Shown: one piece after another, positions 1 to 52,893 of the stretch
Layout: every line of letters begins with the position of its first letter
Numbering within the stretch: position 1 is the stretch's first letter
Origin: Actinomycetota bacterium
GTDB lineage: Bacteria > Actinomycetota > Actinomycetes > Nanopelagicales > Nanopelagicaceae
Length of the DNA: 52,893 nucleotides
NCBI GenBank assembly: GCA_026393075.1
Contig: JAPLAW010000020.1
Span: forward strand, 1-52,893
Direction: 5' to 3'
Position numbers and translations under genes: made by a program
Notes under the pieces: generated by a model
Told to the model about the DNA's origin: nothing
The model's database searches: none
Seen by the model: the letters and a program-made list of their open reading frames with translations, nothing else

Positions 1-907
1 CTGGGATCGAATTCCAGAAGTTGAAGGCGCAGAACGTGCCAGTACTTATTATGAATTAAGTGCGCGCATTTTTGCACGTGGCCAATATGACGAAGCTCTA
101 GCTCTCGCTGAAACTGCTTGCGATATTTACGATCAACTTGGTGCAAGTGCGCCATCTGAAGGTGTGGCACAGGCATATAGCGCAATTGGTTATAACTTAA
201 ATCAGTTAAAGCGCATGGAAGAAGCCGCTACTGCGATGTCAAAAGCAGTTGAGATCTTACGTGCCAATAAATCTTCTATCGCTTTAGAACTTGCTTGCAC
301 ATTGGGCGAGTGGTGGTTTGCCTCTAAGAATTTTGAAAAAGTAATTTCTACAATGGATGAATGTGCGCAAGAACATTTACTTGACGGAAATGAATATGGC
401 GCTGCAAACGACCTTTACTTAATTGGTTGTGCGCATCGCTCACTAAAGAATTTCCGCGAGGCGATTGTTTCCTTCTATGAAGCGCGTGATCTCTTTAAGC
501 GCAACAAAGAAGTAATTCAAGTTGCCCGTTGTGATCAAAAAATTGCTTCTTGCCACGTCGCACTCGGTGAAGGCGATTTAGCTTTAACTCGTGCACGCAA
601 AGCACTTGATGTTTTTGAAACCGCACATGACCACATTCGCTCAAATAATGCACTCTTTGAGTATGGTAAAGCTCAAGTTCTGTTAGAGAACTACGAAGAA
701 GGTCTAAACACCCTCGATCAAGTTTTAACGGTTGCTACCGATGAAGATCCAAAAGATTTTGAGTTCATCGTAGATATTGAAACTTCGATGGCTGCAGTTA
801 TGCGAATTTTGGGTCGCAATACAGAAGCCGATGAAATTGATCGCCGCTTAATTTCGGTGCGCGAAGCGCTTGCCGATGAGGTCGAAGGCGAAGTAAGCAG
901 CTCCTAA
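1..907 (+). CDS. TPR-repeat protein, 5' end outside the window
   Basis: The reading frame is open from base 2, so the gene starts before the window and only the last 301 residues are visible. The visible part is almost wholly helical, with repeating pairs of helices of about 34-40 residues and TPR-like signatures (for example A-Y-x-x-I-G-Y-N-L, and later repeats with Y-E-E-G-L). No catalytic domain is seen in the visible part. TPR arrays bind proteins or peptides; the partner is unknown. A GTG at 164 is an internal codon, not the start. The last 60 bases overlap the end of the convergent transporter gene. The N-terminal part could hold a further domain (for instance a regulator), so the family name is left open. 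Confidence 0.75.
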   Translation, partial: WDRIPEVEGAERASTYYELSARIFARGQYDEALALAETACDIYDQLGASAPSEGVAQAYSAIGYNLNQLKRMEEAATAMSKAVEILRANKSSIALELACTLGEWWFASKNFEKVISTMDECAQEHLLDGNEYGAANDLYLIGCAHRSLKNFREAIVSFYEARDLFKRNKEVIQVARCDQKIASCHVALGEGDLALTRARKALDVFETAHDHIRSNNALFEYGKAQVLLENYEEGLNTLDQVLTVATDEDPKDFEFIVDIETSMAAVMRILGRNTEADEIDRRLISVREALADEVEGEVSSS

Positions 908-2026
908 AGCTGCGCCAATACCCGCGAAAACCAGCGGTAATTCGTGGGTTCCGCGGCTCCATAGTGCGCCACCCCAGATGCCTGCACCTAAGATCGCAAA
1001 ATTCATACTTGCTTGATAAACACCTTGCGCACGCCCCCGATGTTCCGGCTGACTCATACGCGCAATCCAAGATTTGCCTACCCCGTCAGTGAGTGCGCCA
1101 AAGAAGCCATAAAGCCCAAGCATTAAGAAAGCTAGATGATGGTTCTGAGTCAGCCCCAAAGTGCAATAAGCAATGGCAAAAGTTATTAACCCAAACATGT
1201 AAACCAATTGTGGAGAGAATTTATCTGCAATTACACCAGCGGGATAAGCGGCAAATGTTGCGACTAGGTTTGCAAATGCATAGGCAAGCACGACCATCGT
1301 TGTGCTTAGCCCGATGTCATGTAGTCGAAGCAAAAGAAGTGCGTCAGGGATATTAGTTAGTTGAATCAGAACTAAAACTCCGATGGATCGCTTGAGCGGC
1401 GAAGGTAGTAAAACTTTGACGCGTTTTTCTCTAGCAACTTTTATTTTCTTGACATACTTATCTTTGATCAAGAATGTAAGTAGCCCACTTAGTAGTGCTG
1501 GAATCAGTGCCCACTGTGCAACTTTTCGCACATCACCGTCTAGCAACCAGAGACCAGCAACGGCAAGTAATGGTCCAACTACAGCACCAAAATTGTCGCC
1601 CGCCCGATGAAAACCAAAAGCTTTTCCTAAGTGTTCCGTAGGCACTGAATCATGAATCAGTGCATCACGTGGCGTGCTGCGCATTCCTTTACCAATGCGA
1701 TCAGTAATTCGGCCAAAGAACACAAGTGGCCATGCTGTTGCTACGACTACCATTGCTTTCCCGATACCAGCTAAGCCATAACCAGCAACAACAAATGGTT
1801 TGCGTCCCACGTAATCAGATTTGTTGCCAGCCCAAAGTTTGGTAAAGCCAGCAGCAGCTTCAGCGCACCCTTCAATTAGGCCAAGTGCAATAGGTGCAGC
1901 GCCAATTACTCCGGTTAGTAAAATTGGGAGTAATGGATAAAGCAGATCGCTAGCTGCATCTTGAGTAAACGAAACTAGGGTTAAGACAATCAGATTTGGC
2001 GTTAGCCATTTGGAATTTTTGTTCAT
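848..2026 (-). CDS. MFS transporter
   Basis: A 392-residue membrane protein with about twelve hydrophobic segments, the usual size of a major facilitator superfamily carrier. The loop after the early helices reads G-N-K-S-D-Y-V-G-R-K, the MFS motif A position, and a second conserved stretch D-R-I-G-K-G-M-R-S-T-P-R-D-A lies near residues 108-122, as in a subgroup of MFS proteins related to drug and tetracycline-type exporters. The substrate cannot be told from sequence. Its ATG overlaps the stop of the upstream methyltransferase gene by 4 bases, so the two are probably translationally coupled. Its 3' end overlaps the TPR gene on the other strand by 60 bases. Confidence 0.85.
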   Translation of the reverse strand: MNKNSKWLTPNLIVLTLVSFTQDAASDLLYPLLPILLTGVIGAAPIALGLIEGCAEAAAGFTKLWAGNKSDYVGRKPFVVAGYGLAGIGKAMVVVATAWPLVFFGRITDRIGKGMRSTPRDALIHDSVPTEHLGKAFGFHRAGDNFGAVVGPLLAVAGLWLLDGDVRKVAQWALIPALLSGLLTFLIKDKYVKKIKVAREKRVKVLLPSPLKRSIGVLVLIQLTNIPDALLLLRLHDIGLSTTMVVLAYAFANLVATFAAYPAGVIADKFSPQLVYMFGLITFAIAYCTLGLTQNHHLAFLMLGLYGFFGALTDGVGKSWIARMSQPEHRGRAQGVYQASMNFAILGAGIWGGALWSRGTHELPLVFAGIGAALGAAYFAFDLIGKRFAHRN

Positions 2027-2667
2027 TTTGGTAAATGTTGTAGCGCCCAGTGATACATAGCAATCGCACCGGCAGCTGACGCATTCATGCTGCGTGTAGA
2101 GCCATACTGGTTAATTTCTAGCACCACTTCACAAACTGCAACACCTTCTTCGCTCATTCCAGCACCCTCTTGGCCAAAGAGCAGAACACAACTTTCTGGC
2201 AATTGTGTTGATTCAAGTTGCTTTGAAATTCCGGGCAAGTTATCAATTCCAATAATTGGTAAGCCAGCTTCGCGACAATAATTTCCAAAATCTTCCACAG
2301 TTGGATGATGCACAATTGTTAGGTATCTATCAGTAACCATTGCGCCGCGTTTATTCCAATCGCGCTTACCAACAATATGAACGGCATCTACATTAAAGGC
2401 ATTCGCAGTTCGAACGACAGAACCGATATTCAAATCATGTTGCCAATTCTCAATTGCGATCTGCAATTTATGGCGCTTGGTATTTAAGTCAGCAACGATT
2501 GCGGCAACTGACCAATAGCGATACTTGTCGAGCACATTACGACGATCACCATTCTCCAGAAGTTCTAAGTCGAATTCATTGCCGGTTGGCCAAGGTTTTG
2601 GATGTGGCCCTACGCCTACGACCGCGAAAAATTCACCGGGACCAATTTCAGCTGGCGGCATGCTCAT
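2023..2667 (-). CDS. TrmH/SpoU family RNA 2'-O-methyltransferase
   Basis: 214 residues with the three SpoU motifs in order: motif 1 N-I-G-S-V-V-R-T-A-N-A-F (about 81-92), motif 2 L-L-F-G-Q-E-G-A-G-M (about 163-172) and motif 3 N-Q-Y-G-S-T-R-S-M-N-A-S-A-A-G-A (about 186-201). These form the trefoil-knot fold that binds S-adenosylmethionine and methylates a ribose 2'-OH in tRNA or rRNA. The RNA target is not decidable; the N-terminal extension differs from the rRNA enzyme RlmB. First gene of a two-gene unit with the MFS transporter. A TAGATT box lies 6 bases before the ATG and no ribosome binding site is visible, so the transcript is probably leaderless. Confidence 0.85.
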   Translation of the reverse strand: MSMPPAEIGPGEFFAVVGVGPHPKPWPTGNEFDLELLENGDRRNVLDKYRYWSVAAIVADLNTKRHKLQIAIENWQHDLNIGSVVRTANAFNVDAVHIVGKRDWNKRGAMVTDRYLTIVHHPTVEDFGNYCREAGLPIIGIDNLPGISKQLESTQLPESCVLLFGQEGAGMSEEGVAVCEVVLEINQYGSTRSMNASAAGAIAMYHWALQHLPK

Positions 2668-2673
2668 TGGATC

Positions 2674-2679
2674 AATCTA
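2674..2679 (-). promoter_or_regulatory. -10 box of trmH-type gene (leaderless)
   Basis: TAGATT on the minus strand ends 6 bases before the ATG at 2667, fitting TANNNT and a start point at or next to the A of the start codon. No good -35 box is visible, so this rests on the -10 box and its spacing. Confidence 0.4.
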
Positions 2680-2697
2680 TCTTTAGTGATTAGAAAG

Positions 2698-2703
2698 TAG
2701 TAT
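2698..2703 (+). promoter_or_regulatory. -10 box of dacB (leaderless)
   Basis: TAGTAT ends 7 bases before the ATG at 2711. There is no purine-rich ribosome binding site in between. It shares a 43-base divergent gap with the methyltransferase gene. No clear -35 box. Confidence 0.4.
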
Positions 2704-2710
2704 TCGCAGC

Positions 2711-3931
2711 ATGAAGTTGCGCCCGTTATCACTTGTCTCAATCAGCGTAGTTCTAGTTGCACTCACAGCAGCTATGACTTCTGGTGCCCCTGCCGCCTTA
2801 AAAAGTAGCACTATTAGCCCGATTTTAAAGAGTGCCGCTAGTTCGAAAACACTGGCCAACCCCGGCTTGATTTTGGTCGATCCGGTTACCGGTGAAACTA
2901 TTTTTCAAAATGATGCTGACTCTTTACGCATGCCAGCATCGCTTCTAAAGATATTTTCAGCAGCAGCGCTATTAGATTATTTAACCCCTGATTATCGGTT
3001 CACTACCGAGATTTTAACTGGAGCCGAACCAAACACATTAATGATTGCCGGCTCGTTAGATCCTTGGATGGAGCGAAATAACACACTCGCGACCAAAATG
3101 GGTCGGGTCTCTCTTCCTAAAATTGTTAAAACTGCGCTTAAGAAACTTGATGCCGATAATGGAGCGCCAATAAAGACGTTACGTATTGAGTATTCCAAAA
3201 TGCATAGCGTTGACTTAGATTTTATTAAGGCGCAATTTGTAGCTCGCAATGTAAAAGTTACTACAGCAAAAGTTACTAGTGCTGAGGCATACCTTTATTC
3301 AAAAGAGTCAATTGCCAAATTTCAATCACCGCCGTTACAACAAATCATGGATTGGATGTTGCTCTGGAGCGATAACACTCTTGGCAATCGCATGGCCATG
3401 TATGCCTCAATGAAGGCGGGCTTCGGTTATGCCGAAACTGGAATTGAAGAAACATTTGTGAAAACACTAAACAATCTTGAGATTGATTCGACCGGATTAA
3501 ATGCCGTTGATGGCAGTGGGCTCTCGAGGGCCAATAGAGTTTCAACTAAAATGTTGGCACAATTACTTCTTAAAACTTATGACAATGATAAGTACCGCAC
3601 TATTTACGGTGGGCTTCCAGTAGGTGGCGTTAATGGCACGATGCGCAATCGTTTTGTTGCGAGTGCGCCTAAAGCCATTGGCTTAGTTAGAACCAAAACT
3701 GGCTCATTAACTGGGGTTGTTTCAATGGCTGGCTATGTGCAAGGCGGAGACCACGAGTACATTTTTGTAGCTATTGCTGATCAGATTCCTAAGAACAGAA
3801 CAGCTGCAAAGGCGGTACGGGTTGCGCTAGATAAAGTACTAGCCAAGTTTGCTAAGCCAGTGCCTGGTATTTCGCCCAGCCCATCAAGTGTTGTCCAAAG
3901 CCCTGACGCAACTCCATCAACAAATAATTAA
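2711..3931 (+). CDS. dacB: D-alanyl-D-alanine carboxypeptidase/endopeptidase, PBP4 class
   Basis: 406 residues, somewhat shorter than E. coli PBP4. An N-terminal signal peptide (hydrophobic 7-25, Ala-rich end) sends it out of the cell. The three penicillin-binding active-site motifs are present: S77-L-L-K80 with the nucleophilic serine, S220-D-N222, and K329-T-G331; D-G-S-G-L-S-R near 267-273 is also typical of this class. It would remove the terminal D-Ala from stem peptides or cut D-Ala-mDAP cross-links in peptidoglycan. The C-terminus ends in a Ser/Pro-rich tail. The stop codon abuts the stop of the convergent small gene with no gap. Confidence 0.9.
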   Translation: MKLRPLSLVSISVVLVALTAAMTSGAPAALKSSTISPILKSAASSKTLANPGLILVDPVTGETIFQNDADSLRMPASLLKIFSAAALLDYLTPDYRFTTEILTGAEPNTLMIAGSLDPWMERNNTLATKMGRVSLPKIVKTALKKLDADNGAPIKTLRIEYSKMHSVDLDFIKAQFVARNVKVTTAKVTSAEAYLYSKESIAKFQSPPLQQIMDWMLLWSDNTLGNRMAMYASMKAGFGYAETGIEETFVKTLNNLEIDSTGLNAVDGSGLSRANRVSTKMLAQLLLKTYDNDKYRTIYGGLPVGGVNGTMRNRFVASAPKAIGLVRTKTGSLTGVVSMAGYVQGGDHEYIFVAIADQIPKNRTAAKAVRVALDKVLAKFAKPVPGISPSPSSVVQSPDATPSTNN

Positions 3932-4261
3932 TTAATCGTCATCTTCTTCGTCATCATCGTCACGAGAAGCAGTTGGCATGGTTATTGCGTTACTTGACTG
4001 CGTTTGAGCTGGGCTAGTCGCAGCTGGAGAATCTTGGGTTAAGTTCAGGGTTTCGGCAGCGACGGCTGAGTTATCGTCATGAGTCAGTAGGGCAAATCCA
4101 GCACCCATCGGAATTACCAGAATGCCTGCCAAAATAAAGGTGAGGCTGCGTAATGGTGCAGACTTCTTATTCTTTAGTGGGCGATTTACTGGCTGATCGT
4201 TTTCAGCTAGTTCGAACCATTCGGGCTTCTGATTGTTTTCCATTTCCAGAAAATAACTCAT
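3932..4261 (-). CDS. Small single-pass membrane protein with acidic tail
   Basis: 109 residues, no family recognised. A charged N-terminal half (about 1-35) is followed by one hydrophobic segment (about 38-62), then a Ser/Thr/Pro/Gln-rich stretch, and the protein ends in nine residues that are all Asp or Glu. Basic residues (K-N-K-K) just before the membrane segment suggest the N-terminus is inside and the acidic tail outside. A second ATG seven codons in could be the true start. It fills exactly the space between dacB and ctaB. Function unknown; a cell-envelope or ion-binding tail is only a guess. Confidence 0.6.
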   Translation of the reverse strand: MSYFLEMENNQKPEWFELAENDQPVNRPLKNKKSAPLRSLTFILAGILVIPMGAGFALLTHDDNSAVAAETLNLTQDSPAATSPAQTQSSNAITMPTASRDDDDEEDDD

Positions 4262-4315
4262 AAACCTGTGAGCCTTCTGGGAACGCCAGCGGTGAGTGCT
4301 GTGTATTTAACTCAG

Positions 4316-4321
4316 TAGCCT
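4316..4321 (+). promoter_or_regulatory. -10 box of ctaB (leaderless)
   Basis: TAGCCT ends 6 bases before the GTG at 4328; no ribosome binding site is present. No convincing -35 box, so the call rests on spacing alone. Confidence 0.35.
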
Positions 4322-4327
4322 TGCTCT

Positions 4328-5221
4328 GTGAGCGTAAATCAGCCAGATAAGAGTTCGGATCTTCGAATTCGGGGCTATCTAGACCTAATGAAACTGCGAG
4401 TGGTCGAGCTTTTACTGGTGACCACTTTGCCGGCTTTAGTTCTAGCCCAAAATGGAATTCCTTCCGTTGGGCTATCTATCGCCACAATTCTTGGTGGAAC
4501 TTTGGCAGCGGGGAGTGCGAATGCATTCAACATGGTGATCGAAAGTGAAACCGATAAGTTAATGAAGCGAACTGCTCAACGACCAATTGCAACTGGCATT
4601 ATTCCGCGCAGAGAAGCAACTATTTTCGCAACTATTGTCGGGCTTCTTTCACTGCTTATTTTTTGGCTGTTTACTACGCCACTTGCCACTGGGTTAACTT
4701 TAATTGCAATTGTTTTCTATGTTGTTATTTACACGATGGCGCTTAAGCGACGCACTTCGCAAAATATTGTTTGGGGCGGAATAGCTGGCTGCATGCCAGT
4801 GTTAATTGGATGGGCAGCAGTTACTAATGATTTATCGAACGTTGCTTGGGCATTTTTCTTCGTAATTTTTTTCTGGACGCCACCACATTTTTGGGCACTG
4901 GCTATCAAATATAAAGATGATTACAACGCAGCCGGAATCCCAATGTTGCCGGGTGTTACTTCACAGAAGAATTTACATGGCCAAATGTGGTTCCACACCA
5001 TTGCGATGTTTGTTGCCTCTGTTGTCACAATTAATTTTGCCGAGCTTTCACTCTGGGTACAGATTGTTAACGCACTTCTATTTTCAGTTTTCGCTATCAC
5101 TCTTGCGCAACTTCGTGGTAGTAATCCAGATTATGGCAAAGTTGCAGCCAAAGTTTTCCAGTGGTCAATTACTTATTTAAGTTTGTATTCGGTTTTACTT
5201 GTTGCGGCAGTCTTAATTTAA
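4328..5221 (+). CDS. ctaB: Heme O synthase (protoheme IX farnesyltransferase)
   Basis: 297 residues with about eight or nine membrane helices. The UbiA-family prenyl-diphosphate motif is clear: N68-x-x-x-E72-x-x-x-D76-K-L-M-K-R-T-A-Q-R-P, almost identical to the heme O synthase consensus. The second conserved loop (Y-K-D-D-Y-N-A-A-G-I-P-M-L-P, about residues 195-208) is also present. It adds a farnesyl group to heme B to make heme O for cytochrome oxidase, so the organism respires aerobically. Starts at GTG; upstream in-frame alternatives were not evident. No other cytochrome oxidase genes are in the window. Confidence 0.93.
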   Translation: MSVNQPDKSSDLRIRGYLDLMKLRVVELLLVTTLPALVLAQNGIPSVGLSIATILGGTLAAGSANAFNMVIESETDKLMKRTAQRPIATGIIPRREATIFATIVGLLSLLIFWLFTTPLATGLTLIAIVFYVVIYTMALKRRTSQNIVWGGIAGCMPVLIGWAAVTNDLSNVAWAFFFVIFFWTPPHFWALAIKYKDDYNAAGIPMLPGVTSQKNLHGQMWFHTIAMFVASVVTINFAELSLWVQIVNALLFSVFAITLAQLRGSNPDYGKVAAKVFQWSITYLSLYSVLLVAAVLI

Positions 5222-5223
5222 AT

Positions 5224-6444
5224 TTAACCTAAGGCCTGCGCAATATCTTTAATTAGATCATCGCTGTGCTCTAAGCCAACTGAAAGACGAAGCGTGGTTG
5301 CTGTGATCCCCATTGCCATCTGATCTGCTGGGCTTAAACGGCGATGAGTAGTTGAGGCAGGGTGGGTAATTAGTGACTTGCTATCGCCTAAATTGTTGGA
5401 AATTTCAATGATTCGTAAGGCATCCATGAACTTATATACATCTTTCTTGGTGCCCTTAAACGTAATACCAATAGTGGTACCAAAGCCGGTCATCTGCTTC
5501 TTGGCAAGCTCATGACCAGGGTGCGATAGCAAGCCAGGGAAACTTACAACTTCAATTTCCGGACGAGTTTCTAAGAACTCCGCAATTTTCTGCGCGTTAC
5601 TAGCCATACGCTCAACGCGCATATCTAAAGTTTCGAGTGACTTTAGAAGTACCCAAGCATTAAACGGACTTAACGATGGCCCGGTATGGCGGAAGAACGG
5701 TTTGAAATACTCATTCATGTACCCGAAGCTACCAAGCACTGCACCAGCAAGAACACGACCCTGACCATCAATATGTTTTGTGGCTGAGTACATAACTACA
5801 TCGGCGCCAAGTTCGAGCGGGCGTTGCATAATCGGTGATGCCATTACGTTATCGACGATCACGGTTGCGCCAACTTTATGTGCCAAGTCAGAAATCATTC
5901 GAATATCAACAATTTCCATTAATGGGTTACTTGGAGATTCGAGGAAAACAACTTTGGTCGGTCTGTTTAGCACCTCAGCCCAAACTTTTTCATCAGTACC
6001 TTTAACAAGTTCAACTTCAACACCCCAGGCTGGCAAGAATTCAGTTAGCACAACATGACAAGAGCTAAACATCGCAGCTGATGCAACAACACGATCGCCG
6101 GCTTTAATCATGCATGCAACGGAAGCAAACATGGCGGACATGCCAGAACCAGTAGCTACGCAAAGTTCGGCGCCTTCAAGTTCGGCTAAGCGATTTTCAA
6201 ACATTGCAACAGTTGGGTTTCCAAACCGGCTATAAACAAAATGATCAGTTTCATCAGTAAATGAATCTTCAGCTTCTTGCGCTGAAGAATAGGTAAATCC
6301 ACTGTTAAGAAAGAGCGCTTCAGAAGTTTCGCCAAACCCAGTGCGGGTTACGCCAGCGCGAACCTGAGAAGTTTGTGGGTTAACTTTCCAATTCGGGGCA
6401 GGGCGGCCGTTCGGTTCTTGGTAGCCCCAAGCATCTTTACTCAT
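5224..6444 (-). CDS. metZ: O-succinylhomoserine sulfhydrylase-type PLP enzyme
   Basis: 406 residues of the Cys/Met-metabolism PLP family. Y71-S-R-F-G-N-P-T binds the cofactor phosphate, D198 (V-I-V-D-N) pairs with the pyridine nitrogen and K223 in S-A-T-K-H-I-D-G-Q-G-R forms the Schiff base. The I-D-G-Q-G-R wording is typical of MetZ, which makes homocysteine directly from sulfide, rather than of cystathionine gamma-synthase. The frame could extend 21 codons upstream, but that would run into the divergent ABC gene, and the ATG at 6444 has a TACACT box 7 bases before it. Acyl donor (succinyl or acetyl) is not certain. Confidence 0.85.
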   Translation of the reverse strand: MSKDAWGYQEPNGRPAPNWKVNPQTSQVRAGVTRTGFGETSEALFLNSGFTYSSAQEAEDSFTDETDHFVYSRFGNPTVAMFENRLAELEGAELCVATGSGMSAMFASVACMIKAGDRVVASAAMFSSCHVVLTEFLPAWGVEVELVKGTDEKVWAEVLNRPTKVVFLESPSNPLMEIVDIRMISDLAHKVGATVIVDNVMASPIMQRPLELGADVVMYSATKHIDGQGRVLAGAVLGSFGYMNEYFKPFFRHTGPSLSPFNAWVLLKSLETLDMRVERMASNAQKIAEFLETRPEIEVVSFPGLLSHPGHELAKKQMTGFGTTIGITFKGTKKDVYKFMDALRIIEISNNLGDSKSLITHPASTTHRRLSPADQMAMGITATTLRLSVGLEHSDDLIKDIAQALG

Positions 6445-6450
6445 GCGCCA

Positions 6451-6456
6451 AGTGTA
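6451..6456 (-). promoter_or_regulatory. -10 box of metZ (leaderless)
   Basis: TACACT on the minus strand ends 6 bases before the ATG at 6444. It lies in a 36-base divergent gap. No recognisable -35 box. Confidence 0.4.
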
Positions 6457-6467
6457 AGGGGAAGGGC

Positions 6468-6473
6468 TATTGT
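6468..6473 (+). promoter_or_regulatory. -10 box of ABC exporter operon (leaderless)
   Basis: TATTGT ends 7 bases before the ATG at 6481, in the same 36-base gap as the metZ box. The GGTGGG following it could be taken for a weak ribosome binding site, so leadered initiation is not excluded. Confidence 0.35.
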
Positions 6474-6480
6474 GGTGGGC

Positions 6481-7389
6481 ATGAGTAATCTCGCAGTAGC
6501 AGTTCAAGATTTAAGCAAGAAATATGGCGATACGTTTGCAGTGTCACACGCTAATTTCGAAGTACCGATGGGCACTGTTTGTGGCTTCGTTGGGCCAAAT
6601 GGGTCAGGCAAGACCACCACCATTCGCATGCTGCTCGGCTTAATCTCGCCAACCGGTGGCACAGGTGAAATCTTGGGCCACTCAATTAAGCATCCAGAAA
6701 AATATTTGGCGAGCGTCGGAGCGATGATTGAAGGCCCGGCTTTCTATCCAGCGCTAACAGGACGTGAAAATTTAAACGTATTGGCGACTTTGGGTGGCCA
6801 CGGAACAGATCACGTGCAATCACTTCTTGAGCGAGTTGGCTTAGGTGATCGAGGTAATTCGAAATATAAAACTTTTTCGTTGGGCATGAAACAACGACTT
6901 GGAATTGCTGCATCTTTACTCCCTAATCCAAAACTGTTGATCCTCGACGAACCAACTAACGGGTTAGATCCCGAGGGCATTCAAGAAGTCAGAGATTTAT
7001 TGAAATCACTAGCGCAAGAAGGCACCACGGTTTTCGTTTCTTCGCACTTACTTTCTGAGCTTGAGTTAATAAGTCAACATCTAGTGATGTTGCGCAAGGG
7101 CAAAGTTCTATTTGCAGGCAAGATCGAAGATTTATTTTTAGCTCAGCAGCCATTTATTTTGGTTAAAACTCCAAATGAAGTTGATTTAGTAAAGATTCAA
7201 GAGATTGCAACAAGTGCCGGACATAAATCAACCATTCGAAGTGGAGTTGCGCATATCGAAGGACCAGCCGAGTGGGCAGCTGAACTTAATAAATCAGCCT
7301 TTGCCGCAGGTATCACGCTCTCGCAACTCTCGCCAATGTTGCCAAGTTTAGAAGAAACATTCTTCGAAATGACGGGGGATTCCGAATGA
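6481..7389 (+). CDS. ABC exporter ATP-binding protein (ABC-2 type)
   Basis: 302 residues. Walker A is G-P-N-G-S-G-K-T-T (about 36-44), the signature is F-S-L-G-M-K-Q-R-L-G (about 132-141), Walker B L-L-I-L-D-E-P-T-N-G-L-D (about 152-163), followed by the H-loop histidine in S-S-H-L-L-S. The order and a C-terminal extension of about 90 residues are those of the drug/lipid exporter ATPases (CcmA/NatA-like). The ATG at 6481 is chosen because the longer frame overlaps metZ. It overlaps the permease gene by 4 bases (ATGA). Exported substrate unknown. Confidence 0.88.
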   Translation: MSNLAVAVQDLSKKYGDTFAVSHANFEVPMGTVCGFVGPNGSGKTTTIRMLLGLISPTGGTGEILGHSIKHPEKYLASVGAMIEGPAFYPALTGRENLNVLATLGGHGTDHVQSLLERVGLGDRGNSKYKTFSLGMKQRLGIAASLLPNPKLLILDEPTNGLDPEGIQEVRDLLKSLAQEGTTVFVSSHLLSELELISQHLVMLRKGKVLFAGKIEDLFLAQQPFILVKTPNEVDLVKIQEIATSAGHKSTIRSGVAHIEGPAEWAAELNKSAFAAGITLSQLSPMLPSLEETFFEMTGDSE

Positions 7390-8192
7390 ACCAGATATTT
7401 AAGGCCCAAGTTTTCAGAGCCGAGTGGCGCAAACTTCGTCGGCCAACCCTATTTCTTGGCACCATGCTGGCATCAGCTGGCTTAACTGGCTTAGTTACCT
7501 CTTTACTATTTTTACTAATTGATTCACCACAAGGTAATTCTGATCGTGGCAATATGATTTCGCGCGAAGTATTACAACTACCGAGTGGTTTAACAATTGG
7601 TTTTAGTAACGCAGCTGGGTTATTGGGAATAGTCGCCCTTTGTGTTTTTGCTGCCCAAACTGCACAGGAATACACCTACGGAACTTTGCGTAATTTATTG
7701 GTCCGTCAGCCACGTCGCTTGCAGTTGCTGCTTGGTAAATATGTATCGATGGCCTCATTTGCAATAGTGATGGTAATTCTGGCCGCCGTTGCGAGCATGT
7801 CGTTAGCTTTTGGTTTATCCGGCAAATCAAAGGTTTCAACCGATGCTTGGGTAACTTCAGATGCACTGCAAGAGATGATAAAAACTTTTGGAAATGTTCT
7901 CTTATCAGTTATCGCATTTGGAACCGTAGGCATGATTTTAGGACTACTACTCCGCTCACCAATTAGCGCTATTTCCCTGGGTGTTATCTGGTTGTTGATT
8001 GTGGAAAATATCCTGGTTGCAGTTAAATCAAGTTTAGGAAATTGGATGCCTGGAAACTTGATGTCCACAATCGCAGTTGGTGGCACAACTGATATTTCGT
8101 ATACCCATTCAATAACGATGGTTGCAATTTATTTAGTGGCTAGCTCTGCAATTGTGATCACACTGTTCAAGCGGCGTGATGTATCTAATTAA
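7386..8192 (+). CDS. ABC-2 type permease
   Basis: 268 residues with about six hydrophobic segments. The first follows a short basic N-terminus, and the stretch Q-E-Y-T-Y-G-T-L-R-N-L-L near residues 93-104 is the coupling-helix motif of ABC-2 permeases (E-Y-x-x-G-T-x-R). It is the only partner of the upstream ATPase, so the exporter is probably a dimer of each. Substrate unknown; lipids, antibiotics and peptides are the usual choices for this class. Confidence 0.85.
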   Translation: MNQIFKAQVFRAEWRKLRRPTLFLGTMLASAGLTGLVTSLLFLLIDSPQGNSDRGNMISREVLQLPSGLTIGFSNAAGLLGIVALCVFAAQTAQEYTYGTLRNLLVRQPRRLQLLLGKYVSMASFAIVMVILAAVASMSLAFGLSGKSKVSTDAWVTSDALQEMIKTFGNVLLSVIAFGTVGMILGLLLRSPISAISLGVIWLLIVENILVAVKSSLGNWMPGNLMSTIAVGGTTDISYTHSITMVAIYLVASSAIVITLFKRRDVSN

Positions 8193-8241
8193 GCAGTGAT
8201 TAATTAGGTAATGACACTGACTTAATTAGCCAATGACGCTG
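8185..8241 (+). repeat. Short imperfect tandem repeat before the NlpC/P60 gene
   Basis: TTAATTAGGTAATGACACTG (8200-8219) recurs as TTAATTAGCCAATGACGCTG (8222-8241), 17 of 20 bases identical with a 22-base period. A weaker third copy (11 of 16) overlaps the end of the ABC permease gene at 8185-8200. The copies are spaced two helical turns apart, which would suit side-by-side protein binding upstream of the cell-wall hydrolase gene. No binding factor can be named. Confidence 0.5.
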
Positions 8242-8287
8242 GGGCGCGTCTAGCTCTTTTCCAAGGTGCCCCATTTATCCTAGGAGC

Positions 8288-9487
8288 ATGTCGAAGCGGT
8301 TTATTGCGCTCGCAGTCGCGCTTACTTTTCTAGGTAGCAGCACGGCTGTTTATGCCGCCTCCCCAAAACCAACTTTGGCACAGATTGAAGCCGCCAAGAA
8401 AGCTGAAGCCGCAAAAAAGAAAGCAGCTGATGCCGCTGCCAAGAAATTAGCCGCTGCAAATTTGACACTAAAAGCCCTCACTGCCAAAGCCAACACAGCA
8501 CTAGCGCTTTACGTAAAAGCAAAAGCTGAATTGGCTAAAGCCACTGCTGATGCAAATGCTGCTGCGGAATACGCTCGCAAGACCGCTGCAGAAGTTGCAC
8601 TTGCGCATCGAACTATTGGCAAGCTGGCAGCTAATGCCTACATTATGGGTGGCACATTTAGCGACATTGAACCTTTATTAAGTGCTAATGGTCCGCAAGA
8701 TTTAGTTGATCGAATAACAATTTTACAATCACTCGGTGATCAAAATACTGCTGCACTTAAAAGATTTAAAGCAGCTGAGGTTATTGCTCGCGCTGCCAAA
8801 GTAGTTGCAGATGCTGCACAAGTTAAACAGATTGCCGCAACTGAGAAAGTTACCGCAGCAAAGAAGGTAGCCGATGACGCTAAAGCGCTTCAGCAAAAGG
8901 AAGTGGATAAATTACGTGCGGTACAAGATCAATTAATTAAAGAGCTAACCAAAGCTAAAAATGTTCGCGTCACATTAGAACAACAAAGACAGTTAGCTCT
9001 GCTTGAAGAAGCTCAAGCCGGACAAGCGGCGCAGACGCCCGGGCAGTCAAAGGTTTGGCCAGACCTTGGTTTCAAGGGGCGTTCTACAATTCGCACTACG
9101 CAAACGCAGCGAGATGCTGCTGTTGCATACGCTAAGAAACAAGTATTAGCTCGCAAGCCATATATCTGGGGCGCCGAAGGTCCAAATTCATTTGATTGTT
9201 CGGGCTTAGTTTTCGCGGCATATAAATCTGCTGGCTTAACTTGGCCGAACTGGGATCGCTTGAACTCAGCACTTTATGCGGGTTACACCAAGCACGTAAC
9301 AATTAGCGAACTAGTGCCCGGCGATCTCTTGTTCTACTCGTTCAAGGGAACCATCTCGAGTATTCACCACATCACGATTTACGCTGGAAACGGCATGATG
9401 TGGGAAGCCAACTCAACGAAAAAGGGCCTGATTTACTCAAATATTTATAGCATTAAGGGCTTAATGCCATTTGGTGGTCGGGTCTAG
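8288..9487 (+). CDS. Secreted NlpC/P60 peptidoglycan hydrolase with coiled coil
   Basis: 399 residues, built like actinobacterial RipA/RpfB-associated endopeptidases. A signal peptide (1-23, cleaved after V-Y-A-A) is followed by a very Ala/Lys-rich helical coiled-coil region (about 30-245), a linker, and an NlpC/P60 domain (about 270-399). The catalytic cysteine is C304 in D-C-S-G-L-V and the histidine is H361 in I-H-H-I-T-I-Y-A-G. Such enzymes cut D-Glu-mDAP bonds in stem peptides during cell division; the coiled coil usually keeps the enzyme inactive until a partner (FtsEX-like) acts. A TAGGAG sequence precedes the ATG; a TATCCT box 6 bases before it is an alternative reading. Confidence 0.9.
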   Translation: MSKRFIALAVALTFLGSSTAVYAASPKPTLAQIEAAKKAEAAKKKAADAAAKKLAAANLTLKALTAKANTALALYVKAKAELAKATADANAAAEYARKTAAEVALAHRTIGKLAANAYIMGGTFSDIEPLLSANGPQDLVDRITILQSLGDQNTAALKRFKAAEVIARAAKVVADAAQVKQIAATEKVTAAKKVADDAKALQQKEVDKLRAVQDQLIKELTKAKNVRVTLEQQRQLALLEEAQAGQAAQTPGQSKVWPDLGFKGRSTIRTTQTQRDAAVAYAKKQVLARKPYIWGAEGPNSFDCSGLVFAAYKSAGLTWPNWDRLNSALYAGYTKHVTISELVPGDLLFYSFKGTISSIHHITIYAGNGMMWEANSTKKGLIYSNIYSIKGLMPFGGRV

Positions 9488-9490
9488 TCT
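9485..9490 (+). promoter_or_regulatory. -10 box of tilS (leaderless)
   Basis: TAGTCT, overlapping the stop codon of the preceding gene, ends 7 bases before the GTG at 9498. There is no ribosome binding site between them, which supports both the GTG start and a leaderless transcript. Confidence 0.4.
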
Positions 9491-9497
9491 TAACCCT

Positions 9498-10463
9498 GTG
9501 AGCACAAACCCAGCAACGGTCGCAATTCGTAGTGCTGTGCGTGAATGCCTTTCTGGTTGTAGCGCCGGAGACACAGTTTTAGTTGCAGTCTCGGGCGGTG
9601 CCGATTCTTTAGCGCTAGCCGCCGCACTTGTCCCAGAATCTAAAAATTCGTTAGTTAATTTAGTTGGTGTAACTATTGATCATCAACTACAAAAAAATTC
9701 TGGCGAACAAGCTATAAAAGTTATCGCACAACTTTCGGAGTTAGGAATTGCCCAAGTTGAAATTGTAAAAGTCAATGTCGAAATGGTTGACGGCTTAGAA
9801 GCATCTGCTCGGCGAGCTCGATACGCCGCGCTCGATGCCGCAGCTGAGAAACATAATGCGAAATTAGTTTTTCTTGGCCACACTCTTAATGATCAAGCTG
9901 AAAGTGTTTTACTTGGTTTGGCGCGCGGATCAGGTGCGCGTTCACTTTCTGGAATGGCAAGATACACGGGAAAATATCGTCGGCCACTTTTAGAAATCAC
10001 TCGATCTGAAACCTTGGCTGCCTGCGACGAAAATAAATTAACGCCTTGGGTTGATCCGCACAATTCAGATTCGCAATTTGCTCGAGTTCGCGTGCGCACG
10101 GATGCACTTCCAAAATTAGAAGAAAGCATTGGCCCCGGAATTACTAAAGCACTGGCACGTAGTGCTGATTTATTGCGTGACGATGCTGATGCTCTCGATG
10201 GGTGGGCGACTCAAGTTGCAGCTGAACTTGATCTGGCTGATCTAGAAATTACTACGTTGGCCGACCTGCCCAAGGCCGTCAGAACTCGTCTCTTACGTAA
10301 GGCGATTTATGCCGCAGGGGCGCCAATTGGGTCAATCACAGCCGATCACGTGGCTTGCGTTGAGGCTTTTGTCACCTCTTGGCACGGTCAAGGCGCTTGT
10401 AGCCTCCCCGGCGGTGTGAAGGTTTCCCGAATTTCGGGCAGACTTTCGCTCCTGTCCCGCTAA
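9498..10463 (+). CDS. tilS: tRNA(Ile)-lysidine synthase
   Basis: 321 residues from the GTG. The PP-loop S32-G-G-A-D-S37 binds ATP, and the D-H-Q-L and G-H-T-L-N-D-Q-A-E-S motifs follow in the usual places (about 61-64 and 127-136). The enzyme converts C34 of the AUA-reading tRNA(Ile) to lysidine and is essential. The frame extends nine codons further upstream, but that would overlap the NlpC/P60 gene and lacks a box. The C-terminal tRNA-binding domain is shortened compared with E. coli TilS, as is usual in actinobacteria. It heads the long hpt-ftsH-folate run. Confidence 0.92.
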   Translation: MSTNPATVAIRSAVRECLSGCSAGDTVLVAVSGGADSLALAAALVPESKNSLVNLVGVTIDHQLQKNSGEQAIKVIAQLSELGIAQVEIVKVNVEMVDGLEASARRARYAALDAAAEKHNAKLVFLGHTLNDQAESVLLGLARGSGARSLSGMARYTGKYRRPLLEITRSETLAACDENKLTPWVDPHNSDSQFARVRVRTDALPKLEESIGPGITKALARSADLLRDDADALDGWATQVAAELDLADLEITTLADLPKAVRTRLLRKAIYAAGAPIGSITADHVACVEAFVTSWHGQGACSLPGGVKVSRISGRLSLLSR

Positions 10464-10498
10464 TTTAAGTAAGCCCGCCATATCAATGAAGGAGCACC

Positions 10499-11050
10499 GT
10501 GGATTTATCAGTTATTGAAAGCGATATTGAGCGCGTAATAGTTAGCGAAGTAGATCTACAAGCACGTATCAAAGAATTGGCAGCGCAAGTTGATGCTGAT
10601 TACGAAGGTCGTGACGTTCTATTAGTTGGCGTATTAAAAGGCGCAGTTATGGCGATGGCTGATTTAACTCGCGCAATGCAACGTCATCTTGAGATGGATT
10701 GGATGGCGGTCTCTTCATATGGCTCCGGCACAAAATCAAGTGGGGTAGTTCGAATCTTGAAAGATCTTGATCGTGACATTACTGGTCGCAATGTTTTAAT
10801 CGTTGAAGATATTGTTGACTCAGGTTTAACTCTTTCTTGGTTAAAGTCGAATCTCGAATCTCGTGGCGCTGCCAATGTTGATATTTTGGCAATCCTGCGC
10901 AAACCAGAAGCGGCAAAAGTTGAAGTAGCAGTTAAGTATGTCGGTTTTGATATTCCTACTGACTTCGTAGTTGGTTACGGACTTGATTTCGATGAGAAAT
11001 ATCGCAACTTGCCATTTATCGGTGTGCTCGCAAAGCACATGTACGAATAG
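10499..11050 (+). CDS. hpt: Hypoxanthine phosphoribosyltransferase
   Basis: 183 residues. The PRPP-binding loop V-L-I-V-E-D-I-V-D-S-G-L-T-L lies at about 99-112; V-G-V-L-K-G-A (about 43-49) and the S-S-Y-G flexible-loop start (about 72-75) also match HPRT. It salvages hypoxanthine and guanine to IMP and GMP. Starts at GTG with a strong AAGGAG seven bases... the site lies at 10489-10494, which fixes the start. The tilS-hpt-ftsH order is conserved widely in Gram-positive bacteria. Confidence 0.93.
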   Translation: MDLSVIESDIERVIVSEVDLQARIKELAAQVDADYEGRDVLLVGVLKGAVMAMADLTRAMQRHLEMDWMAVSSYGSGTKSSGVVRILKDLDRDITGRNVLIVEDIVDSGLTLSWLKSNLESRGAANVDILAILRKPEAAKVEVAVKYVGFDIPTDFVVGYGLDFDEKYRNLPFIGVLAKHMYE

Positions 11051-11057
11051 AGGCAAT

Positions 11058-13103
11058 ATGACTGAAGAACTTAAAAAGGAAAAGAAAAAGAAAGTAACCA
11101 AGACGGTTACTAAACGAGGCGATAAGAAGCCAGCCACTAAAGCTGGTCGAATTTTCCGCGGCCCGCTGTTCTGGATTGTCTTTGCAATTATTGCCGTTTC
11201 AGTTTTCGGTCAGATCTCGGGCGCAGGTAGCGCTTACACAAAGGTCAATACTTCCCAAATTCTCGACGCGATTGCGCAGTCTGAAGTAAAGAGCGCAACT
11301 GTTGTAGATAAAAGCCAAATAATTCGGGTCGAACTGAAGCCTGGTCGTACTATCAATGGCGCTTCTAAAGTCGAGGCTTCTTACGTCGTGCGCCAAGAGC
11401 CAACAATTGTTGATGCTTTAAGCGCTAATCCACCGTTAAATGGCTGGAATATCGAAGTCCCTAAGACGCCACTGATCCTAAGTTTCTTATTCTCGATAGC
11501 ACCAATTCTAATTATTGGATTGCTCTTCTTCTTTATGCTCAGCCAGTCACAAGGTGGAAATAAAGTATTTAGTTTTGGTAAATCACGTGCAAAGTTACAA
11601 AGTGATGAAGTACCAAAAACAACTTTTGCTGATGTAGCTGGCGCTGATGAAGCAATTTCAGAATTGCATGAGATTAAAGATTTCTTAGCTAACTCAGCTA
11701 AGTACGCCGAACTTGGTGCCAAGATTCCAAAAGGTGTTTTGCTTTATGGCCCACCAGGAACCGGCAAAACTTTATTAGCACGCGCAGTTGCCGGCGAAGC
11801 GGGCGTACCGTTCTATTCAATCTCAGGTTCTGACTTTGTAGAAATGTTTGTCGGTGTTGGCGCAGCGCGAGTGCGAGATTTGTTCACTCAGGCTAAAGCA
11901 AATGCACCAGCGATTATTTTCGTTGACGAAATCGATGCCGTAGGCCGCCAACGCGGAACCGGTATGGGTGGCGGTCACGATGAACGTGAACAAACACTTA
12001 ACCAACTCTTAGTCGAGATGGATGGCTTCGAAGCTAATGGTCAAGTAATTTTGATCGCAGCTACTAACCGCCCTGATGTTCTAGACCCAGCACTATTGCG
12101 TCCAGGTCGATTTGATCGCCAAATAGCCGTTGATCGTCCTGACCTCAAAGGTCGCGAAGCAATTTTGCAAGTACATTCAAAAGGTAAGCCAATCGCTAAA
12201 GATTTAACGCTACTGGAGTATGCGCGTCGAACTCCTGGATTTACTGGAGCCGATTTAGCAAATGTGCTGAACGAAGCAGCGCTACTGGCTGCTCGTGAGC
12301 AGAAAAAAGAGATTGGTAATCACGAACTCGATGAAGCTATCGACCGTGTAATGGCTGGCCCACAGCGTAAATCACGCTTAATGTCTGATTCAGAGCGCTT
12401 AGTTACGGCTTATCACGAGGCTGGGCACGCACTTGTTGCGCACGCGTTGCCACACACTGATCCAGTTCACAAAGTCACGATCATGCCGCGCGGTCGTGCG
12501 CTTGGTTACACCATGGTTTTACCTGATGACGATAAGTATTCAACTACTCGTAATCAATTACTTGATCAATTGGCATATTCACTTGGTGGACGCGCAGCCG
12601 AAGAACTTATCTTCCATGATCCAACAACTGGCGCTTCGAATGACATTGAAAAAGCCACCGCGCTCGCAAAAGCAATGGTCACTCAATACGGAATGACTGA
12701 AGCGATTGGTGCGATCAAACTTGGCACCGATGGTTCCGAACCATTTATGGGCCGTAGCTATGGACACGAACGTGACTACTCTGAAAAAGTAGCCGGAATT
12801 ATTGATGCCGAAGTTCGTAAGTTGATTGAAAATGCTCATCAAGAAGCATTCGATATTCTCGTTGCCAATCGCAAAACTCTCGATGCCATGGTTCTTGAAC
12901 TACTTGATCGCGAAACCATCAATAAAGATGACATCGCAATAATCTTTAAGCGAGTTAAATCTTGGGCAGAGCGACCAGCCTGGACTGGATCAATTACTCG
13001 CATTCCTTCAGATATCCCACCGGTAGAAGTTCCGGCGAGAGCCAAGGTCGCAGAAGTTGCCGAAGCCAAGAAGCCGCGCGCTAGAAAGAAATCTAGTGAG
13101 TGA
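11058..13103 (+). CDS. ftsH: ATP-dependent zinc metalloprotease FtsH
   Basis: 681 residues from the ATG at 11058; a longer in-frame start lies inside hpt and is rejected. After a Lys-rich N-terminus come membrane helix 1 (about 37-52), an extracellular part, membrane helix 2 (about 139-161), then the AAA domain with Walker A G231-P-P-G-T-G-K-T, Walker B I-I-F-V-D-E-I-D (286-293) and R-P-G-R-F-D-R-Q (348-355). The protease zinc site is H453-E-A-G-H457 with D529 as third ligand. FtsH degrades misfolded membrane and some soluble regulatory proteins. A GAGG lies just before the start, overlapping the hpt stop. The gene overlaps folE by 8 bases. Confidence 0.96.
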
Positions 13104-13707
13104 AATAAATTCAATCTCGATGCAAGAGGGTGATGGCCGCGCCAAGCAGCCATACGATGCAGCACGCGCCGAGGCAGCAGTTCGCGAACTCCTTCTTGCG
13201 TTAGGTGAAAATCCTGAACGCGATGGATTGAAAGATACGCCAGCTCGAGTAGCACGTGCGATGGCTGAAAACTATGCCGGGCTTTACCAATCTCCAGAAG
13301 ATGTCCTAACCACAACTTTTGATATTGGTCATGAAGAATTAGTGATTATTAGGGATATTGACCTATTTTCACAGTGCGAGCATCACTTGACCCCTTTCCA
13401 CGGGGTTGCTCACGTTGGCTATATTCCAAATGGAAAAATTACTGGGTTATCTAAAATCGCTCGCTTAGTAGATGTTTTTGCCAAGCGTCCACAAGTGCAA
13501 GAGCGCATGACTTCACAAATTGCAGATGCCATGATGGAAATTCTGAAACCAATGGGCGTAATCGTAATTATTGATTGCGAGCACTTATGTATGTCGATGC
13601 GTGGGGTACGTAAGTCGGAGGCCCGCACAATTACCAGTGCAGTGCGCGGCGTATTGCGCGATCCGGCTACTCGTGCTGAAGCGATGTCACTAATTACAGC
13701 TCGGTAG
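13096..13707 (+). CDS. folE: GTP cyclohydrolase I
   Basis: 203 residues from a GTG that overlaps the ftsH stop. Zinc ligands C94 and H97 in Q-C-E-H-H and C165 in E-H-L-C-M-S are in place, as are G-L-S-K and Q-E-R-M-T. It converts GTP to 7,8-dihydroneopterin triphosphate, the first step of folate synthesis. An ATG eight codons downstream (13120) is an alternative start. It begins the folE-folP-folB-folK series. Confidence 0.94.
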
Positions 13708-13714
13708 ATAAACC

Positions 13715-14464
13715 ATGTTGGTAATGGGAATTCTTAATGCCACACCAGATTCCTTTGCCGATGGTGGCGAACATTTCACTTATCCCGATGCAGTTGATCA
13801 CGGTTTAAAACTAATTGCTGAAGGTGCCGACATTATTGATGTGGGCGGTGAATCAACGCGTCCGGGTGCGGAACGAGTTTCACCCGCCGAAGAAGAACGT
13901 AGAGTTATAAATGTTATTTCAAAATTAGTTGATGCTGGCAAACCAATAAGTATCGACACCATGCGCGCATCAACAGCGCGGGCTGCAGTTATTGCAGGCG
14001 CTTCAATAATCAATGATGTCAGCGGTGGGCTGGCAGACGCCGCGATGTTAGATACCGCCGCCGAGCTGAAGGTTCCATATATTGCAATGCATTGGCGGGG
14101 CCACTCTAAAGAGATGAATAATTTGGCGGTTTACACAAACCTGGTTGATGAGGTAATTGCGGAATTGAATTTGAGAATTGAGGCAGCGCTTTCAGCAGGT
14201 GTGAGTAAATCAAATTTAATTATTGATCCAGGAATTGGCTTTGCGAAGCAGCCGGCTGATAACTGGGCAATAATCGAGGAAATCCAGCGATTTGTAGCCC
14301 TCGGATACCCGGTACTAGTTGGCGCATCACGTAAACGATTCTTAGGTGGCGATGATCCAACCGCGCGCGAAGCGGCAACGGTTGCGCTAACCAAGCAACT
14401 TAGCCAAAGCGGTATTTGGGCAGTTAGAGTTCATGGAGTAGCAGCTAACAAGGCGGTCTTGTAA
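13715..14464 (+). CDS. folP: Dihydropteroate synthase
   Basis: 249 residues. M-G-I-L-N-A-T-P-D-S-F (4-14), G-G-E-S-T-R-P-G (about 43-50), I-N-D-V-S-G-G, A-S-R-K-R-F-L-G and the closing R-V-H-G are the pterin- and pABA-binding motifs of FolP. It joins pABA to the pterin diphosphate. The protein begins almost at the first strand motif, about 15-20 residues shorter at the N-terminus than most homologues. The stop codon TAA shares its last base with the folB start. Confidence 0.93.
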   Translation: MLVMGILNATPDSFADGGEHFTYPDAVDHGLKLIAEGADIIDVGGESTRPGAERVSPAEEERRVINVISKLVDAGKPISIDTMRASTARAAVIAGASIINDVSGGLADAAMLDTAAELKVPYIAMHWRGHSKEMNNLAVYTNLVDEVIAELNLRIEAALSAGVSKSNLIIDPGIGFAKQPADNWAIIEEIQRFVALGYPVLVGASRKRFLGGDDPTAREAATVALTKQLSQSGIWAVRVHGVAANKAVL

Positions 14465-14768
14465 TGAATGATTCAATTCGCATCAATGGCATTAAGGGCT
14501 TCGGCTATCACGGCGTATTTGCGGAGGAAACTAAGAATGGCCAAGAGTTCCTCGTTGTGTCGACTACGGCGCTATCTGTGATTTAGTTGTTGCTGCCATA
14601 ACTGGCACACCTTATAAATTGATTGAGAAGTTAGCTGGCGTGATTGCTGATCAAATTTTGGCAACTGCGAGTTTGGTCGAAATCGCGCTAGTTACAGTTC
14701 ACAAACCAAGTGCACCAGTTAACGCGGTCACCAGCGACATTAATGTGATGGTTATTCGCACTCGATGA
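14464..14768 (+). pseudogene. folB: Dihydroneopterin aldolase gene broken by an internal deletion
   Basis: Two pieces of FolB sit in different frames. The first, ATG 14464 to a stop at 14584-14586, encodes 40 residues; its first 33 or so are FolB-like (I-N-G-I-K-G-F-G-Y-H-G-V-F-A, then G-Q-E-F-L-V). The second, in another frame from about 14559 to the stop at 14766-14768, gives V-D-Y-G-A-I-C-D-L through V-T-V-H-K-P and V-M-V-I-R-T-R. The roughly 20-25 residues normally between these parts are missing, and the loss is not a multiple of three (the absent length must be 1 modulo 3). Both ends keep perfect gene junctions with folP and folK. Either a recent gene loss or an assembly error. Confidence 0.85.
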
Positions 14769-15214
14769 AAGCCGTAGTTTCGCTAGGTGCCAATATCGGA
14801 GATCCCAAGGCAAATTTAGATTTAGCAGTCGCGCTTTTACGTGAAGCAACCGATGTAATTGCAGTTTCTGGTTATCTGCAAACAAAACCAGTTGGTGGGC
14901 CAGAGCAACCCGATTATCTAAATGCTATTGCAATTGTCGAATCAGACTTGCCAGCTAAAGATTTGTTAGCACTTTTAAATGGTATTGAAACTGCGATGGG
15001 TCGCACTCGCGAAATTCAGTGGGGGCCACGAGTAATTGATTTAGATCTAATTCAATATGGCGGATTATTGGTTAGTGATGAGAAATTGACCTTGCCTCAC
15101 CCACGAGCTCACGAGCGTCGCTTTGTTTTAGCACCCTGGTTTGAGATTGAGCCCGAGGCAATCCTGCTCACACACGGCCGGATTTCGGATCTACTAAATA
15201 CTGATTTAGAATAA
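14765..15214 (+). CDS. folK: 6-hydroxymethyl-7,8-dihydropterin pyrophosphokinase
   Basis: 149 residues. S-L-G-A-N-I-G-D at the start, then P-D-Y-L-N-A, and the signature G-P-R-V-I-D-L-D-L-I (about 90-99) with the two magnesium aspartates, and L-P-H-P-R-A-H-E-R-R-F-V, are those of HPPK. It transfers pyrophosphate from ATP to the pterin, just before FolP. The ATG overlaps the folB stop by 4 bases, so translation would have been coupled to the now-broken folB; how well it is expressed without that coupling is open. Confidence 0.93.
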   Translation: MKAVVSLGANIGDPKANLDLAVALLREATDVIAVSGYLQTKPVGGPEQPDYLNAIAIVESDLPAKDLLALLNGIETAMGRTREIQWGPRVIDLDLIQYGGLLVSDEKLTLPHPRAHERRFVLAPWFEIEPEAILLTHGRISDLLNTDLE

Positions 15215-15255
15215 GCAAGCATCGCCCGGGACCGCAAAAGGACTGGAGCCAAAAG

Positions 15256-15981
15256 ATGACCGTACTAGTTCCGACAATGGGCGCCCTTCATAAGGGGCAC
15301 CAAGCGTTGATTAAGCGTGCGCGGGAACTAGATAAAGAGGTAGTTGTAAGTATTTTTGTTAATCCTCTGCAGTTTGCTGACGCCGCTGATCTAGAAAAAT
15401 ATCCGCGTACGCCAGAGACCGATATCCAAATTGCAACTTTGGCAGGTGCCACGCAAGTTTGGTTTCCAAATTATGAAGAAATTTATCCGAACGAGCCAGT
15501 TCAGATATCAGCTGGCGCAGTAGGCGATCTCTATGAAGGTGCATCACGGCCGGGCCACTTTGCCGGTGTCCTAACTGTGGTTAATCGGTTATTTGAAATT
15601 GTTAAACCGAGTGCGGCTGTTTTCGGCGAGAAAGATTTTCAACAGTTGTGGCTGATTAAAGACCACTTTAAAAAGATTGAAATTGCGGCGGTCCCAACGG
15701 TTCGCGAATTTGATGGTTTAGCTTTATCTTCACGAAACGTTCGGCTAACTGAATCAGATCGAATAGCGGCGCTAATTATTTCTAAAGCTCTAAAAGAACC
15801 AGCTCGAATGCACGAAATCTTGGCAACTGAGCCGGCCTTCAAATTAGATTACGCCGAAGTAATTGACGAGAAAACTTTTCAAAAAGCTAGCGCAACCACT
15901 CAAAACAAGCGGGCCATCATCGCGGGTTGGGTAAATGGGGTTCGATTGCTAGATAATGCAGTTGTGGAAACTAACTCATGA
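15256..15981 (+). CDS. panC: Pantothenate synthetase
   Basis: 241 residues against about 280 in most PanC. V-P-T-M-G-A-L-H-K-G-H (5-15), I-F-V-N-P-L-Q-F, the Y-P-R-T loop, G-A-S-R-P-G-H-F-A-G-V, F-G-E-K-D-F-Q-Q-L and L-S-S-R-N are all present, so the ATP, pantoate and beta-alanine sites look complete. The N-terminal 20 or so residues before the first strand are absent: the frame upstream is closed by a stop with no start codon between. A GGAG lies 7 bases before the ATG. Part of a C-terminal helical region is also short. It condenses pantoate with beta-alanine. Confidence 0.9.
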   Translation: MTVLVPTMGALHKGHQALIKRARELDKEVVVSIFVNPLQFADAADLEKYPRTPETDIQIATLAGATQVWFPNYEEIYPNEPVQISAGAVGDLYEGASRPGHFAGVLTVVNRLFEIVKPSAAVFGEKDFQQLWLIKDHFKKIEIAAVPTVREFDGLALSSRNVRLTESDRIAALIISKALKEPARMHEILATEPAFKLDYAEVIDEKTFQKASATTQNKRAIIAGWVNGVRLLDNAVVETNS

Positions 15982-17591
15982 AGCTACTAGCCCCTAAGCC
16001 AGGCTGGACTTCGCGCGCCGATGTAATCGTGGTCGGCTCTGGAATTGCGGGCATGACTACTGCGTTGCAGCTGCGCACTTTTGGGTTATCGGTTTTGATT
16101 GTGACTAAAGCAAAAGTGGACGAAGGTTCAACTAAGTGGGCGCAAGGCGGAATTGCCGCAGCACTTGGTGATGGTGACTCACCAGAGGCCCATTTAACAG
16201 ATACTTTGACGGCAGGTGCCGGGCTTTGCGATGTAGAAGCGGTTCGCGTTTTGGTAACCGAAGGTCCTGAAGCAGTGCGCAAATTAATTGAACGCGGTGC
16301 CAAATTTGATACTGAAGCTGATGGCGAGATTGCGCTAACTCGCGAAGGCGGCCATTTACGTAATCGCATTTTGCATGCAGGAGGTGATGCAACTGGTGCT
16401 GAAGTATCACGTGCGCTATTGGCTGCAGTTCGTAATGATCCACAGATTGAAGTTGTTGAAGATGCTTTGGTTCTCGATGCGTTGAAAGATAAAACAGGTC
16501 GCGTATGCGGAGTAACTCTGCACGTAATCGGTGCTGGTTCACGCGATGGCGTTGGTCAAGCACTTGGCAAAGCTGTTGTGCTCGGAACCGGTGGGCTCGG
16601 GCAAGTATTTGCCAGCACAACTAATCCGTCGGTATCTACTGGCGATGGTGTCGCGCTTGCACTACGAGCCGGCGCAAAAATTGCAGATGTGGAATTCATT
16701 CAGTTTCACCCGACCGTACTTTGGTTAGGTGGAAAATCGCGAGGCCAGCAACCATTGATCTCCGAAGCAGTGCGCGGTGAAGGTGCATATTTAGTTGATG
16801 ACAACGGCGTTCGATTTATGCAAGGACTACATCCGTTAGCTGAATTAGCTCCTCGCGATGTTGTGGCAATTGCCATCATGCGCAAGATGAAAGAAAGTAA
16901 CCAAGACCATGTCTGGCTCGATGTTCGCCACTTAACTGGGTTCGCCGATCGATTCCCAACTATTAACGCTTCATGCTTGTCTCACGGAATTGATCCAAGT
17001 AAAGATTTAATTCCAGTAGCGCCAGCTTCACATTATGCCTCGGGCGGAGTGCGCGTAGACCTAAACGGTCACAGCAGTATTCCTGGCTTATACGCCTGCG
17101 GTGAAACGGCTTGTTCAGGCGTTCATGGAGCTAACCGATTAGCCTCAAATTCGCTGCTAGAAGGCCTAGTTTTCAGTGCTCGCATTGCAGCCGACATTGC
17201 GGCAAATTTGCCAGCTGAATCTGAACCAGTTGAAAATACCAGCCAGGCTTTCTTGCTTGACCCCGCTGTTCGCAAAGAGCTACAAACAGCGATGAGTCGC
17301 GGTGCCGGCGTATTACGTTCAGCTGATTCGCTTATTGAAACCAGCAACGCATTGTCTCGACTCGAAGCTCGATATAGCGATGCACCACAGGTCGATGCAT
17401 GGGAAACCACCAATCTATTTCAACTTGCCCAAACAATTTTGCGAGCAGCTTTGATTAGACAAGAAACTCGCGGCTCGCACTGGCGCGAAGATTTTCCAGA
17501 AACAAGTGCTGCTTGGGAAAAGAGAATTGTGCAGCAAATTGATGAAGTCGGAAATTGGGCAACCGAATATGCGCAGGTGATAAATAAATGA
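15978..17591 (+). CDS. nadB: L-aspartate oxidase
   Basis: 537 residues. The FAD-binding V-I-V-V-G-S-G-I-A-G-M-T-T-A lies at about 16-29; T-K-W-A-Q-G-G-I-A-A (about 51-60), F-I-Q-F-H-P-T, E-A-V-R-G-E-G-A-Y and the C-terminal helical bundle typical of NadB follow. It oxidises aspartate to iminoaspartate, the first step of NAD synthesis from aspartate. It overlaps panC and nadC by 4 bases each. The partner quinolinate synthase gene nadA, often adjacent, is not in the window. Confidence 0.93.
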   Translation: MKLLAPKPGWTSRADVIVVGSGIAGMTTALQLRTFGLSVLIVTKAKVDEGSTKWAQGGIAAALGDGDSPEAHLTDTLTAGAGLCDVEAVRVLVTEGPEAVRKLIERGAKFDTEADGEIALTREGGHLRNRILHAGGDATGAEVSRALLAAVRNDPQIEVVEDALVLDALKDKTGRVCGVTLHVIGAGSRDGVGQALGKAVVLGTGGLGQVFASTTNPSVSTGDGVALALRAGAKIADVEFIQFHPTVLWLGGKSRGQQPLISEAVRGEGAYLVDDNGVRFMQGLHPLAELAPRDVVAIAIMRKMKESNQDHVWLDVRHLTGFADRFPTINASCLSHGIDPSKDLIPVAPASHYASGGVRVDLNGHSSIPGLYACGETACSGVHGANRLASNSLLEGLVFSARIAADIAANLPAESEPVENTSQAFLLDPAVRKELQTAMSRGAGVLRSADSLIETSNALSRLEARYSDAPQVDAWETTNLFQLAQTILRAALIRQETRGSHWREDFPETSAAWEKRIVQQIDEVGNWATEYAQVINK

Positions 17592-18412
17592 TTAATTATG
17601 ATTTAGTAAAAGCCGCCCTTGCCGAAGATTTGGCCGGGGGAGTAGATGTTACTTCGGTTGCAACAATTAGCGCCGATGCCGAGCTATATGCAGAATTTGT
17701 AGCTCGCGAGTCAGGAGTGGTTGTTGGTATTGAAATGGCTAAAGCTGTTTTGACTGAAGTCGGAGTCACTGGCATTGAAGTTTTAGTAGCCGAAGGTGCC
17801 TTCGTTAAAGCGGGAGATGTCTTAATTAGAGTTTCCGGAAATGCACGCGCAATTTTGTTAGCTGAACGAACCGCGCTGAATTTCCTAGGTCACTTATCTG
17901 GCATTGCTACGCTAACTAACCAATGGGTTAAAGCCATTGCTGGCACCAAGTGCGAAATTCGTGATACCCGAAAAACAACACCAGGTTGGCGCGAACTAGA
18001 AAAGTTTGCGGTTCGCATGGGCGGTGGCACTAATCATCGAATGTCGTTATCTGATGCAGCTCTGATTAAGGACAATCACATTGCCGCAGCAGGCGGTGTT
18101 AAAGCAGCGTTTAGCGCCGTTCGCAGCGCATTTCCAACCGCGCCGATTGAGATCGAAGTTGATACTTTGGAACAGTTAGCCGAAGTTCTGCCGCTTAATC
18201 CGGATTTAGTTCTACTCGACAATATGACACCTGACCAATGTCGGACAGCTGTTTCACTAGTTGCTGGTCAAACAAGATTAGAGGCATCAGGCGGCATCAC
18301 ACTAGAGCTAGCTCGCTCATATGCCGAAACCGGCGTTGATTATTTAGCAATTGGTGCGCTCACACATTCGGCAAAGAATTTCGATATCGGCCTCGACGTA
18401 AGGAGCAAATAA
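17588..18412 (+). CDS. nadC: Nicotinate-nucleotide pyrophosphorylase (carboxylating)
   Basis: 274 residues, normal length. The active-site segment R125-D-T-R-K-T-T-P-G133, followed by G-G-G-T-N-H-R and L-I-K-D-N-H, and the late E-A-S-G-G-I and D-Y-L-A-I-G-A motifs are those of quinolinate phosphoribosyltransferase. It makes nicotinate mononucleotide from quinolinate and PRPP. The end of the gene carries the AAGGAG that serves coaX. Confidence 0.94.
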   Translation: MINYDLVKAALAEDLAGGVDVTSVATISADAELYAEFVARESGVVVGIEMAKAVLTEVGVTGIEVLVAEGAFVKAGDVLIRVSGNARAILLAERTALNFLGHLSGIATLTNQWVKAIAGTKCEIRDTRKTTPGWRELEKFAVRMGGGTNHRMSLSDAALIKDNHIAAAGGVKAAFSAVRSAFPTAPIEIEVDTLEQLAEVLPLNPDLVLLDNMTPDQCRTAVSLVAGQTRLEASGGITLELARSYAETGVDYLAIGALTHSAKNFDIGLDVRSK

Positions 18413-18414
18413 CC

Positions 18415-19179
18415 ATGTTGTTAACTGTAGATGTTGGTAACACCAATACGGTCTTAGGAATTTTCGAAGGTGAAAATTTAACTCAGTCCTGGCGAGTAAA
18501 AACCGACCCACGTAATACTGCCGATGAACTTTGGCTGCAATACGAGGCGCTAGTTTCGGAATATGACTTAACTGGTTTAGCCATATGCAGCACTGTGCCT
18601 GCAACCTTGCGCGAGTTACGTCGCATGATCGCTGATTACTTTGAAGATGTACCAACCACAATCGTTGAGCCAGGCATCAAAACCGGAGTACCACTATTAG
18701 TTGATAATCCAAAAGAAATTGGCGCTGACCGCATTGTAAATACTTTGGCTGCTCACACTTTATTTGGTGGGCCAGCAATCGTGGTTGACTTTGGAACTTC
18801 GACTAATTTTGATGTGGTTTCACCAACTGGTGAATTTTTGGGTGGAGCATTGGCACCTGGTATCGAAATCTCAGTTGAAGCATTGGCGGCCAGAGCTGCA
18901 CAACTTCGAAAAGTCGAATTAGTGCTACCTAAATCAGTAATTGGTAAGAACACCGTTGAGGCGTTGCAATCTGGAACTATTTTCGGTTTTGCTGGCCAAG
19001 TAGATGGTTTGGTAAATCGAATTACCGAAGAACTCGCATTGAGCTACAGCGATACGCCAACCGTTGTCGCCACTGGTGGCCTGGCGCCCTTAATTTTGGG
19101 CGTTTCGGAGACGATTGATGAACACGAACCAGATCTAACGTTGATCGGTTTGCGTCTGATTCACGAGCGCAATCAGTAG
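18415..19179 (+). CDS. coaX: Type III pantothenate kinase
   Basis: 254 residues. The phosphate-binding start D6-V-G-N-T-N-T12, G-A-D-R-I-V-N, and V-V-D-F-G-T-S-T-N-F-D are the CoaX ASKHA motifs. It phosphorylates pantothenate, the step after PanC, so pantothenate and CoA genes flank the NAD genes here. An AAGGAGC at 18400-18406 precedes the ATG. Confidence 0.94.
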   Translation: MLLTVDVGNTNTVLGIFEGENLTQSWRVKTDPRNTADELWLQYEALVSEYDLTGLAICSTVPATLRELRRMIADYFEDVPTTIVEPGIKTGVPLLVDNPKEIGADRIVNTLAAHTLFGGPAIVVDFGTSTNFDVVSPTGEFLGGALAPGIEISVEALAARAAQLRKVELVLPKSVIGKNTVEALQSGTIFGFAGQVDGLVNRITEELALSYSDTPTVVATGGLAPLILGVSETIDEHEPDLTLIGLRLIHERNQ

Positions 19180-19198
19180 CAGTTAGACTGCACTTCTT

Positions 19199-20704
19199 AT
19201 GAGCGAGCAGACTCCAATAATCGGTGATGATCTACCCGAGCAACTACGGATCAGGCGCGAGAAGCGGGCTGACTTAATTGCCCAGGGCATCGAGCCATAC
19301 CCAGTTGCCGTAGCTCGCACAAAAACATTGGGCGAAGTTCGCACTAAGTACCAAGCACTAGAAACCGATACTGCAACTGGTGATATTGAAAGCTTGACCG
19401 GCCGCATTATCTTTAAGCGCGATACTGGCAAATTATGTTTTGCGACTTTGCGCGAAGGCGATGGCACCGAACTGCAAGCAATGTTCTCGCTCGACAAAGT
19501 TGGCGAAGATTCAATCACTGCCTGGAAATCTCAAGTCGATCTTGGTGACATTGTTAGTGTGACTGGCGAAATCATTACTTCAAAGCGCGGCGAACTTTCG
19601 ATCTTAGCTAACTCATGGCAACTTGCATCAAAATCTTTGCGCCCGTTACCTAATGAACATAACCCGCTCTCTGAAGAAACTCGAGTTCGTATGCGTTATG
19701 TAGATTTAATTGTGCGCCCTGAGGCTCGAGTAACAGCGCGCATGCGTCCAACTGTCATGCGTTCATTGCGTCAAACTTTCCATGAACGCGACTTCATTGA
19801 AGTTGAAACCCCGATGTTGCAAGTGCAACACGGTGGCGCAGCCGCTCGCCCATTTAAATCTTTTAGCAATGCCTACGACATGGATCTTTTCTTGCGCATC
19901 GCACCAGAGCTATTCCTAAAGCGTTGCGTTGTCGGTGGCATTGAACGAGTATTTGAAATCAACCGAAACTTCCGTAACGAAGGTGCTGATTCTTCACACT
20001 CACCAGAATTTGCGATGATCGAGAGTTATCAGTCATATGGCGACTGGCGTTCAATTGCCGAACTAACCCAGACACTAATTCAGAACGCCGCAATGGCTGT
20101 GTCAGGCTCATTAGTAGTTACTCATCAAGATGGCCGCCAAATAGATTTCGGCGGAAAATGGCGTGAGATATCGCTATATGAAGCGATTTCTGAAGGTGCG
20201 GGCGAGACCGTAACTGCGCTAACGCCAATGGAAGATCTAAAGCGCATCGCCACAAAGTTAGGTATGAAAGTCGATCCGGCCTGGATTGCTGGCAAGTTAG
20301 CTGAAGAAATTTTTGAGCATGTTGCTAAAGATCAATTAATTGAACCAACTTTTGTAATGGGTTTCCCAGTTGATACTTCACCGCTAGTTCGCGCACATCG
20401 CGAAACTCCTGGCGTTGCTGAAAAATGGGATCTCTATGTTGAAGGTTTTGAATTAGCAACTGGTTACTCCGAACTTATTGACCCAGTTATTCAACGAGAT
20501 CGATTAGTTGAACAATCTCGTCTGGGTGCAAAAGGTGATGTCGAGGCAATGCAAGTTGATGAAGATTTCCTACGCGCAATGGAATTTGGAATGCCACCAA
20601 TGGGCGGAATGGGTATGGGCGTTGATCGTTTACTTATGGCACTCACCGGCCTCGGAATTCGCGAAACAATTTTGTTCCCATTGGTTAAGCCGGAGATTGA
20701 GTAA
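19199..20704 (+). CDS. lysS: Lysyl-tRNA synthetase, class II
   Basis: 501 residues: an OB-fold anticodon domain (about 55-165, with G-R-I-I-F-K-R), then the class II catalytic core with motif 2 F-R-N-E-G-A-D-S-S-H-S-P-E-F (about 258-271) and motif 3 G-M-G-M-G-V-D-R-L (about 470-478). A TAGACT box lies 9 bases before the ATG, so the gene may also have its own start. The final A of the stop codon is the first base of the next gene. Confidence 0.96.
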   Translation: MSEQTPIIGDDLPEQLRIRREKRADLIAQGIEPYPVAVARTKTLGEVRTKYQALETDTATGDIESLTGRIIFKRDTGKLCFATLREGDGTELQAMFSLDKVGEDSITAWKSQVDLGDIVSVTGEIITSKRGELSILANSWQLASKSLRPLPNEHNPLSEETRVRMRYVDLIVRPEARVTARMRPTVMRSLRQTFHERDFIEVETPMLQVQHGGAAARPFKSFSNAYDMDLFLRIAPELFLKRCVVGGIERVFEINRNFRNEGADSSHSPEFAMIESYQSYGDWRSIAELTQTLIQNAAMAVSGSLVVTHQDGRQIDFGGKWREISLYEAISEGAGETVTALTPMEDLKRIATKLGMKVDPAWIAGKLAEEIFEHVAKDQLIEPTFVMGFPVDTSPLVRAHRETPGVAEKWDLYVEGFELATGYSELIDPVIQRDRLVEQSRLGAKGDVEAMQVDEDFLRAMEFGMPPMGGMGMGVDRLLMALTGLGIRETILFPLVKPEIE

Positions 20705-21198
20705 TGATCGAAGTTCGACCAGCTCGTACCAGTGACATTAAGGCGATTCATAAATTAATTGTGGACTTTGCTTCTGGTGGTCGCATGCTGCAAAAAGAGA
20801 CAGTAACTCTTTATGAAAGTGTGCAAGAATTTGTGGTTGCAGTTGAAGATGGCCAAGTAGTTGGTTGCGGCGCACTTCACGTGCTCTGGGAAGATTTAGC
20901 CGAAGTTCGCTCAGTTGCAATTACCGAAACTTTGCGCGGTAACGGAATCGGAAATCAAATTCTGGAACGAATTATTGATCGTGCCCGCGAACTCGGCCTA
21001 TCCCGAATTTTCTGTTTAACATTTGAAACTAAATTCTTTGGCCGACATGGCTTTGAAGAAATTCAAGGAACCCCCGTTGAGCCCGAGATCTACGCTCAAT
21101 TACTTAAGTCTTATGACTCTGGTGTGGCTGAATTCCTCGACCTAGAATCAGTAAAGCCAAACACTTTGGGCAATACCCGAATGCTTAAAATCCTCTAA
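20704..21198 (+). CDS. argA: Amino-acid N-acetyltransferase (N-acetylglutamate synthase, Rv2747 type)
   Basis: 164 residues, a single GNAT domain without the amino-acid-kinase part of E. coli ArgA. Acetyl-CoA binding is by V-R-S-V-A-I and R-G-N-G-I-G (about 69-84), and the closing F-F-G-R-H-G-F-E-E segment is typical. The overall pattern (R-P-A-R-T-S-D-I at the start, F-V-V-A and G-C-G-A-L-H-V) matches the short mycobacterial ArgA. It would acetylate glutamate or glutamine for arginine synthesis. Coupled to lysS by a 1-base overlap. A different small-molecule acetyltransferase is possible but less likely. Confidence 0.8.
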   Translation: MIEVRPARTSDIKAIHKLIVDFASGGRMLQKETVTLYESVQEFVVAVEDGQVVGCGALHVLWEDLAEVRSVAITETLRGNGIGNQILERIIDRARELGLSRIFCLTFETKFFGRHGFEEIQGTPVEPEIYAQLLKSYDSGVAEFLDLESVKPNTLGNTRMLKIL

Positions 21199-21268
21199 GA
21201 CGACCCATAGTTTCTACCCGCCAGGGCACAAATTGGGGTTCAATCTGGTTATAACTGGCATATCTAGT

Positions 21269-21289
21269 GGTTTTTCGGAGCGTAAAACC
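21269..21289 (+). promoter_or_regulatory. Inverted repeat in the clpC leader
   Basis: GGTTTT (21269-21274) and AAAACC (21284-21289) form an inverted repeat with a 9-base centre, followed at 21293-21300 by the palindrome CTCGCGAG. The region 21199-21354 has no gene. A TATAAC at 21250-21255 could be a -10 box but has no -35 box at the right distance. The repeat may be an operator (clpC is stress-regulated in actinobacteria) or a transcript hairpin; the ClgR consensus was not found. Confidence 0.3.
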
Positions 21290-21354
21290 CACCTCGCGAG
21301 CTGGCCCCCTCGGGTATTAGGCTTAGCGAGATACGAATAGAAGGAGTACCGCCC

Positions 21355-23856
21355 ATGTTTGAGCGTTTTACCGACCGTGCCCGCCGGGTTGTTGTTCTAG
21401 CCCAAGAAGAAGCACGCATGCTCAATCACAACTACATCGGCACCGAGCACATTCTGCTTGGCCTGATTCATGAAGGCGAAGGCGTCGCTGCTAAAGCGAT
21501 GGAAGGCATGGGCATTTCACTCGAAGCCGTGCGTGCACAAGTTGAAGAAATTATTGGCCAAGGCCAGCAAGCACCAAGTGGACATATTCCATTTACGCCA
21601 CGCGCCAAGAAAGTTCTCGAACTTTCACTTCGCGAAGCGTTGCAACTTGGACATAACTACATCGGTACTGAACATATTTTGCTGGGCCTAATTCGCGAAG
21701 GCGAAGGCGTAGCTGCACAAGTATTAGTAAAACTTGGTGCTGATCTAAATCGGGTTCGTCAACAAGTTATTCAATTACTTTCTGGTTACCAAGGAAAAGA
21801 AGCCGTTGCTTCAAATGGTCCAGCTGAAGGAACTCCTTCAACTTCATTGGTACTTGATCAATTCGGTCGAAATTTAACTCAAGCTGCCCGCGAAGGAAAA
21901 CTTGATCCAGTTATTGGTCGCGAATTAGAGATCGAACGCGTAATGCAGGTTCTTTCCCGTCGCACTAAGAACAATCCAGTTTTAATTGGTGAACCAGGTG
22001 TTGGTAAAACTGCAGTTGTCGAAGGTTTAGCACAAGCAATTGTTAAGAACGATGTGCCTGAGACCCTTAAAGATAAGCAACTTTATTCACTTGATCTAGG
22101 CGCACTAGTTGCCGGTTCTCGCTATCGCGGTGATTTCGAGGAGCGCTTAAAGAAAGTGCTTAAAGAGATTAAAACTCGCGGCGACATCATTCTCTTCATC
22201 GATGAAATTCATACCTTGGTTGGTGCTGGCGCAGCTGAAGGCGCAATTGATGCAGCCAGCATTTTGAAGCCAATGCTTGCTCGCGGCGAGCTCCAGACTA
22301 TTGGTGCAACTACGCTTGACGAATATCGCAAGCACCTTGAAAAAGATGCAGCTCTAGAACGTCGCTTCCAGCCAATTCAAGTTAAAGAACCATCAGTGGC
22401 TCACACCATTGAAATTCTTAAAGGCCTGCGCGATCGCTACGAAACGCATCACCGCGTATCAATTACCGACGGTGCGCTATCAGCTGCAGCAAACATGGCG
22501 GATCGTTATGTATCTGATCGCTTCTTGCCGGATAAGGCAATCGATTTAATTGATGAAGCTGGTTCACGTCTGCGCATTAAGCGCATGACCGCACCTCCCG
22601 AACTGCGCGAGTTCGATGACAAGATCGCTGCTGCTCGTAAAGATAAAGAGTCAGCAATTGATGGTCAAGATTTTGAAAAGGCCGCATCTTTCCGTGATCT
22701 CGAAAAAACTCTTTCTACTGAAAAAGCTGAAGCTGAAAAAAATTGGAAAGCAACCGATCTCGATAAGGTAACTGAAGTTGATGAAGAACTCATCGCTCAA
22801 GTTCTATCTATCGCAACTGGTATTCCAGTGTTTAAATTAACTGAAGAAGAAACTGCTCGCTTGCTACGCATGGAAGATGAATTGCACAAGCGCGTTATTG
22901 GTCAAGATCAAGCGATCAAGGCTTTGTCACAAGCAATTCGTCGTACTCGTGCGGGTCTGAAAGATCCAAAGCGACCAGGTGGTTCATTTATTTTCGCTGG
23001 TCCATCAGGTGTCGGTAAGACTGAACTTTCACGCACGCTTGCTTCATTCTTATTTGGTGATGCAGATGCGCTGATTCAACTTGATATGTCTGAGTACTCC
23101 GAGCGCCACACAGCCTCTCGTTTATTTGGTGCACCTCCCGGATATGTTGGTTATGACGAAGGCGGACAGCTAACTGAAAAAGTACGTCGTCGCCCATTCT
23201 CAGTTGTGCTCTTCGACGAAATCGAAAAAGCGCACCCAGATATCTTTAACTCGTTATTGCAGGTTCTAGAAGATGGTCGCCTAACTGACTCACAAGGTCG
23301 CGTAGTTGATTTCAAGAACACCGTAATCATCATGACTACCAACTTAGGTACTAAAGATATTTCAAAGGGTGCCGGTCTTGGTTTTGCGAACTCATCTGAT
23401 GAGCTCTCAAATTACGAGCGCATGAAGGCAAAGGTTGGCGATGAACTTAAGTCGCACTTCCGCCCAGAATTCCTAAACCGTATTGATGACATCGTGGTAT
23501 TCCATCAACTACATAAGGATGAAATTATTCAGATCGTTGATCTCATGATTGCTTCCCTTGATGAACGCCTAAAAGCGAAAGACATGGGTATTGAATTAAC
23601 CCAAGCAGCTAAGGATCTTCTTGCTGCGCGCGGCTATGACCCACTTCTTGGTGCTCGTCCATTGCGTCGCACAATTCAACGTGAAATCGAAGATTCACTC
23701 TCAGAGCGCATCTTGTTTAGCGAATTGAAAGCTGGCGAAATTATTGTGGTTGATGTTGAAGGCGAAGGCGCTGATGCGAAATTCACTTTCACTGGTTCGC
23801 CAAAAGCGATTACGCCAGATTCACCAGAAGATTTAGCGCAAACTCCTACCGCTTAA
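21355..23856 (+). CDS. clpC: ATP-dependent Clp protease ATPase subunit ClpC
   Basis: 833 residues. Two Clp N repeats (about 1-75 and 76-145, each with [14 protein letters not shown]) precede AAA module 1 with Walker A G212-E-P-G-V-G-K-T219, a middle region with a UVR-like helix pair (about 420-460), and AAA module 2 with Walker A G549-P-S-G-V-G-K-T556. The middle insert is short, as in ClpC and unlike ClpB. It unfolds substrates for the ClpP peptidase. A GAAGGAG lies at 21341-21347, before the ATG. The 3' end comes within 6 bases of the convergent acetyltransferase gene. Confidence 0.96.
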
Positions 23857-23862
23857 TTTCCG

Positions 23863-24351
23863 CTAGTTGCCGCTAGCTGCCTCACTACCTAGGTTTTTTA
23901 GCGCTTCTCCGCTAACGCGGTAAACGGTCCATTCATCCATGGCAATTGCCCCTTGCGATTTGTAGAACTCAATTGCTGGTGTGTTCCAATCAAGCACCCA
24001 CCACTGAAAGCGACCGTATCCGCGCTCGTTACAGATCGCAGCTAAGTGCTTAAGCATTGCTAAGCCGTATCCATTTCCGCGATGCTCTGGCTTAATAAAT
24101 AGATCTTCTAAATAAATACCATGTTTGCCCTGCCAAGTAGAAAAATTAAGAAACCAAATTGCAATGCCAACTACTTCACCATCATGGTCTGCAATTGAGC
24201 AAAAAACTTTTGGCGCATCGGCAAAGAGTGCCGCACCAATCTCAGTTTCGTTGGTTTCAACTTCATCAGGGGCTTTTTCATACAATGCAAGATCGTGAAT
24301 CAATTGCATGATGGCGGGGAGATCAGCTTTAGTTGCTGGGCGAATTAACAT
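23863..24351 (-). CDS. GNAT acetyltransferase, spermidine/spermine acetyltransferase type
   Basis: 162 residues. Y-E-K-A-P-D-E-V (about 29-36), Y-L-E-D-L-F-I-K-P-E-H-R-G-N-G-Y-G (about 80-96) and W-W-V-L-D-W-N-T-P-A-I-E-F-Y-K (about 117-131) are the hallmarks of the SAT group within GNAT. Members acetylate polyamines or small amines such as thialysine. Its ATG overlaps the nagA stop by 7 bases, so it is the second gene of a nagA transcript; an amino-sugar substrate is conceivable but not shown. Confidence 0.82.
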   Translation of the reverse strand: MLIRPATKADLPAIMQLIHDLALYEKAPDEVETNETEIGAALFADAPKVFCSIADHDGEVVGIAIWFLNFSTWQGKHGIYLEDLFIKPEHRGNGYGLAMLKHLAAICNERGYGRFQWWVLDWNTPAIEFYKSQGAIAMDEWTVYRVSGEALKNLGSEAASGN

Positions 24352-25442
24352 TTGATTGGTGTGATCTCTCCGTTTTTTGCTAAATGATTTAGAAAACCAC
24401 TCTTGCCAACTGCAATATCACCTAAGTCAGAGCGGCCTAAAATCAGCGCTGGCAGCGTTGATGCGGCATGGACTGCTTCGGTGATGCTAATTCCGATCTC
24501 ATTTAGTGCGTGGTTAAAGGCTTTTGCCATCGTCAAAGTACTGCCCGCGAGCGCGCCATTTGAGGCTAATCGCGCAATGCCATCTTTAACGGTTACTTCA
24601 AGGCCTGCGATTTTGTACCTGCCATCAGTTGAACCCGCTGCCGACATAGCATCAGTAACCATTACCACGCGATTAGGCGCAGTTTCAAAAACTTCACGCA
24701 CAATATTTGTAGCCACATGCTCGCCGTCTAGAATTAATTCCAGACTTACCCGTAATTCATTAATAACTGCGCTCGACATAGTGCCTGGGCCGTCAACAAC
24801 TTTTGGCATGGCATTATTGAAATGTGTAACTACGCTGGCGCCACGATCAATTGCTGCTTGAGCTGTTGCGGCATCTGATTGCGAGTGACCGATTGCCGCG
24901 ATTACACCAGATTTTGCTAAATGCTCAATTACTTCTAGCGCGCCATCAAGTTCAGGTGCGATGGTGATCATCTTGATAAACCCTTGACCGGCATCAAGCA
25001 AAGTTTGAACTTCAGCAAGAGTTGGGGTGCGCAAAAGATCTGGGTCGTGAGCTCCACAGCGAGCGTGTGAAAGATACGGACCTTCTAAATGAATACCGGC
25101 AATTTCTCCGCGCTGCGCAAATGGAACCAACCGCTTGATCTGTGAAATTAGATTTTCAATTGGCTCAGTAACCAAACTGGCTAATCCAGCTACGGTTCCG
25201 CCAGCGCGATGAGTAGCAATCACTTGGGTAATTTCGGAATCAGTCAGACTGCCAAAATATTTGCCACCGCCGCCGTGACAGTGAATATCCACGAAACCTG
25301 GGATCAATATTCCTTCGTAACGAAAGTCATATTCTGGGGTTGTTCCATTATTTATCGAGCGAATCAGGCCATCTTCGATCTCTAGCCATACCTCTTTCTG
25401 CAGCTCTTGATCTATAAGCACGGTGGCTGCAGAGATGATCAC
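24345..25442 (-). CDS. nagA: N-acetylglucosamine-6-phosphate deacetylase
   Basis: 365 residues. The amidohydrolase metal motif D52-I-H-C-H56-G-G-G-G, H-L-E-G-P-Y-L-S (about 119-126), I-G-H-S-Q-S, V-T-H-F-N-N-A-M and V-T-D-A-M-S-A-A-G (catalytic Asp) are those of NagA. It removes acetate from GlcNAc-6-P to give GlcN-6-P, the step after MurQ. Starts at GTG; a complete promoter puts the start of transcription at the GTG itself. Divergent from murQ. The next enzyme, NagB, is not in the window. Confidence 0.94.
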   Translation of the reverse strand: MIISAATVLIDQELQKEVWLEIEDGLIRSINNGTTPEYDFRYEGILIPGFVDIHCHGGGGKYFGSLTDSEITQVIATHRAGGTVAGLASLVTEPIENLISQIKRLVPFAQRGEIAGIHLEGPYLSHARCGAHDPDLLRTPTLAEVQTLLDAGQGFIKMITIAPELDGALEVIEHLAKSGVIAAIGHSQSDAATAQAAIDRGASVVTHFNNAMPKVVDGPGTMSSAVINELRVSLELILDGEHVATNIVREVFETAPNRVVMVTDAMSAAGSTDGRYKIAGLEVTVKDGIARLASNGALAGSTLTMAKAFNHALNEIGISITEAVHAASTLPALILGRSDLGDIAVGKSGFLNHLAKNGEITPIKC

Positions 25443-25448
25443 TTAGCA

Positions 25449-25477
25449 AACTTATGGCTTTGAAGTAGTCAGGTCAA
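25449..25477 (-). promoter_or_regulatory. nagA promoter, leaderless
   Basis: On the minus strand TTGACC (25477-25472), 17 bases, then TAAGTT (25454-25449). The -10 box ends 6 bases before the GTG at 25442, so transcription should begin on the start codon. Confidence 0.65.
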
Positions 25478-25496
25478 GAATCTAGCGAAACAGTAG

Positions 25497-25526
25497 TTGT
25501 TTAATAGCCTTTCCTCTGCCTATTCT
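25497..25526 (+). promoter_or_regulatory. murQ promoter
   Basis: TTGTTT (25497-25502), 18 bases, TATTCT (25521-25526). The expected start point near 25533 leaves a very short leader with AGAGAGG at 25536-25542 before the ATG at 25548. Confidence 0.55.
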
Positions 25527-25547
25527 TAGCGCACTAGAGAGGCAGTG

Positions 25548-26465
25548 ATGACAATTAATCAAAATGAACCAGAGTTAGGTCTTCTGCGCACTGAACAAGT
25601 CGACGCGAAGTTCCAACTGCTCGATGTCATGTCTATCTCTGAGCTATTGCAAGCAATGAATGAGAGCGATACCGAAGTTCCTAAAGCAGTTAATGCAATT
25701 TTGCCTCGCATTGAAAAAGCAATTGATGAAGTTGTAGATCGCATGTTACAAGGCGGTCGCTTAGTTTATTTAGGCGCCGGAACTTCTGGGCGACTTGGCG
25801 TCCTTGATGCTGCTGAATGTGGGCCAACTTTTTCAGTAAGCACCGATCAAGTAGTTGCTTTTATTGCCGGCGGAGATTCTGCTTTGCGGTTACCAGCCGA
25901 AGGTGCTGAAGATCGCCCTGAACTTGGTATCGCGGATTTAAAATCTATCAATCTAAAAGCAACTGATTGTGTAGTTGGTATTGCTGCAAGTGGTCGCACG
26001 CCATATGTACTTGGCGCACTTGATTACGCAAATTCTGTCGGCGCCCTAACTATTGCAATTACCTGTAATCCCAATTCGGAAGCTGGCAAACGCAGTGCCC
26101 ATGCTCTCGATGTTGACTCTGGCCCGGAGTTATTAGCTGGATCGACTCGATTGAAATCTGGAACTGCGCAGAAGTTGGTTCTAAATATGATTTCAACCGT
26201 CACCATGGTTCGTCTGGGTAAGACATTTGGAAATTTAATGGTTGATCTACAGATCAGCAATGAAAAATTGCAAGACCGGGCAATTCGAATAATTGAAAAA
26301 GCTACGGGTGCAACCCGGGCTGCTTCAGCTGCCGCGCTAACCGACTCAGGACATGAAGTAAAAGTCGCGATATTGATGCTTTTGTTACACACCGATGCGA
26401 ATTCTGCCAAAGAGCGTTTATCTGCTTCCCAGAATCGAATTCGCCAAGCGCTCACTGAGGGCTAG
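25548..26465 (+). CDS. murQ: N-acetylmuramic acid 6-phosphate etherase
   Basis: 305 residues from the ATG, which has AGAGAGG five bases upstream; the GTG one codon earlier is less well placed. The SIS-domain signature L-G-A-G-T-S-G-R-L-G-V-L-D-A-A-E (about 68-83), A-S-G-R-T-P-Y and G-T-A-Q-K-L-V-L-N-M are the MurQ family motifs, and the length is normal. It cleaves the D-lactyl ether of MurNAc-6-P, giving GlcNAc-6-P, which NagA, encoded divergently, then deacetylates. This is the central step of MurNAc use. Confidence 0.95.
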   Translation: MTINQNEPELGLLRTEQVDAKFQLLDVMSISELLQAMNESDTEVPKAVNAILPRIEKAIDEVVDRMLQGGRLVYLGAGTSGRLGVLDAAECGPTFSVSTDQVVAFIAGGDSALRLPAEGAEDRPELGIADLKSINLKATDCVVGIAASGRTPYVLGALDYANSVGALTIAITCNPNSEAGKRSAHALDVDSGPELLAGSTRLKSGTAQKLVLNMISTVTMVRLGKTFGNLMVDLQISNEKLQDRAIRIIEKATGATRAASAAALTDSGHEVKVAILMLLLHTDANSAKERLSASQNRIRQALTEG

Positions 26466-26516
26466 GCTTCAACGCTTACATAACGAAAACGTAGCCAAAC
26501 CGTTACCCAGTTACGC

Positions 26517-26545
26517 TTGACCTAGCCTCCTTATACCGATAATTT
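26517..26545 (+). promoter_or_regulatory. Promoter of the oligopeptide-type importer operon
   Basis: TTGACC (26517-26522), 17 bases, TAATTT (26540-26545): both boxes and ideal spacing. The predicted start near 26552 gives a leader of about 70 bases that holds two TGAA...TTCA inverted repeats. Confidence 0.7.
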
Positions 26546-26564
26546 TCACGGGTCGGGGAAATCC

Positions 26565-26580
26565 CTGAAGGTTTTTTTCA
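26565..26580 (+). promoter_or_regulatory. Candidate operator, copy 1 of a shared 16-base element
   Basis: CTGAAGGTTTTTTTCA, an imperfect palindrome with TGAA and TTCA arms around 7 bases. It sits about 13 bases after the predicted transcription start. The identical 16 bases recur at 35751-35766 directly before the MurR/RpiR gene. RpiR-family proteins bind palindromes, so this is the best operator candidate; binding is inferred. Confidence 0.5.
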
Positions 26581-26584
26581 CCAT

Positions 26585-26604
26585 ATGAACCAACTCGGGT
26601 TCAT
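26585..26604 (+). promoter_or_regulatory. Inverted repeat in the importer leader
   Basis: ATGAACC and GGTTCAT, perfect 7-base arms with a 6-base centre, lie just after the 16-base element and just before the AAGGAG (26611-26616). It could be a second operator half or a leader hairpin near the ribosome binding site. Confidence 0.4.
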
Positions 26605-26621
26605 CCTTGGAAGGAGAAAAG

Positions 26622-28133
26622 GTGAAGTTAAGTAAGAAGTTCGCAATATTTAGCATCAGCACCGCATTAGTTGCTGGTGTTGCATTCGTTGCGCCAGCAC
26701 AGGCAGCATCAAAAGATTTAGCAATCGGCGTGACTCTTGATATCGATAAGTTAGACCCACACACCTCGACAAGTTTTTCAACAGTTCGCGCACTTGGTCT
26801 AGTTTATGGTTCATTGGTTGAAGTTGGACCAAAACTCGATATTCGTTCAGGCTTAGCAGCATCATGGGGCTTTAACGCAGATTCAACTGAACTTCGTTTG
26901 AAGCTTCGCAAGAATGTTAAGTTTCATGACGGTTCAGCATTTGATGCTGAAGATGTTAAAGCTTCACTTAATCGCATTCTTGATGTCAACACCAAGGCAG
27001 CTGCTCGTGCAAACATTGCCACGATCACTTCCATCACAGGCTCTGGCTTATCAGTATTGATCAAGTTGAGCGTTCCAAATGCGCCAATTTTGGCAGCTCT
27101 TGATGGCGTAAATATGTCAATGCTTTCAAGCGATGACATTGCAGCTAACAAAATCGGTAAGACTGTAAACGGAACTGGTCCATTCAAATATGTTTCATGG
27201 GAACCAGGACAGTCAGTCAAGCTTGAAAAGAATGTAACCTATTGGAAAGCTCCAGTTAAGCTAGACACTGTTACCTTCCGCATTATTCCAACAGAGGCCT
27301 CAATCTTGGCCGCTTTGAATGCCGGAACAATTCAGTTCTCAGTTTTGACTAGCCCAACTGTTGCCCTTCAAGTTGGCAAGAATCTAAATCTTTATCGCAC
27401 ACCTGGCTTGGGCTATGTAACTCTGCAATTAAATGCTCGAGTTGCTCCGCTCAATAAGCTAGATGTTCGCTTAGCCATTCAGTGCGCAATTAACCGTGCT
27501 GAAGTAGTTAAGACCGCAGCCGCTGGTGAAGCAAAAGTAGTCGGTCCGATCACAAGCCCTGCTTATGCATCAGACCCAGATGATCGCCCATGTCCAAACG
27601 TAGATCTCGCAAAAACTAAGAAGTATTTAGCGGATGCCGGCTATGCAGATGGATTAACAATTAAGGCAATCGTTTCTCCTACTCAGTATGCAACAGCATC
27701 TGGTACAGCACAGAACCTCAAGGCCCAACTTGCAAAAGCTGGAATCAACCTAGAGCTCGATATCCTTGATAACGCAACTTACGTATCACGTTGGTTGGCT
27801 GGTGACTTTGCAGCAGCTGTTGCAAATAATGGTGGACGTATTGATCCAGACACCATGTACACCCGTTATTTCCCATCAACCGGAAATCTAAATAAGGTAG
27901 CTGGTTATTCATCAGCAACCATGGATGCTTTATTCCTAAAGGGTAAAGCAACAGGTCGTGCAGCTGAGCGCAAGCTCATCTACAAGTCGATCTCACAAGA
28001 ACTCGAGAACAACGCAGTCTGGATTTGGTTGTTTGCACCTTATGAGTATCGTGCGGCAGCTAAGAATGTAACTGGCTTTATTCCGCTAGCTACAGGATCC
28101 TTGATTGAGCTTCGCGTAGTTGATCTAAAGTAA
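26622..28133 (+). CDS. Oligopeptide-type ABC transporter substrate-binding protein
   Basis: 503 residues from a GTG with AAGGAG 5 bases upstream. A signal peptide (about 1-28, ending A-P-A-Q-A) has no lipobox cysteine. The mature part matches the SBP_bac_5 family: D-P-H-T-S near the start, V-K-F-H-D-G-S-A-F-D-A-E-D-V-K-A-S (about 101-117) and G-T-G-P-F-K-Y. Such proteins bind di-, oligo- or murein peptides. Being in one unit with anmK and next to murQ, a muropeptide ligand is likely, by inference. A strong hairpin follows, so this gene is probably expressed more than the rest of the operon. Confidence 0.9.
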   Translation: MKLSKKFAIFSISTALVAGVAFVAPAQAASKDLAIGVTLDIDKLDPHTSTSFSTVRALGLVYGSLVEVGPKLDIRSGLAASWGFNADSTELRLKLRKNVKFHDGSAFDAEDVKASLNRILDVNTKAAARANIATITSITGSGLSVLIKLSVPNAPILAALDGVNMSMLSSDDIAANKIGKTVNGTGPFKYVSWEPGQSVKLEKNVTYWKAPVKLDTVTFRIIPTEASILAALNAGTIQFSVLTSPTVALQVGKNLNLYRTPGLGYVTLQLNARVAPLNKLDVRLAIQCAINRAEVVKTAAAGEAKVVGPITSPAYASDPDDRPCPNVDLAKTKKYLADAGYADGLTIKAIVSPTQYATASGTAQNLKAQLAKAGINLELDILDNATYVSRWLAGDFAAAVANNGGRIDPDTMYTRYFPSTGNLNKVAGYSSATMDALFLKGKATGRAAERKLIYKSISQELENNAVWIWLFAPYEYRAAAKNVTGFIPLATGSLIELRVVDLK

Positions 28134-28150
28134 TAATCAGTTAAGTAAAG

Positions 28151-28183
28151 AGGAGGCGGGTAGAAATTACCCGCCTCCTTTTC
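28151..28183 (+). terminator. Hairpin between the binding-protein and permease genes
   Basis: AGGAGGCGGGTA and TACCCGCCTCCT form a perfect 12-base-pair stem with a GAAAT loop (28151-28179), followed by TTTCTT. In the middle of an importer operon it is best read as a partial terminator and message stabiliser that favours the binding-protein message. Confidence 0.75.
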
Positions 28184-28221
28184 TTAAATTTTTTAATTTA
28201 AATTGAAATAAGGAGCACTAA

Positions 28222-29205
28222 TTGTCTTTCGGTGAGAGAATTTCCCGAATCCTGCTCTCGACTCCGGTTTTACGTATCGGAAGTATTTTAAGTACGCTGT
28301 TTGGCATCTCAATATTTGTTTTCTTAGTTCTTCGTGTTATCCCCGGCGACTCTATTGTCGGTGCATTCGGAATTGAAACCGGCTTATTAACGCCCGAGCA
28401 GATTGCTCAACTAAAAGTTTATTACGGCATTGATAAGTCTTTGCCAATGCAATACATATCTTGGATGCAGAGCTTCTTAAGTGGCAACATGGGATATTCA
28501 TATTCCACCGGTATTTCAATCGCTTCACTGACGGCTAAGGCCTTACCGGTAACTATCGAATTAGCCTTGATTGGCACCATTTTGGGTGTAGTTATGGGCA
28601 TTGCTATAGGCACATTTAGTGCACGCAAGCCCGGCAGTATCCGCGACTTTGCTGGCCAACTATTCGGTCTAATGGCACTTGCAGTACCTGGTTTTGTTTT
28701 AAGCACAACGATCGTGACTATCACGGCTAATAAGTTTCATTATTTTCCCAACGGTTATGAATTTGTGCGTCTCTGGGAAGACCCCTGGATGAACTTGCAA
28801 CAAATGATGTTCCCGGGTCTAGTCCTTGGTATTGCAGTAGCTGCACCAGTCATGCGCACAACTAGATCTGCCTTGCTAGAAACAGTTGATAAAGATTTTG
28901 TCCGTACGGCAATTGGCAAAGGTGTTAATGCACGCAAGGTTCAATCGCGTCACGTTCTGCGAAATTCTTTGATTCCGATCGTAACTATGACCGGTATTCA
29001 ATTTGGCTACCTTTTAGGTGGTGCCGTAATTGTCGAGAACATTTTCTCGTTACCGGGAATGGGCCGACAGGTTTTATACGCGATTACTAAACGTGAATAT
29101 GCAACGGTACAGAGCAGCGTCATGGTATTTGCCATCTTATTCATCACCATCAACGTGATAACGGATTTGATCTATCGCAAAATTGACCCCAGGATCAAAA
29201 AATGA
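28222..29205 (+). CDS. Oligopeptide-type ABC permease, DppB/OppB-like
   Basis: 327 residues with about six membrane helices. The N-terminus (R-I-G-S-I-L-S-T-L-F-G-I-S) and V-L-R-V-I-P-G-D are typical of OppB/DppB, and the coupling motif G-K-G-V-N-A-R-K-V-Q-S-R-H-V-L-R-N lies at about 232-248. Begins with TTG; AAGGAG at 28210-28215 fixes it. Overlaps the next gene by 4 bases. Confidence 0.9.
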   Translation: MSFGERISRILLSTPVLRIGSILSTLFGISIFVFLVLRVIPGDSIVGAFGIETGLLTPEQIAQLKVYYGIDKSLPMQYISWMQSFLSGNMGYSYSTGISIASLTAKALPVTIELALIGTILGVVMGIAIGTFSARKPGSIRDFAGQLFGLMALAVPGFVLSTTIVTITANKFHYFPNGYEFVRLWEDPWMNLQQMMFPGLVLGIAVAAPVMRTTRSALLETVDKDFVRTAIGKGVNARKVQSRHVLRNSLIPIVTMTGIQFGYLLGGAVIVENIFSLPGMGRQVLYAITKREYATVQSSVMVFAILFITINVITDLIYRKIDPRIKK

Positions 29206-30059
29206 AGCGCGATCCTTTGAAGCCTAAAGGTGGCTTTTACTATTACATGCAAAGCACGAGTGGAATCGTTGGCGCAATTTTATTATTGTTTATGGTGATT
29301 GTTTCACTGTGTGCCGTTTTTGGCTGGCTCCCGCATGACCCACTCGAGCAAAATGTAGAATTTGCAATGCAAGGGCCAAGTTCAAACTTCTGGTTTGGAA
29401 CCGATGAGTTTGGCCGTGACATATTTTCGCGCTCACTCGACGGCATGCGTAGATCACTTACCGTTTCGGTCTCAGCTGTTTCGATTGCAGCAACTATCGG
29501 CGTGACGCTTGGAATTCTGAGCGGCTATTTGGGACGCTGGTTTGACCAGCTAATCGTGCGTTTGAGCGACGTAATCTTCGCTTTTCCAGCAATTCTGCTT
29601 GCTTTAGCAATTGTTAGCACGCTGGGAAATTCTTGGTATCAAACCTCGCTTGCAATTGCCGTCGTTTACACGCCGATTTTCATTCGCGTTGCACGTGGGC
29701 CAGTATTGACAGTAAAAGAAATGGATTATGTAAAAGTCACTCGAATCTTGGGTTTCTCTTCACTTCGAATTCTGCGTAAACACATTTTGCCGAACGTGAC
29801 TGCCCCGATCGTGGTGCAGGTTGCGCTCTCTCTTTCTTGGGCAATTTTGACTGAATCAGGGCTAAGTTTCTTGGGACTCGGCACCCAACCACCTAACGCA
29901 TCCCTTGGTCTGATGGTTTCCGAGGCACAATCAATTGCTGCCTTTGCATGGTGGGCGCTCTTCTTCCCATCTGCATTTATTACCATCGTGGTAGTTGGAC
30001 TTAACCTTGTTGGAGATGGCTTACGCGATGCACTAGATCCAGCCCGGAGAAGTTCATGA
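29202..30059 (+). CDS. Oligopeptide-type ABC permease, DppC/OppC-like
   Basis: 285 residues. The family-typical F-G-T-D-E-F-G-R-D-I-F-S-R (about 66-78) and the coupling segment R-I-L-G-F-S-S-L-R-I-L-R-K-H-I-L-P-N (about 181-198) are present. Forms the channel with the DppB-like protein. Overlaps its neighbours by 4 bases on each side. Confidence 0.9.
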   Translation: MKRDPLKPKGGFYYYMQSTSGIVGAILLLFMVIVSLCAVFGWLPHDPLEQNVEFAMQGPSSNFWFGTDEFGRDIFSRSLDGMRRSLTVSVSAVSIAATIGVTLGILSGYLGRWFDQLIVRLSDVIFAFPAILLALAIVSTLGNSWYQTSLAIAVVYTPIFIRVARGPVLTVKEMDYVKVTRILGFSSLRILRKHILPNVTAPIVVQVALSLSWAILTESGLSFLGLGTQPPNASLGLMVSEAQSIAAFAWWALFFPSAFITIVVVGLNLVGDGLRDALDPARRSS

Positions 30060-31021
30060 GTAATCCACTTCTCTCGGTAAGCGGTCTCGGAATATCAACA
30101 GTGCAAGATCCTCGCACCCTGGTTAACAGTGTTTCCTTTGAAATTATGCCAGGTGAAGCTGTCGGCGTAGTTGGTGAGAGCGGTTCAGGAAAAACTCTTA
30201 CTGCGTTATCTATTCTAGGTTTACTCCCACGTGGCGTTGCTATTGCTGGCGGTTCAATAATTTTCAATGGCACTGATTTAACAAAAGCAGATCCTGAGAC
30301 TATGCGTAATTTACGTGGCTCCGATATCTCAATGGTTTATCAAGACCCAATGACTGCGCTTAATCCGGTTATGAAGTTAGGTCGACAACTGCTTGAAGTG
30401 ATCGAATCGCATGAGAAATTAGATGACGGTTCGGTTGCTCGAGTTGAGGCCGCCCTACGCGAAGTAGGTATTCCACAGGTAGAACGAGCCATGGAGAGCT
30501 ATCCGCATGAATTTTCTGGCGGCATGCGCCAGCGGGTAATGATTGCAATGGCTTTACTTCTCTCGCCTAAGTTGCTGATCGCTGATGAGCCAACTACGGC
30601 ACTTGATGTAACAATTCAACAACAGATCTTGGCGCTTGTTTCTGAACAACGGCGCAAGCGTGACATGTCGATGCTTTGGATCACTCATGATTTAGGCGTC
30701 GTCGCTAACTTGGTTGATCGACTGATTGTTATGTATGCCGGCAATATCGTCGAAGCCGGAACCGTGCAAGAGATCTTCACTAATCCTCAACACCCTTACA
30801 CCCATGGCTTGTTATCTTCGCTCCCATCACGCACAGATAAATCTCGCAAGCGTTTAACTTCTATTCCTGGCGTACCGCAGAAACCTTGGCTAGTTGGCAA
30901 TACCTGCGGATTCGCCCCTCGTTGTTTTAAAGTAACTGCAGAATGCACTGCTTCTGCGCCTAAGTTAGTTGGTAGCTTAGAAAAATCAGTTGCTTGTTTT
31001 CATCCGATGGGAGATAAGTAA
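30056..31021 (+). CDS. Oligopeptide-type ABC ATPase, DppD/OppD-like
   Basis: 321 residues. Walker A G-E-S-G-S-G-K-T (about 40-47), signature F-S-G-G-M-R-Q-R-V (about 155-163), Walker [13 protein letters not shown] (about 173-184), and the C-terminal oligopeptide-ABC extension with cysteines (C-G-F-A-P-R-C and a later pair) that bind an iron-sulfur cluster in some homologues. One of two ATPases of the importer. Shares one base with the next gene. Confidence 0.9.
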
Positions 31022-31968
31022 TGTCCCTAAATATTGTTAATGTTGAGAAGCGTTACTTAAACCGGGCTTCAGGAACAACTATCAATGCCTTAAACGGGGT
31101 TTCAATTAAAGTCGAAGTTGGTCAAACCTTAGGCATTGTTGGTGAAAGTGGTTGTGGCAAATCAACGCTGGCTCGTGCAGTCGTTGGGCTAGAAGTTCCA
31201 TCAGCTGGCTCAATTACCTGGGATGGCAAAGTAATTGATAATAAAGCTAAAGATCGTTTGAAATCCCATCATTCACAAGTGCAGTTGGTATTCCAAGATC
31301 CATACTCTTCGCTTAACCCACGTCAGCAAATCGAAAATTCAATCGCTGAGGCAATCGAAGTTCACGGTTTAGTTGCTAAAGATAAAATCACCGATCGAGT
31401 TACTGAGCTTCTAGTCATGGTCGGCCTCGATCCTGATTTAAGAAATCGCTACCCGCATCAACTTTCAGGTGGTCAGCGTCAGCGAGTTTGTATTGCTCGC
31501 GCCCTCTCAGCTGAGCCTAAATTGCTGGTTTTAGATGAACCTGTCTCAGCCCTCGATGTTTCGGTGCGAGCAGAAGTAATGAATCTTCTGATTGACCTGC
31601 GCAAAAATTTAGGGCTGACTTATATTTTCATCAGCCACGATTTAGCGATGATTCGATATATCAGCGATGTTATTGCTGTTATGTATTTGGGCAAGATCGT
31701 TGAATTTGGCACCTGGGAAGAAATCATCGAAAACCCAGTTCATCCATATACCAAGGCGTTGATTGCAGCCATGCCTGATCACAGCATTATTGGTGATCCA
31801 ACAATGTTGGCACGTACGCTTGAGGGCGAAGTACCAGATCCGGTTAATTTACCTAGTGGCTGTTCTTTCCATTCTAGGTGCGCACTAGCTGTACCAAGTT
31901 GTTCAATAATTGCACCAACGCTTCGCGAAATTTCTAATGGTCACCTAGTAGCTTGTTCGGAGGTTTAA
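31021..31968 (+). CDS. Oligopeptide-type ABC ATPase, DppF/OppF-like
   Basis: 315 residues. Walker A G-E-S-G-C-G-K-S-T (about 41-49), F-Q-D-P-Y-S-S-L-N-P-R typical of OppF, signature L-S-G-G-Q-R-Q-R-V (about 148-156), Walker B V-L-D-E-P-V-S-A-L-D, and a C-terminal C-S-F-H-S-R-C-A. Second ATPase of the importer. The last codons carry CGGAGG, which serves anmK one base downstream. Confidence 0.9.
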   Translation: MSLNIVNVEKRYLNRASGTTINALNGVSIKVEVGQTLGIVGESGCGKSTLARAVVGLEVPSAGSITWDGKVIDNKAKDRLKSHHSQVQLVFQDPYSSLNPRQQIENSIAEAIEVHGLVAKDKITDRVTELLVMVGLDPDLRNRYPHQLSGGQRQRVCIARALSAEPKLLVLDEPVSALDVSVRAEVMNLLIDLRKNLGLTYIFISHDLAMIRYISDVIAVMYLGKIVEFGTWEEIIENPVHPYTKALIAAMPDHSIIGDPTMLARTLEGEVPDPVNLPSGCSFHSRCALAVPSCSIIAPTLREISNGHLVACSEV

Positions 31969-31969
31969 T

Positions 31970-33139
31970 ATGAAGGTTATCGGCATGATTTCAGGAACTT
32001 CTTACGACGGTATAGATGTTGCCTGTTGTGAGTTTGTGCAGAGCGGAGACTTAGTCGAAGTGCGGGTAATTGGGTTCGAGTCTGTTGCATACACCGATTC
32101 ATTACACGAGATGATCGCAGATTCAATGCCACCTCGTAAAGTGGATATGGAGCGAGTCTGCATTCTAGATACCAAGATTGGCCAAGCATTCAGTGCAGCA
32201 GCTCAAAGTGCTATGAAGAAGTTTAAGTTTGAACCAGATCTTATTGTTAGCCATGGCCAAACTCTGTTTCACTGGATCGACACTGATCACAAAGCAAAAG
32301 GAACTCTGCAGTTAGGTGAGCCAACCTGGATTGCCGAAGAAACTGGCGTGCAAGTTCTATCTAATATTCGCTCACGCGACGTTGCAGCTGGTGGGCACGG
32401 TGCGCCACTTGTAAGTATCGTCGATCAATTATTACTAGGTCACTCTGCGCAACCAGAAGGAGCGCTTAACCTAGGTGGAATTTCAAACATCACGGTGGCG
32501 GGTAGCAACTTGACTCCGCTGGCATATGACATCGGTACTGCTAATTGCCTATTAGATGCCGCTATTTACGCTCATTCTGAGGGCAAATTCTCCTACGACG
32601 CCGATGGCAAGTTAGCTGCAAGCGGAACAGTTGATCAAGCTCTGCTAGCTAAATTTTTAGAAGAGCCTTATTACAAACTTCCAGCGCCGAAATCAACTGG
32701 TAAAGAGTTATTCCATCTGGATTATTTAATTGACTATGTTGGCCCGGTTTCGACGTGGAACATTGCAGATCTAATGGCGACCTTGCTTGAGTTAACTGTC
32801 GAAACAGTTGCGATTGAAGTTGAAAAATTCAAATTAGCTAAGTTATATATTGCAGGTGGCGGTTCAGCTAATCCAGTAATGATGGCACGCCTGCAAGAGC
32901 GCTTAACTAACTGCCAAGTACTTTCAATGCAAGTTCTTGGAATTGATCCGCGTGCTAAAGAAGGCCTGATGTTTGCATTAATTGGTTATCTAGCACTGAA
33001 TGGACAGCCGGGTCAGATTCCTAGTTGCACTGGCGCAAATGGCGAACGCATTCTAGGATCATTGACACCAGGAAAAGGCGCATTCGTTTTGCCACAACGA
33101 CCAAACATCAAGCCAACTAAAATGCGAGTTATTGAGTAA
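31970..33139 (+). CDS. anmK: Anhydro-N-acetylmuramic acid kinase
   Basis: 389 residues, slightly longer than E. coli AnmK. The N-terminal phosphate loop G-M-I-S-G-T-S-Y-D-G-I-D (5-16), S-H-G-Q-T-L-F-H, A-L-N-L-G-G-I-S-N-I-T, Y-D-I-G-T-A-N-C-L-L-D and A-G-G-G-S-A-N-P-V-M are all AnmK motifs. It opens the 1,6-anhydro ring while phosphorylating, giving MurNAc-6-P for MurQ. As last gene of the importer operon it ties that importer to wall fragments. Its 3' end overlaps the convergent acetyltransferase gene by 11 bases. Confidence 0.93.
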   Translation: MKVIGMISGTSYDGIDVACCEFVQSGDLVEVRVIGFESVAYTDSLHEMIADSMPPRKVDMERVCILDTKIGQAFSAAAQSAMKKFKFEPDLIVSHGQTLFHWIDTDHKAKGTLQLGEPTWIAEETGVQVLSNIRSRDVAAGGHGAPLVSIVDQLLLGHSAQPEGALNLGGISNITVAGSNLTPLAYDIGTANCLLDAAIYAHSEGKFSYDADGKLAASGTVDQALLAKFLEEPYYKLPAPKSTGKELFHLDYLIDYVGPVSTWNIADLMATLLELTVETVAIEVEKFKLAKLYIAGGGSANPVMMARLQERLTNCQVLSMQVLGIDPRAKEGLMFALIGYLALNGQPGQIPSCTGANGERILGSLTPGKGAFVLPQRPNIKPTKMRVIE

Positions 33140-33626
33140 TTGCTTTGCGCAACATTTCGATCTGCGGAATCTGCCAACGTTCGTCAGTTTTTTCGCGGCC
33201 AGTCTCGCTAAACCCAAATTTTCGATATAGCCCGATGGCGGTAGGGTTCTCTTTAAAAACCCAGAGCGTTATCTCTTGCTTATCACGTTGCTCCAGATGG
33301 GCAATAACTTCAGTCAACAACTTGCTGCCGACTCCTTTGCCGGCACTTTCTGGTGAAACATATAAGGAAAACAAATGGCCACGACTTTCATCTTCTGCAT
33401 CGTTGCCAAAACTTGCAAAACCTAAGGTCTCATCTTCTATTGCCACTAGTGTGAAACGACCTGGTTTTGGATTAGCTGACGCTGCTAACAAATTAGTAGT
33501 GGTGGCAACATCCATTGATTCGCGGACTTCGGCACTTATTAAGTCCCGGTATGAGATGTTCCAGCAGGCTCGAAATACCGTCACCAGTGAGCCTAAATCA
33601 CTGCTTTCAACTGGTCGGATTAGCAT
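33129..33626 (-). CDS. GNAT family N-acetyltransferase
   Basis: 165 residues. L-Y-V-S-P-E-S-A-G-K-G-V-G-S-K-L-L (about 88-104) binds acetyl-CoA and L-W-V-F-K-E-N-P-T-A-I-G-L-Y-R-K-F-G-F (about 120-138) is the usual end of the fold. Substrate unknown. It is the only reversed gene between murQ and the amino-sugar kinase and has its own TAGACT box 7 bases before its ATG, so it probably does not belong to the pathway operon. Confidence 0.82.
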   Translation of the reverse strand: MLIRPVESSDLGSLVTVFRACWNISYRDLISAEVRESMDVATTTNLLAASANPKPGRFTLVAIEDETLGFASFGNDAEDESRGHLFSLYVSPESAGKGVGSKLLTEVIAHLEQRDKQEITLWVFKENPTAIGLYRKFGFSETGREKTDERWQIPQIEMLRKAITQ

Positions 33627-33633
33627 ATTTGAA

Positions 33634-33639
33634 AGTCTA
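33634..33639 (-). promoter_or_regulatory. -10 box of the GNAT gene (leaderless)
   Basis: TAGACT on the minus strand, ending 7 bases before the ATG at 33626, with no ribosome binding site between. No clear -35 box. Confidence 0.4.
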
Positions 33640-33653
33640 GCGGGGCTCTGACT

Positions 33654-34646
33654 ATGAGTGAAGTAGTTTCTACTCGCGTTAGCACTTACTCACGAGAGCT
33701 GCGCGAACGCTTTGTCACAGCGCTACGAGGTGTTTCGGAATACCAAGTTATTAAGTTTGAGTTGTGTGACGAGTCCGGAACCTGGCATGTAGGCGAAACC
33801 GTTGAGACGCCAAAGATTACTGGTGATACCCATACCCAGATTGTGGCTGAACTCGAAAGCGAAGTTCCTGGGTTAATCATCGGCAAGAAGATTTTCGAAG
33901 CAATTCGGAGTATCAAGGAATCATACTTAACTGGAAGCACAAAAGCGGCAGTTGATATTGCGCTGAATTCAGTGATTGGCAAAGGTGTCCTTCGGGAGTT
34001 CTCAGTTGCTACTGATGTAACTATTCCAATAACTTCAATTAGGAATTTGCCTGCATTAGTGGCAGATCGAGTTACGGCAGGTTTTACCTACTTCAAAGTT
34101 AAAGCAAACAATGAACCGGTATCTGATCTAATTGCGAAACTAGAGCTAATCGAAGAGTTAACCCCATCAGGCTCACACATACGTATTGATGCAAATCAAG
34201 CGTGGGATCTTGGACATACTTCCGAAATTCTGGCAGCTATCTCAGAGAGCGGACTAGTTATAGATTATCTAGAACAGCCAACACCTGCTAGGGACTTTGC
34301 AGCTTTAGCGAAAGTTAAAGCAATTTCCTCAATTCCAATCATGGCTGATGAATCATGTTTCACCCCTGCGGATTTAACTGAGTTAATCTCGCTAAATGCC
34401 ATGGATCTGGTCAATCTAAAATTGCTGAAAGCTGGTGGTTTATCGGTGGCTCGTGAAATGGCAAAAACAGCAGCGACTGCAGGCATTGGCGTTTATATCG
34501 GGAGCATGATGGAAGGCGATCAAAGTTTGAGCGCTGCAGCAACACTTGCGACGGAAGTGGCACCGGATCTAGTTCATGATTTAGATGCCTCGTGGTGGGC
34601 TAAAGAGAGCGATTTACGCTACGAAAGTGGCAGGCTTTACCTATGA
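33654..34646 (+). CDS. L-Ala-D/L-Glu epimerase (dipeptide epimerase)
   Basis: 330 residues of the enolase superfamily, muconate-lactonizing subgroup. Catalytic lysines K148-V-K150 and K256 (N-L-K-L-L-K), metal ligands D179 (R-I-D-A-N-Q), E207 (Y-L-E-Q-P) and D232 (A-D-E-S) are all in place. The pattern of two opposed lysines with M-A-D-E-S and late S-M-M-E-G is that of dipeptide epimerases such as YcjG/YkfB, which turn murein-derived L-Ala-D-Glu into L-Ala-L-Glu for ordinary peptidases. The setting among muropeptide genes supports this over other enolase-family activities. Overlaps the next gene by 4 bases. Confidence 0.85.
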   Translation: MSEVVSTRVSTYSRELRERFVTALRGVSEYQVIKFELCDESGTWHVGETVETPKITGDTHTQIVAELESEVPGLIIGKKIFEAIRSIKESYLTGSTKAAVDIALNSVIGKGVLREFSVATDVTIPITSIRNLPALVADRVTAGFTYFKVKANNEPVSDLIAKLELIEELTPSGSHIRIDANQAWDLGHTSEILAAISESGLVIDYLEQPTPARDFAALAKVKAISSIPIMADESCFTPADLTELISLNAMDLVNLKLLKAGGLSVAREMAKTAATAGIGVYIGSMMEGDQSLSAAATLATEVAPDLVHDLDASWWAKESDLRYESGRLYL

Positions 34647-35695
34647 ATAGCGCTGAAACTTTAACCAAAGTACCTGGCTATTTATTCGCCACTACTAAAA
34701 AAGGTATTCGCTCTTACTCGGCAAATGGATCACGCCAGTGTTTTGGCGTAGCCGAAGAAAAACCTGTCACAGTTAACACCAAGTTTGATTTAGCATCCTT
34801 AACTAAAATTGTCGGAACCACAGCTTCCTTACTTCATCTAATCGAGTTAGGTGAATTGCAGGTAGCAGATCTAGCGAGTAAATATCTAGAATCCTGGCAA
34901 GGCACAGACAAATCTGAAATTACGATTGCAGAACTGCTCTCTCATCAAAGCGGATTAGCAGAATGGCGCCCGCTCTATTTTACAGATGATTTAAAAGAGA
35001 ACGTGACCGAACAGATTTCCAGAATTCCTTTGGCTTACTCAAGAAATTCGGGTCGACGTTATTCTGATCTAGGATTCATCTCACTCGGCGAAATAGTTAA
35101 AGCGATCACTCAAAAAGATTTGCCAAAGGCTTTTGCCGAATTAGTTTTTGAGCCGCTAGGTTTGCAGAACACTTCTTTTGGGCCAATTGCTGGGGAAGTG
35201 GCAGCCACTTCTAAGGGTGATTGGTATGAAAAGAATATGGTCGCAACCAATACTCCGTATAAAGTTGATTTAGATGTTGCAATTTTCCCGAATTGGCGAG
35301 AAAAATATTTAGTCGGCGAAGCTAATGATGGCAATTCTTGTCACCGCCTTGGTGGAATAGCTGGACATGCGGGACTATTCTCAACTGCCGAAGACTTGCT
35401 TATTTTTGCCGAAGCAATCATTGCTAATAAATGGCAGGCACATAACTTTTTATCGGTAGCTGGCGACCCAATGCAGGGGTTGGGTTTTAGAAACTGGCGC
35501 ACCCCAACAAGTACTGGTGAGGAAATTCTTTGGGGGCACACTGGCTTCACCGGAATTGCTTTAGGGATCGCACCTAAGCGCCAAAGTGCTGCCCTGCTTT
35601 TGACCAATCGCTTACATGCCCAGGGTGACCCAACCCCGACTGAGGATCTCTGGCAGCCCTTTTTACAAGACTTTTGTGCTCAAATCGTTATCTAA
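34643..35695 (+). CDS. Serine hydrolase of the beta-lactamase/PBP fold, AmiE-like
   Basis: 350 residues with no signal peptide, so it should be cytoplasmic. Active-site motifs: S52-L-T-K55, Y140-S-D142 and H299-T-G301; G-G-I-A-G-H-A-G-L-F-S-T-A (about 237-249) is shared with the group that includes Bacillus YbbE. As I recall, YbbE (AmiE) is an N-acetylmuramyl-L-alanine amidase of this fold, encoded with murQ and nagZ. Translationally coupled to the dipeptide epimerase, this enzyme may cut MurNAc from the stem peptide after uptake. An esterase or D-amino peptidase role cannot be excluded. Confidence 0.75.
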   Translation: MNSAETLTKVPGYLFATTKKGIRSYSANGSRQCFGVAEEKPVTVNTKFDLASLTKIVGTTASLLHLIELGELQVADLASKYLESWQGTDKSEITIAELLSHQSGLAEWRPLYFTDDLKENVTEQISRIPLAYSRNSGRRYSDLGFISLGEIVKAITQKDLPKAFAELVFEPLGLQNTSFGPIAGEVAATSKGDWYEKNMVATNTPYKVDLDVAIFPNWREKYLVGEANDGNSCHRLGGIAGHAGLFSTAEDLLIFAEAIIANKWQAHNFLSVAGDPMQGLGFRNWRTPTSTGEEILWGHTGFTGIALGIAPKRQSAALLLTNRLHAQGDPTPTEDLWQPFLQDFCAQIVI

Positions 35696-35750
35696 TTACC
35701 CCTAAATCACCCTGAACTTGGCGAAGAGTTTCACCTAGCATTACCACCTG

Positions 35751-35766
35751 CTGAAGGTTTTTTTCA
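35751..35766 (+). promoter_or_regulatory. Candidate operator, copy 2 of a shared 16-base element
   Basis: CTGAAGGTTTTTTTCA, identical to 26565-26580; its last base is the A of the first possible ATG of the regulator gene. A related TGAA-N12-TTCA pair lies at 35713-35732. This placement would suit autoregulation of the regulator and the sugar importer downstream. No convincing -35 box was found for this unit. Confidence 0.5.
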
Positions 35767-36761
35767 TGACTAGCGCGAGGGTGGTGAGTTTGATGGCTAA
35801 GAAAGTCGTAATGACTGAACCAGCTAGTGCCGCGTCTTCAGACCTGTTGGGCCATATTCGCAATTCATTATCGGCTTTCCACGCAACGGAACTTGCAATC
35901 GCTAATTGTATTTTGCAAGATCCAGTTCAAGTGTCGCGGATGAATATTTCAAAATTAGCAGAACATAGCGATACTTCAGTTGCCTCTGTTGTTCGTTTTA
36001 GTAAAACCGTTGGTTATAAAGGTTTTCCAGAATTTCGCATGGCGCTAGTCGGTGAAGTTAGCCGTATGGGCCAAGTTGGTATCGATTCTTCCGAACTCGA
36101 TAGCGGTATCACGGTTGAAGATTCGCCGGCTGAAATAATTAGAAAAATATCAGCTGCTGATGCGCTGGCAATTCAAGCAACTGCTCAAAGGTTAGATGTC
36201 GCAAGTTTTTCCGCCGCTGTTGATGCTTGGGAGAAAGCAAAGACGATCGGGTTATTTGGTGTGGCATCTGGTGGATTCGTAGCAATGGATTTACAGCTTA
36301 AATTAAATCGCCAAGGCAAGAACGCAATTGCTTGGCGTGATATCCACAATGCCCTAACCTCACTCTCACTACTTGGCCCAGGTGATGCACTCGTTGCAAT
36401 CAGCCACAGCGGTACGACAGTAGATACCGTCGATGTGATGCAAGAGTTTAAAAATCGTGGTGTCACAATTATTTTGATTACAAATGCACTGCGTAGCCCA
36501 GCTACCGCAATTGCTGACATTGTTTTGTTCACCTCAGCTCGGGAAACCACATTCCGAAGCGGCGCAACTGCAAGTCGAATTGCGCAATTAACTGTGGTTG
36601 ATTGTCTTTGTGTTGCTTTAGCACAAAGAAACTGGAGTGGCACTCGTGCTGCCCTGGATGAATCTAGAGCGGCTGTGGGAAGCCGCTCCGGAAGAAAGAT
36701 GGTCGAATCCAATACCCGGAAACCTGACCAAAAACCAACCCGCTCTAGAGGAGGAAAATAA
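35766..36761 (+). CDS. MurR/RpiR family transcriptional regulator
   Basis: 331 residues. N-terminal RpiR helix-turn-helix domain (about 24-100; S-K-L-A-E-H-S-D-T-S-V-A-S-V-V-R-F-S-K, then G-Y-K-G-F-P-E-F) and a C-terminal SIS phosphosugar-binding domain (about 130-285; G-V-A-S-G-G, S-H-S-G-T-T). Such proteins sense a phosphorylated sugar; MurNAc-6-P or GlcNAc-6-P is the likely ligand here. A basic tail follows the SIS domain. The start is uncertain: the ATG at 35766 overlaps the candidate operator and lacks a ribosome binding site, while an ATG at 35793 would trim nine residues. First gene of the sugar-importer unit. Confidence 0.88.
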   Translation: MTSARVVSLMAKKVVMTEPASAASSDLLGHIRNSLSAFHATELAIANCILQDPVQVSRMNISKLAEHSDTSVASVVRFSKTVGYKGFPEFRMALVGEVSRMGQVGIDSSELDSGITVEDSPAEIIRKISAADALAIQATAQRLDVASFSAAVDAWEKAKTIGLFGVASGGFVAMDLQLKLNRQGKNAIAWRDIHNALTSLSLLGPGDALVAISHSGTTVDTVDVMQEFKNRGVTIILITNALRSPATAIADIVLFTSARETTFRSGATASRIAQLTVVDCLCVALAQRNWSGTRAALDESRAAVGSRSGRKMVESNTRKPDQKPTRSRGGK

Positions 36762-36777
36762 GTGAAACTCACTTCAC
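36762..36777 (+). promoter_or_regulatory. GTGAA/TTCAC inverted repeat at the sugar binding-protein start
   Basis: GTGAA (36762-36766) and TTCAC (36773-36777) with a 6-base centre, on the first codons of the gene. It resembles the TGAA...TTCA arms of the candidate operators, but it is short and coding, so it may be chance. Confidence 0.25.
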
Positions 36778-38057
36778 GCCGCACCCGCGGCTTGGTAGCA
36801 GCTGCTTTCGCTGTTGGATCAATCGTTGTTCCAGCAGTGGCCGCTCTACCTGCAAATGCAGCTACAGAATTAACATTCTGGAGCTGGCGTCCAGAAGATA
36901 AAGCTTTCTACGAAAAGCAGATTGCAATCTTCCAAGAAACAAATCCAAGTATCAGCATCAAGTTCACTCCATACGTAGCAACTGAGTACAACGCGATTCT
37001 TGCAACTGCGCTAACTGCAGGTAAGGGTCCAGATCTACTTCAGCTACGTCCATACGGTGGTATGTCTGCACTTTCAGATGCAGGAAACTTTGTTCCACTA
37101 ACAACAAAAGATGTTCCTGCGTTAGGAAAGCTTGCGCCAGGAATCTTAGCAGCGGCACAGGGATACACAGATAAGCGTCAATTTGGTGTCCCATATGCAG
37201 CATCAGTAATGGGTGTTTGGTACAACCCAGAACTATTCGCTAAGGCCGGTATTCGCCAGACTCCAACAACTTTTGATTCATTCATTAACACTTTGAATCG
37301 TCTAAAGGCAGCTGGAATCCAACCACTTGCTAACTCAAGCGGTAACCCAGGAAATGGTCCAGGTCTCGAGCAAATGCATGCGACAATCGCACCTACTTTC
37401 TACGGTGGAAATACATATTTCAACGATCTAGTTGCTGGACGAACAACATTTACTAACAAGGCATACGTTGAAGGACTTGAAGCCGTGAAGACACTTTCAA
37501 AGTACTTCCCAGCTGGCCATGAAGGTATTGACTACAACACCGCACGTTCATTGTTCGCAACCGGTAAGGCTGCGATCTATATCGGCGGAAACTACGAACT
37601 TACCTACTTCAAGCAGATTAATCCCTCTGCAAGCATTGGTTGGTTCCAGGCTCCAGCAAAATCAGCTGGCTCACCTAAGTTCGTAACTGCATGGGGCGAT
37701 GGTTCATATGCAATTAATGCTAAGACTGCTAACAAGGCTGCTGCAATGAAGTTCTTGAACTTCTTGGCATCTAAGCAATACAGTCAAGCAATGGCTGATG
37801 AAATCTTCGTAATTCCAGTAGCTCCATATGTGAAGATCTCAGATCCTGTTGTAAACAAGATCAACTCAGCTCGTGCTCAGTTCAGCACACCATTCTTGAA
37901 CGTAGTTGGTTTCCGTTTCGGAACTCCAACTTCTTCAAACATCCTCCAACCTGGTCTCCAGAAGTTGGTTGCTGGTGGAACTACAGCTGCTGCCCTTGCA
38001 AAGGACACTCAGGCTGCAGTTGCATCCTGGTACAAGCCACAAGCTGGTAAAGAATAA
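36762..38057 (+). CDS. Sugar ABC transporter substrate-binding protein
   Basis: 431 residues from a GTG directly after the regulator stop, with AGAGGAGG at 36748-36755. A twin-basic signal peptide (R-R-T-R-G, about 1-30, ending P-A-N-A) lacks a lipobox cysteine. The mature part is SBP_bac_1: L-T-F-W-S-W-R-P-E-D at the start, a T-P-Y-V-A-T-E-Y-N-A segment, and W-G-D-G-S-Y-A-I-N late. The codon choice is visibly even and C-rich compared with neighbours, as in highly expressed genes. Ligand probably an amino sugar (GlcNAc, MurNAc or a disaccharide), inferred from the gene context. Confidence 0.9.
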   Translation: MKLTSRRTRGLVAAAFAVGSIVVPAVAALPANAATELTFWSWRPEDKAFYEKQIAIFQETNPSISIKFTPYVATEYNAILATALTAGKGPDLLQLRPYGGMSALSDAGNFVPLTTKDVPALGKLAPGILAAAQGYTDKRQFGVPYAASVMGVWYNPELFAKAGIRQTPTTFDSFINTLNRLKAAGIQPLANSSGNPGNGPGLEQMHATIAPTFYGGNTYFNDLVAGRTTFTNKAYVEGLEAVKTLSKYFPAGHEGIDYNTARSLFATGKAAIYIGGNYELTYFKQINPSASIGWFQAPAKSAGSPKFVTAWGDGSYAINAKTANKAAAMKFLNFLASKQYSQAMADEIFVIPVAPYVKISDPVVNKINSARAQFSTPFLNVVGFRFGTPTSSNILQPGLQKLVAGGTTAAALAKDTQAAVASWYKPQAGKE

Positions 38058-38070
38058 ATAAGTAAGTAAG

Positions 38071-38115
38071 AGCTGGGTGCAGGGTTAAACCTGCACCCAG
38101 CTTCTTTAATATTTT
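38071..38115 (+). terminator. Hairpin between sugar binding-protein and permease genes
   Basis: AGCTGGGTGCAGG and CCTGCACCCAGCT make a perfect 13-base-pair stem with a GTTAAA loop (38071-38102), followed by TCTTTAATATTTTTT. As in the oligopeptide importer, it sits right after the binding-protein gene and probably limits read-through into the permeases. Confidence 0.75.
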
Positions 38116-38123
38116 TTAGAAAG

Positions 38124-39050
38124 ATGGAAATGCAAAGCAGAACCCTGAAACAACAGCAACGAAAGTTCATTTGGATTTTCCTCGCACCAGGACTTTTAAC
38201 GATTCTTGTTTTCACCACAATTCCTGCTATCTCAACTTTGAGTTACTCTTTCTTTAAATGGGAAGGTTTCGTACGCGGTTCCTTTGCTGGTTTTGAAAAT
38301 TTTCAAAATCTATTTAAGTTCCCGTGGCGCGATCAATTCTTTGCAGCCCTAGCGCACAACACAATTGTCTTTATCGCAATCATGATTATTCAGACTTCAC
38401 TTGGCATGTTAATTGCCTACGCACTATTTAGATTAAAACGCGGACAACGTTTTTTCCGCACAGTTACTTTTCTGCCAGTTATTTTCTCATTAGTAATTGT
38501 GGGCTATATGTGGCAAGTAATGCTTAATTCTTATTTTGGACCAATCAATAAAATTCTGACCGATATTGGTTTAGAAAGTTGGGCGCAACCTTGGCTGGGG
38601 CAAACCTCAACAGCGCTTCCAACACTGGTTTTTATTAACTTGTGGCGCTGGGTTGGATTTCCGGCAATCATCTTTCTGGCTGGCTTAAACGCAATTAGTA
38701 ATGACTTCATTGAAGCGGCAAAGATTGACGGCGCTAAGGAAGGTCAAATATTCCGCAAGATTTTATTCCCGTTACTTGCGCCTTCAATGACAATTATTAC
38801 GATCCTTACATTTATCGGCGCCTTTGAATGGTTTGATCTGCCCTATGTAATTGGTGGCACGGTCGGTAGTCCGGCCGGCGCAACTGACACGTTGGCGCTT
38901 ATGTTCTACCGACTTTCCTTTGGTAGCGCTGATTCTGTTTCAAATGACATTGGCGTGGGCTCAGCACTCGGGGTAATTATTTTCATCATCGTAGGCGTTG
39001 GCGCTGGTGTAGGTTCTAATTTGATGCGTCGTCGTGAGGTAGAGCAATGA
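38124..39050 (+). CDS. Sugar ABC permease, MalF/UgpA-like
   Basis: 308 residues with six predicted membrane helices. The EAA coupling loop E-A-A-K-I-D-G-A-K-E-G-Q-I-F-R-K-I-L-F-P-L-L lies at about 195-216. Typical CUT1 family permease. Another ATG two codons downstream is a possible start. Overlaps the second permease by 4 bases. Confidence 0.9.
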   Translation: MEMQSRTLKQQQRKFIWIFLAPGLLTILVFTTIPAISTLSYSFFKWEGFVRGSFAGFENFQNLFKFPWRDQFFAALAHNTIVFIAIMIIQTSLGMLIAYALFRLKRGQRFFRTVTFLPVIFSLVIVGYMWQVMLNSYFGPINKILTDIGLESWAQPWLGQTSTALPTLVFINLWRWVGFPAIIFLAGLNAISNDFIEAAKIDGAKEGQIFRKILFPLLAPSMTIITILTFIGAFEWFDLPYVIGGTVGSPAGATDTLALMFYRLSFGSADSVSNDIGVGSALGVIIFIIVGVGAGVGSNLMRRREVEQ

Positions 39051-39874
39051 TCAACAAAATAATCACTGGCACATTTTTTAAAGCGGTATTAGTTATTAAT
39101 GCGTTAATGGTTTTGCTGCCAGTTTTCTTCTTACTTAACTCGGCGTTACGTGAGACAGGTAGTTTTGGCGCAAATCCACTTGAACTTGCCCGAGATCCCG
39201 AATGGAACAACTTCACGCAGGTTTGGGCAGATGGCGAGTTCCCAAACTTCTTGAAGAACTCATTGATCGTTACTTTAGGTTCATTGGTTGTGATTTTGAT
39301 CTGCGCACTCGGTGCCGGCTTCATCTTGGGGCGCTATCAATTTAAGGGCAATAGTTTGATTTATGGTTTCGTCCTGACTGGCATGTTGGTTCCAGCAAAA
39401 CTTGCAATCTTGCCACTATTCATCCAATTAAAATGGATGAACTTAATCGATTCGCATTTTGGCTTAATTCTGGTTTACGCATCTGGCGCTTTACCTGCGG
39501 CAATTTTTATTATGGCGGGTTTCTTCAGATCGCTGCCTGCAGATATCGATAGTGCGGCACGCATTGATGGCGCTTCAGAATTTCAGCTACTGCGATTAGT
39601 CCTAGCCCCATTGGTGCGACCTGGTTTAGCAATCGTGGCAATTTACTCAGCGATTCCGATCTGGAATGACTTCTTCTTGCCGCTGGTATTCCTGCAAAGC
39701 CCGGAGAAAAAGACGATTATGCAAGGTCTAACCCTCTTCTTTGGTGAGTATTCCTCTCAATGGGGCGTGCTTTTCGCCGGTTTAACTATCGCTGCGCTAC
39801 CACTGATCATCTTGTACTTACTTCTTTCCGAACAATTTATTAAGGGACTTACTGCCGGAGCTGTGAAAGGCTAG
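39047..39874 (+). CDS. Sugar ABC permease, MalG/UgpE-like
   Basis: 275 residues, six membrane helices, EAA loop S-A-A-R-I-D-G-A-S-E-F-Q-L-L-R (about 166-180). It completes the channel of the sugar importer. No ATPase gene of the MalK/UgpC/MsiK type is present nearby, so the importer must borrow one encoded elsewhere, as DasABC and NgcEFG do with MsiK in Streptomyces. Confidence 0.9.
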   Translation: MINKIITGTFFKAVLVINALMVLLPVFFLLNSALRETGSFGANPLELARDPEWNNFTQVWADGEFPNFLKNSLIVTLGSLVVILICALGAGFILGRYQFKGNSLIYGFVLTGMLVPAKLAILPLFIQLKWMNLIDSHFGLILVYASGALPAAIFIMAGFFRSLPADIDSAARIDGASEFQLLRLVLAPLVRPGLAIVAIYSAIPIWNDFFLPLVFLQSPEKKTIMQGLTLFFGEYSSQWGVLFAGLTIAALPLIILYLLLSEQFIKGLTAGAVKG

Positions 39875-39878
39875 GGGT

Positions 39879-40757
39879 ATGAGTTACTTAGGAATAGATG
39901 CTGGTGCAACCGCTACTAAATGGGCTTTATATGATGGCTCGCAGATAGTGGATTCAGGAAAATGTGCGGCAATGGATGGCCACATTTACCGACCTGAATC
40001 AAAAGCACGTGCAAATGAAGTATTAGCCGAGATCTCTAAAGCAGTAAACGGTGCAGAAATAAGCGGCGTCTTTGCCGGCATCACTGGCGCTGCTTCCGAA
40101 GATAGTGCGACCGACCCGCTAGGCCAGATTTTTCATACCCACTTTCCAAATGCCAAAGTTCGCATTGTTCACGATATCGAGTTGGCGTATTTCGCAAACT
40201 TTGAAGTTGGTGACGGAATTTTGTTATATGCCGGCACCGGGTCAGTTGCCATGTATGTCGATGATGAAGCCGGCCCAGTTCGCGCCGGTGGTTGGGGTTA
40301 TTTGTTAGGCGATGAAGGTGGCGCATTCTGGATTGGCCGCGAATCAATTCGTTGGGTGCTGGCCGGGCTTGATACTGGCGAAGAAGTTGAACCAGATTCT
40401 TTAAGTGATGTGATTTTAAAACAAATCAATGCAACGAATTGGGATGAAATAAAAGCATTTGTATATTCTAGCGAGCGTTCAGAGATTGCTAAGTTAGCGG
40501 CAACTGTAGGTCACCTGGCAGATTCTGGAAATGCTGATGCACAAGGAATTATTTATGAAGCCAGTCAGTTCTTAATTGCTTTAGTACATCAGCTCGATAC
40601 GCAAATAGATAATGCGCCGCGCATTGTGATAGCCGGGGGAGTCTGCCAAGAAGGTTCGTTTATGGCGAAAGCTCTTCATTCGTTCTTTAGTGAGCGAATT
40701 AGTATTTCTGATTGCGATATTGCTCAGCGTGCAGCTGAATTAGCCCAAGACATTTAG
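39879..40757 (+). CDS. BadF/BadG-family kinase, probably for N-acetylglucosamine or MurNAc
   Basis: 292 residues of the ASKHA fold. Phosphate-1 loop G5-I-D-A-G-A-T-A-T-K-W-A (5-16), D-I-E-L-A-Y (about 98-103), Y-A-G-T-G-S-V-A (about 117-124), G-G-W-G-Y-L-L-G-D-E-G-G-A (about 137-149) and I-A-G-G-V-C (late) match the BadF group that includes eukaryotic-type GlcNAc kinase and, as I recall, clostridial MurK. Sited last in the sugar-importer unit, it would phosphorylate incoming sugar at O-6 for NagA or MurQ. Its stop abuts the radA stop with no gap. Confidence 0.85.
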   Translation: MSYLGIDAGATATKWALYDGSQIVDSGKCAAMDGHIYRPESKARANEVLAEISKAVNGAEISGVFAGITGAASEDSATDPLGQIFHTHFPNAKVRIVHDIELAYFANFEVGDGILLYAGTGSVAMYVDDEAGPVRAGGWGYLLGDEGGAFWIGRESIRWVLAGLDTGEEVEPDSLSDVILKQINATNWDEIKAFVYSSERSEIAKLAATVGHLADSGNADAQGIIYEASQFLIALVHQLDTQIDNAPRIVIAGGVCQEGSFMAKALHSFFSERISISDCDIAQRAAELAQDI

Positions 40758-42122
40758 CTACTCAGCTATTTTTACGCGCTGCAGCGCTTGATCTAACCTA
40801 GAAACTTCGTAAATCTCCATGCCGGCAATTTTCACGTCGGAACCAACTGGCACTAGCGCGCGCTTGAAACCTAAGCGATGGGCTTCGGCTAACCGGCGCG
40901 ATACGCCACTGACTTTGCGGATTTCACCAGCTAGCCCGACTTCGCCAATTGCTACTAAATCAGCAGGTAAAGCAAGGGCTTTAGCAGCTGATGCCACAGC
41001 TAGCGCAAGAGCTAAATCAGCGGCAGGCTCGGACATTTTCATGCCACCAACTGTGGCGGCATAAACATCGCGACCACCGATGCGCACATTTGCCCGAAGT
41101 TCCAAAACTGCCAAAGTCATCGAAGTTCTTGCCGAATCAAGCCCACTAGTGACGCGACGGGCATTACCGAAATCATTTTCACGACCTTGCGAAACCAGCG
41201 CTTGAATCTCAGCCAATAGTGGCCGGCGACCTTCAAGCGTAACGGTTACGCAAGTACCAGGAACTGGTTCGGCATGGCGAGAAGTAAACAAACCAGTTGG
41301 ATCTAAAACACTTTCAATGCCAGTATCGCTTAAATCAAAACATCCGACTTCATCGCTAGCGCCAAAACGATTCTTTATTGCACGGATCAAACGTAGTCGT
41401 GAGTGACGTTCGCCTTCGAATTGTAAAACTACATCAACAATATGTTCGAGCATGCGCGGGCCAGCAATCGAACCATCTTTAGTCACATGACCAACTAGTA
41501 GCAAAGTGATATCGCGATCTTTACAGATACGAATAAGCGCGCCGGCAACTTCGCGCACTTGCGTTACGCCACCGGGTGCACCATCGGCAGCACTCGAACC
41601 AATAGTTTGAATCGAATCGATAATCAATAGTTGTGGTTTAACTTCATCAATATGTGTGATTACAGCGCCAAGATCAGTTTCAGAGGCAAGCCATAACTTT
41701 GGATCAATGGCATTAATGCGTTCGGCACGCAAACGAACTTGGGACGCAGATTCTTCACCACTTATGTAAAGGGCGGGAATATTATTTTTTGCGGTCTCTG
41801 CTGCAACCGAAAGTAAGAGGGTTGATTTTCCGACACCAGGTTCGCCAGCCAATAAAATTGCAGCGCCGGGAACTAAGCCGCCACCTAATACGCGATCGAG
41901 TTCAGATACCCCAGTTGGTTTGGCACTTGCAGCAGATAAATCAACATCACCAATTGGAGTTGCTGAGTGTGTTACTCGACCAGCAACTAGCGATAATTTT
42001 TTAGGTGCGGCAATTTCTTCAACGCTGCCCCAAGCCTGACATTCACCGCAGCGGCCCACCCATTTCTGCGAAGTCCAGCCACATTCGGCGCACTTAAAGG
42101 GGTCTTTTTCTACCTTGGCCAT
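40758..42122 (-). CDS. radA: DNA repair protein RadA/Sms
   Basis: 454 residues. Zinc finger C11-x2-C14...C25-x2-C28, Walker A G92-E-P-G-V-G-K-S99, the RadA signature K249-N-R-F-G253 and a C-terminal Lon-like domain. It aids branch migration in recombination. A TAGGGT box ends 6 bases before the ATG, so it can be transcribed separately from the gene upstream. Confidence 0.95.
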   Translation of the reverse strand: MAKVEKDPFKCAECGWTSQKWVGRCGECQAWGSVEEIAAPKKLSLVAGRVTHSATPIGDVDLSAASAKPTGVSELDRVLGGGLVPGAAILLAGEPGVGKSTLLLSVAAETAKNNIPALYISGEESASQVRLRAERINAIDPKLWLASETDLGAVITHIDEVKPQLLIIDSIQTIGSSAADGAPGGVTQVREVAGALIRICKDRDITLLLVGHVTKDGSIAGPRMLEHIVDVVLQFEGERHSRLRLIRAIKNRFGASDEVGCFDLSDTGIESVLDPTGLFTSRHAEPVPGTCVTVTLEGRRPLLAEIQALVSQGRENDFGNARRVTSGLDSARTSMTLAVLELRANVRIGGRDVYAATVGGMKMSEPAADLALALAVASAAKALALPADLVAIGEVGLAGEIRKVSGVSRRLAEAHRLGFKRALVPVGSDVKIAGMEIYEVSRLDQALQRVKIAE

Positions 42123-42128
42123 AACTAA

Positions 42129-42134
42129 ACCCTA
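42129..42134 (-). promoter_or_regulatory. -10 box of radA (leaderless)
   Basis: TAGGGT on the minus strand ends 6 bases before the radA ATG at 42122, in the 16-base gap to the upstream gene. No -35 box visible. Confidence 0.35.
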
Positions 42135-42138
42135 GATG

Positions 42139-42963
42139 CTAGGACTGACTTTTTTCTTTCTGTGCCAACAAAGTTGCTGGATGTTGAATAACGAAGAGCG
42201 GTAACGAACGTGCTTGCGCCGCTCTAATTCCTTCAACACGTGCATCGCAGAGCTTGGCCAGAATGTCGTAGGCAGGTTGCCCCATTAGAGCAACTAACTC
42301 TGCACGATTAGAGAGATAGACCGGCTGGGTTCCGACATGGGCATCTGAGTTACTCGTGCAGTACCAATCAAAATCTTCGCCGCCATCGCCCCAAGCAAGT
42401 CGCTCATATTCGCCCAGCACGGTAACTGAATAGGTTCGCTCGCCAACTTCGCGTGATTCAAAAGATCGACGCATCGGCAACTGCCAACAAACATCTGGTT
42501 TAGTATCAACAAAATGTTTATTTTCTTTTTGTGCAAGATGATGAAGTACGCAACCAAAAGAACCGGTGAAGCCGGGAGCTTCGTAACCTTTACGGTTTAA
42601 GAAGACACAAGATTCTTCAACTACTCGAGTTTTGCGTTCGTTATCTTCATCAGTTTCAGAAATTTGTAATAACCCACCCGGTTTATTTGGTTGGGCAACA
42701 TCGAAGTACTGCCACATATCTCGAGTCAATAAAGCAGCAGCGCGTTGGGTGCGAGCTTCGTCTTCGGCATCGGAATACATGGCGCCTTCAGTACAGCAAC
42801 CATCATTTGGACGATCAGCAAATACACCTTTACAACCATCGCCATAAATACAGGTCCAGTGCGAAGTTAGCCAAGTGAGATCGCACTTAAAGATCTCTTC
42901 GTCATCGTTCGGGTCAATAAACTCGACCCAATCGCGCGCAAAACCTGTTTTAACTTCGGACAT
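42139..42963 (-). CDS. Cysteine-rich YkgJ/DUF3109-like metal-binding protein
   Basis: 274 residues with ten cysteines: C27, C38, C44, C56, C57, C119, C138, C159, C202, C239. The order C-x-L...C...G-C-K-G-V...G-C-C-T-E-G, then C-V-F-L-N, G-C-V-L-H and P-D-V-C-W-Q-L-P resembles the CxxCxxCC (YkgJ) proteins thought to hold iron or zinc. Very acidic overall (D/E-rich loops). No enzyme activity can be named. It lies upstream of radA on the same strand and divergent from proC. Confidence 0.75.
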   Translation of the reverse strand: MSEVKTGFARDWVEFIDPNDDEEIFKCDLTWLTSHWTCIYGDGCKGVFADRPNDGCCTEGAMYSDAEDEARTQRAAALLTRDMWQYFDVAQPNKPGGLLQISETDEDNERKTRVVEESCVFLNRKGYEAPGFTGSFGCVLHHLAQKENKHFVDTKPDVCWQLPMRRSFESREVGERTYSVTVLGEYERLAWGDGGEDFDWYCTSNSDAHVGTQPVYLSNRAELVALMGQPAYDILAKLCDARVEGIRAAQARSLPLFVIQHPATLLAQKEKSQS

Positions 42964-43012
42964 AGAGGTTGAGCCTATGCGTAATTACCAAAAAGCGCAC
43001 ATCACGAACAGG

Positions 43013-43018
43013 TACGAT
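43013..43018 (+). promoter_or_regulatory. -10 box of proC (leaderless)
   Basis: TACGAT ends 6 bases before the ATG at 43025; GCGAG between them is too close to act as a ribosome binding site. No -35 box. Confidence 0.4.
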
Positions 43019-43024
43019 TGCGAG

Positions 43025-43816
43025 ATGAAAACCGCGGTAATAGGTGCTGGAAATATGGGCGAGGCGTTAATCGCCGGACTGATTGCTTATGGTGAAACCC
43101 ATACCAATATTGCGGTTTGCGAGAAGCGGGCAGAACGTGCCACAGAACTAACTAGTAAATACGAAATTTCGATTGCTGAAATTGCAGATGCCGTGCGCGA
43201 TGCTGACGCTGTTCTCTTAGTCGTTAAACCGCAAGATATGGCAGCGGTTTTGGCCGAAGTCGGCGCTGCCATTAACCCTGCTGCAGTAGTAGTTAGTTTT
43301 GCGGCTGGCAAAAAGATTGACTTCATCACTAATGGCTTGGGCAAACCTAACTCGGTAATTCGCGTGATGCCAAATACCGCAACCATGGTTGGCGCCGGTA
43401 TGGCCGCTATGTCAGTTGGCGCGGGTGTTACGCCAGCACAGCACAAATTCGTAGCTGGGTTTCTAGCCAAGTCAGGTCAAGTTGTTGAAGTCGCCGAAGA
43501 GTTACAAGATGCCGTTACTGCAACCAGCGGCTCTGGCCCGGCATATTTCTTTGCCTTTGTCGAAGCCATGGTTGCTGGTGCAAAAGAACTTGGCTTAAGT
43601 TCCGAAGTTGCAACCCAACTAACGGTTCAGACTTTAGTTGGCGCGGCCAAACTTTTGGCTGAGAGCGGTAAAACTGCAACCGAACTTCGTGAAAATGTAA
43701 CTAGCCCTAATGGCACCACTGCGGCTGCGCTAAATTCATTTACCGATGGCGAATTATCAAAATTAGTCGCGAAATCAATGAAGGCGGCTCGCGATCGTTC
43801 GATCGAATTAGCTTAA
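43025..43816 (+). CDS. proC: Pyrroline-5-carboxylate reductase
   Basis: 263 residues from the ATG at 43025; the frame is open further upstream, but that part overlaps the divergent gene and is not conserved. NAD(P) site A-V-I-G-A-G-N-M-G-E-A (4-14), V-K-P-Q-D-M, R-V-M-P-N-T, and the C-terminal signature S-P-N-G-T-T-A-A-A-L are present. Last step of proline synthesis. Its TAA is followed at once by the next ATG. Confidence 0.94.
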   Translation: MKTAVIGAGNMGEALIAGLIAYGETHTNIAVCEKRAERATELTSKYEISIAEIADAVRDADAVLLVVKPQDMAAVLAEVGAAINPAAVVVSFAAGKKIDFITNGLGKPNSVIRVMPNTATMVGAGMAAMSVGAGVTPAQHKFVAGFLAKSGQVVEVAEELQDAVTATSGSGPAYFFAFVEAMVAGAKELGLSSEVATQLTVQTLVGAAKLLAESGKTATELRENVTSPNGTTAAALNSFTDGELSKLVAKSMKAARDRSIELA

Positions 43817-44947
43817 ATGTTTCGAAAAATTGCGTTAATACTTAGCGCCTTACTAGTTGTTTCCACTACTCCGCTAATTGCGGCCCCAGTTGTTCCATTA
43901 ACAGTTGTAAAAATGATTCCCGCGGATCAAGATATTGCCGGAATGTTAGTTGGCGATAGCGCAATCTATTTATTTGGAAATACCCCAACCGGTGGTTATG
44001 TAACTGCCCTTAATAAAGATGGTTCGCAGAAATGGCTGCATAGTTTTTCTGACCTAAGGGCTTTTACGATTTCAACTGGCGCGCTTGATGCTAGCGGCAA
44101 TCTCTGGCTTGCCGGTGCCTCGGCAGCGCCGATCGCGATTCCCGCAGCGGCTAATCCATCGCCAACGGCAGCTAACCCAGATGGCGTAGTAATCGGTGAT
44201 GAAGGCGCAATTCGCCCTGATTTAAATAACTTAACCCTTTGGAAAGTGAGCAGTACGGGAACTGGCGCTGGCAGATATGAGTTACCACTGACTGCACCAG
44301 TCTTACCTACTTCATTGAGCGTTGATAAGAGCGGAATTTCAATCGTTGCCTGGCAATCGGCGGGTTCATTATTTGTAGCGGCGGATTTACTTGGAAAATT
44401 TGGAAAACCACTTCGAGTCGGTAAAACAACAACCACATTAGATAAAGTGGTAAGAAATAGCGATGGCAGCAGCATTCTACTCGGTAGCAGTACTGAATTA
44501 TTTTTAGGAAATAAAGCTATTGGCGCTCGTGACGGAATAATAATCAAAATTGATACAACGCCCAAAATTGTGCAATCTGTCCGCAGTGGCGAGAAAGGAG
44601 CGACACGTAATTGGGCGAGCGCTACTTCTTCTCTTTTACTGGGTGGCTACTTGAAAAATAAAACAACAGTACAGGCCACAATTACTAAGTTCGGAACAAC
44701 TTTAAAACCAACTTGGTCAATTCGATATAAAGCAACTTCAAGTGCAGTTGTTGCTAATGGTCTCGGTACTTCGTTTTATGCTGCTTATGAAAACGGTGGG
44801 TCAGGGTCCTTAATTACTTTTGATAAGAACGGGAAAGTTACGGCAACTAATTCATTCCAGGGCCAGCCAATTGCAGTTGAATATAATAAAACTTTTGGTC
44901 TTTATGTATACACGGGCGAAAATATCTATAGTTTTATTACAAAATAA
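43817..44947 (+). CDS. Secreted protein, probable beta-propeller, function unknown
   Basis: 376 residues. Signal peptide (1-22). The rest is made of short beta-strand repeats of the form G-x-x-x-L-A-G and D-x-x-G-x-x-x-L (for example A-L-N-K-D-G-S-Q-K-W-L, L-D-A-S-G-N-L-W-L-A-G, S-D-G-S-S-I-L-L-G), as in propellers. A Pro/Ala-rich insert lies near 109-125. No catalytic motif. It directly follows proC and is convergent with another secreted propeller protein. Confidence 0.7.
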   Translation: MFRKIALILSALLVVSTTPLIAAPVVPLTVVKMIPADQDIAGMLVGDSAIYLFGNTPTGGYVTALNKDGSQKWLHSFSDLRAFTISTGALDASGNLWLAGASAAPIAIPAAANPSPTAANPDGVVIGDEGAIRPDLNNLTLWKVSSTGTGAGRYELPLTAPVLPTSLSVDKSGISIVAWQSAGSLFVAADLLGKFGKPLRVGKTTTTLDKVVRNSDGSSILLGSSTELFLGNKAIGARDGIIIKIDTTPKIVQSVRSGEKGATRNWASATSSLLLGGYLKNKTTVQATITKFGTTLKPTWSIRYKATSSAVVANGLGTSFYAAYENGGSGSLITFDKNGKVTATNSFQGQPIAVEYNKTFGLYVYTGENIYSFITK

Positions 44948-44948
44948 T

Positions 44949-47339
44949 TTAAGCTGCAATAAAAGCAATACGGCGATCTAGCGCCGCCAGCAAGAATTTC
45001 TTCTTATCAATAGTCACAAAAACGCCATGACCAGGTTCGGTTGTTTGAGTTGAAGAGACTAACCGGATCGGGCTATTTGGTAGCGCAAGGTTTATTGAAC
45101 AAAGTCGCATCTCGCAATTCAATATTAATTCACCATTTTGAAGTGTTATTCGTGCACCAGGGGTACCAAAGCCATCAATTGTGGCAGTAGCAATATCTTT
45201 GGTTTTCCCAACAAAAGTGCTTCTGATCTGGTTAGGAACTGGCGCCGAATTCGTACCAGCTGCGATCCAGACCATTCGAATACCGGCCTTTTCAGGAGAA
45301 ATTGCGACATCAAAACCAGCAACAGGTATGCCGTTTTCGGCTTGATCCAGCGTCGTATAGCTCCAGGTATTGGGGGAGACACCGCCGCGAGTTGCATATC
45401 TAACTTCGCCTGAGGTGATTTCACGCTTTTGATTAATAACTAAAACTGAATCGTAAATAATATAAGTAGTCGAATTCACCACGTATGCAGCTAAGTGGAA
45501 CGCGACATCGCCAGTACTGCGATTATCAGTTTTGCGATCGCCATCAATTAATTCATAAACCCACTTTGTGGTATTTATCCGCTTTGTGGCTCCTAGTAAA
45601 ATTCCTTGGCTCTCATCGCGATAGAAAACTGAAATTCCTAGAGGCGTAACTGCACAAGCGTTACTAATGCTTACATCGCTCGCGGTACGCAATCGATCTG
45701 GAATTTCGTAACTCTGAACAGAAGGGCCGTTTCCGTCAATGATTTCAAAAGTAAATGCTTTGCCGTCATATTGTGCATATCGCAAATCCAAATCTGCCGA
45801 ATCGGGATAGAAAATATGTAGCTTCTGATTTACGCCAACCCCAGAGGTGCACAGCGAGATGTTGCCAGCAATCTTATTTTTAGTTCGACCGGCACTACCA
45901 CCGGCACCATCAACAGTCGTTTTCTTCCAGACTAAACCATTCCAAGTTGCAATCTTTAACGTACCTTTTACTGCATCGGTGAAAACGATTATTGGCTTGC
46001 CGTTAAATGTAGTGCTTGCAATATCGCGGCCTTCTGGCGTTAAATCAATTAGTGCAGTTTTCCAACCAGCTTGCGGAATAATTGATTTAGTAACAGCTTC
46101 AGCCGATGTTCCTAGTGCGTTTTGAGCAGTTACTGCAAAAGAATAAGGAGTGCCATTTTTGAGGCCAGTCACAACTATTGGACTGCTAGTGCCACTCACG
46201 GTTAATGAAGTCTTTAAATTCTTTACCGTGTATGCAGTTACTTGTGCTGCTCTGGCATTTACTGGCGGATCAAAGGTAATAATCGCGCTTTGATTAGCAA
46301 TTAGCGCTTCAACATTTCGAGGCGCATCAGGCACGCTAACGGCCAGACCAACTGGTGGTTTTTGCCGCATATCTTCCATCATTGCTAACAAGAGTGGCCC
46401 CGGCTGGTGGAAAACTTCGCCCGCATCGAGATTGGGAGTCATTACAGCGTTAACGCCACTCTTTGAGTAGGTAGTTTCATCCAAATGGCTTACCGATGAA
46501 CCAGGCTCATAAGTTGCAGGCGTATACATCTTTATTTTCTCGCCACCATTGATGCGCTTAGCATTTTCACCAATCCAATAAAGAGGCGAAGTAAGTATTT
46601 TTCCTAACTCTAGAGATGGAGTTGGGATATCGGCTAGACGGCGACCATCGGGAGTTTGAATGTAGGCATCAAATGGAGTTGGTTGATCAATGCTGCCGTA
46701 GCCAAAAAATTTGTCATAAACATCGGTAGATAAGAAACCTAAGCCGTGTGCGACTTCATGCAAAATTACTGATTGCAAGTCATATTCAGTTGTGCGCGGC
46801 TTATCGTCACCGCGCTGGTTCCAATTTGCCGATGAATTAACTTGAATAATTATTTCCGCGTTATCTCGATCTAAATCTTTGCCAGCTAGTGCATTTGCAA
46901 GTGCTGATGGATACCAAAGTGTTGAATCAGGCGCGCTGCTGAATCCAGCAAAATAACTTCCGGGCCGAGCGCTACCAAGAACGTCACTGTTTGCACTTCG
47001 GCCCCAAGTGGCTGTCACCGTTATCTCAACTGTAGATTTGAAATTGGCCGCCCAAGTATCTAGTGCTGCTTGCACTTCGGTACGAGCCCAAATTGGAAAT
47101 GAGTTATAGGTGACGGCAAACTTTGAAACCTTTTCTAAATTAGCAGAAGGTGAATTCTTTGAAGCCGTAGTGTTAGCAACAGGTGATGAATTACCGGCAA
47201 AGGTATGACCCCAAACCGTTGACGGCCGAACTCGAACTTGAGCTTGGGCAGTTGGAGCGAGTAGTGGAGTTGAGATCATCGCAGCCGAAAGAAGAGCGAT
47301 GCTTAATTTCGCTCGATTGGTACTGGATCTGCCCCACAT
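44949..47339 (-). CDS. Secreted zinc metalloprotease with FnIII domain and propeller repeats
   Basis: 796 residues from the ATG; a TTG three codons earlier gives 799. (Residue numbers here count from the TTG.) Signal peptide to about 37 (A-Q-A), then a protease domain with H197-E-V-A-H201-G-L-G, a later H288 in S-V-S-H-L-D-E and a Met-turn M303 (V-M-T-P): a leishmanolysin-like layout with the third zinc ligand far away. A fibronectin type III domain covers about 338-430. The last 370 residues hold at least four repeats ending in I-D-G or similar after W/F-rich strands, as in a propeller. A TAGCGT box lies 8 bases before the ATG. Confidence 0.8.
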   Translation of the reverse strand: MWGRSSTNRAKLSIALLSAAMISTPLLAPTAQAQVRVRPSTVWGHTFAGNSSPVANTTASKNSPSANLEKVSKFAVTYNSFPIWARTEVQAALDTWAANFKSTVEITVTATWGRSANSDVLGSARPGSYFAGFSSAPDSTLWYPSALANALAGKDLDRDNAEIIIQVNSSANWNQRGDDKPRTTEYDLQSVILHEVAHGLGFLSTDVYDKFFGYGSIDQPTPFDAYIQTPDGRRLADIPTPSLELGKILTSPLYWIGENAKRINGGEKIKMYTPATYEPGSSVSHLDETTYSKSGVNAVMTPNLDAGEVFHQPGPLLLAMMEDMRQKPPVGLAVSVPDAPRNVEALIANQSAIITFDPPVNARAAQVTAYTVKNLKTSLTVSGTSSPIVVTGLKNGTPYSFAVTAQNALGTSAEAVTKSIIPQAGWKTALIDLTPEGRDIASTTFNGKPIIVFTDAVKGTLKIATWNGLVWKKTTVDGAGGSAGRTKNKIAGNISLCTSGVGVNQKLHIFYPDSADLDLRYAQYDGKAFTFEIIDGNGPSVQSYEIPDRLRTASDVSISNACAVTPLGISVFYRDESQGILLGATKRINTTKWVYELIDGDRKTDNRSTGDVAFHLAAYVVNSTTYIIYDSVLVINQKREITSGEVRYATRGGVSPNTWSYTTLDQAENGIPVAGFDVAISPEKAGIRMVWIAAGTNSAPVPNQIRSTFVGKTKDIATATIDGFGTPGARITLQNGELILNCEMRLCSINLALPNSPIRLVSSTQTTEPGHGVFVTIDKKKFLLAALDRRIAFIAA

Positions 47340-47374
47340 ATTGCGCAACGCTATCAGGGTGAGATGATTGCCCT

Positions 47375-47728
47375 ATGACCGCCCAGCCTAAAGTTTCCCG
47401 TGAGAATGACCGCTCTGAGTACTCCGATGTATTGAATCGGCTGCGCCAAGAACCTGCGATTTCTATGCAGAATTCAGCCGGAAATTCTCGACCAGAACCA
47501 ACGTTAGATGAAGCTCGTGAAGATCTAGCGCGAGCAATTGGCGAAGTTGCCCACTCTATTTTTGCTAAGAAATATGGCCCGATGGTTGCCACCGTTACTA
47601 AAACCACTGCCGAAGCAGTTCTAAAGGATCTTGAGAAGAACGCCTATCGCGCCAAGAATGATGCAACTTTGATTGCGCAAGAATTAATTGATCGCGCTAT
47701 TACAAAAAACCGGGGCAAGAAGAAGTGA
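47375..47728 (+). CDS. Small helical protein of unknown function
   Basis: 117 residues, no signal or membrane segment. The N-terminal 45 residues look disordered (S/N/R/E/P-rich); the rest is two or three amphipathic helices ending in a basic tail (N-R-G-K-K-K). Overlaps the glutaredoxin-like gene by 4 bases, which supports it being real. No family recognised. Confidence 0.65.
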   Translation: MTAQPKVSRENDRSEYSDVLNRLRQEPAISMQNSAGNSRPEPTLDEAREDLARAIGEVAHSIFAKKYGPMVATVTKTTAEAVLKDLEKNAYRAKNDATLIAQELIDRAITKNRGKKK

Positions 47729-47976
47729 CAGTAGTAACTGTTTATTCTAGAAAGAACTGCCACCTTTGCGACGTAGCCATTGAATCTTTGGAATCAATTA
47801 AAGTCGAGCTAGATTTCGAGATTGAAAAGGTCTACATCGACGGCGATACTGAATTAACAAATAAGTATGGCGAAGAAGTACCAGTGATTCACATCGATGG
47901 GCTACATCACGATATGTTCAGAGTAGATTTAGAACGCTTTAGATCTTCCCTTGAAAAACATCGTCAGCATCAATAA
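47725..47976 (+). CDS. Glutaredoxin-like thiol-disulfide protein
   Basis: 83 residues with C-H-L-C at about 13-16 after the first strand (V-V-T-V-Y-S-R-K-N), and V-P-V-I-H-I-D-G (about 52-59) carrying the cis-proline. This matches the short DUF836/glutaredoxin group common in actinobacteria. It may reduce disulfides in the cytoplasm. GTG start inside the preceding stop. Its last 38 bases overlap the convergent helicase gene. Confidence 0.82.
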   Translation: MTVVTVYSRKNCHLCDVAIESLESIKVELDFEIEKVYIDGDTELTNKYGEEVPVIHIDGLHHDMFRVDLERFRSSLEKHRQHQ

Positions 47977-49588
47977 TTCGATACGAGTAACCCTGTTCAG
48001 CTAAGAACCGTTGACGGTTTTGTGCAAAGTCTTGATCGACAGTGTCACGCGAAACCACTGAATAAAATATTGCACCACGGCCATCTGATTTAGGGCGCAA
48101 GATTCGACCTAACCGCTGAGCTTCTTCTTGGCGAGAACCAAAAGCACCAGATACTTGAATCGCAATCGTGGCATCAGGTAAATCAATTGAGAAGTTAGCA
48201 ACTTTAGAAACAACTAGACACTTGATTTCACCAGTACGAAATAGTGCAAACAAACGTTCGCGCTCTTTTACAGGGGTATCGCCTTTAATTAGCGGGACAC
48301 CAAGTACCTCAGATAGTTCGTCAAGTTGCGAAATATATTGACCAATTACCAGTACTTGATCAGCCGCATGACGTTCAACTAACGCTTCGACAACTTTACG
48401 CTTGGTGGCAGTAGTTGAGCAGTAGCGATAACGTTCTTCAGGCTCAGCCGTTGCATACAACATGCGCTCGGCTTCGGTCAGATTTACGCGTACTTCAACG
48501 CATTCGGCTGGGGCGATATAGCCCTGAGATTCAATTTCTTTCCAGGGCACATCAAAACGTTTAGGCCCAATTAGGCTGAAAACTTCGCCTTCCATGCCAT
48601 CTTCACGTACGAGCGTCGCAGTTAAACCTAAGCGACGACGCGATTGAATATCGGCAGTAAAGCGGAAAATTGGCGCCGGCAATAGGTGCACTTCGTCGTA
48701 AATAATCAAACCCCAGTCATGCGTATCGAAGAGATCTAAGTGAGCGTAAACGCCATTCTTTTTCTTGGTCATAACTTGATAGGTGGCAATAGTTACTGGT
48801 CGGATCTCTTTTTTAGCACCTGAATACTCACCAATCTCATCTTCATTTAACGTGGTGCGCTTTAGCAATTCATCTCGCCACTGACGGGCTGCAACTGTGT
48901 TTGTCACCAAAATTAAAGTTGTGGCTTTGGCGTGTGCCATTGCCGCTGCACCAACAATAGTTTTTCCAGCTCCACACGGAAGCACTACAACGCCTGAACC
49001 GCCATGCCAAAAACCTTCCGCAGCTAGTTCTTGGTAAGGACGAATTTTCCAATCCTTTTGAACCAACGCAATTTCATGTGCTTGTCCGTCGACATAACCT
49101 GCAAAATCTTCAGCTGGCCAACCTAGACGCAATAGCGATTGTTTAATTGCACCACGTTGACTCGGATGAACAGCCACAGTTTCTTTATCAATGCGAACAC
49201 CTAGAAGTGGTGCAATTTTCTTGGCCCGAATGACTTCTTCAAGAACAGCACTGTCTTTGGTAATTAAAATTAGACCATGAACTGGGTCAGCTTCTAGTCG
49301 CAAGCGACCGTAACGCGACATTGTCTCGGCAACGTCGACTAACAATGAATGAGGAACGGCATAGCGAGAGTACTTAATTAAAGTATCAATTACTTGTTCA
49401 GCATCGTGGCCAGCAGCACGAGCATTCCACAAACCTAAATTAGTCAGCCGGTAAGTATGAATGTGTTCAGGCGAGCGTTCTAGTTCAGCAAAAGGGGCGA
49501 TAGCTCGTCGACATTCAACCGAACCCGGATGATCGATATCTAAGAGCAGCGTTTTATCGCTCTGGACAATCAGCGGGCCATCAGTCAT
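47939..49588 (-). CDS. DNA repair helicase, XPB/ERCC3 family
   Basis: 549 residues. An N-terminal damage-recognition-like domain, Walker A P204-C-G-A-G-K-T210, D298-E-V-H301, the XPB-specific R-E-D in T-L-V-R-E-D-G (about 326-332), and the second RecA-like domain with E-E-A-Q-R-L-G-R-I-L-R. A 3'-5' helicase, found throughout actinobacteria. Third in an operon after a Helicase_C_3 protein and an M20 peptidase; overlaps the latter by 8 bases. Confidence 0.93.
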   Translation of the reverse strand: MTDGPLIVQSDKTLLLDIDHPGSVECRRAIAPFAELERSPEHIHTYRLTNLGLWNARAAGHDAEQVIDTLIKYSRYAVPHSLLVDVAETMSRYGRLRLEADPVHGLILITKDSAVLEEVIRAKKIAPLLGVRIDKETVAVHPSQRGAIKQSLLRLGWPAEDFAGYVDGQAHEIALVQKDWKIRPYQELAAEGFWHGGSGVVVLPCGAGKTIVGAAAMAHAKATTLILVTNTVAARQWRDELLKRTTLNEDEIGEYSGAKKEIRPVTIATYQVMTKKKNGVYAHLDLFDTHDWGLIIYDEVHLLPAPIFRFTADIQSRRRLGLTATLVREDGMEGEVFSLIGPKRFDVPWKEIESQGYIAPAECVEVRVNLTEAERMLYATAEPEERYRYCSTTATKRKVVEALVERHAADQVLVIGQYISQLDELSEVLGVPLIKGDTPVKERERLFALFRTGEIKCLVVSKVANFSIDLPDATIAIQVSGAFGSRQEEAQRLGRILRPKSDGRGAIFYSVVSRDTVDQDFAQNRQRFLAEQGYSYRIIDADDVFQGKI

Positions 49589-50696
49589 TTAATAAGTCCT
49601 TTATAAAGGCGTGCAGGAAGTCAGTTCGTTGGTGCATTGCGCTAACACTTGCCCATTCAGTTAGCGCATGTGCGCCGCCACCAATTGCGCCTAAACCATC
49701 TAGAACTTGGGCACAAGATGCTGCTGCAAAGTTTCCATCGCTAGCACCACCAACTGAGGCATGACCAAGTGCTGGAATTCCGATTGTTGCGGCAACTTTT
49801 TCAGCTCGCTCGTAAAGGGCTTTGGTAGCAGCCGGTTCTAGTGGCGGGCGATTTAAGCCACCGATTACTTCAATTCGAGCAGCTGGATTATTTGGATTCA
49901 AAGCTTTGATGGCTGCATCAACCCGAAGTAGTTCATTTGTTGAATAGGAACGCGCATCAATATCTAGAACAGCTAAATCTGGAACTGAGTTAGTTGTAGT
50001 GCCGGCGCTTAACATAGTTGGCACGACTGTTGTGCCATGCTCTGAATTTTCAAGGGCTGCTAGTTGTAAAACTAAGTGCGAAATTTCAACAGTTGAGTTA
50101 ATACCTTTTTCGGGCTCAAGACCAGCATGAGCAGCGCGCCCATGTACTTTCACTTGATACATCGAAGTTCCTTTGCGGCCAGTTTTTACTTTGCCGTCTA
50201 GTGAAGCTTCAAGAACTAAAACTGCTTTAGCGTTTTCGGAAAGTTCTTTAATTAAATTGCGTGATGCGTGGCTACCAGTTTCTTCATCAGTAGTTGCCAC
50301 TAGTGCAACTGAGCCGTCGATTCCCTTAAGTGCAAAGAGAGCTTGCAAGAAGCCAACTTTCATATCAAAAGTGCCGGGCCCACGAATAACATCGTCGTTG
50401 ATTTCAAATAGTGGTTGGTATGAACCTTTTGGCCAAACGGTATCTAAATGTGCAAGCAAAACGATCTCAGGTTTAGCATCGCCCCACCAGAAAACTGGCC
50501 GACCTTCAATTTCGCGAATCTGCGCAGGTGTACCTAAAACTTCTGCTGCAATTGAACTCGCAACTTCGACAACTTCACGGCAAGCAGCGAGATCTTCGGT
50601 GGGGGATTCACATCGCACTAAGGTCTCGAGAGAACTAAGCATTAGGTCGGACATAGGGTTAAGTCTGCCGTATTCGGCACTTTGGGCGTCGGTCAT
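49581..50696 (-). CDS. M20 family metallopeptidase, carboxypeptidase G2-like
   Basis: 371 residues. Metal ligands and catalytic acids: H83-L-D85, D111 (G-T-F-D-M-K), E138-E139 (T-T-D-E-E-T-G), with a dimerisation domain (H-G-R-A-A-H-A-G) in the middle. The T-V-W-P and A-A-H-A-G-L-E-P wording resembles glutamate carboxypeptidases. The ATG at 50696 overlaps the upstream stop by 4 bases; an internal ATG at 50654 is an alternative. Why it sits between two helicase genes is unclear. Confidence 0.86.
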   Translation of the reverse strand: MTDAQSAEYGRLNPMSDLMLSSLETLVRCESPTEDLAACREVVEVASSIAAEVLGTPAQIREIEGRPVFWWGDAKPEIVLLAHLDTVWPKGSYQPLFEINDDVIRGPGTFDMKVGFLQALFALKGIDGSVALVATTDEETGSHASRNLIKELSENAKAVLVLEASLDGKVKTGRKGTSMYQVKVHGRAAHAGLEPEKGINSTVEISHLVLQLAALENSEHGTTVVPTMLSAGTTTNSVPDLAVLDIDARSYSTNELLRVDAAIKALNPNNPAARIEVIGGLNRPPLEPAATKALYERAEKVAATIGIPALGHASVGGASDGNFAAASCAQVLDGLGAIGGGAHALTEWASVSAMHQRTDFLHAFIKDLLND

Positions 50697-52888
50697 AGCG
50701 GTGCGACCCCCGTAATACGCGGGATTCGAAAGCTTTGCTTCTCACCAGTGGCATGGTCTCGAGCTACTAAGGCGCCTGCCGAGATTTTTATCGGATCAAC
50801 GATGCGGTGTGAAACGGCGCCATTGTTATCGGCGTAACCAATCGAAAGCGCTTGTTGTTTCTCAACATAGATCGCCAAAAGATCCATAGTTTCATTTGCA
50901 GTAGTTCGCGGCAATGAACCAAGAGCGTTTGCGGCCGAGTCACGAATTTTGCTCTGTTTGTGACTTGATTTCTCGCCAGCTCTAATTGATCGTACTGCAG
51001 CAGCAAGAGTTGCTTCTGTTGGCGGATCAATTTCACCAATTACCCGTGGTGGTTTTGGTTTTGCTTTTGCACGGTGAGAGCGATGGCCAGTGATTAAGGC
51101 ACCATTGCTTGCCTCAGCTGCTGGCAAGTAACCGGCATTGCGCAAAACATTCATGGCATCAGCGGCATCTAAGTCACAGATTAAAACTTCAGAAGCAATT
51201 TTTCTTAACGAAAGAACATCAAGTCGCTTATCGCTCATAATTTGTGCAATCAGTGAAGTGTCTTCGCAACGGATAAAGCTTGATGTGTTGCCAACACGAA
51301 GCTTTCCATGTTTCTTTGCAACATCGGCAATTAAGTATTCCAGCGGTTGTGGCATTGGAGTTTTTGAAGTCTTAACTAAGAAGGTACGAATTTCTTCACC
51401 GCTTTTGCCGTGATCAAGCCCACGTCGAATAGATGCTTCACTGAAACGGTAAACAGTTGCGCCGCCTCGACTTTCAATGTCAGCGACTGCAGAGAGATCA
51501 CGCGCGATGTCATGCTCTAACGGCCCGGGCGCAATTGCGGTGTTATCGCTTTGAATCAAAATATGATCAACCGGTTTAGGTAGATCGGTATCAATACCTA
51601 TTTCGTCGGCACCGGACATAAATGCGCGACCGTATTTAGCTGATGCACCTTGACCAGTGAAGCCCAGCCATTCAGCCTCGCGCAGTGTCCAGGCGATAAG
51701 TTCTTCTTGAATGCCCGAATTACGCTTACTTGGCGCGATCCATTTAATTGTGCGCGTAAAGCTAGCTAGTTCTGGCGCCAGGTTTGGTTGTTCATTTAAC
51801 AAGTTAATTACCAATTTACGGGCACTGGCCGCATTAACGCGATCGAGCTCGGGGCCAAGGGCCGCAACACTCTTTGCCTCACCGCGACCAACTAGGCCAC
51901 TAACACGTGAAGTTGTTAGCCAGTTTGCAGCCAGAGTGCTCCAACGAGTTTCGGCGCTTTGAGTTAACCAAATATCAAAGTTGTTACTTGGCAAGATGCG
52001 ATCATCGCCATCGATAGTTAACAAGCCGGCTAGGTAAGAAAGCTCGGCAATAAATGCAGCACAATTTTCATCGATACCGATATGTGCTGAGATTAATTTT
52101 AGGTCTCGCACACCAAGGCCGCCAGAGCGAAGCGCATCTGCTGGTTCTTGGGCCCAGAAGTGAAGTAGTTCTTCAACCCAACCAAGAACTGTTGCGACGT
52201 TTGCAGCAGCAGCCATGTTTACAGATTTTTCAACGCGCTTGGTTCCGGTTACGGAAGGTGCGGTGCTTTCGTAACTCTTATGAACTTTTCCACCACGTAA
52301 GAAAATTCCGACTTCGCGCGGCATGATTACGGTGCGCTGATCTAGCGGAACTAAAAACTTGCGATCGAGCAACCAAGCAATTCCGGGACCTGGATTCTTA
52401 ATATCGCCAACGCTGCCGCGAGGTGGCCCCCAAACTAGTTGAGTAAGCACTCGATTAGCAGCCTCTGGCGCTTCGTTTAATTCAGTTAACTTTAATTTGG
52501 CAAGAGAAGCGGGGCCAAGTCCGGCTGGTTCATTAATTAGTAGTTGGCTTACTGAAGTAGGTAGTCGCAAACCTTTTTCAGTTGGATATAGCAGACCAAA
52601 AGTTATTAGTCGCACAACTGCGATGGATGCATCTTTGTGAGTAATTGAGATAACGTTTTTAAGCGTAAATTCTTCATCTAGCGCTACGCATGCTTCGAGA
52701 ATTTGGAATTCAAACTCGGTTAGCGAATCAACTGCGCGTGCAATGCTGTGTGATGATGATGCCCGCACTGCAAGGGATGCTAAATCTGGCGGAACTGGGG
52801 AAACTAAATCGGGGCGAGCAGCAAAAAGCTCAGATAAACCGGCATCGTCTAGCGAGCGCAGATAATCAGTAAATGAGCGAATTTCCAT
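50693..52888 (-). CDS. Helicase-associated protein with Helicase_C_3 domain
   Basis: 731 residues, complete; the ATG is 5 bases from the window edge. The middle I-L-I-Q-S-D-N-T-A-I-A-P-G-P-L (about 463-477) and the following D-I-A-R-D-L, S-R-G-G-A-T-V-Y-R-F-S-E-A-S-I-R-R-G-L-D match the XPB/Ssl2-like C-terminal domain of Rv0862c-type proteins. No Walker motifs are seen, so it is not itself a helicase. The C-terminus (V-E-K-Q-Q-A-L-S-I-G-Y) looks WYL-like. Usually encoded beside XPB, as here; probably its partner. Confidence 0.85.
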   Translation of the reverse strand: MEIRSFTDYLRSLDDAGLSELFAARPDLVSPVPPDLASLAVRASSSHSIARAVDSLTEFEFQILEACVALDEEFTLKNVISITHKDASIAVVRLITFGLLYPTEKGLRLPTSVSQLLINEPAGLGPASLAKLKLTELNEAPEAANRVLTQLVWGPPRGSVGDIKNPGPGIAWLLDRKFLVPLDQRTVIMPREVGIFLRGGKVHKSYESTAPSVTGTKRVEKSVNMAAAANVATVLGWVEELLHFWAQEPADALRSGGLGVRDLKLISAHIGIDENCAAFIAELSYLAGLLTIDGDDRILPSNNFDIWLTQSAETRWSTLAANWLTTSRVSGLVGRGEAKSVAALGPELDRVNAASARKLVINLLNEQPNLAPELASFTRTIKWIAPSKRNSGIQEELIAWTLREAEWLGFTGQGASAKYGRAFMSGADEIGIDTDLPKPVDHILIQSDNTAIAPGPLEHDIARDLSAVADIESRGGATVYRFSEASIRRGLDHGKSGEEIRTFLVKTSKTPMPQPLEYLIADVAKKHGKLRVGNTSSFIRCEDTSLIAQIMSDKRLDVLSLRKIASEVLICDLDAADAMNVLRNAGYLPAAEASNGALITGHRSHRAKAKPKPPRVIGEIDPPTEATLAAAVRSIRAGEKSSHKQSKIRDSAANALGSLPRTTANETMDLLAIYVEKQQALSIGYADNNGAVSHRIVDPIKISAGALVARDHATGEKQSFRIPRITGVAPL

Positions 52889-52893
52889 AACCG

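Follow-up and report, generated by a model that had tools for sequence, protein, structure and literature searches.

An apparently split folB in an actinobacterial draft genome most probably reflects bases dropped during assembly

The break in folB described here is most probably an assembly artefact (a probability of roughly 93%), which would have arisen when the flanks of a short unassembled stretch were abutted. The organism itself very probably possesses an ordinary, intact folB in a folE-folP-folB-folK cluster and uses the usual route to the folate pterin. This interpretation is favoured because the gap in folB is one of many blunt losses that occur across the genome and, with a single exception, always leave the same draft shorter.

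The window, i.e. the whole stretch of 52,893 nucleotides that was analysed, represents the entire contig C34 of the draft genome G000, a bin of 70 contigs and 1.42 Mb with an estimated completeness of 94% and an estimated contamination of 2%. Its GC content is near 45%, the genomes of the group are small, and the close relatives are metagenome-assembled actinobacterial genomes. Together with the sources of these relatives, genome size and GC content point to a putative freshwater acI-type actinobacterium of the order Nanopelagicales. A search of a plasmid collection yielded no more than short and distant matches. The following features of the folate region are relevant:

13057..13707, + strand: folE, GTP cyclohydrolase I, intact (PF01227, E 7e-73)
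13715..14464, + strand: folP, dihydropteroate synthase, intact (PF00809, E 6e-80)
14464..14557, + strand: folB, 5' part, codons 1 to about 31 (PF02152 profile positions 1-28, E 5e-6; alignment with six relatives)
14557..14558, + strand: folB junction, blunt, 58 bases absent, no microhomology (alignment with six close relatives)
14558..14768, + strand: folB, 3' part, read in a different frame and ending with the stop codon that overlaps folK (PF02152 profile positions 47-111, E 6e-14)
14765..15214, + strand: folK, HPPK, intact (PF01288, E 6e-38)
15256..15981, + strand: panC, pantoate-beta-alanine ligase, intact (PF02569, E 2e-78)

The true start of folE is probably located downstream of the start of the listed open reading frame. 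A preceding sequence-only reading had described folE, folP and folK as intact and folB as two halves in different frames between 14464 and 14768; the profile matches bear out both statements. The 5' part lies in frame 1, the frame of the ATG overlapping the stop codon of folP, and the match of the 3' part is covered by an open frame at 14553-14765. A full-length PF02152 domain in a single frame is therefore not present in the window assembly, which holds two pieces in differing frames. The overlaps of folB with folP and with folK are both preserved, as had been noted before. The split gene is not a product of chance, since the two pieces follow one another within a single conserved domain and the synteny is conserved as well.

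In all six close relatives examined, folB is open over 120 codons and located between folP and folK, so that the split gene of the window is orthologous to an intact folB at the same syntenic place. The alignment with these relatives revealed a single clean gap of 58 bases after window base 14557, within the interval of 14554-14561 that had been proposed for the junction. As this length is not divisible by three, folB appears split. The predicted length of 1 modulo 3 was correct: the relatives carry at this site an extra segment of just the kind (58 bases) that had been named beforehand as a refutation, should reads of the window genome show it. The estimate of 20-25 missing codons, in contrast, was slightly too high, since 58 bases correspond to 19.3 codons. 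Two public records of close relatives (L065 and L068) are titled Bifidobacterium breve, yet they group with the small-genome actinobacterial bins, and these titles look wrong.

It can practically be discounted that both folB pieces are functional as they stand, either by a programmed change of frame or as two separately made halves. Sequence conservation does persist in both pieces, but every possible reading lacks about 19 residues that belong to the fold (profile positions 29-46), the 3' frame has no start codon upstream of the conserved VDYG motif, and the arrangement occurs in none of the relatives listed.

The pieces themselves show no signs of decay. Changes found only in the window amount to three synonymous codons and one replacement in 101 codons, and these codon changes gave no indication that selection on the remnants has relaxed or that they have decayed further. 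No other gene of the window is split, in keeping with the earlier remark that no other decay is visible: folB alone is truly split among the 34 and 37 genes that are comparable with two long sister contigs. Other genes of the window that had been flagged as split were ruled out, being due to a shadow open reading frame, an over-extended start or a variable C-terminus. Compared with the sister bin G147, a fast-changing reading frame on the minus strand (3932-4261) lacks 318 bp, a length divisible by three; this difference is probably natural variation, though it may conceivably be another dropout.

The main comparison, made both by gene and by base, set about 864 kb of the 1.42 Mb of G000 against the sister genome G141 (1,245 kb) and yielded an alignment of 556 kb. 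Within it, indels shorter than 54 bp were balanced (G000 shorter at 327 places and longer at 350). Indels of at least 54 bp were one-sided, with G000 shorter at 20 places and longer at only one (two-sided binomial, about 2e-5 by our own arithmetic). The 20 losses, of which the folB gap is one, range from 54 to 249 bp. They amount to roughly one loss per 28 kb aligned in the G000 draft, many of them within genes. Among the relatives themselves, no comparable junction was found near the folB locus in 129 kb of aligned DNA.

Nearly all of the 20 losses fall inside open reading frames of G141, and nine of them are out of frame. The genes affected are unrelated, so that the same defect recurs in one direction across the draft; they comprise ilvC (ketol-acid reductoisomerase), a gyrB-type paralogue (twice), a PhoH-like and a GldE/CorC-like gene, menG (demethylmenaquinone methyltransferase), HflX and gcvP (glycine dehydrogenase). 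The 19 losses other than folB are distributed over contigs C8, C14, C15, C20, C26, C28, C30, C31, C39, C40, C42 and C46. A broken essential gyrase subunit was considered as a decisive argument for an artefact and was dropped, because C41 carries an intact gyrB, which makes the split gene of C15 a second paralogue of the gyrB type. For eleven of the 20 losses the nearest contig end is less than 1.7 kb away, compared to 2.6 expected, and none of 20,000 random draws reached 11. The folB junction itself is located in the middle of its contig, 14.6 kb from the nearer end.

The 20 lost segments were joined end to end and queried against four further relatives and the window genome. Sixteen segments were clearly present in one or more of these sister genomes, and another two were found there in part, whereas the window genome gave a match to a single segment. 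Most of the 20 segments are not insertions in G141. A few of the losses may be natural; two of them are situated in a poorly conserved stretch on C31, one segment of an MFS transporter was found in G141 only, and one segment is the one that is matched elsewhere in the window genome.

At 16 of the 20 junctions, including folB, no bases are shared with the lost segment. Replication slippage is disfavoured, since most of the junctions lack microhomology, and the absence of shared bases also argues against overlap joins. It fits scaffold gaps that were left unfilled or stretches of low coverage that were omitted. Wherever 54-249 bases remained unassembled, the assembly would thus have joined the two flanks directly, probably because scaffold gaps were closed without filler or because low-coverage stretches were left out. 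An otherwise ordinary folB would in this way have lost 58 bases from the draft at 14557/14558.

A related explanation is that the bin represents a mixed population and that the path of the assembler skips a variable segment, so that the sequence shown occurs in no single cell. The estimated contamination of 2% would be compatible with this, and the sister bin G147 carries two diverged copies of folP-folB-folK on contigs C3 and C17 (L067, L064), which suggests a mixed-strain bin. However, a join based on overlap should leave a shared stretch, and the folB junction has none; moreover, a search of G000 turned up the 58 missing bases on none of its other contigs. A mixed population is accordingly a highly improbable source of the junction; it is a variant of the artefact, and the biological conclusion is identical.

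It could also be considered that a real and recent deletion of 58 bases inactivated folB in the strain or in a fraction of the population, the pterin or folate then being supplied by neighbours. The gap is exact and isolated within the window, the genome has neither a second FolB nor a PTPS, and a dependence on vitamins is discussed for streamlined freshwater actinobacteria (PMC7527133). Nevertheless, such a deletion is quite improbable, because the gap resembles blunt losses that recur in many unrelated conserved genes of the same draft and cluster at contig ends, and because FolB is so widely retained in the order. The intact folE, folP and folK and the undecayed pieces of folB also speak against it, although the absence of decay is equally expected under a very recent loss. 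It would be surprising if a living lineage gathered many blunt losses of one size range in conserved genes and near contig ends, largely irrespective of the reading frame, while small indels remain balanced. Such a pattern is what an assembly would produce if it joined the flanks of short gaps that had stayed unassembled. The sequence-only reading had left the choice between a recent event and an artefact; the approximately 20 blunt losses strongly favour the latter and make the former doubtful.

FolB matches above the curated cut-off were obtained in 260 of the 296 genomes of the order, and in 106 of the 108 genomes with a completeness of at least 90% and a contamination of at most 5%. Two order members, G207 and G097 (96% and 90% complete by estimate), showed zero FolB matches. 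A recurrent loss of folB in the order was rejected, as just two of the 108 near-complete genomes are without FolB. Among the genomes listed, only the window genome exhibits two partial FolB pieces. It is very unlikely that the species as a whole lost FolB very recently, unlike nearly all of the about 296 genomes of the order, and now depends on pterin or folate from neighbours or on an aldolase not yet known.

A search for an alternative aldolase had been recommended. The PF02152 profile search detected no second FolB in the window genome, and PF01242 gave no PTPS match there at E values up to 10. The replacement of FolB by PTPS-III was reported by Pribat et al. 2009, as cited in PMC5041015, and would be the bypass to expect if folB were truly lost; the window genome differs in having no match to the PTPS family. 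The earlier statement that a cell with this deletion could not form the folate pterin by the usual route is therefore, within the reach of these searches, sound as a conditional, but its premise is very probably false.

In comparison to the known FolB (PF02152) of folE-folP-folB-folK clusters, the window is alike in synteny, in the overlaps with folP and folK and in both ends of the domain, and differs in the 58 bases that are gone and the frame that is broken in the draft. It is documented that false pseudogenes can arise from errors of assembly (Cooley and Wright 2024, PMC11017572). The present case agrees with these in showing an apparent frameshift in a gene that is whole in near relatives, together with many similar defects of the draft, and it differs in the kind of defect, here the blunt loss of 54-249 bases at a time.

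The split folB is therefore biologically ordinary, and its practical value lies in caution. Calls of gene loss or auxotrophy from G000 and from similarly made drafts are untrustworthy without the reads, and G000 needs to be reassembled ahead of any claims of gene loss. A one-sided surplus of indels of at least 50 bases in comparison to a sister genome offers a simple test for such drafts.

Beside folB, the standard dihydrofolate reductase family (PF00186) was matched neither by the window genome nor by any of 36 genomes of its genus, while the window genome does encode ThyX, the flavin-dependent thymidylate synthase. Dihydrofolate reductase was taken as a marker for folate synthesis in PMC7527133, and this marker could misjudge folate synthesis in the genus of the window.

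Follow-up and report, generated by a model that had tools for sequence, protein, structure and literature searches.

A TGAA-N7-TTCA dyad as the probable operator of an RpiR-family regulator at a peptidoglycan-recycling locus of an uncultured actinobacterial group

Two importer gene units in a 52,893-nucleotide stretch of actinobacterial DNA (hereafter the window) are preceded by the same 16 bases, which raises the question of whether these bases are the operator of the regulator encoded in the second unit. As an earlier note on this DNA had reported, the 16-mer CTGAAGGTTTTTTTCA is present twice in exact form, at 26565-26580 and at 35751-35766, both on the plus strand, and every other place in the window is at least three mismatches away from it. 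In the whole genome assembly (1.42 Mb in 70 contigs, 94% complete), these two copies are the only exact ones and the next-closest site has two mismatches. The note had also cautioned that a 16-base repeat could arise by chance over the window, and shuffling bears this out. The window contains five repeated 16-mers, three of which are overlapping frames of a single 18-mer repeat, while 100 dinucleotide-shuffled windows contain a mean of 1.54 repeated 16-mers, with at least one in 71 of the 100. The repetition of a 16-mer is thus weak evidence by itself, and the case for an operator must rest on placement and conservation.

The two units and their surroundings are listed in Table 1. Unit 1 comprises a peptide-type ABC importer, anmK, an opposite-strand GNAT gene, an epimerase-like gene and a serine hydrolase. 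Its oppA-like gene begins with GTG at 26622, and nagA, like murQ, sits just upstream of the unit. The four ORFs after oppA are presumably the importer's permeases and ATPases, names that we assigned from their position. Unit 2 comprises an RpiR-family regulator, a sugar ABC importer and a nagK-like kinase. The GNAT acetyltransferase gene (33129-33626, minus strand) lies antisense within the opp-anmK-epimerase unit, an arrangement that is kept in most of the unit-bearing relatives.

Table 1. Coordinates of the putative regulatory sites and of the genes around them in the window.
Feature	Coordinates	Strand	Remarks
murQ, MurNAc-6-P etherase	25545..26465	+	Directly 5' of unit 1, without motif; TIGR00274 370.2 bits, cut-off 302
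Putative opp-unit promoter, TTGACC, 17 nt, TAATTT	26517..26545	+	Conserved in relatives
Proposed degenerate site I, TACCGATAATTTTCA	26534..26548	+	Overlaps -10 element; putative role
Predicted operator copy 1 (site II), TGAAGGTTTTTTTCA	26566..26580	+	Head of opp unit; about +15 to +29 from predicted transcription start
oppA-like solute-binding protein (SBP_bac_5), first gene of unit 1	26622..28133	+	PF00496, E 1.5e-75
Four ORFs, presumed opp-like importer permeases and ATPases	28222..31968	+	ORF list, synteny in relatives
anmK, anhydro-N-acetylmuramic acid kinase	31970..33139	+	PF03702, E 5.8e-104; NF007146 493.8 bits, cut-off 440
Enolase-superfamily epimerase-like gene and serine hydrolase (beta-lactamase fold)	33654..35695	+	PF13378, PF00144
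Site I counterpart before rpiR, GGCGAAGAGTTTCAC	35720..35734	+	Outer arms retained, -10 core altered
Predicted operator copy 2 (site II), identical to copy 1	35752..35766	+	Head of rpiR-sugar ABC-nagK unit
rpiR, RpiR-family regulator (HTH_6 and SIS)	35793..36761	+	PF01418, PF01380; start taken from relatives
Sugar ABC importer, SBP_bac_1 binding protein and two permease ORFs	36762..39874	+	Pfam (binding protein), ORFs, synteny
nagK-like amino-sugar kinase (BadF/BcrAD family)	39879..40757	+	PF01869; NCBIfam NagK_SO3507 83.6 bits, below cut-off of 370

By its sequence, the regulator is a member of the RpiR family of sugar-phosphate-responsive regulators, with an N-terminal HTH_6 domain (PF01418, 62.5 bits; cut-off 28.3) and a C-terminal SIS domain (PF01380, 69.3 bits; cut-off 25). 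Its score against the MurR equivalog NF012026 is 121.8 bits, below the curated cut-off of 408, and its best NCBIfam match, NF008458 (MurR/RpiR family), reaches 167.3 bits, below the cut-off of 378. The SIS domain matches the E. coli MurR chains 7en5-7en7 (E = 1.7e-20 for 7en5). Because the regulators of several relatives align from residue 9-10 of the reading that begins at the first ATG (35766), the true start of rpiR is probably the ATG at 35793 (MAKK...). The second copy of the 16-mer had been described as sitting on the start of the MurR/RpiR gene. This is an artefact of the first ATG, and the likely start is 27 nt downstream of the motif.

We next searched for the motif upstream of orthologous genes, a check that the earlier note had proposed. 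The family set comprises 151 genomes, 27 with a match to the regulator, and the order-wide set 296 genomes, 36 with a match; the 35 rpiR upstream regions analyzed are from the 27 and from 8 of the 9 further genomes, the ninth (G159) being left out. TGAA-N7-TTCA is found before rpiR without mismatch in 23 of the 35 regions, with one mismatch in 6 and with two mismatches in 6, that is, within one mismatch in 29/35. When these regions, cut at slightly different limits, are dinucleotide-shuffled, the means are 0.22 exact motifs and 4.32 within one mismatch. The intergenic placement of both copies had been judged unlikely to be due to chance, and this same placement recurs in the related genomes. 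Among 8 genomes that were unused in recognizing the pattern, 3 have an exact motif, 3 have one mismatch and 2 are without it (one with a buried rpiR); one of the exact cases, G261, adds little, its regulator being 94-95% identical to that of the window. In control upstream regions, the exact motif is absent before clpC (0/5), lysS (0/4), radA (0/10) and murQ (0/25). Given its absence in 25 genomes, murQ is probably outside of the regulon. The six rpiR regions beyond one mismatch are those of G003, G094, G295, G128, G021 and G170. In the first three, rpiR lies directly 3' of the hydrolase gene inside the opp operon and is without a head of its own; in G021, TCGAAATTTTTTTCA stands at the place where the motif is expected; and in G170 the rpiR head is present and the motif is missing.

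To describe the motif we built a logo from 22 non-window sites that are less than 80% identical. Their source list has 28 rows, two of them from the window, and is limited to sites accompanied by TTGAC or TTGCT and by a -10-like block from which 26-29 bases lead to the motif; the logo is conditioned on this choice. Six positions of the 15-mer (G2, A3, A4, T11, T12 and C14) never vary; T1 is found in 20/22 sites and T13 and A15 in 21/22. The mean information is 1.39 bits per column in the motif versus 0.25 before it and 0.27 after it, and conservation is stronger in the T-rich right half of the dyad than in the left. These data bear on the simplest alternative, namely that the two copies are a chance repeat or, before rpiR, a ribosome-binding site followed by a T-rich spacer (GAAGG-T7-CATG). 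Repeated 16-mers are common in shuffled windows and GAAGG before the first ATG does look like a Shine-Dalgarno sequence. However, the relatives start later, mostly with purine-rich stretches between motif and start, and conservation covers TGAA and TTCA but not the GG at motif positions 5-6, so we reject the ribosome-binding reading of GAAGG. A chance repeat is likewise rejected, given the conservation before rpiR and the genome-wide specificity of the composite pattern described below, and we regard this whole alternative as scarcely credible.

The only other strongly conserved stretch near the motif is GGCGATAATTTTCAC, which contains the -10 element and whose distance to TGAA over 29 sites is 31 in 25, 32 in 3 and 30 in 1. 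The first copy had been said to follow a good promoter, and the hexamers TTGACC (26517-26522) and TAATTT (26540-26545), separated by 17 nt, are conserved in relatives, although a strict sigma-70 scan does not call them. We infer a transcription start near 26552, which would place the motif at about +15 to +29, a position suited to repression. The right half of the motif, TTTTCA, has a counterpart 32 bp upstream within the -10 block, with a mean of 5.36 of 6 matches over 28 sites; at the other steps from 26 to 39, the repeat reaches at most 3.25 of 6. Based on this recurrence, we propose that the block also contains a second, weaker operator site (site I). The left half of site I mismatches TGAA, and -10 function could account for part of its conservation. 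The exact 14-mer GCGATAATTTTCAC is found in 14/27 regulator genomes versus 4/124 others, and therefore the block is more than a general promoter element.

A T-rich element between promoter and gene may instead work in the RNA, by supplying the U-tract of a terminator or attenuator in the leader or as part of a 5' untranslated hairpin. One 6-bp stem of the opp leader (26553-26568), which ends directly 5' of the T run, is scored as terminator-like, and similar stems are found in a few relatives. Against this, the mean folding z-score of the leaders is -0.26 over 28 sites, with only 2/28 below -2, the motif by itself folds at 0 to -1.3 kcal/mol, and a terminator leaves the invariant GAA/TTCA and the fixed distance to the -10 block unexplained. 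As average leader folding is unremarkable and the stem at 26553-26568 is not generally shared, we reject a role as RNA hairpin or attenuator, which we consider very improbable. As a separate observation, the opp leader contains an inverted repeat, TGAACC-N6-GGTTCA, between the predicted operator and the Shine-Dalgarno sequence (26585-26604). The oppA leaders of G076, G007 and G021 have a stable stem of unrelated sequence in the same place (z of about -2.9 to -4.0), which is absent in five others examined. Possibly, the inverted repeat is an mRNA-stabilizing stem.

In the relatives, the position of the motif tracks the heads of transcription units. For instance, in G076, G043, G124 and G070, as in the window, opp and rpiR lead separate units and the motif is found at both heads. 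The opp unit of G142 begins with rpiR, sbp forms a separate unit, and the motif is at the rpiR and sbp heads. In G003 and G094, the rpiR buried in the opp operon has no copy and the motif is only at the oppA head. The oppA heads of G007 and G021 carry the motif with one mismatch, and the oppA-led units of G017, G062, G114, G128 and G048 are without it, so joint control of both importers is, as judged from motif placement, not universal across relatives. The proposal that the element controls both importers and the regulator itself follows from the layout in the window.

The motif also tracks the presence of the regulator. We combined the -10 block and the motif at fixed spacing into a composite pattern, ATNATTTNC-N18-TGAA-N7-TTCA, which has 24 exact matches in the 151 genomes. 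Of these, 23 are at rpiR or oppA heads in 20/27 regulator-bearing genomes, and the remaining one is in G033, among the 124 genomes without the regulator (20/27 versus 1/124; Fisher P = 4e-18, a value that ignores the relatedness of the genomes). Owing to this relatedness, the genome counts given here are likewise not independent of one another. The window's own genome has no further exact composite matches. Matches with one mismatch away from heads also occur in genomes without RpiR. Of the pathway genes, oppA is found in 17/151 genomes, every one of them regulator-bearing, murQ co-occurs perfectly with the regulator (27/27 regulator genomes versus 0/124 others), and none of the 151 family genomes has oppA or murQ without the regulator. 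One case is G128 (L063), which encodes the same gene set with a regulator of only 35% identity and has no motif at any head. The recognition helix, near-invariant in the 25 family orthologs compared (TS[VAI][AS][ST]VVRF[SA]K), reads TSQATAVRFARK in G128 and ISQSSIVKFAQK in E. coli MurR, and both differences agree with the absence of the motif there. It seems that the regulator of G128 was replaced together with its operators.

A structural precedent for the half-site comes from NanR of Streptococcus pneumoniae, also an RpiR-family protein. In the account of its solved DNA complex (PMC12713135), the 18-bp consensus site is TCTGAAACTACTTTCAAA, a near-palindrome with TGAAA/TTTCA half-sites; Arg56 approaches the G of TGAAA, and a G-to-T change abolishes binding. 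A possible weak half-site about 23 bp off is also described (PMC12713135). Judging from an alignment offset of 12, the counterpart of Arg56 is predicted to be Arg68 here (numbered from 35793). Unlike the proposed operator, the NanR half-sites are one base closer (consensus TGAA-N6-TTCA) and NanR is an activator that binds a promoter-distal site and serves a sialic-acid pathway.

A further alternative is that the dyad is the operator of another transcription factor of the same pathway, with RpiR acting elsewhere or not at all. TGAAA...TTTCA words are used by other regulators, for example by PtxS of Pseudomonas, whose site is given as TGAAACCGGTTTCA (PMC5902321). However, presence of the site tracks RpiR across the 151 genomes and the site is missing where the regulator is only 35% identical (G128), it precedes rpiR itself in most genomes, and its half-site is the same as that of the RpiR-family protein with a solved DNA complex. 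We therefore consider another factor improbable, and propose that the 15-bp TGAA-N7-TTCA dyad is very probably the operator of the regulator encoded in unit 2. The earlier note had reached the same assignment, which conservation, placement at unit heads and confinement to regulator genomes now support.

How would such an operator work? In the proposed mechanism, the two helix-turn-helix domains of a regulator dimer would read the TGAA(R)/TTTCA half-sites. Bound just downstream of the start, the regulator would block the opp-like muropeptide/peptide unit (oppABCDF-anmK-epimerase-hydrolase) as well as its own unit (rpiR-sugar ABC importer-nagK). A tetramer would probably also grip the weaker half-site that lies 32 bp upstream within the -10 block and thereby occlude the promoter, as reported for E. 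coli MurR. An intracellular cell-wall sugar phosphate, most likely MurNAc-6-P, would release the regulator, such that both importers would be induced upon arrival of peptidoglycan fragments. Repression by occlusion with a sugar phosphate as inducer is the most likely mode. MurNAc-6-P is the substrate of MurQ, and the perfect co-occurrence of MurQ together with the similarity of the SIS domain to that of E. coli MurR favors MurNAc-6-P over GlcNAc-6-P as the putative effector.

One close comparison is E. coli MurR, an RpiR-family repressor beside murQ, as here. A MurR tetramer is proposed to bridge two promoter-overlapping sites that are 17 bp apart and span 47 bp (PMC12713135). If the sites are 15 bp each, 15+17+15 = 47 bp gives a 32-bp step, which is the step of the TTTTCA repeat in our sites. 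Among 15-mer direct repeats at steps of 15 to 79 in the E. coli murR-murQ gap, the best is at 32 bp, with 11 of 15 matches; shuffles of the gap reach 11 of 15 at some step in 170/500 cases and at step 32 in 5/500, and the repeat is only suggestive. TGAA-N7-TTCA is absent from the murR-murQ intergenic region. The E. coli system differs in its half-site sequence and recognition helix, in having a PTS where ABC importers are found here, and in that murQ here has no motif in front. HexR, another RpiR-family regulator, offers a second comparison: it has a TTGT-N7/8-ACAA dyad of about the same spacing, and some Pseudomonas sites are at or downstream of the start (PMC5902321). The half-site and pathway of HexR differ from those proposed here.

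The second copy in the window, before rpiR, has no recognizable promoter: a -35-like hexamer is missing where one would be expected, and AGAG takes the place of the relatives' -10 core TAAT. Its site I counterpart nonetheless matches the block of the relatives at 12 of 15 positions, and the step from site I to site II is one base longer, the spacing being 32 instead of 31. Comparison of the window with the related sequence L033 shows two unchanged blocks, one of 28 nt that includes the motif and one of 19 nt (GAAGAGTTTCACCTAGCAT), with differences between them and on either side; AGAG replaces the TAAT core despite the unchanged GAAGAGTTTCACCTAGCAT block. In both, the rpiR promoter (35700-35735) appears decayed while the flanking arms and the operator motif are intact. 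The copy may act as a roadblock to transcription that runs on from the opp unit, or it may be a relic. Loss of the -10 core with persistence of the site I arms and site II would make it a bridging or roadblock site, not a promoter operator.

Tentatively, and with less conviction than for the dyad itself, we suggest a composite operator in which a strong 15-bp dyad past the start is paired with a weak second copy that forms part of the -10 element, the two being held about three turns of the helix (32 bp) apart. E. coli MurR may use the same ruler with other half-sites, such that evolution would have kept the span of the tetramer rather than the DNA word, and the rpiR copy of the window would have become a bridging or roadblock site. 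Recent structural work on the RpiR family leaves the positioning of the tetramer on DNA open (PMC12713135), and the approximately 30 promoters assembled here are a natural data set on this question.

As a type of switch the predicted operator is ordinary, and the bacterial group is little studied. The titles of related contigs read actinobacterium, Actinomycetia or Actinomycetota, and the literature that we searched contains no description of such a regulon in this group. Our analysis offers a specific candidate operator for peptidoglycan recycling in uncultured actinobacteria of this group, together with a small putative regulon of two units. Lastly, two other repeats in the window are recorded. 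A palindrome containing TTGAAAATTTTCAA lies in the sugar-permease gene (38291-38308) and surfaced as a self-overlapping repeated 16-mer, and the 18-base sequence AAAGAAAGTAACCAAGAC is found as an exact direct repeat at 11087 and 16890.
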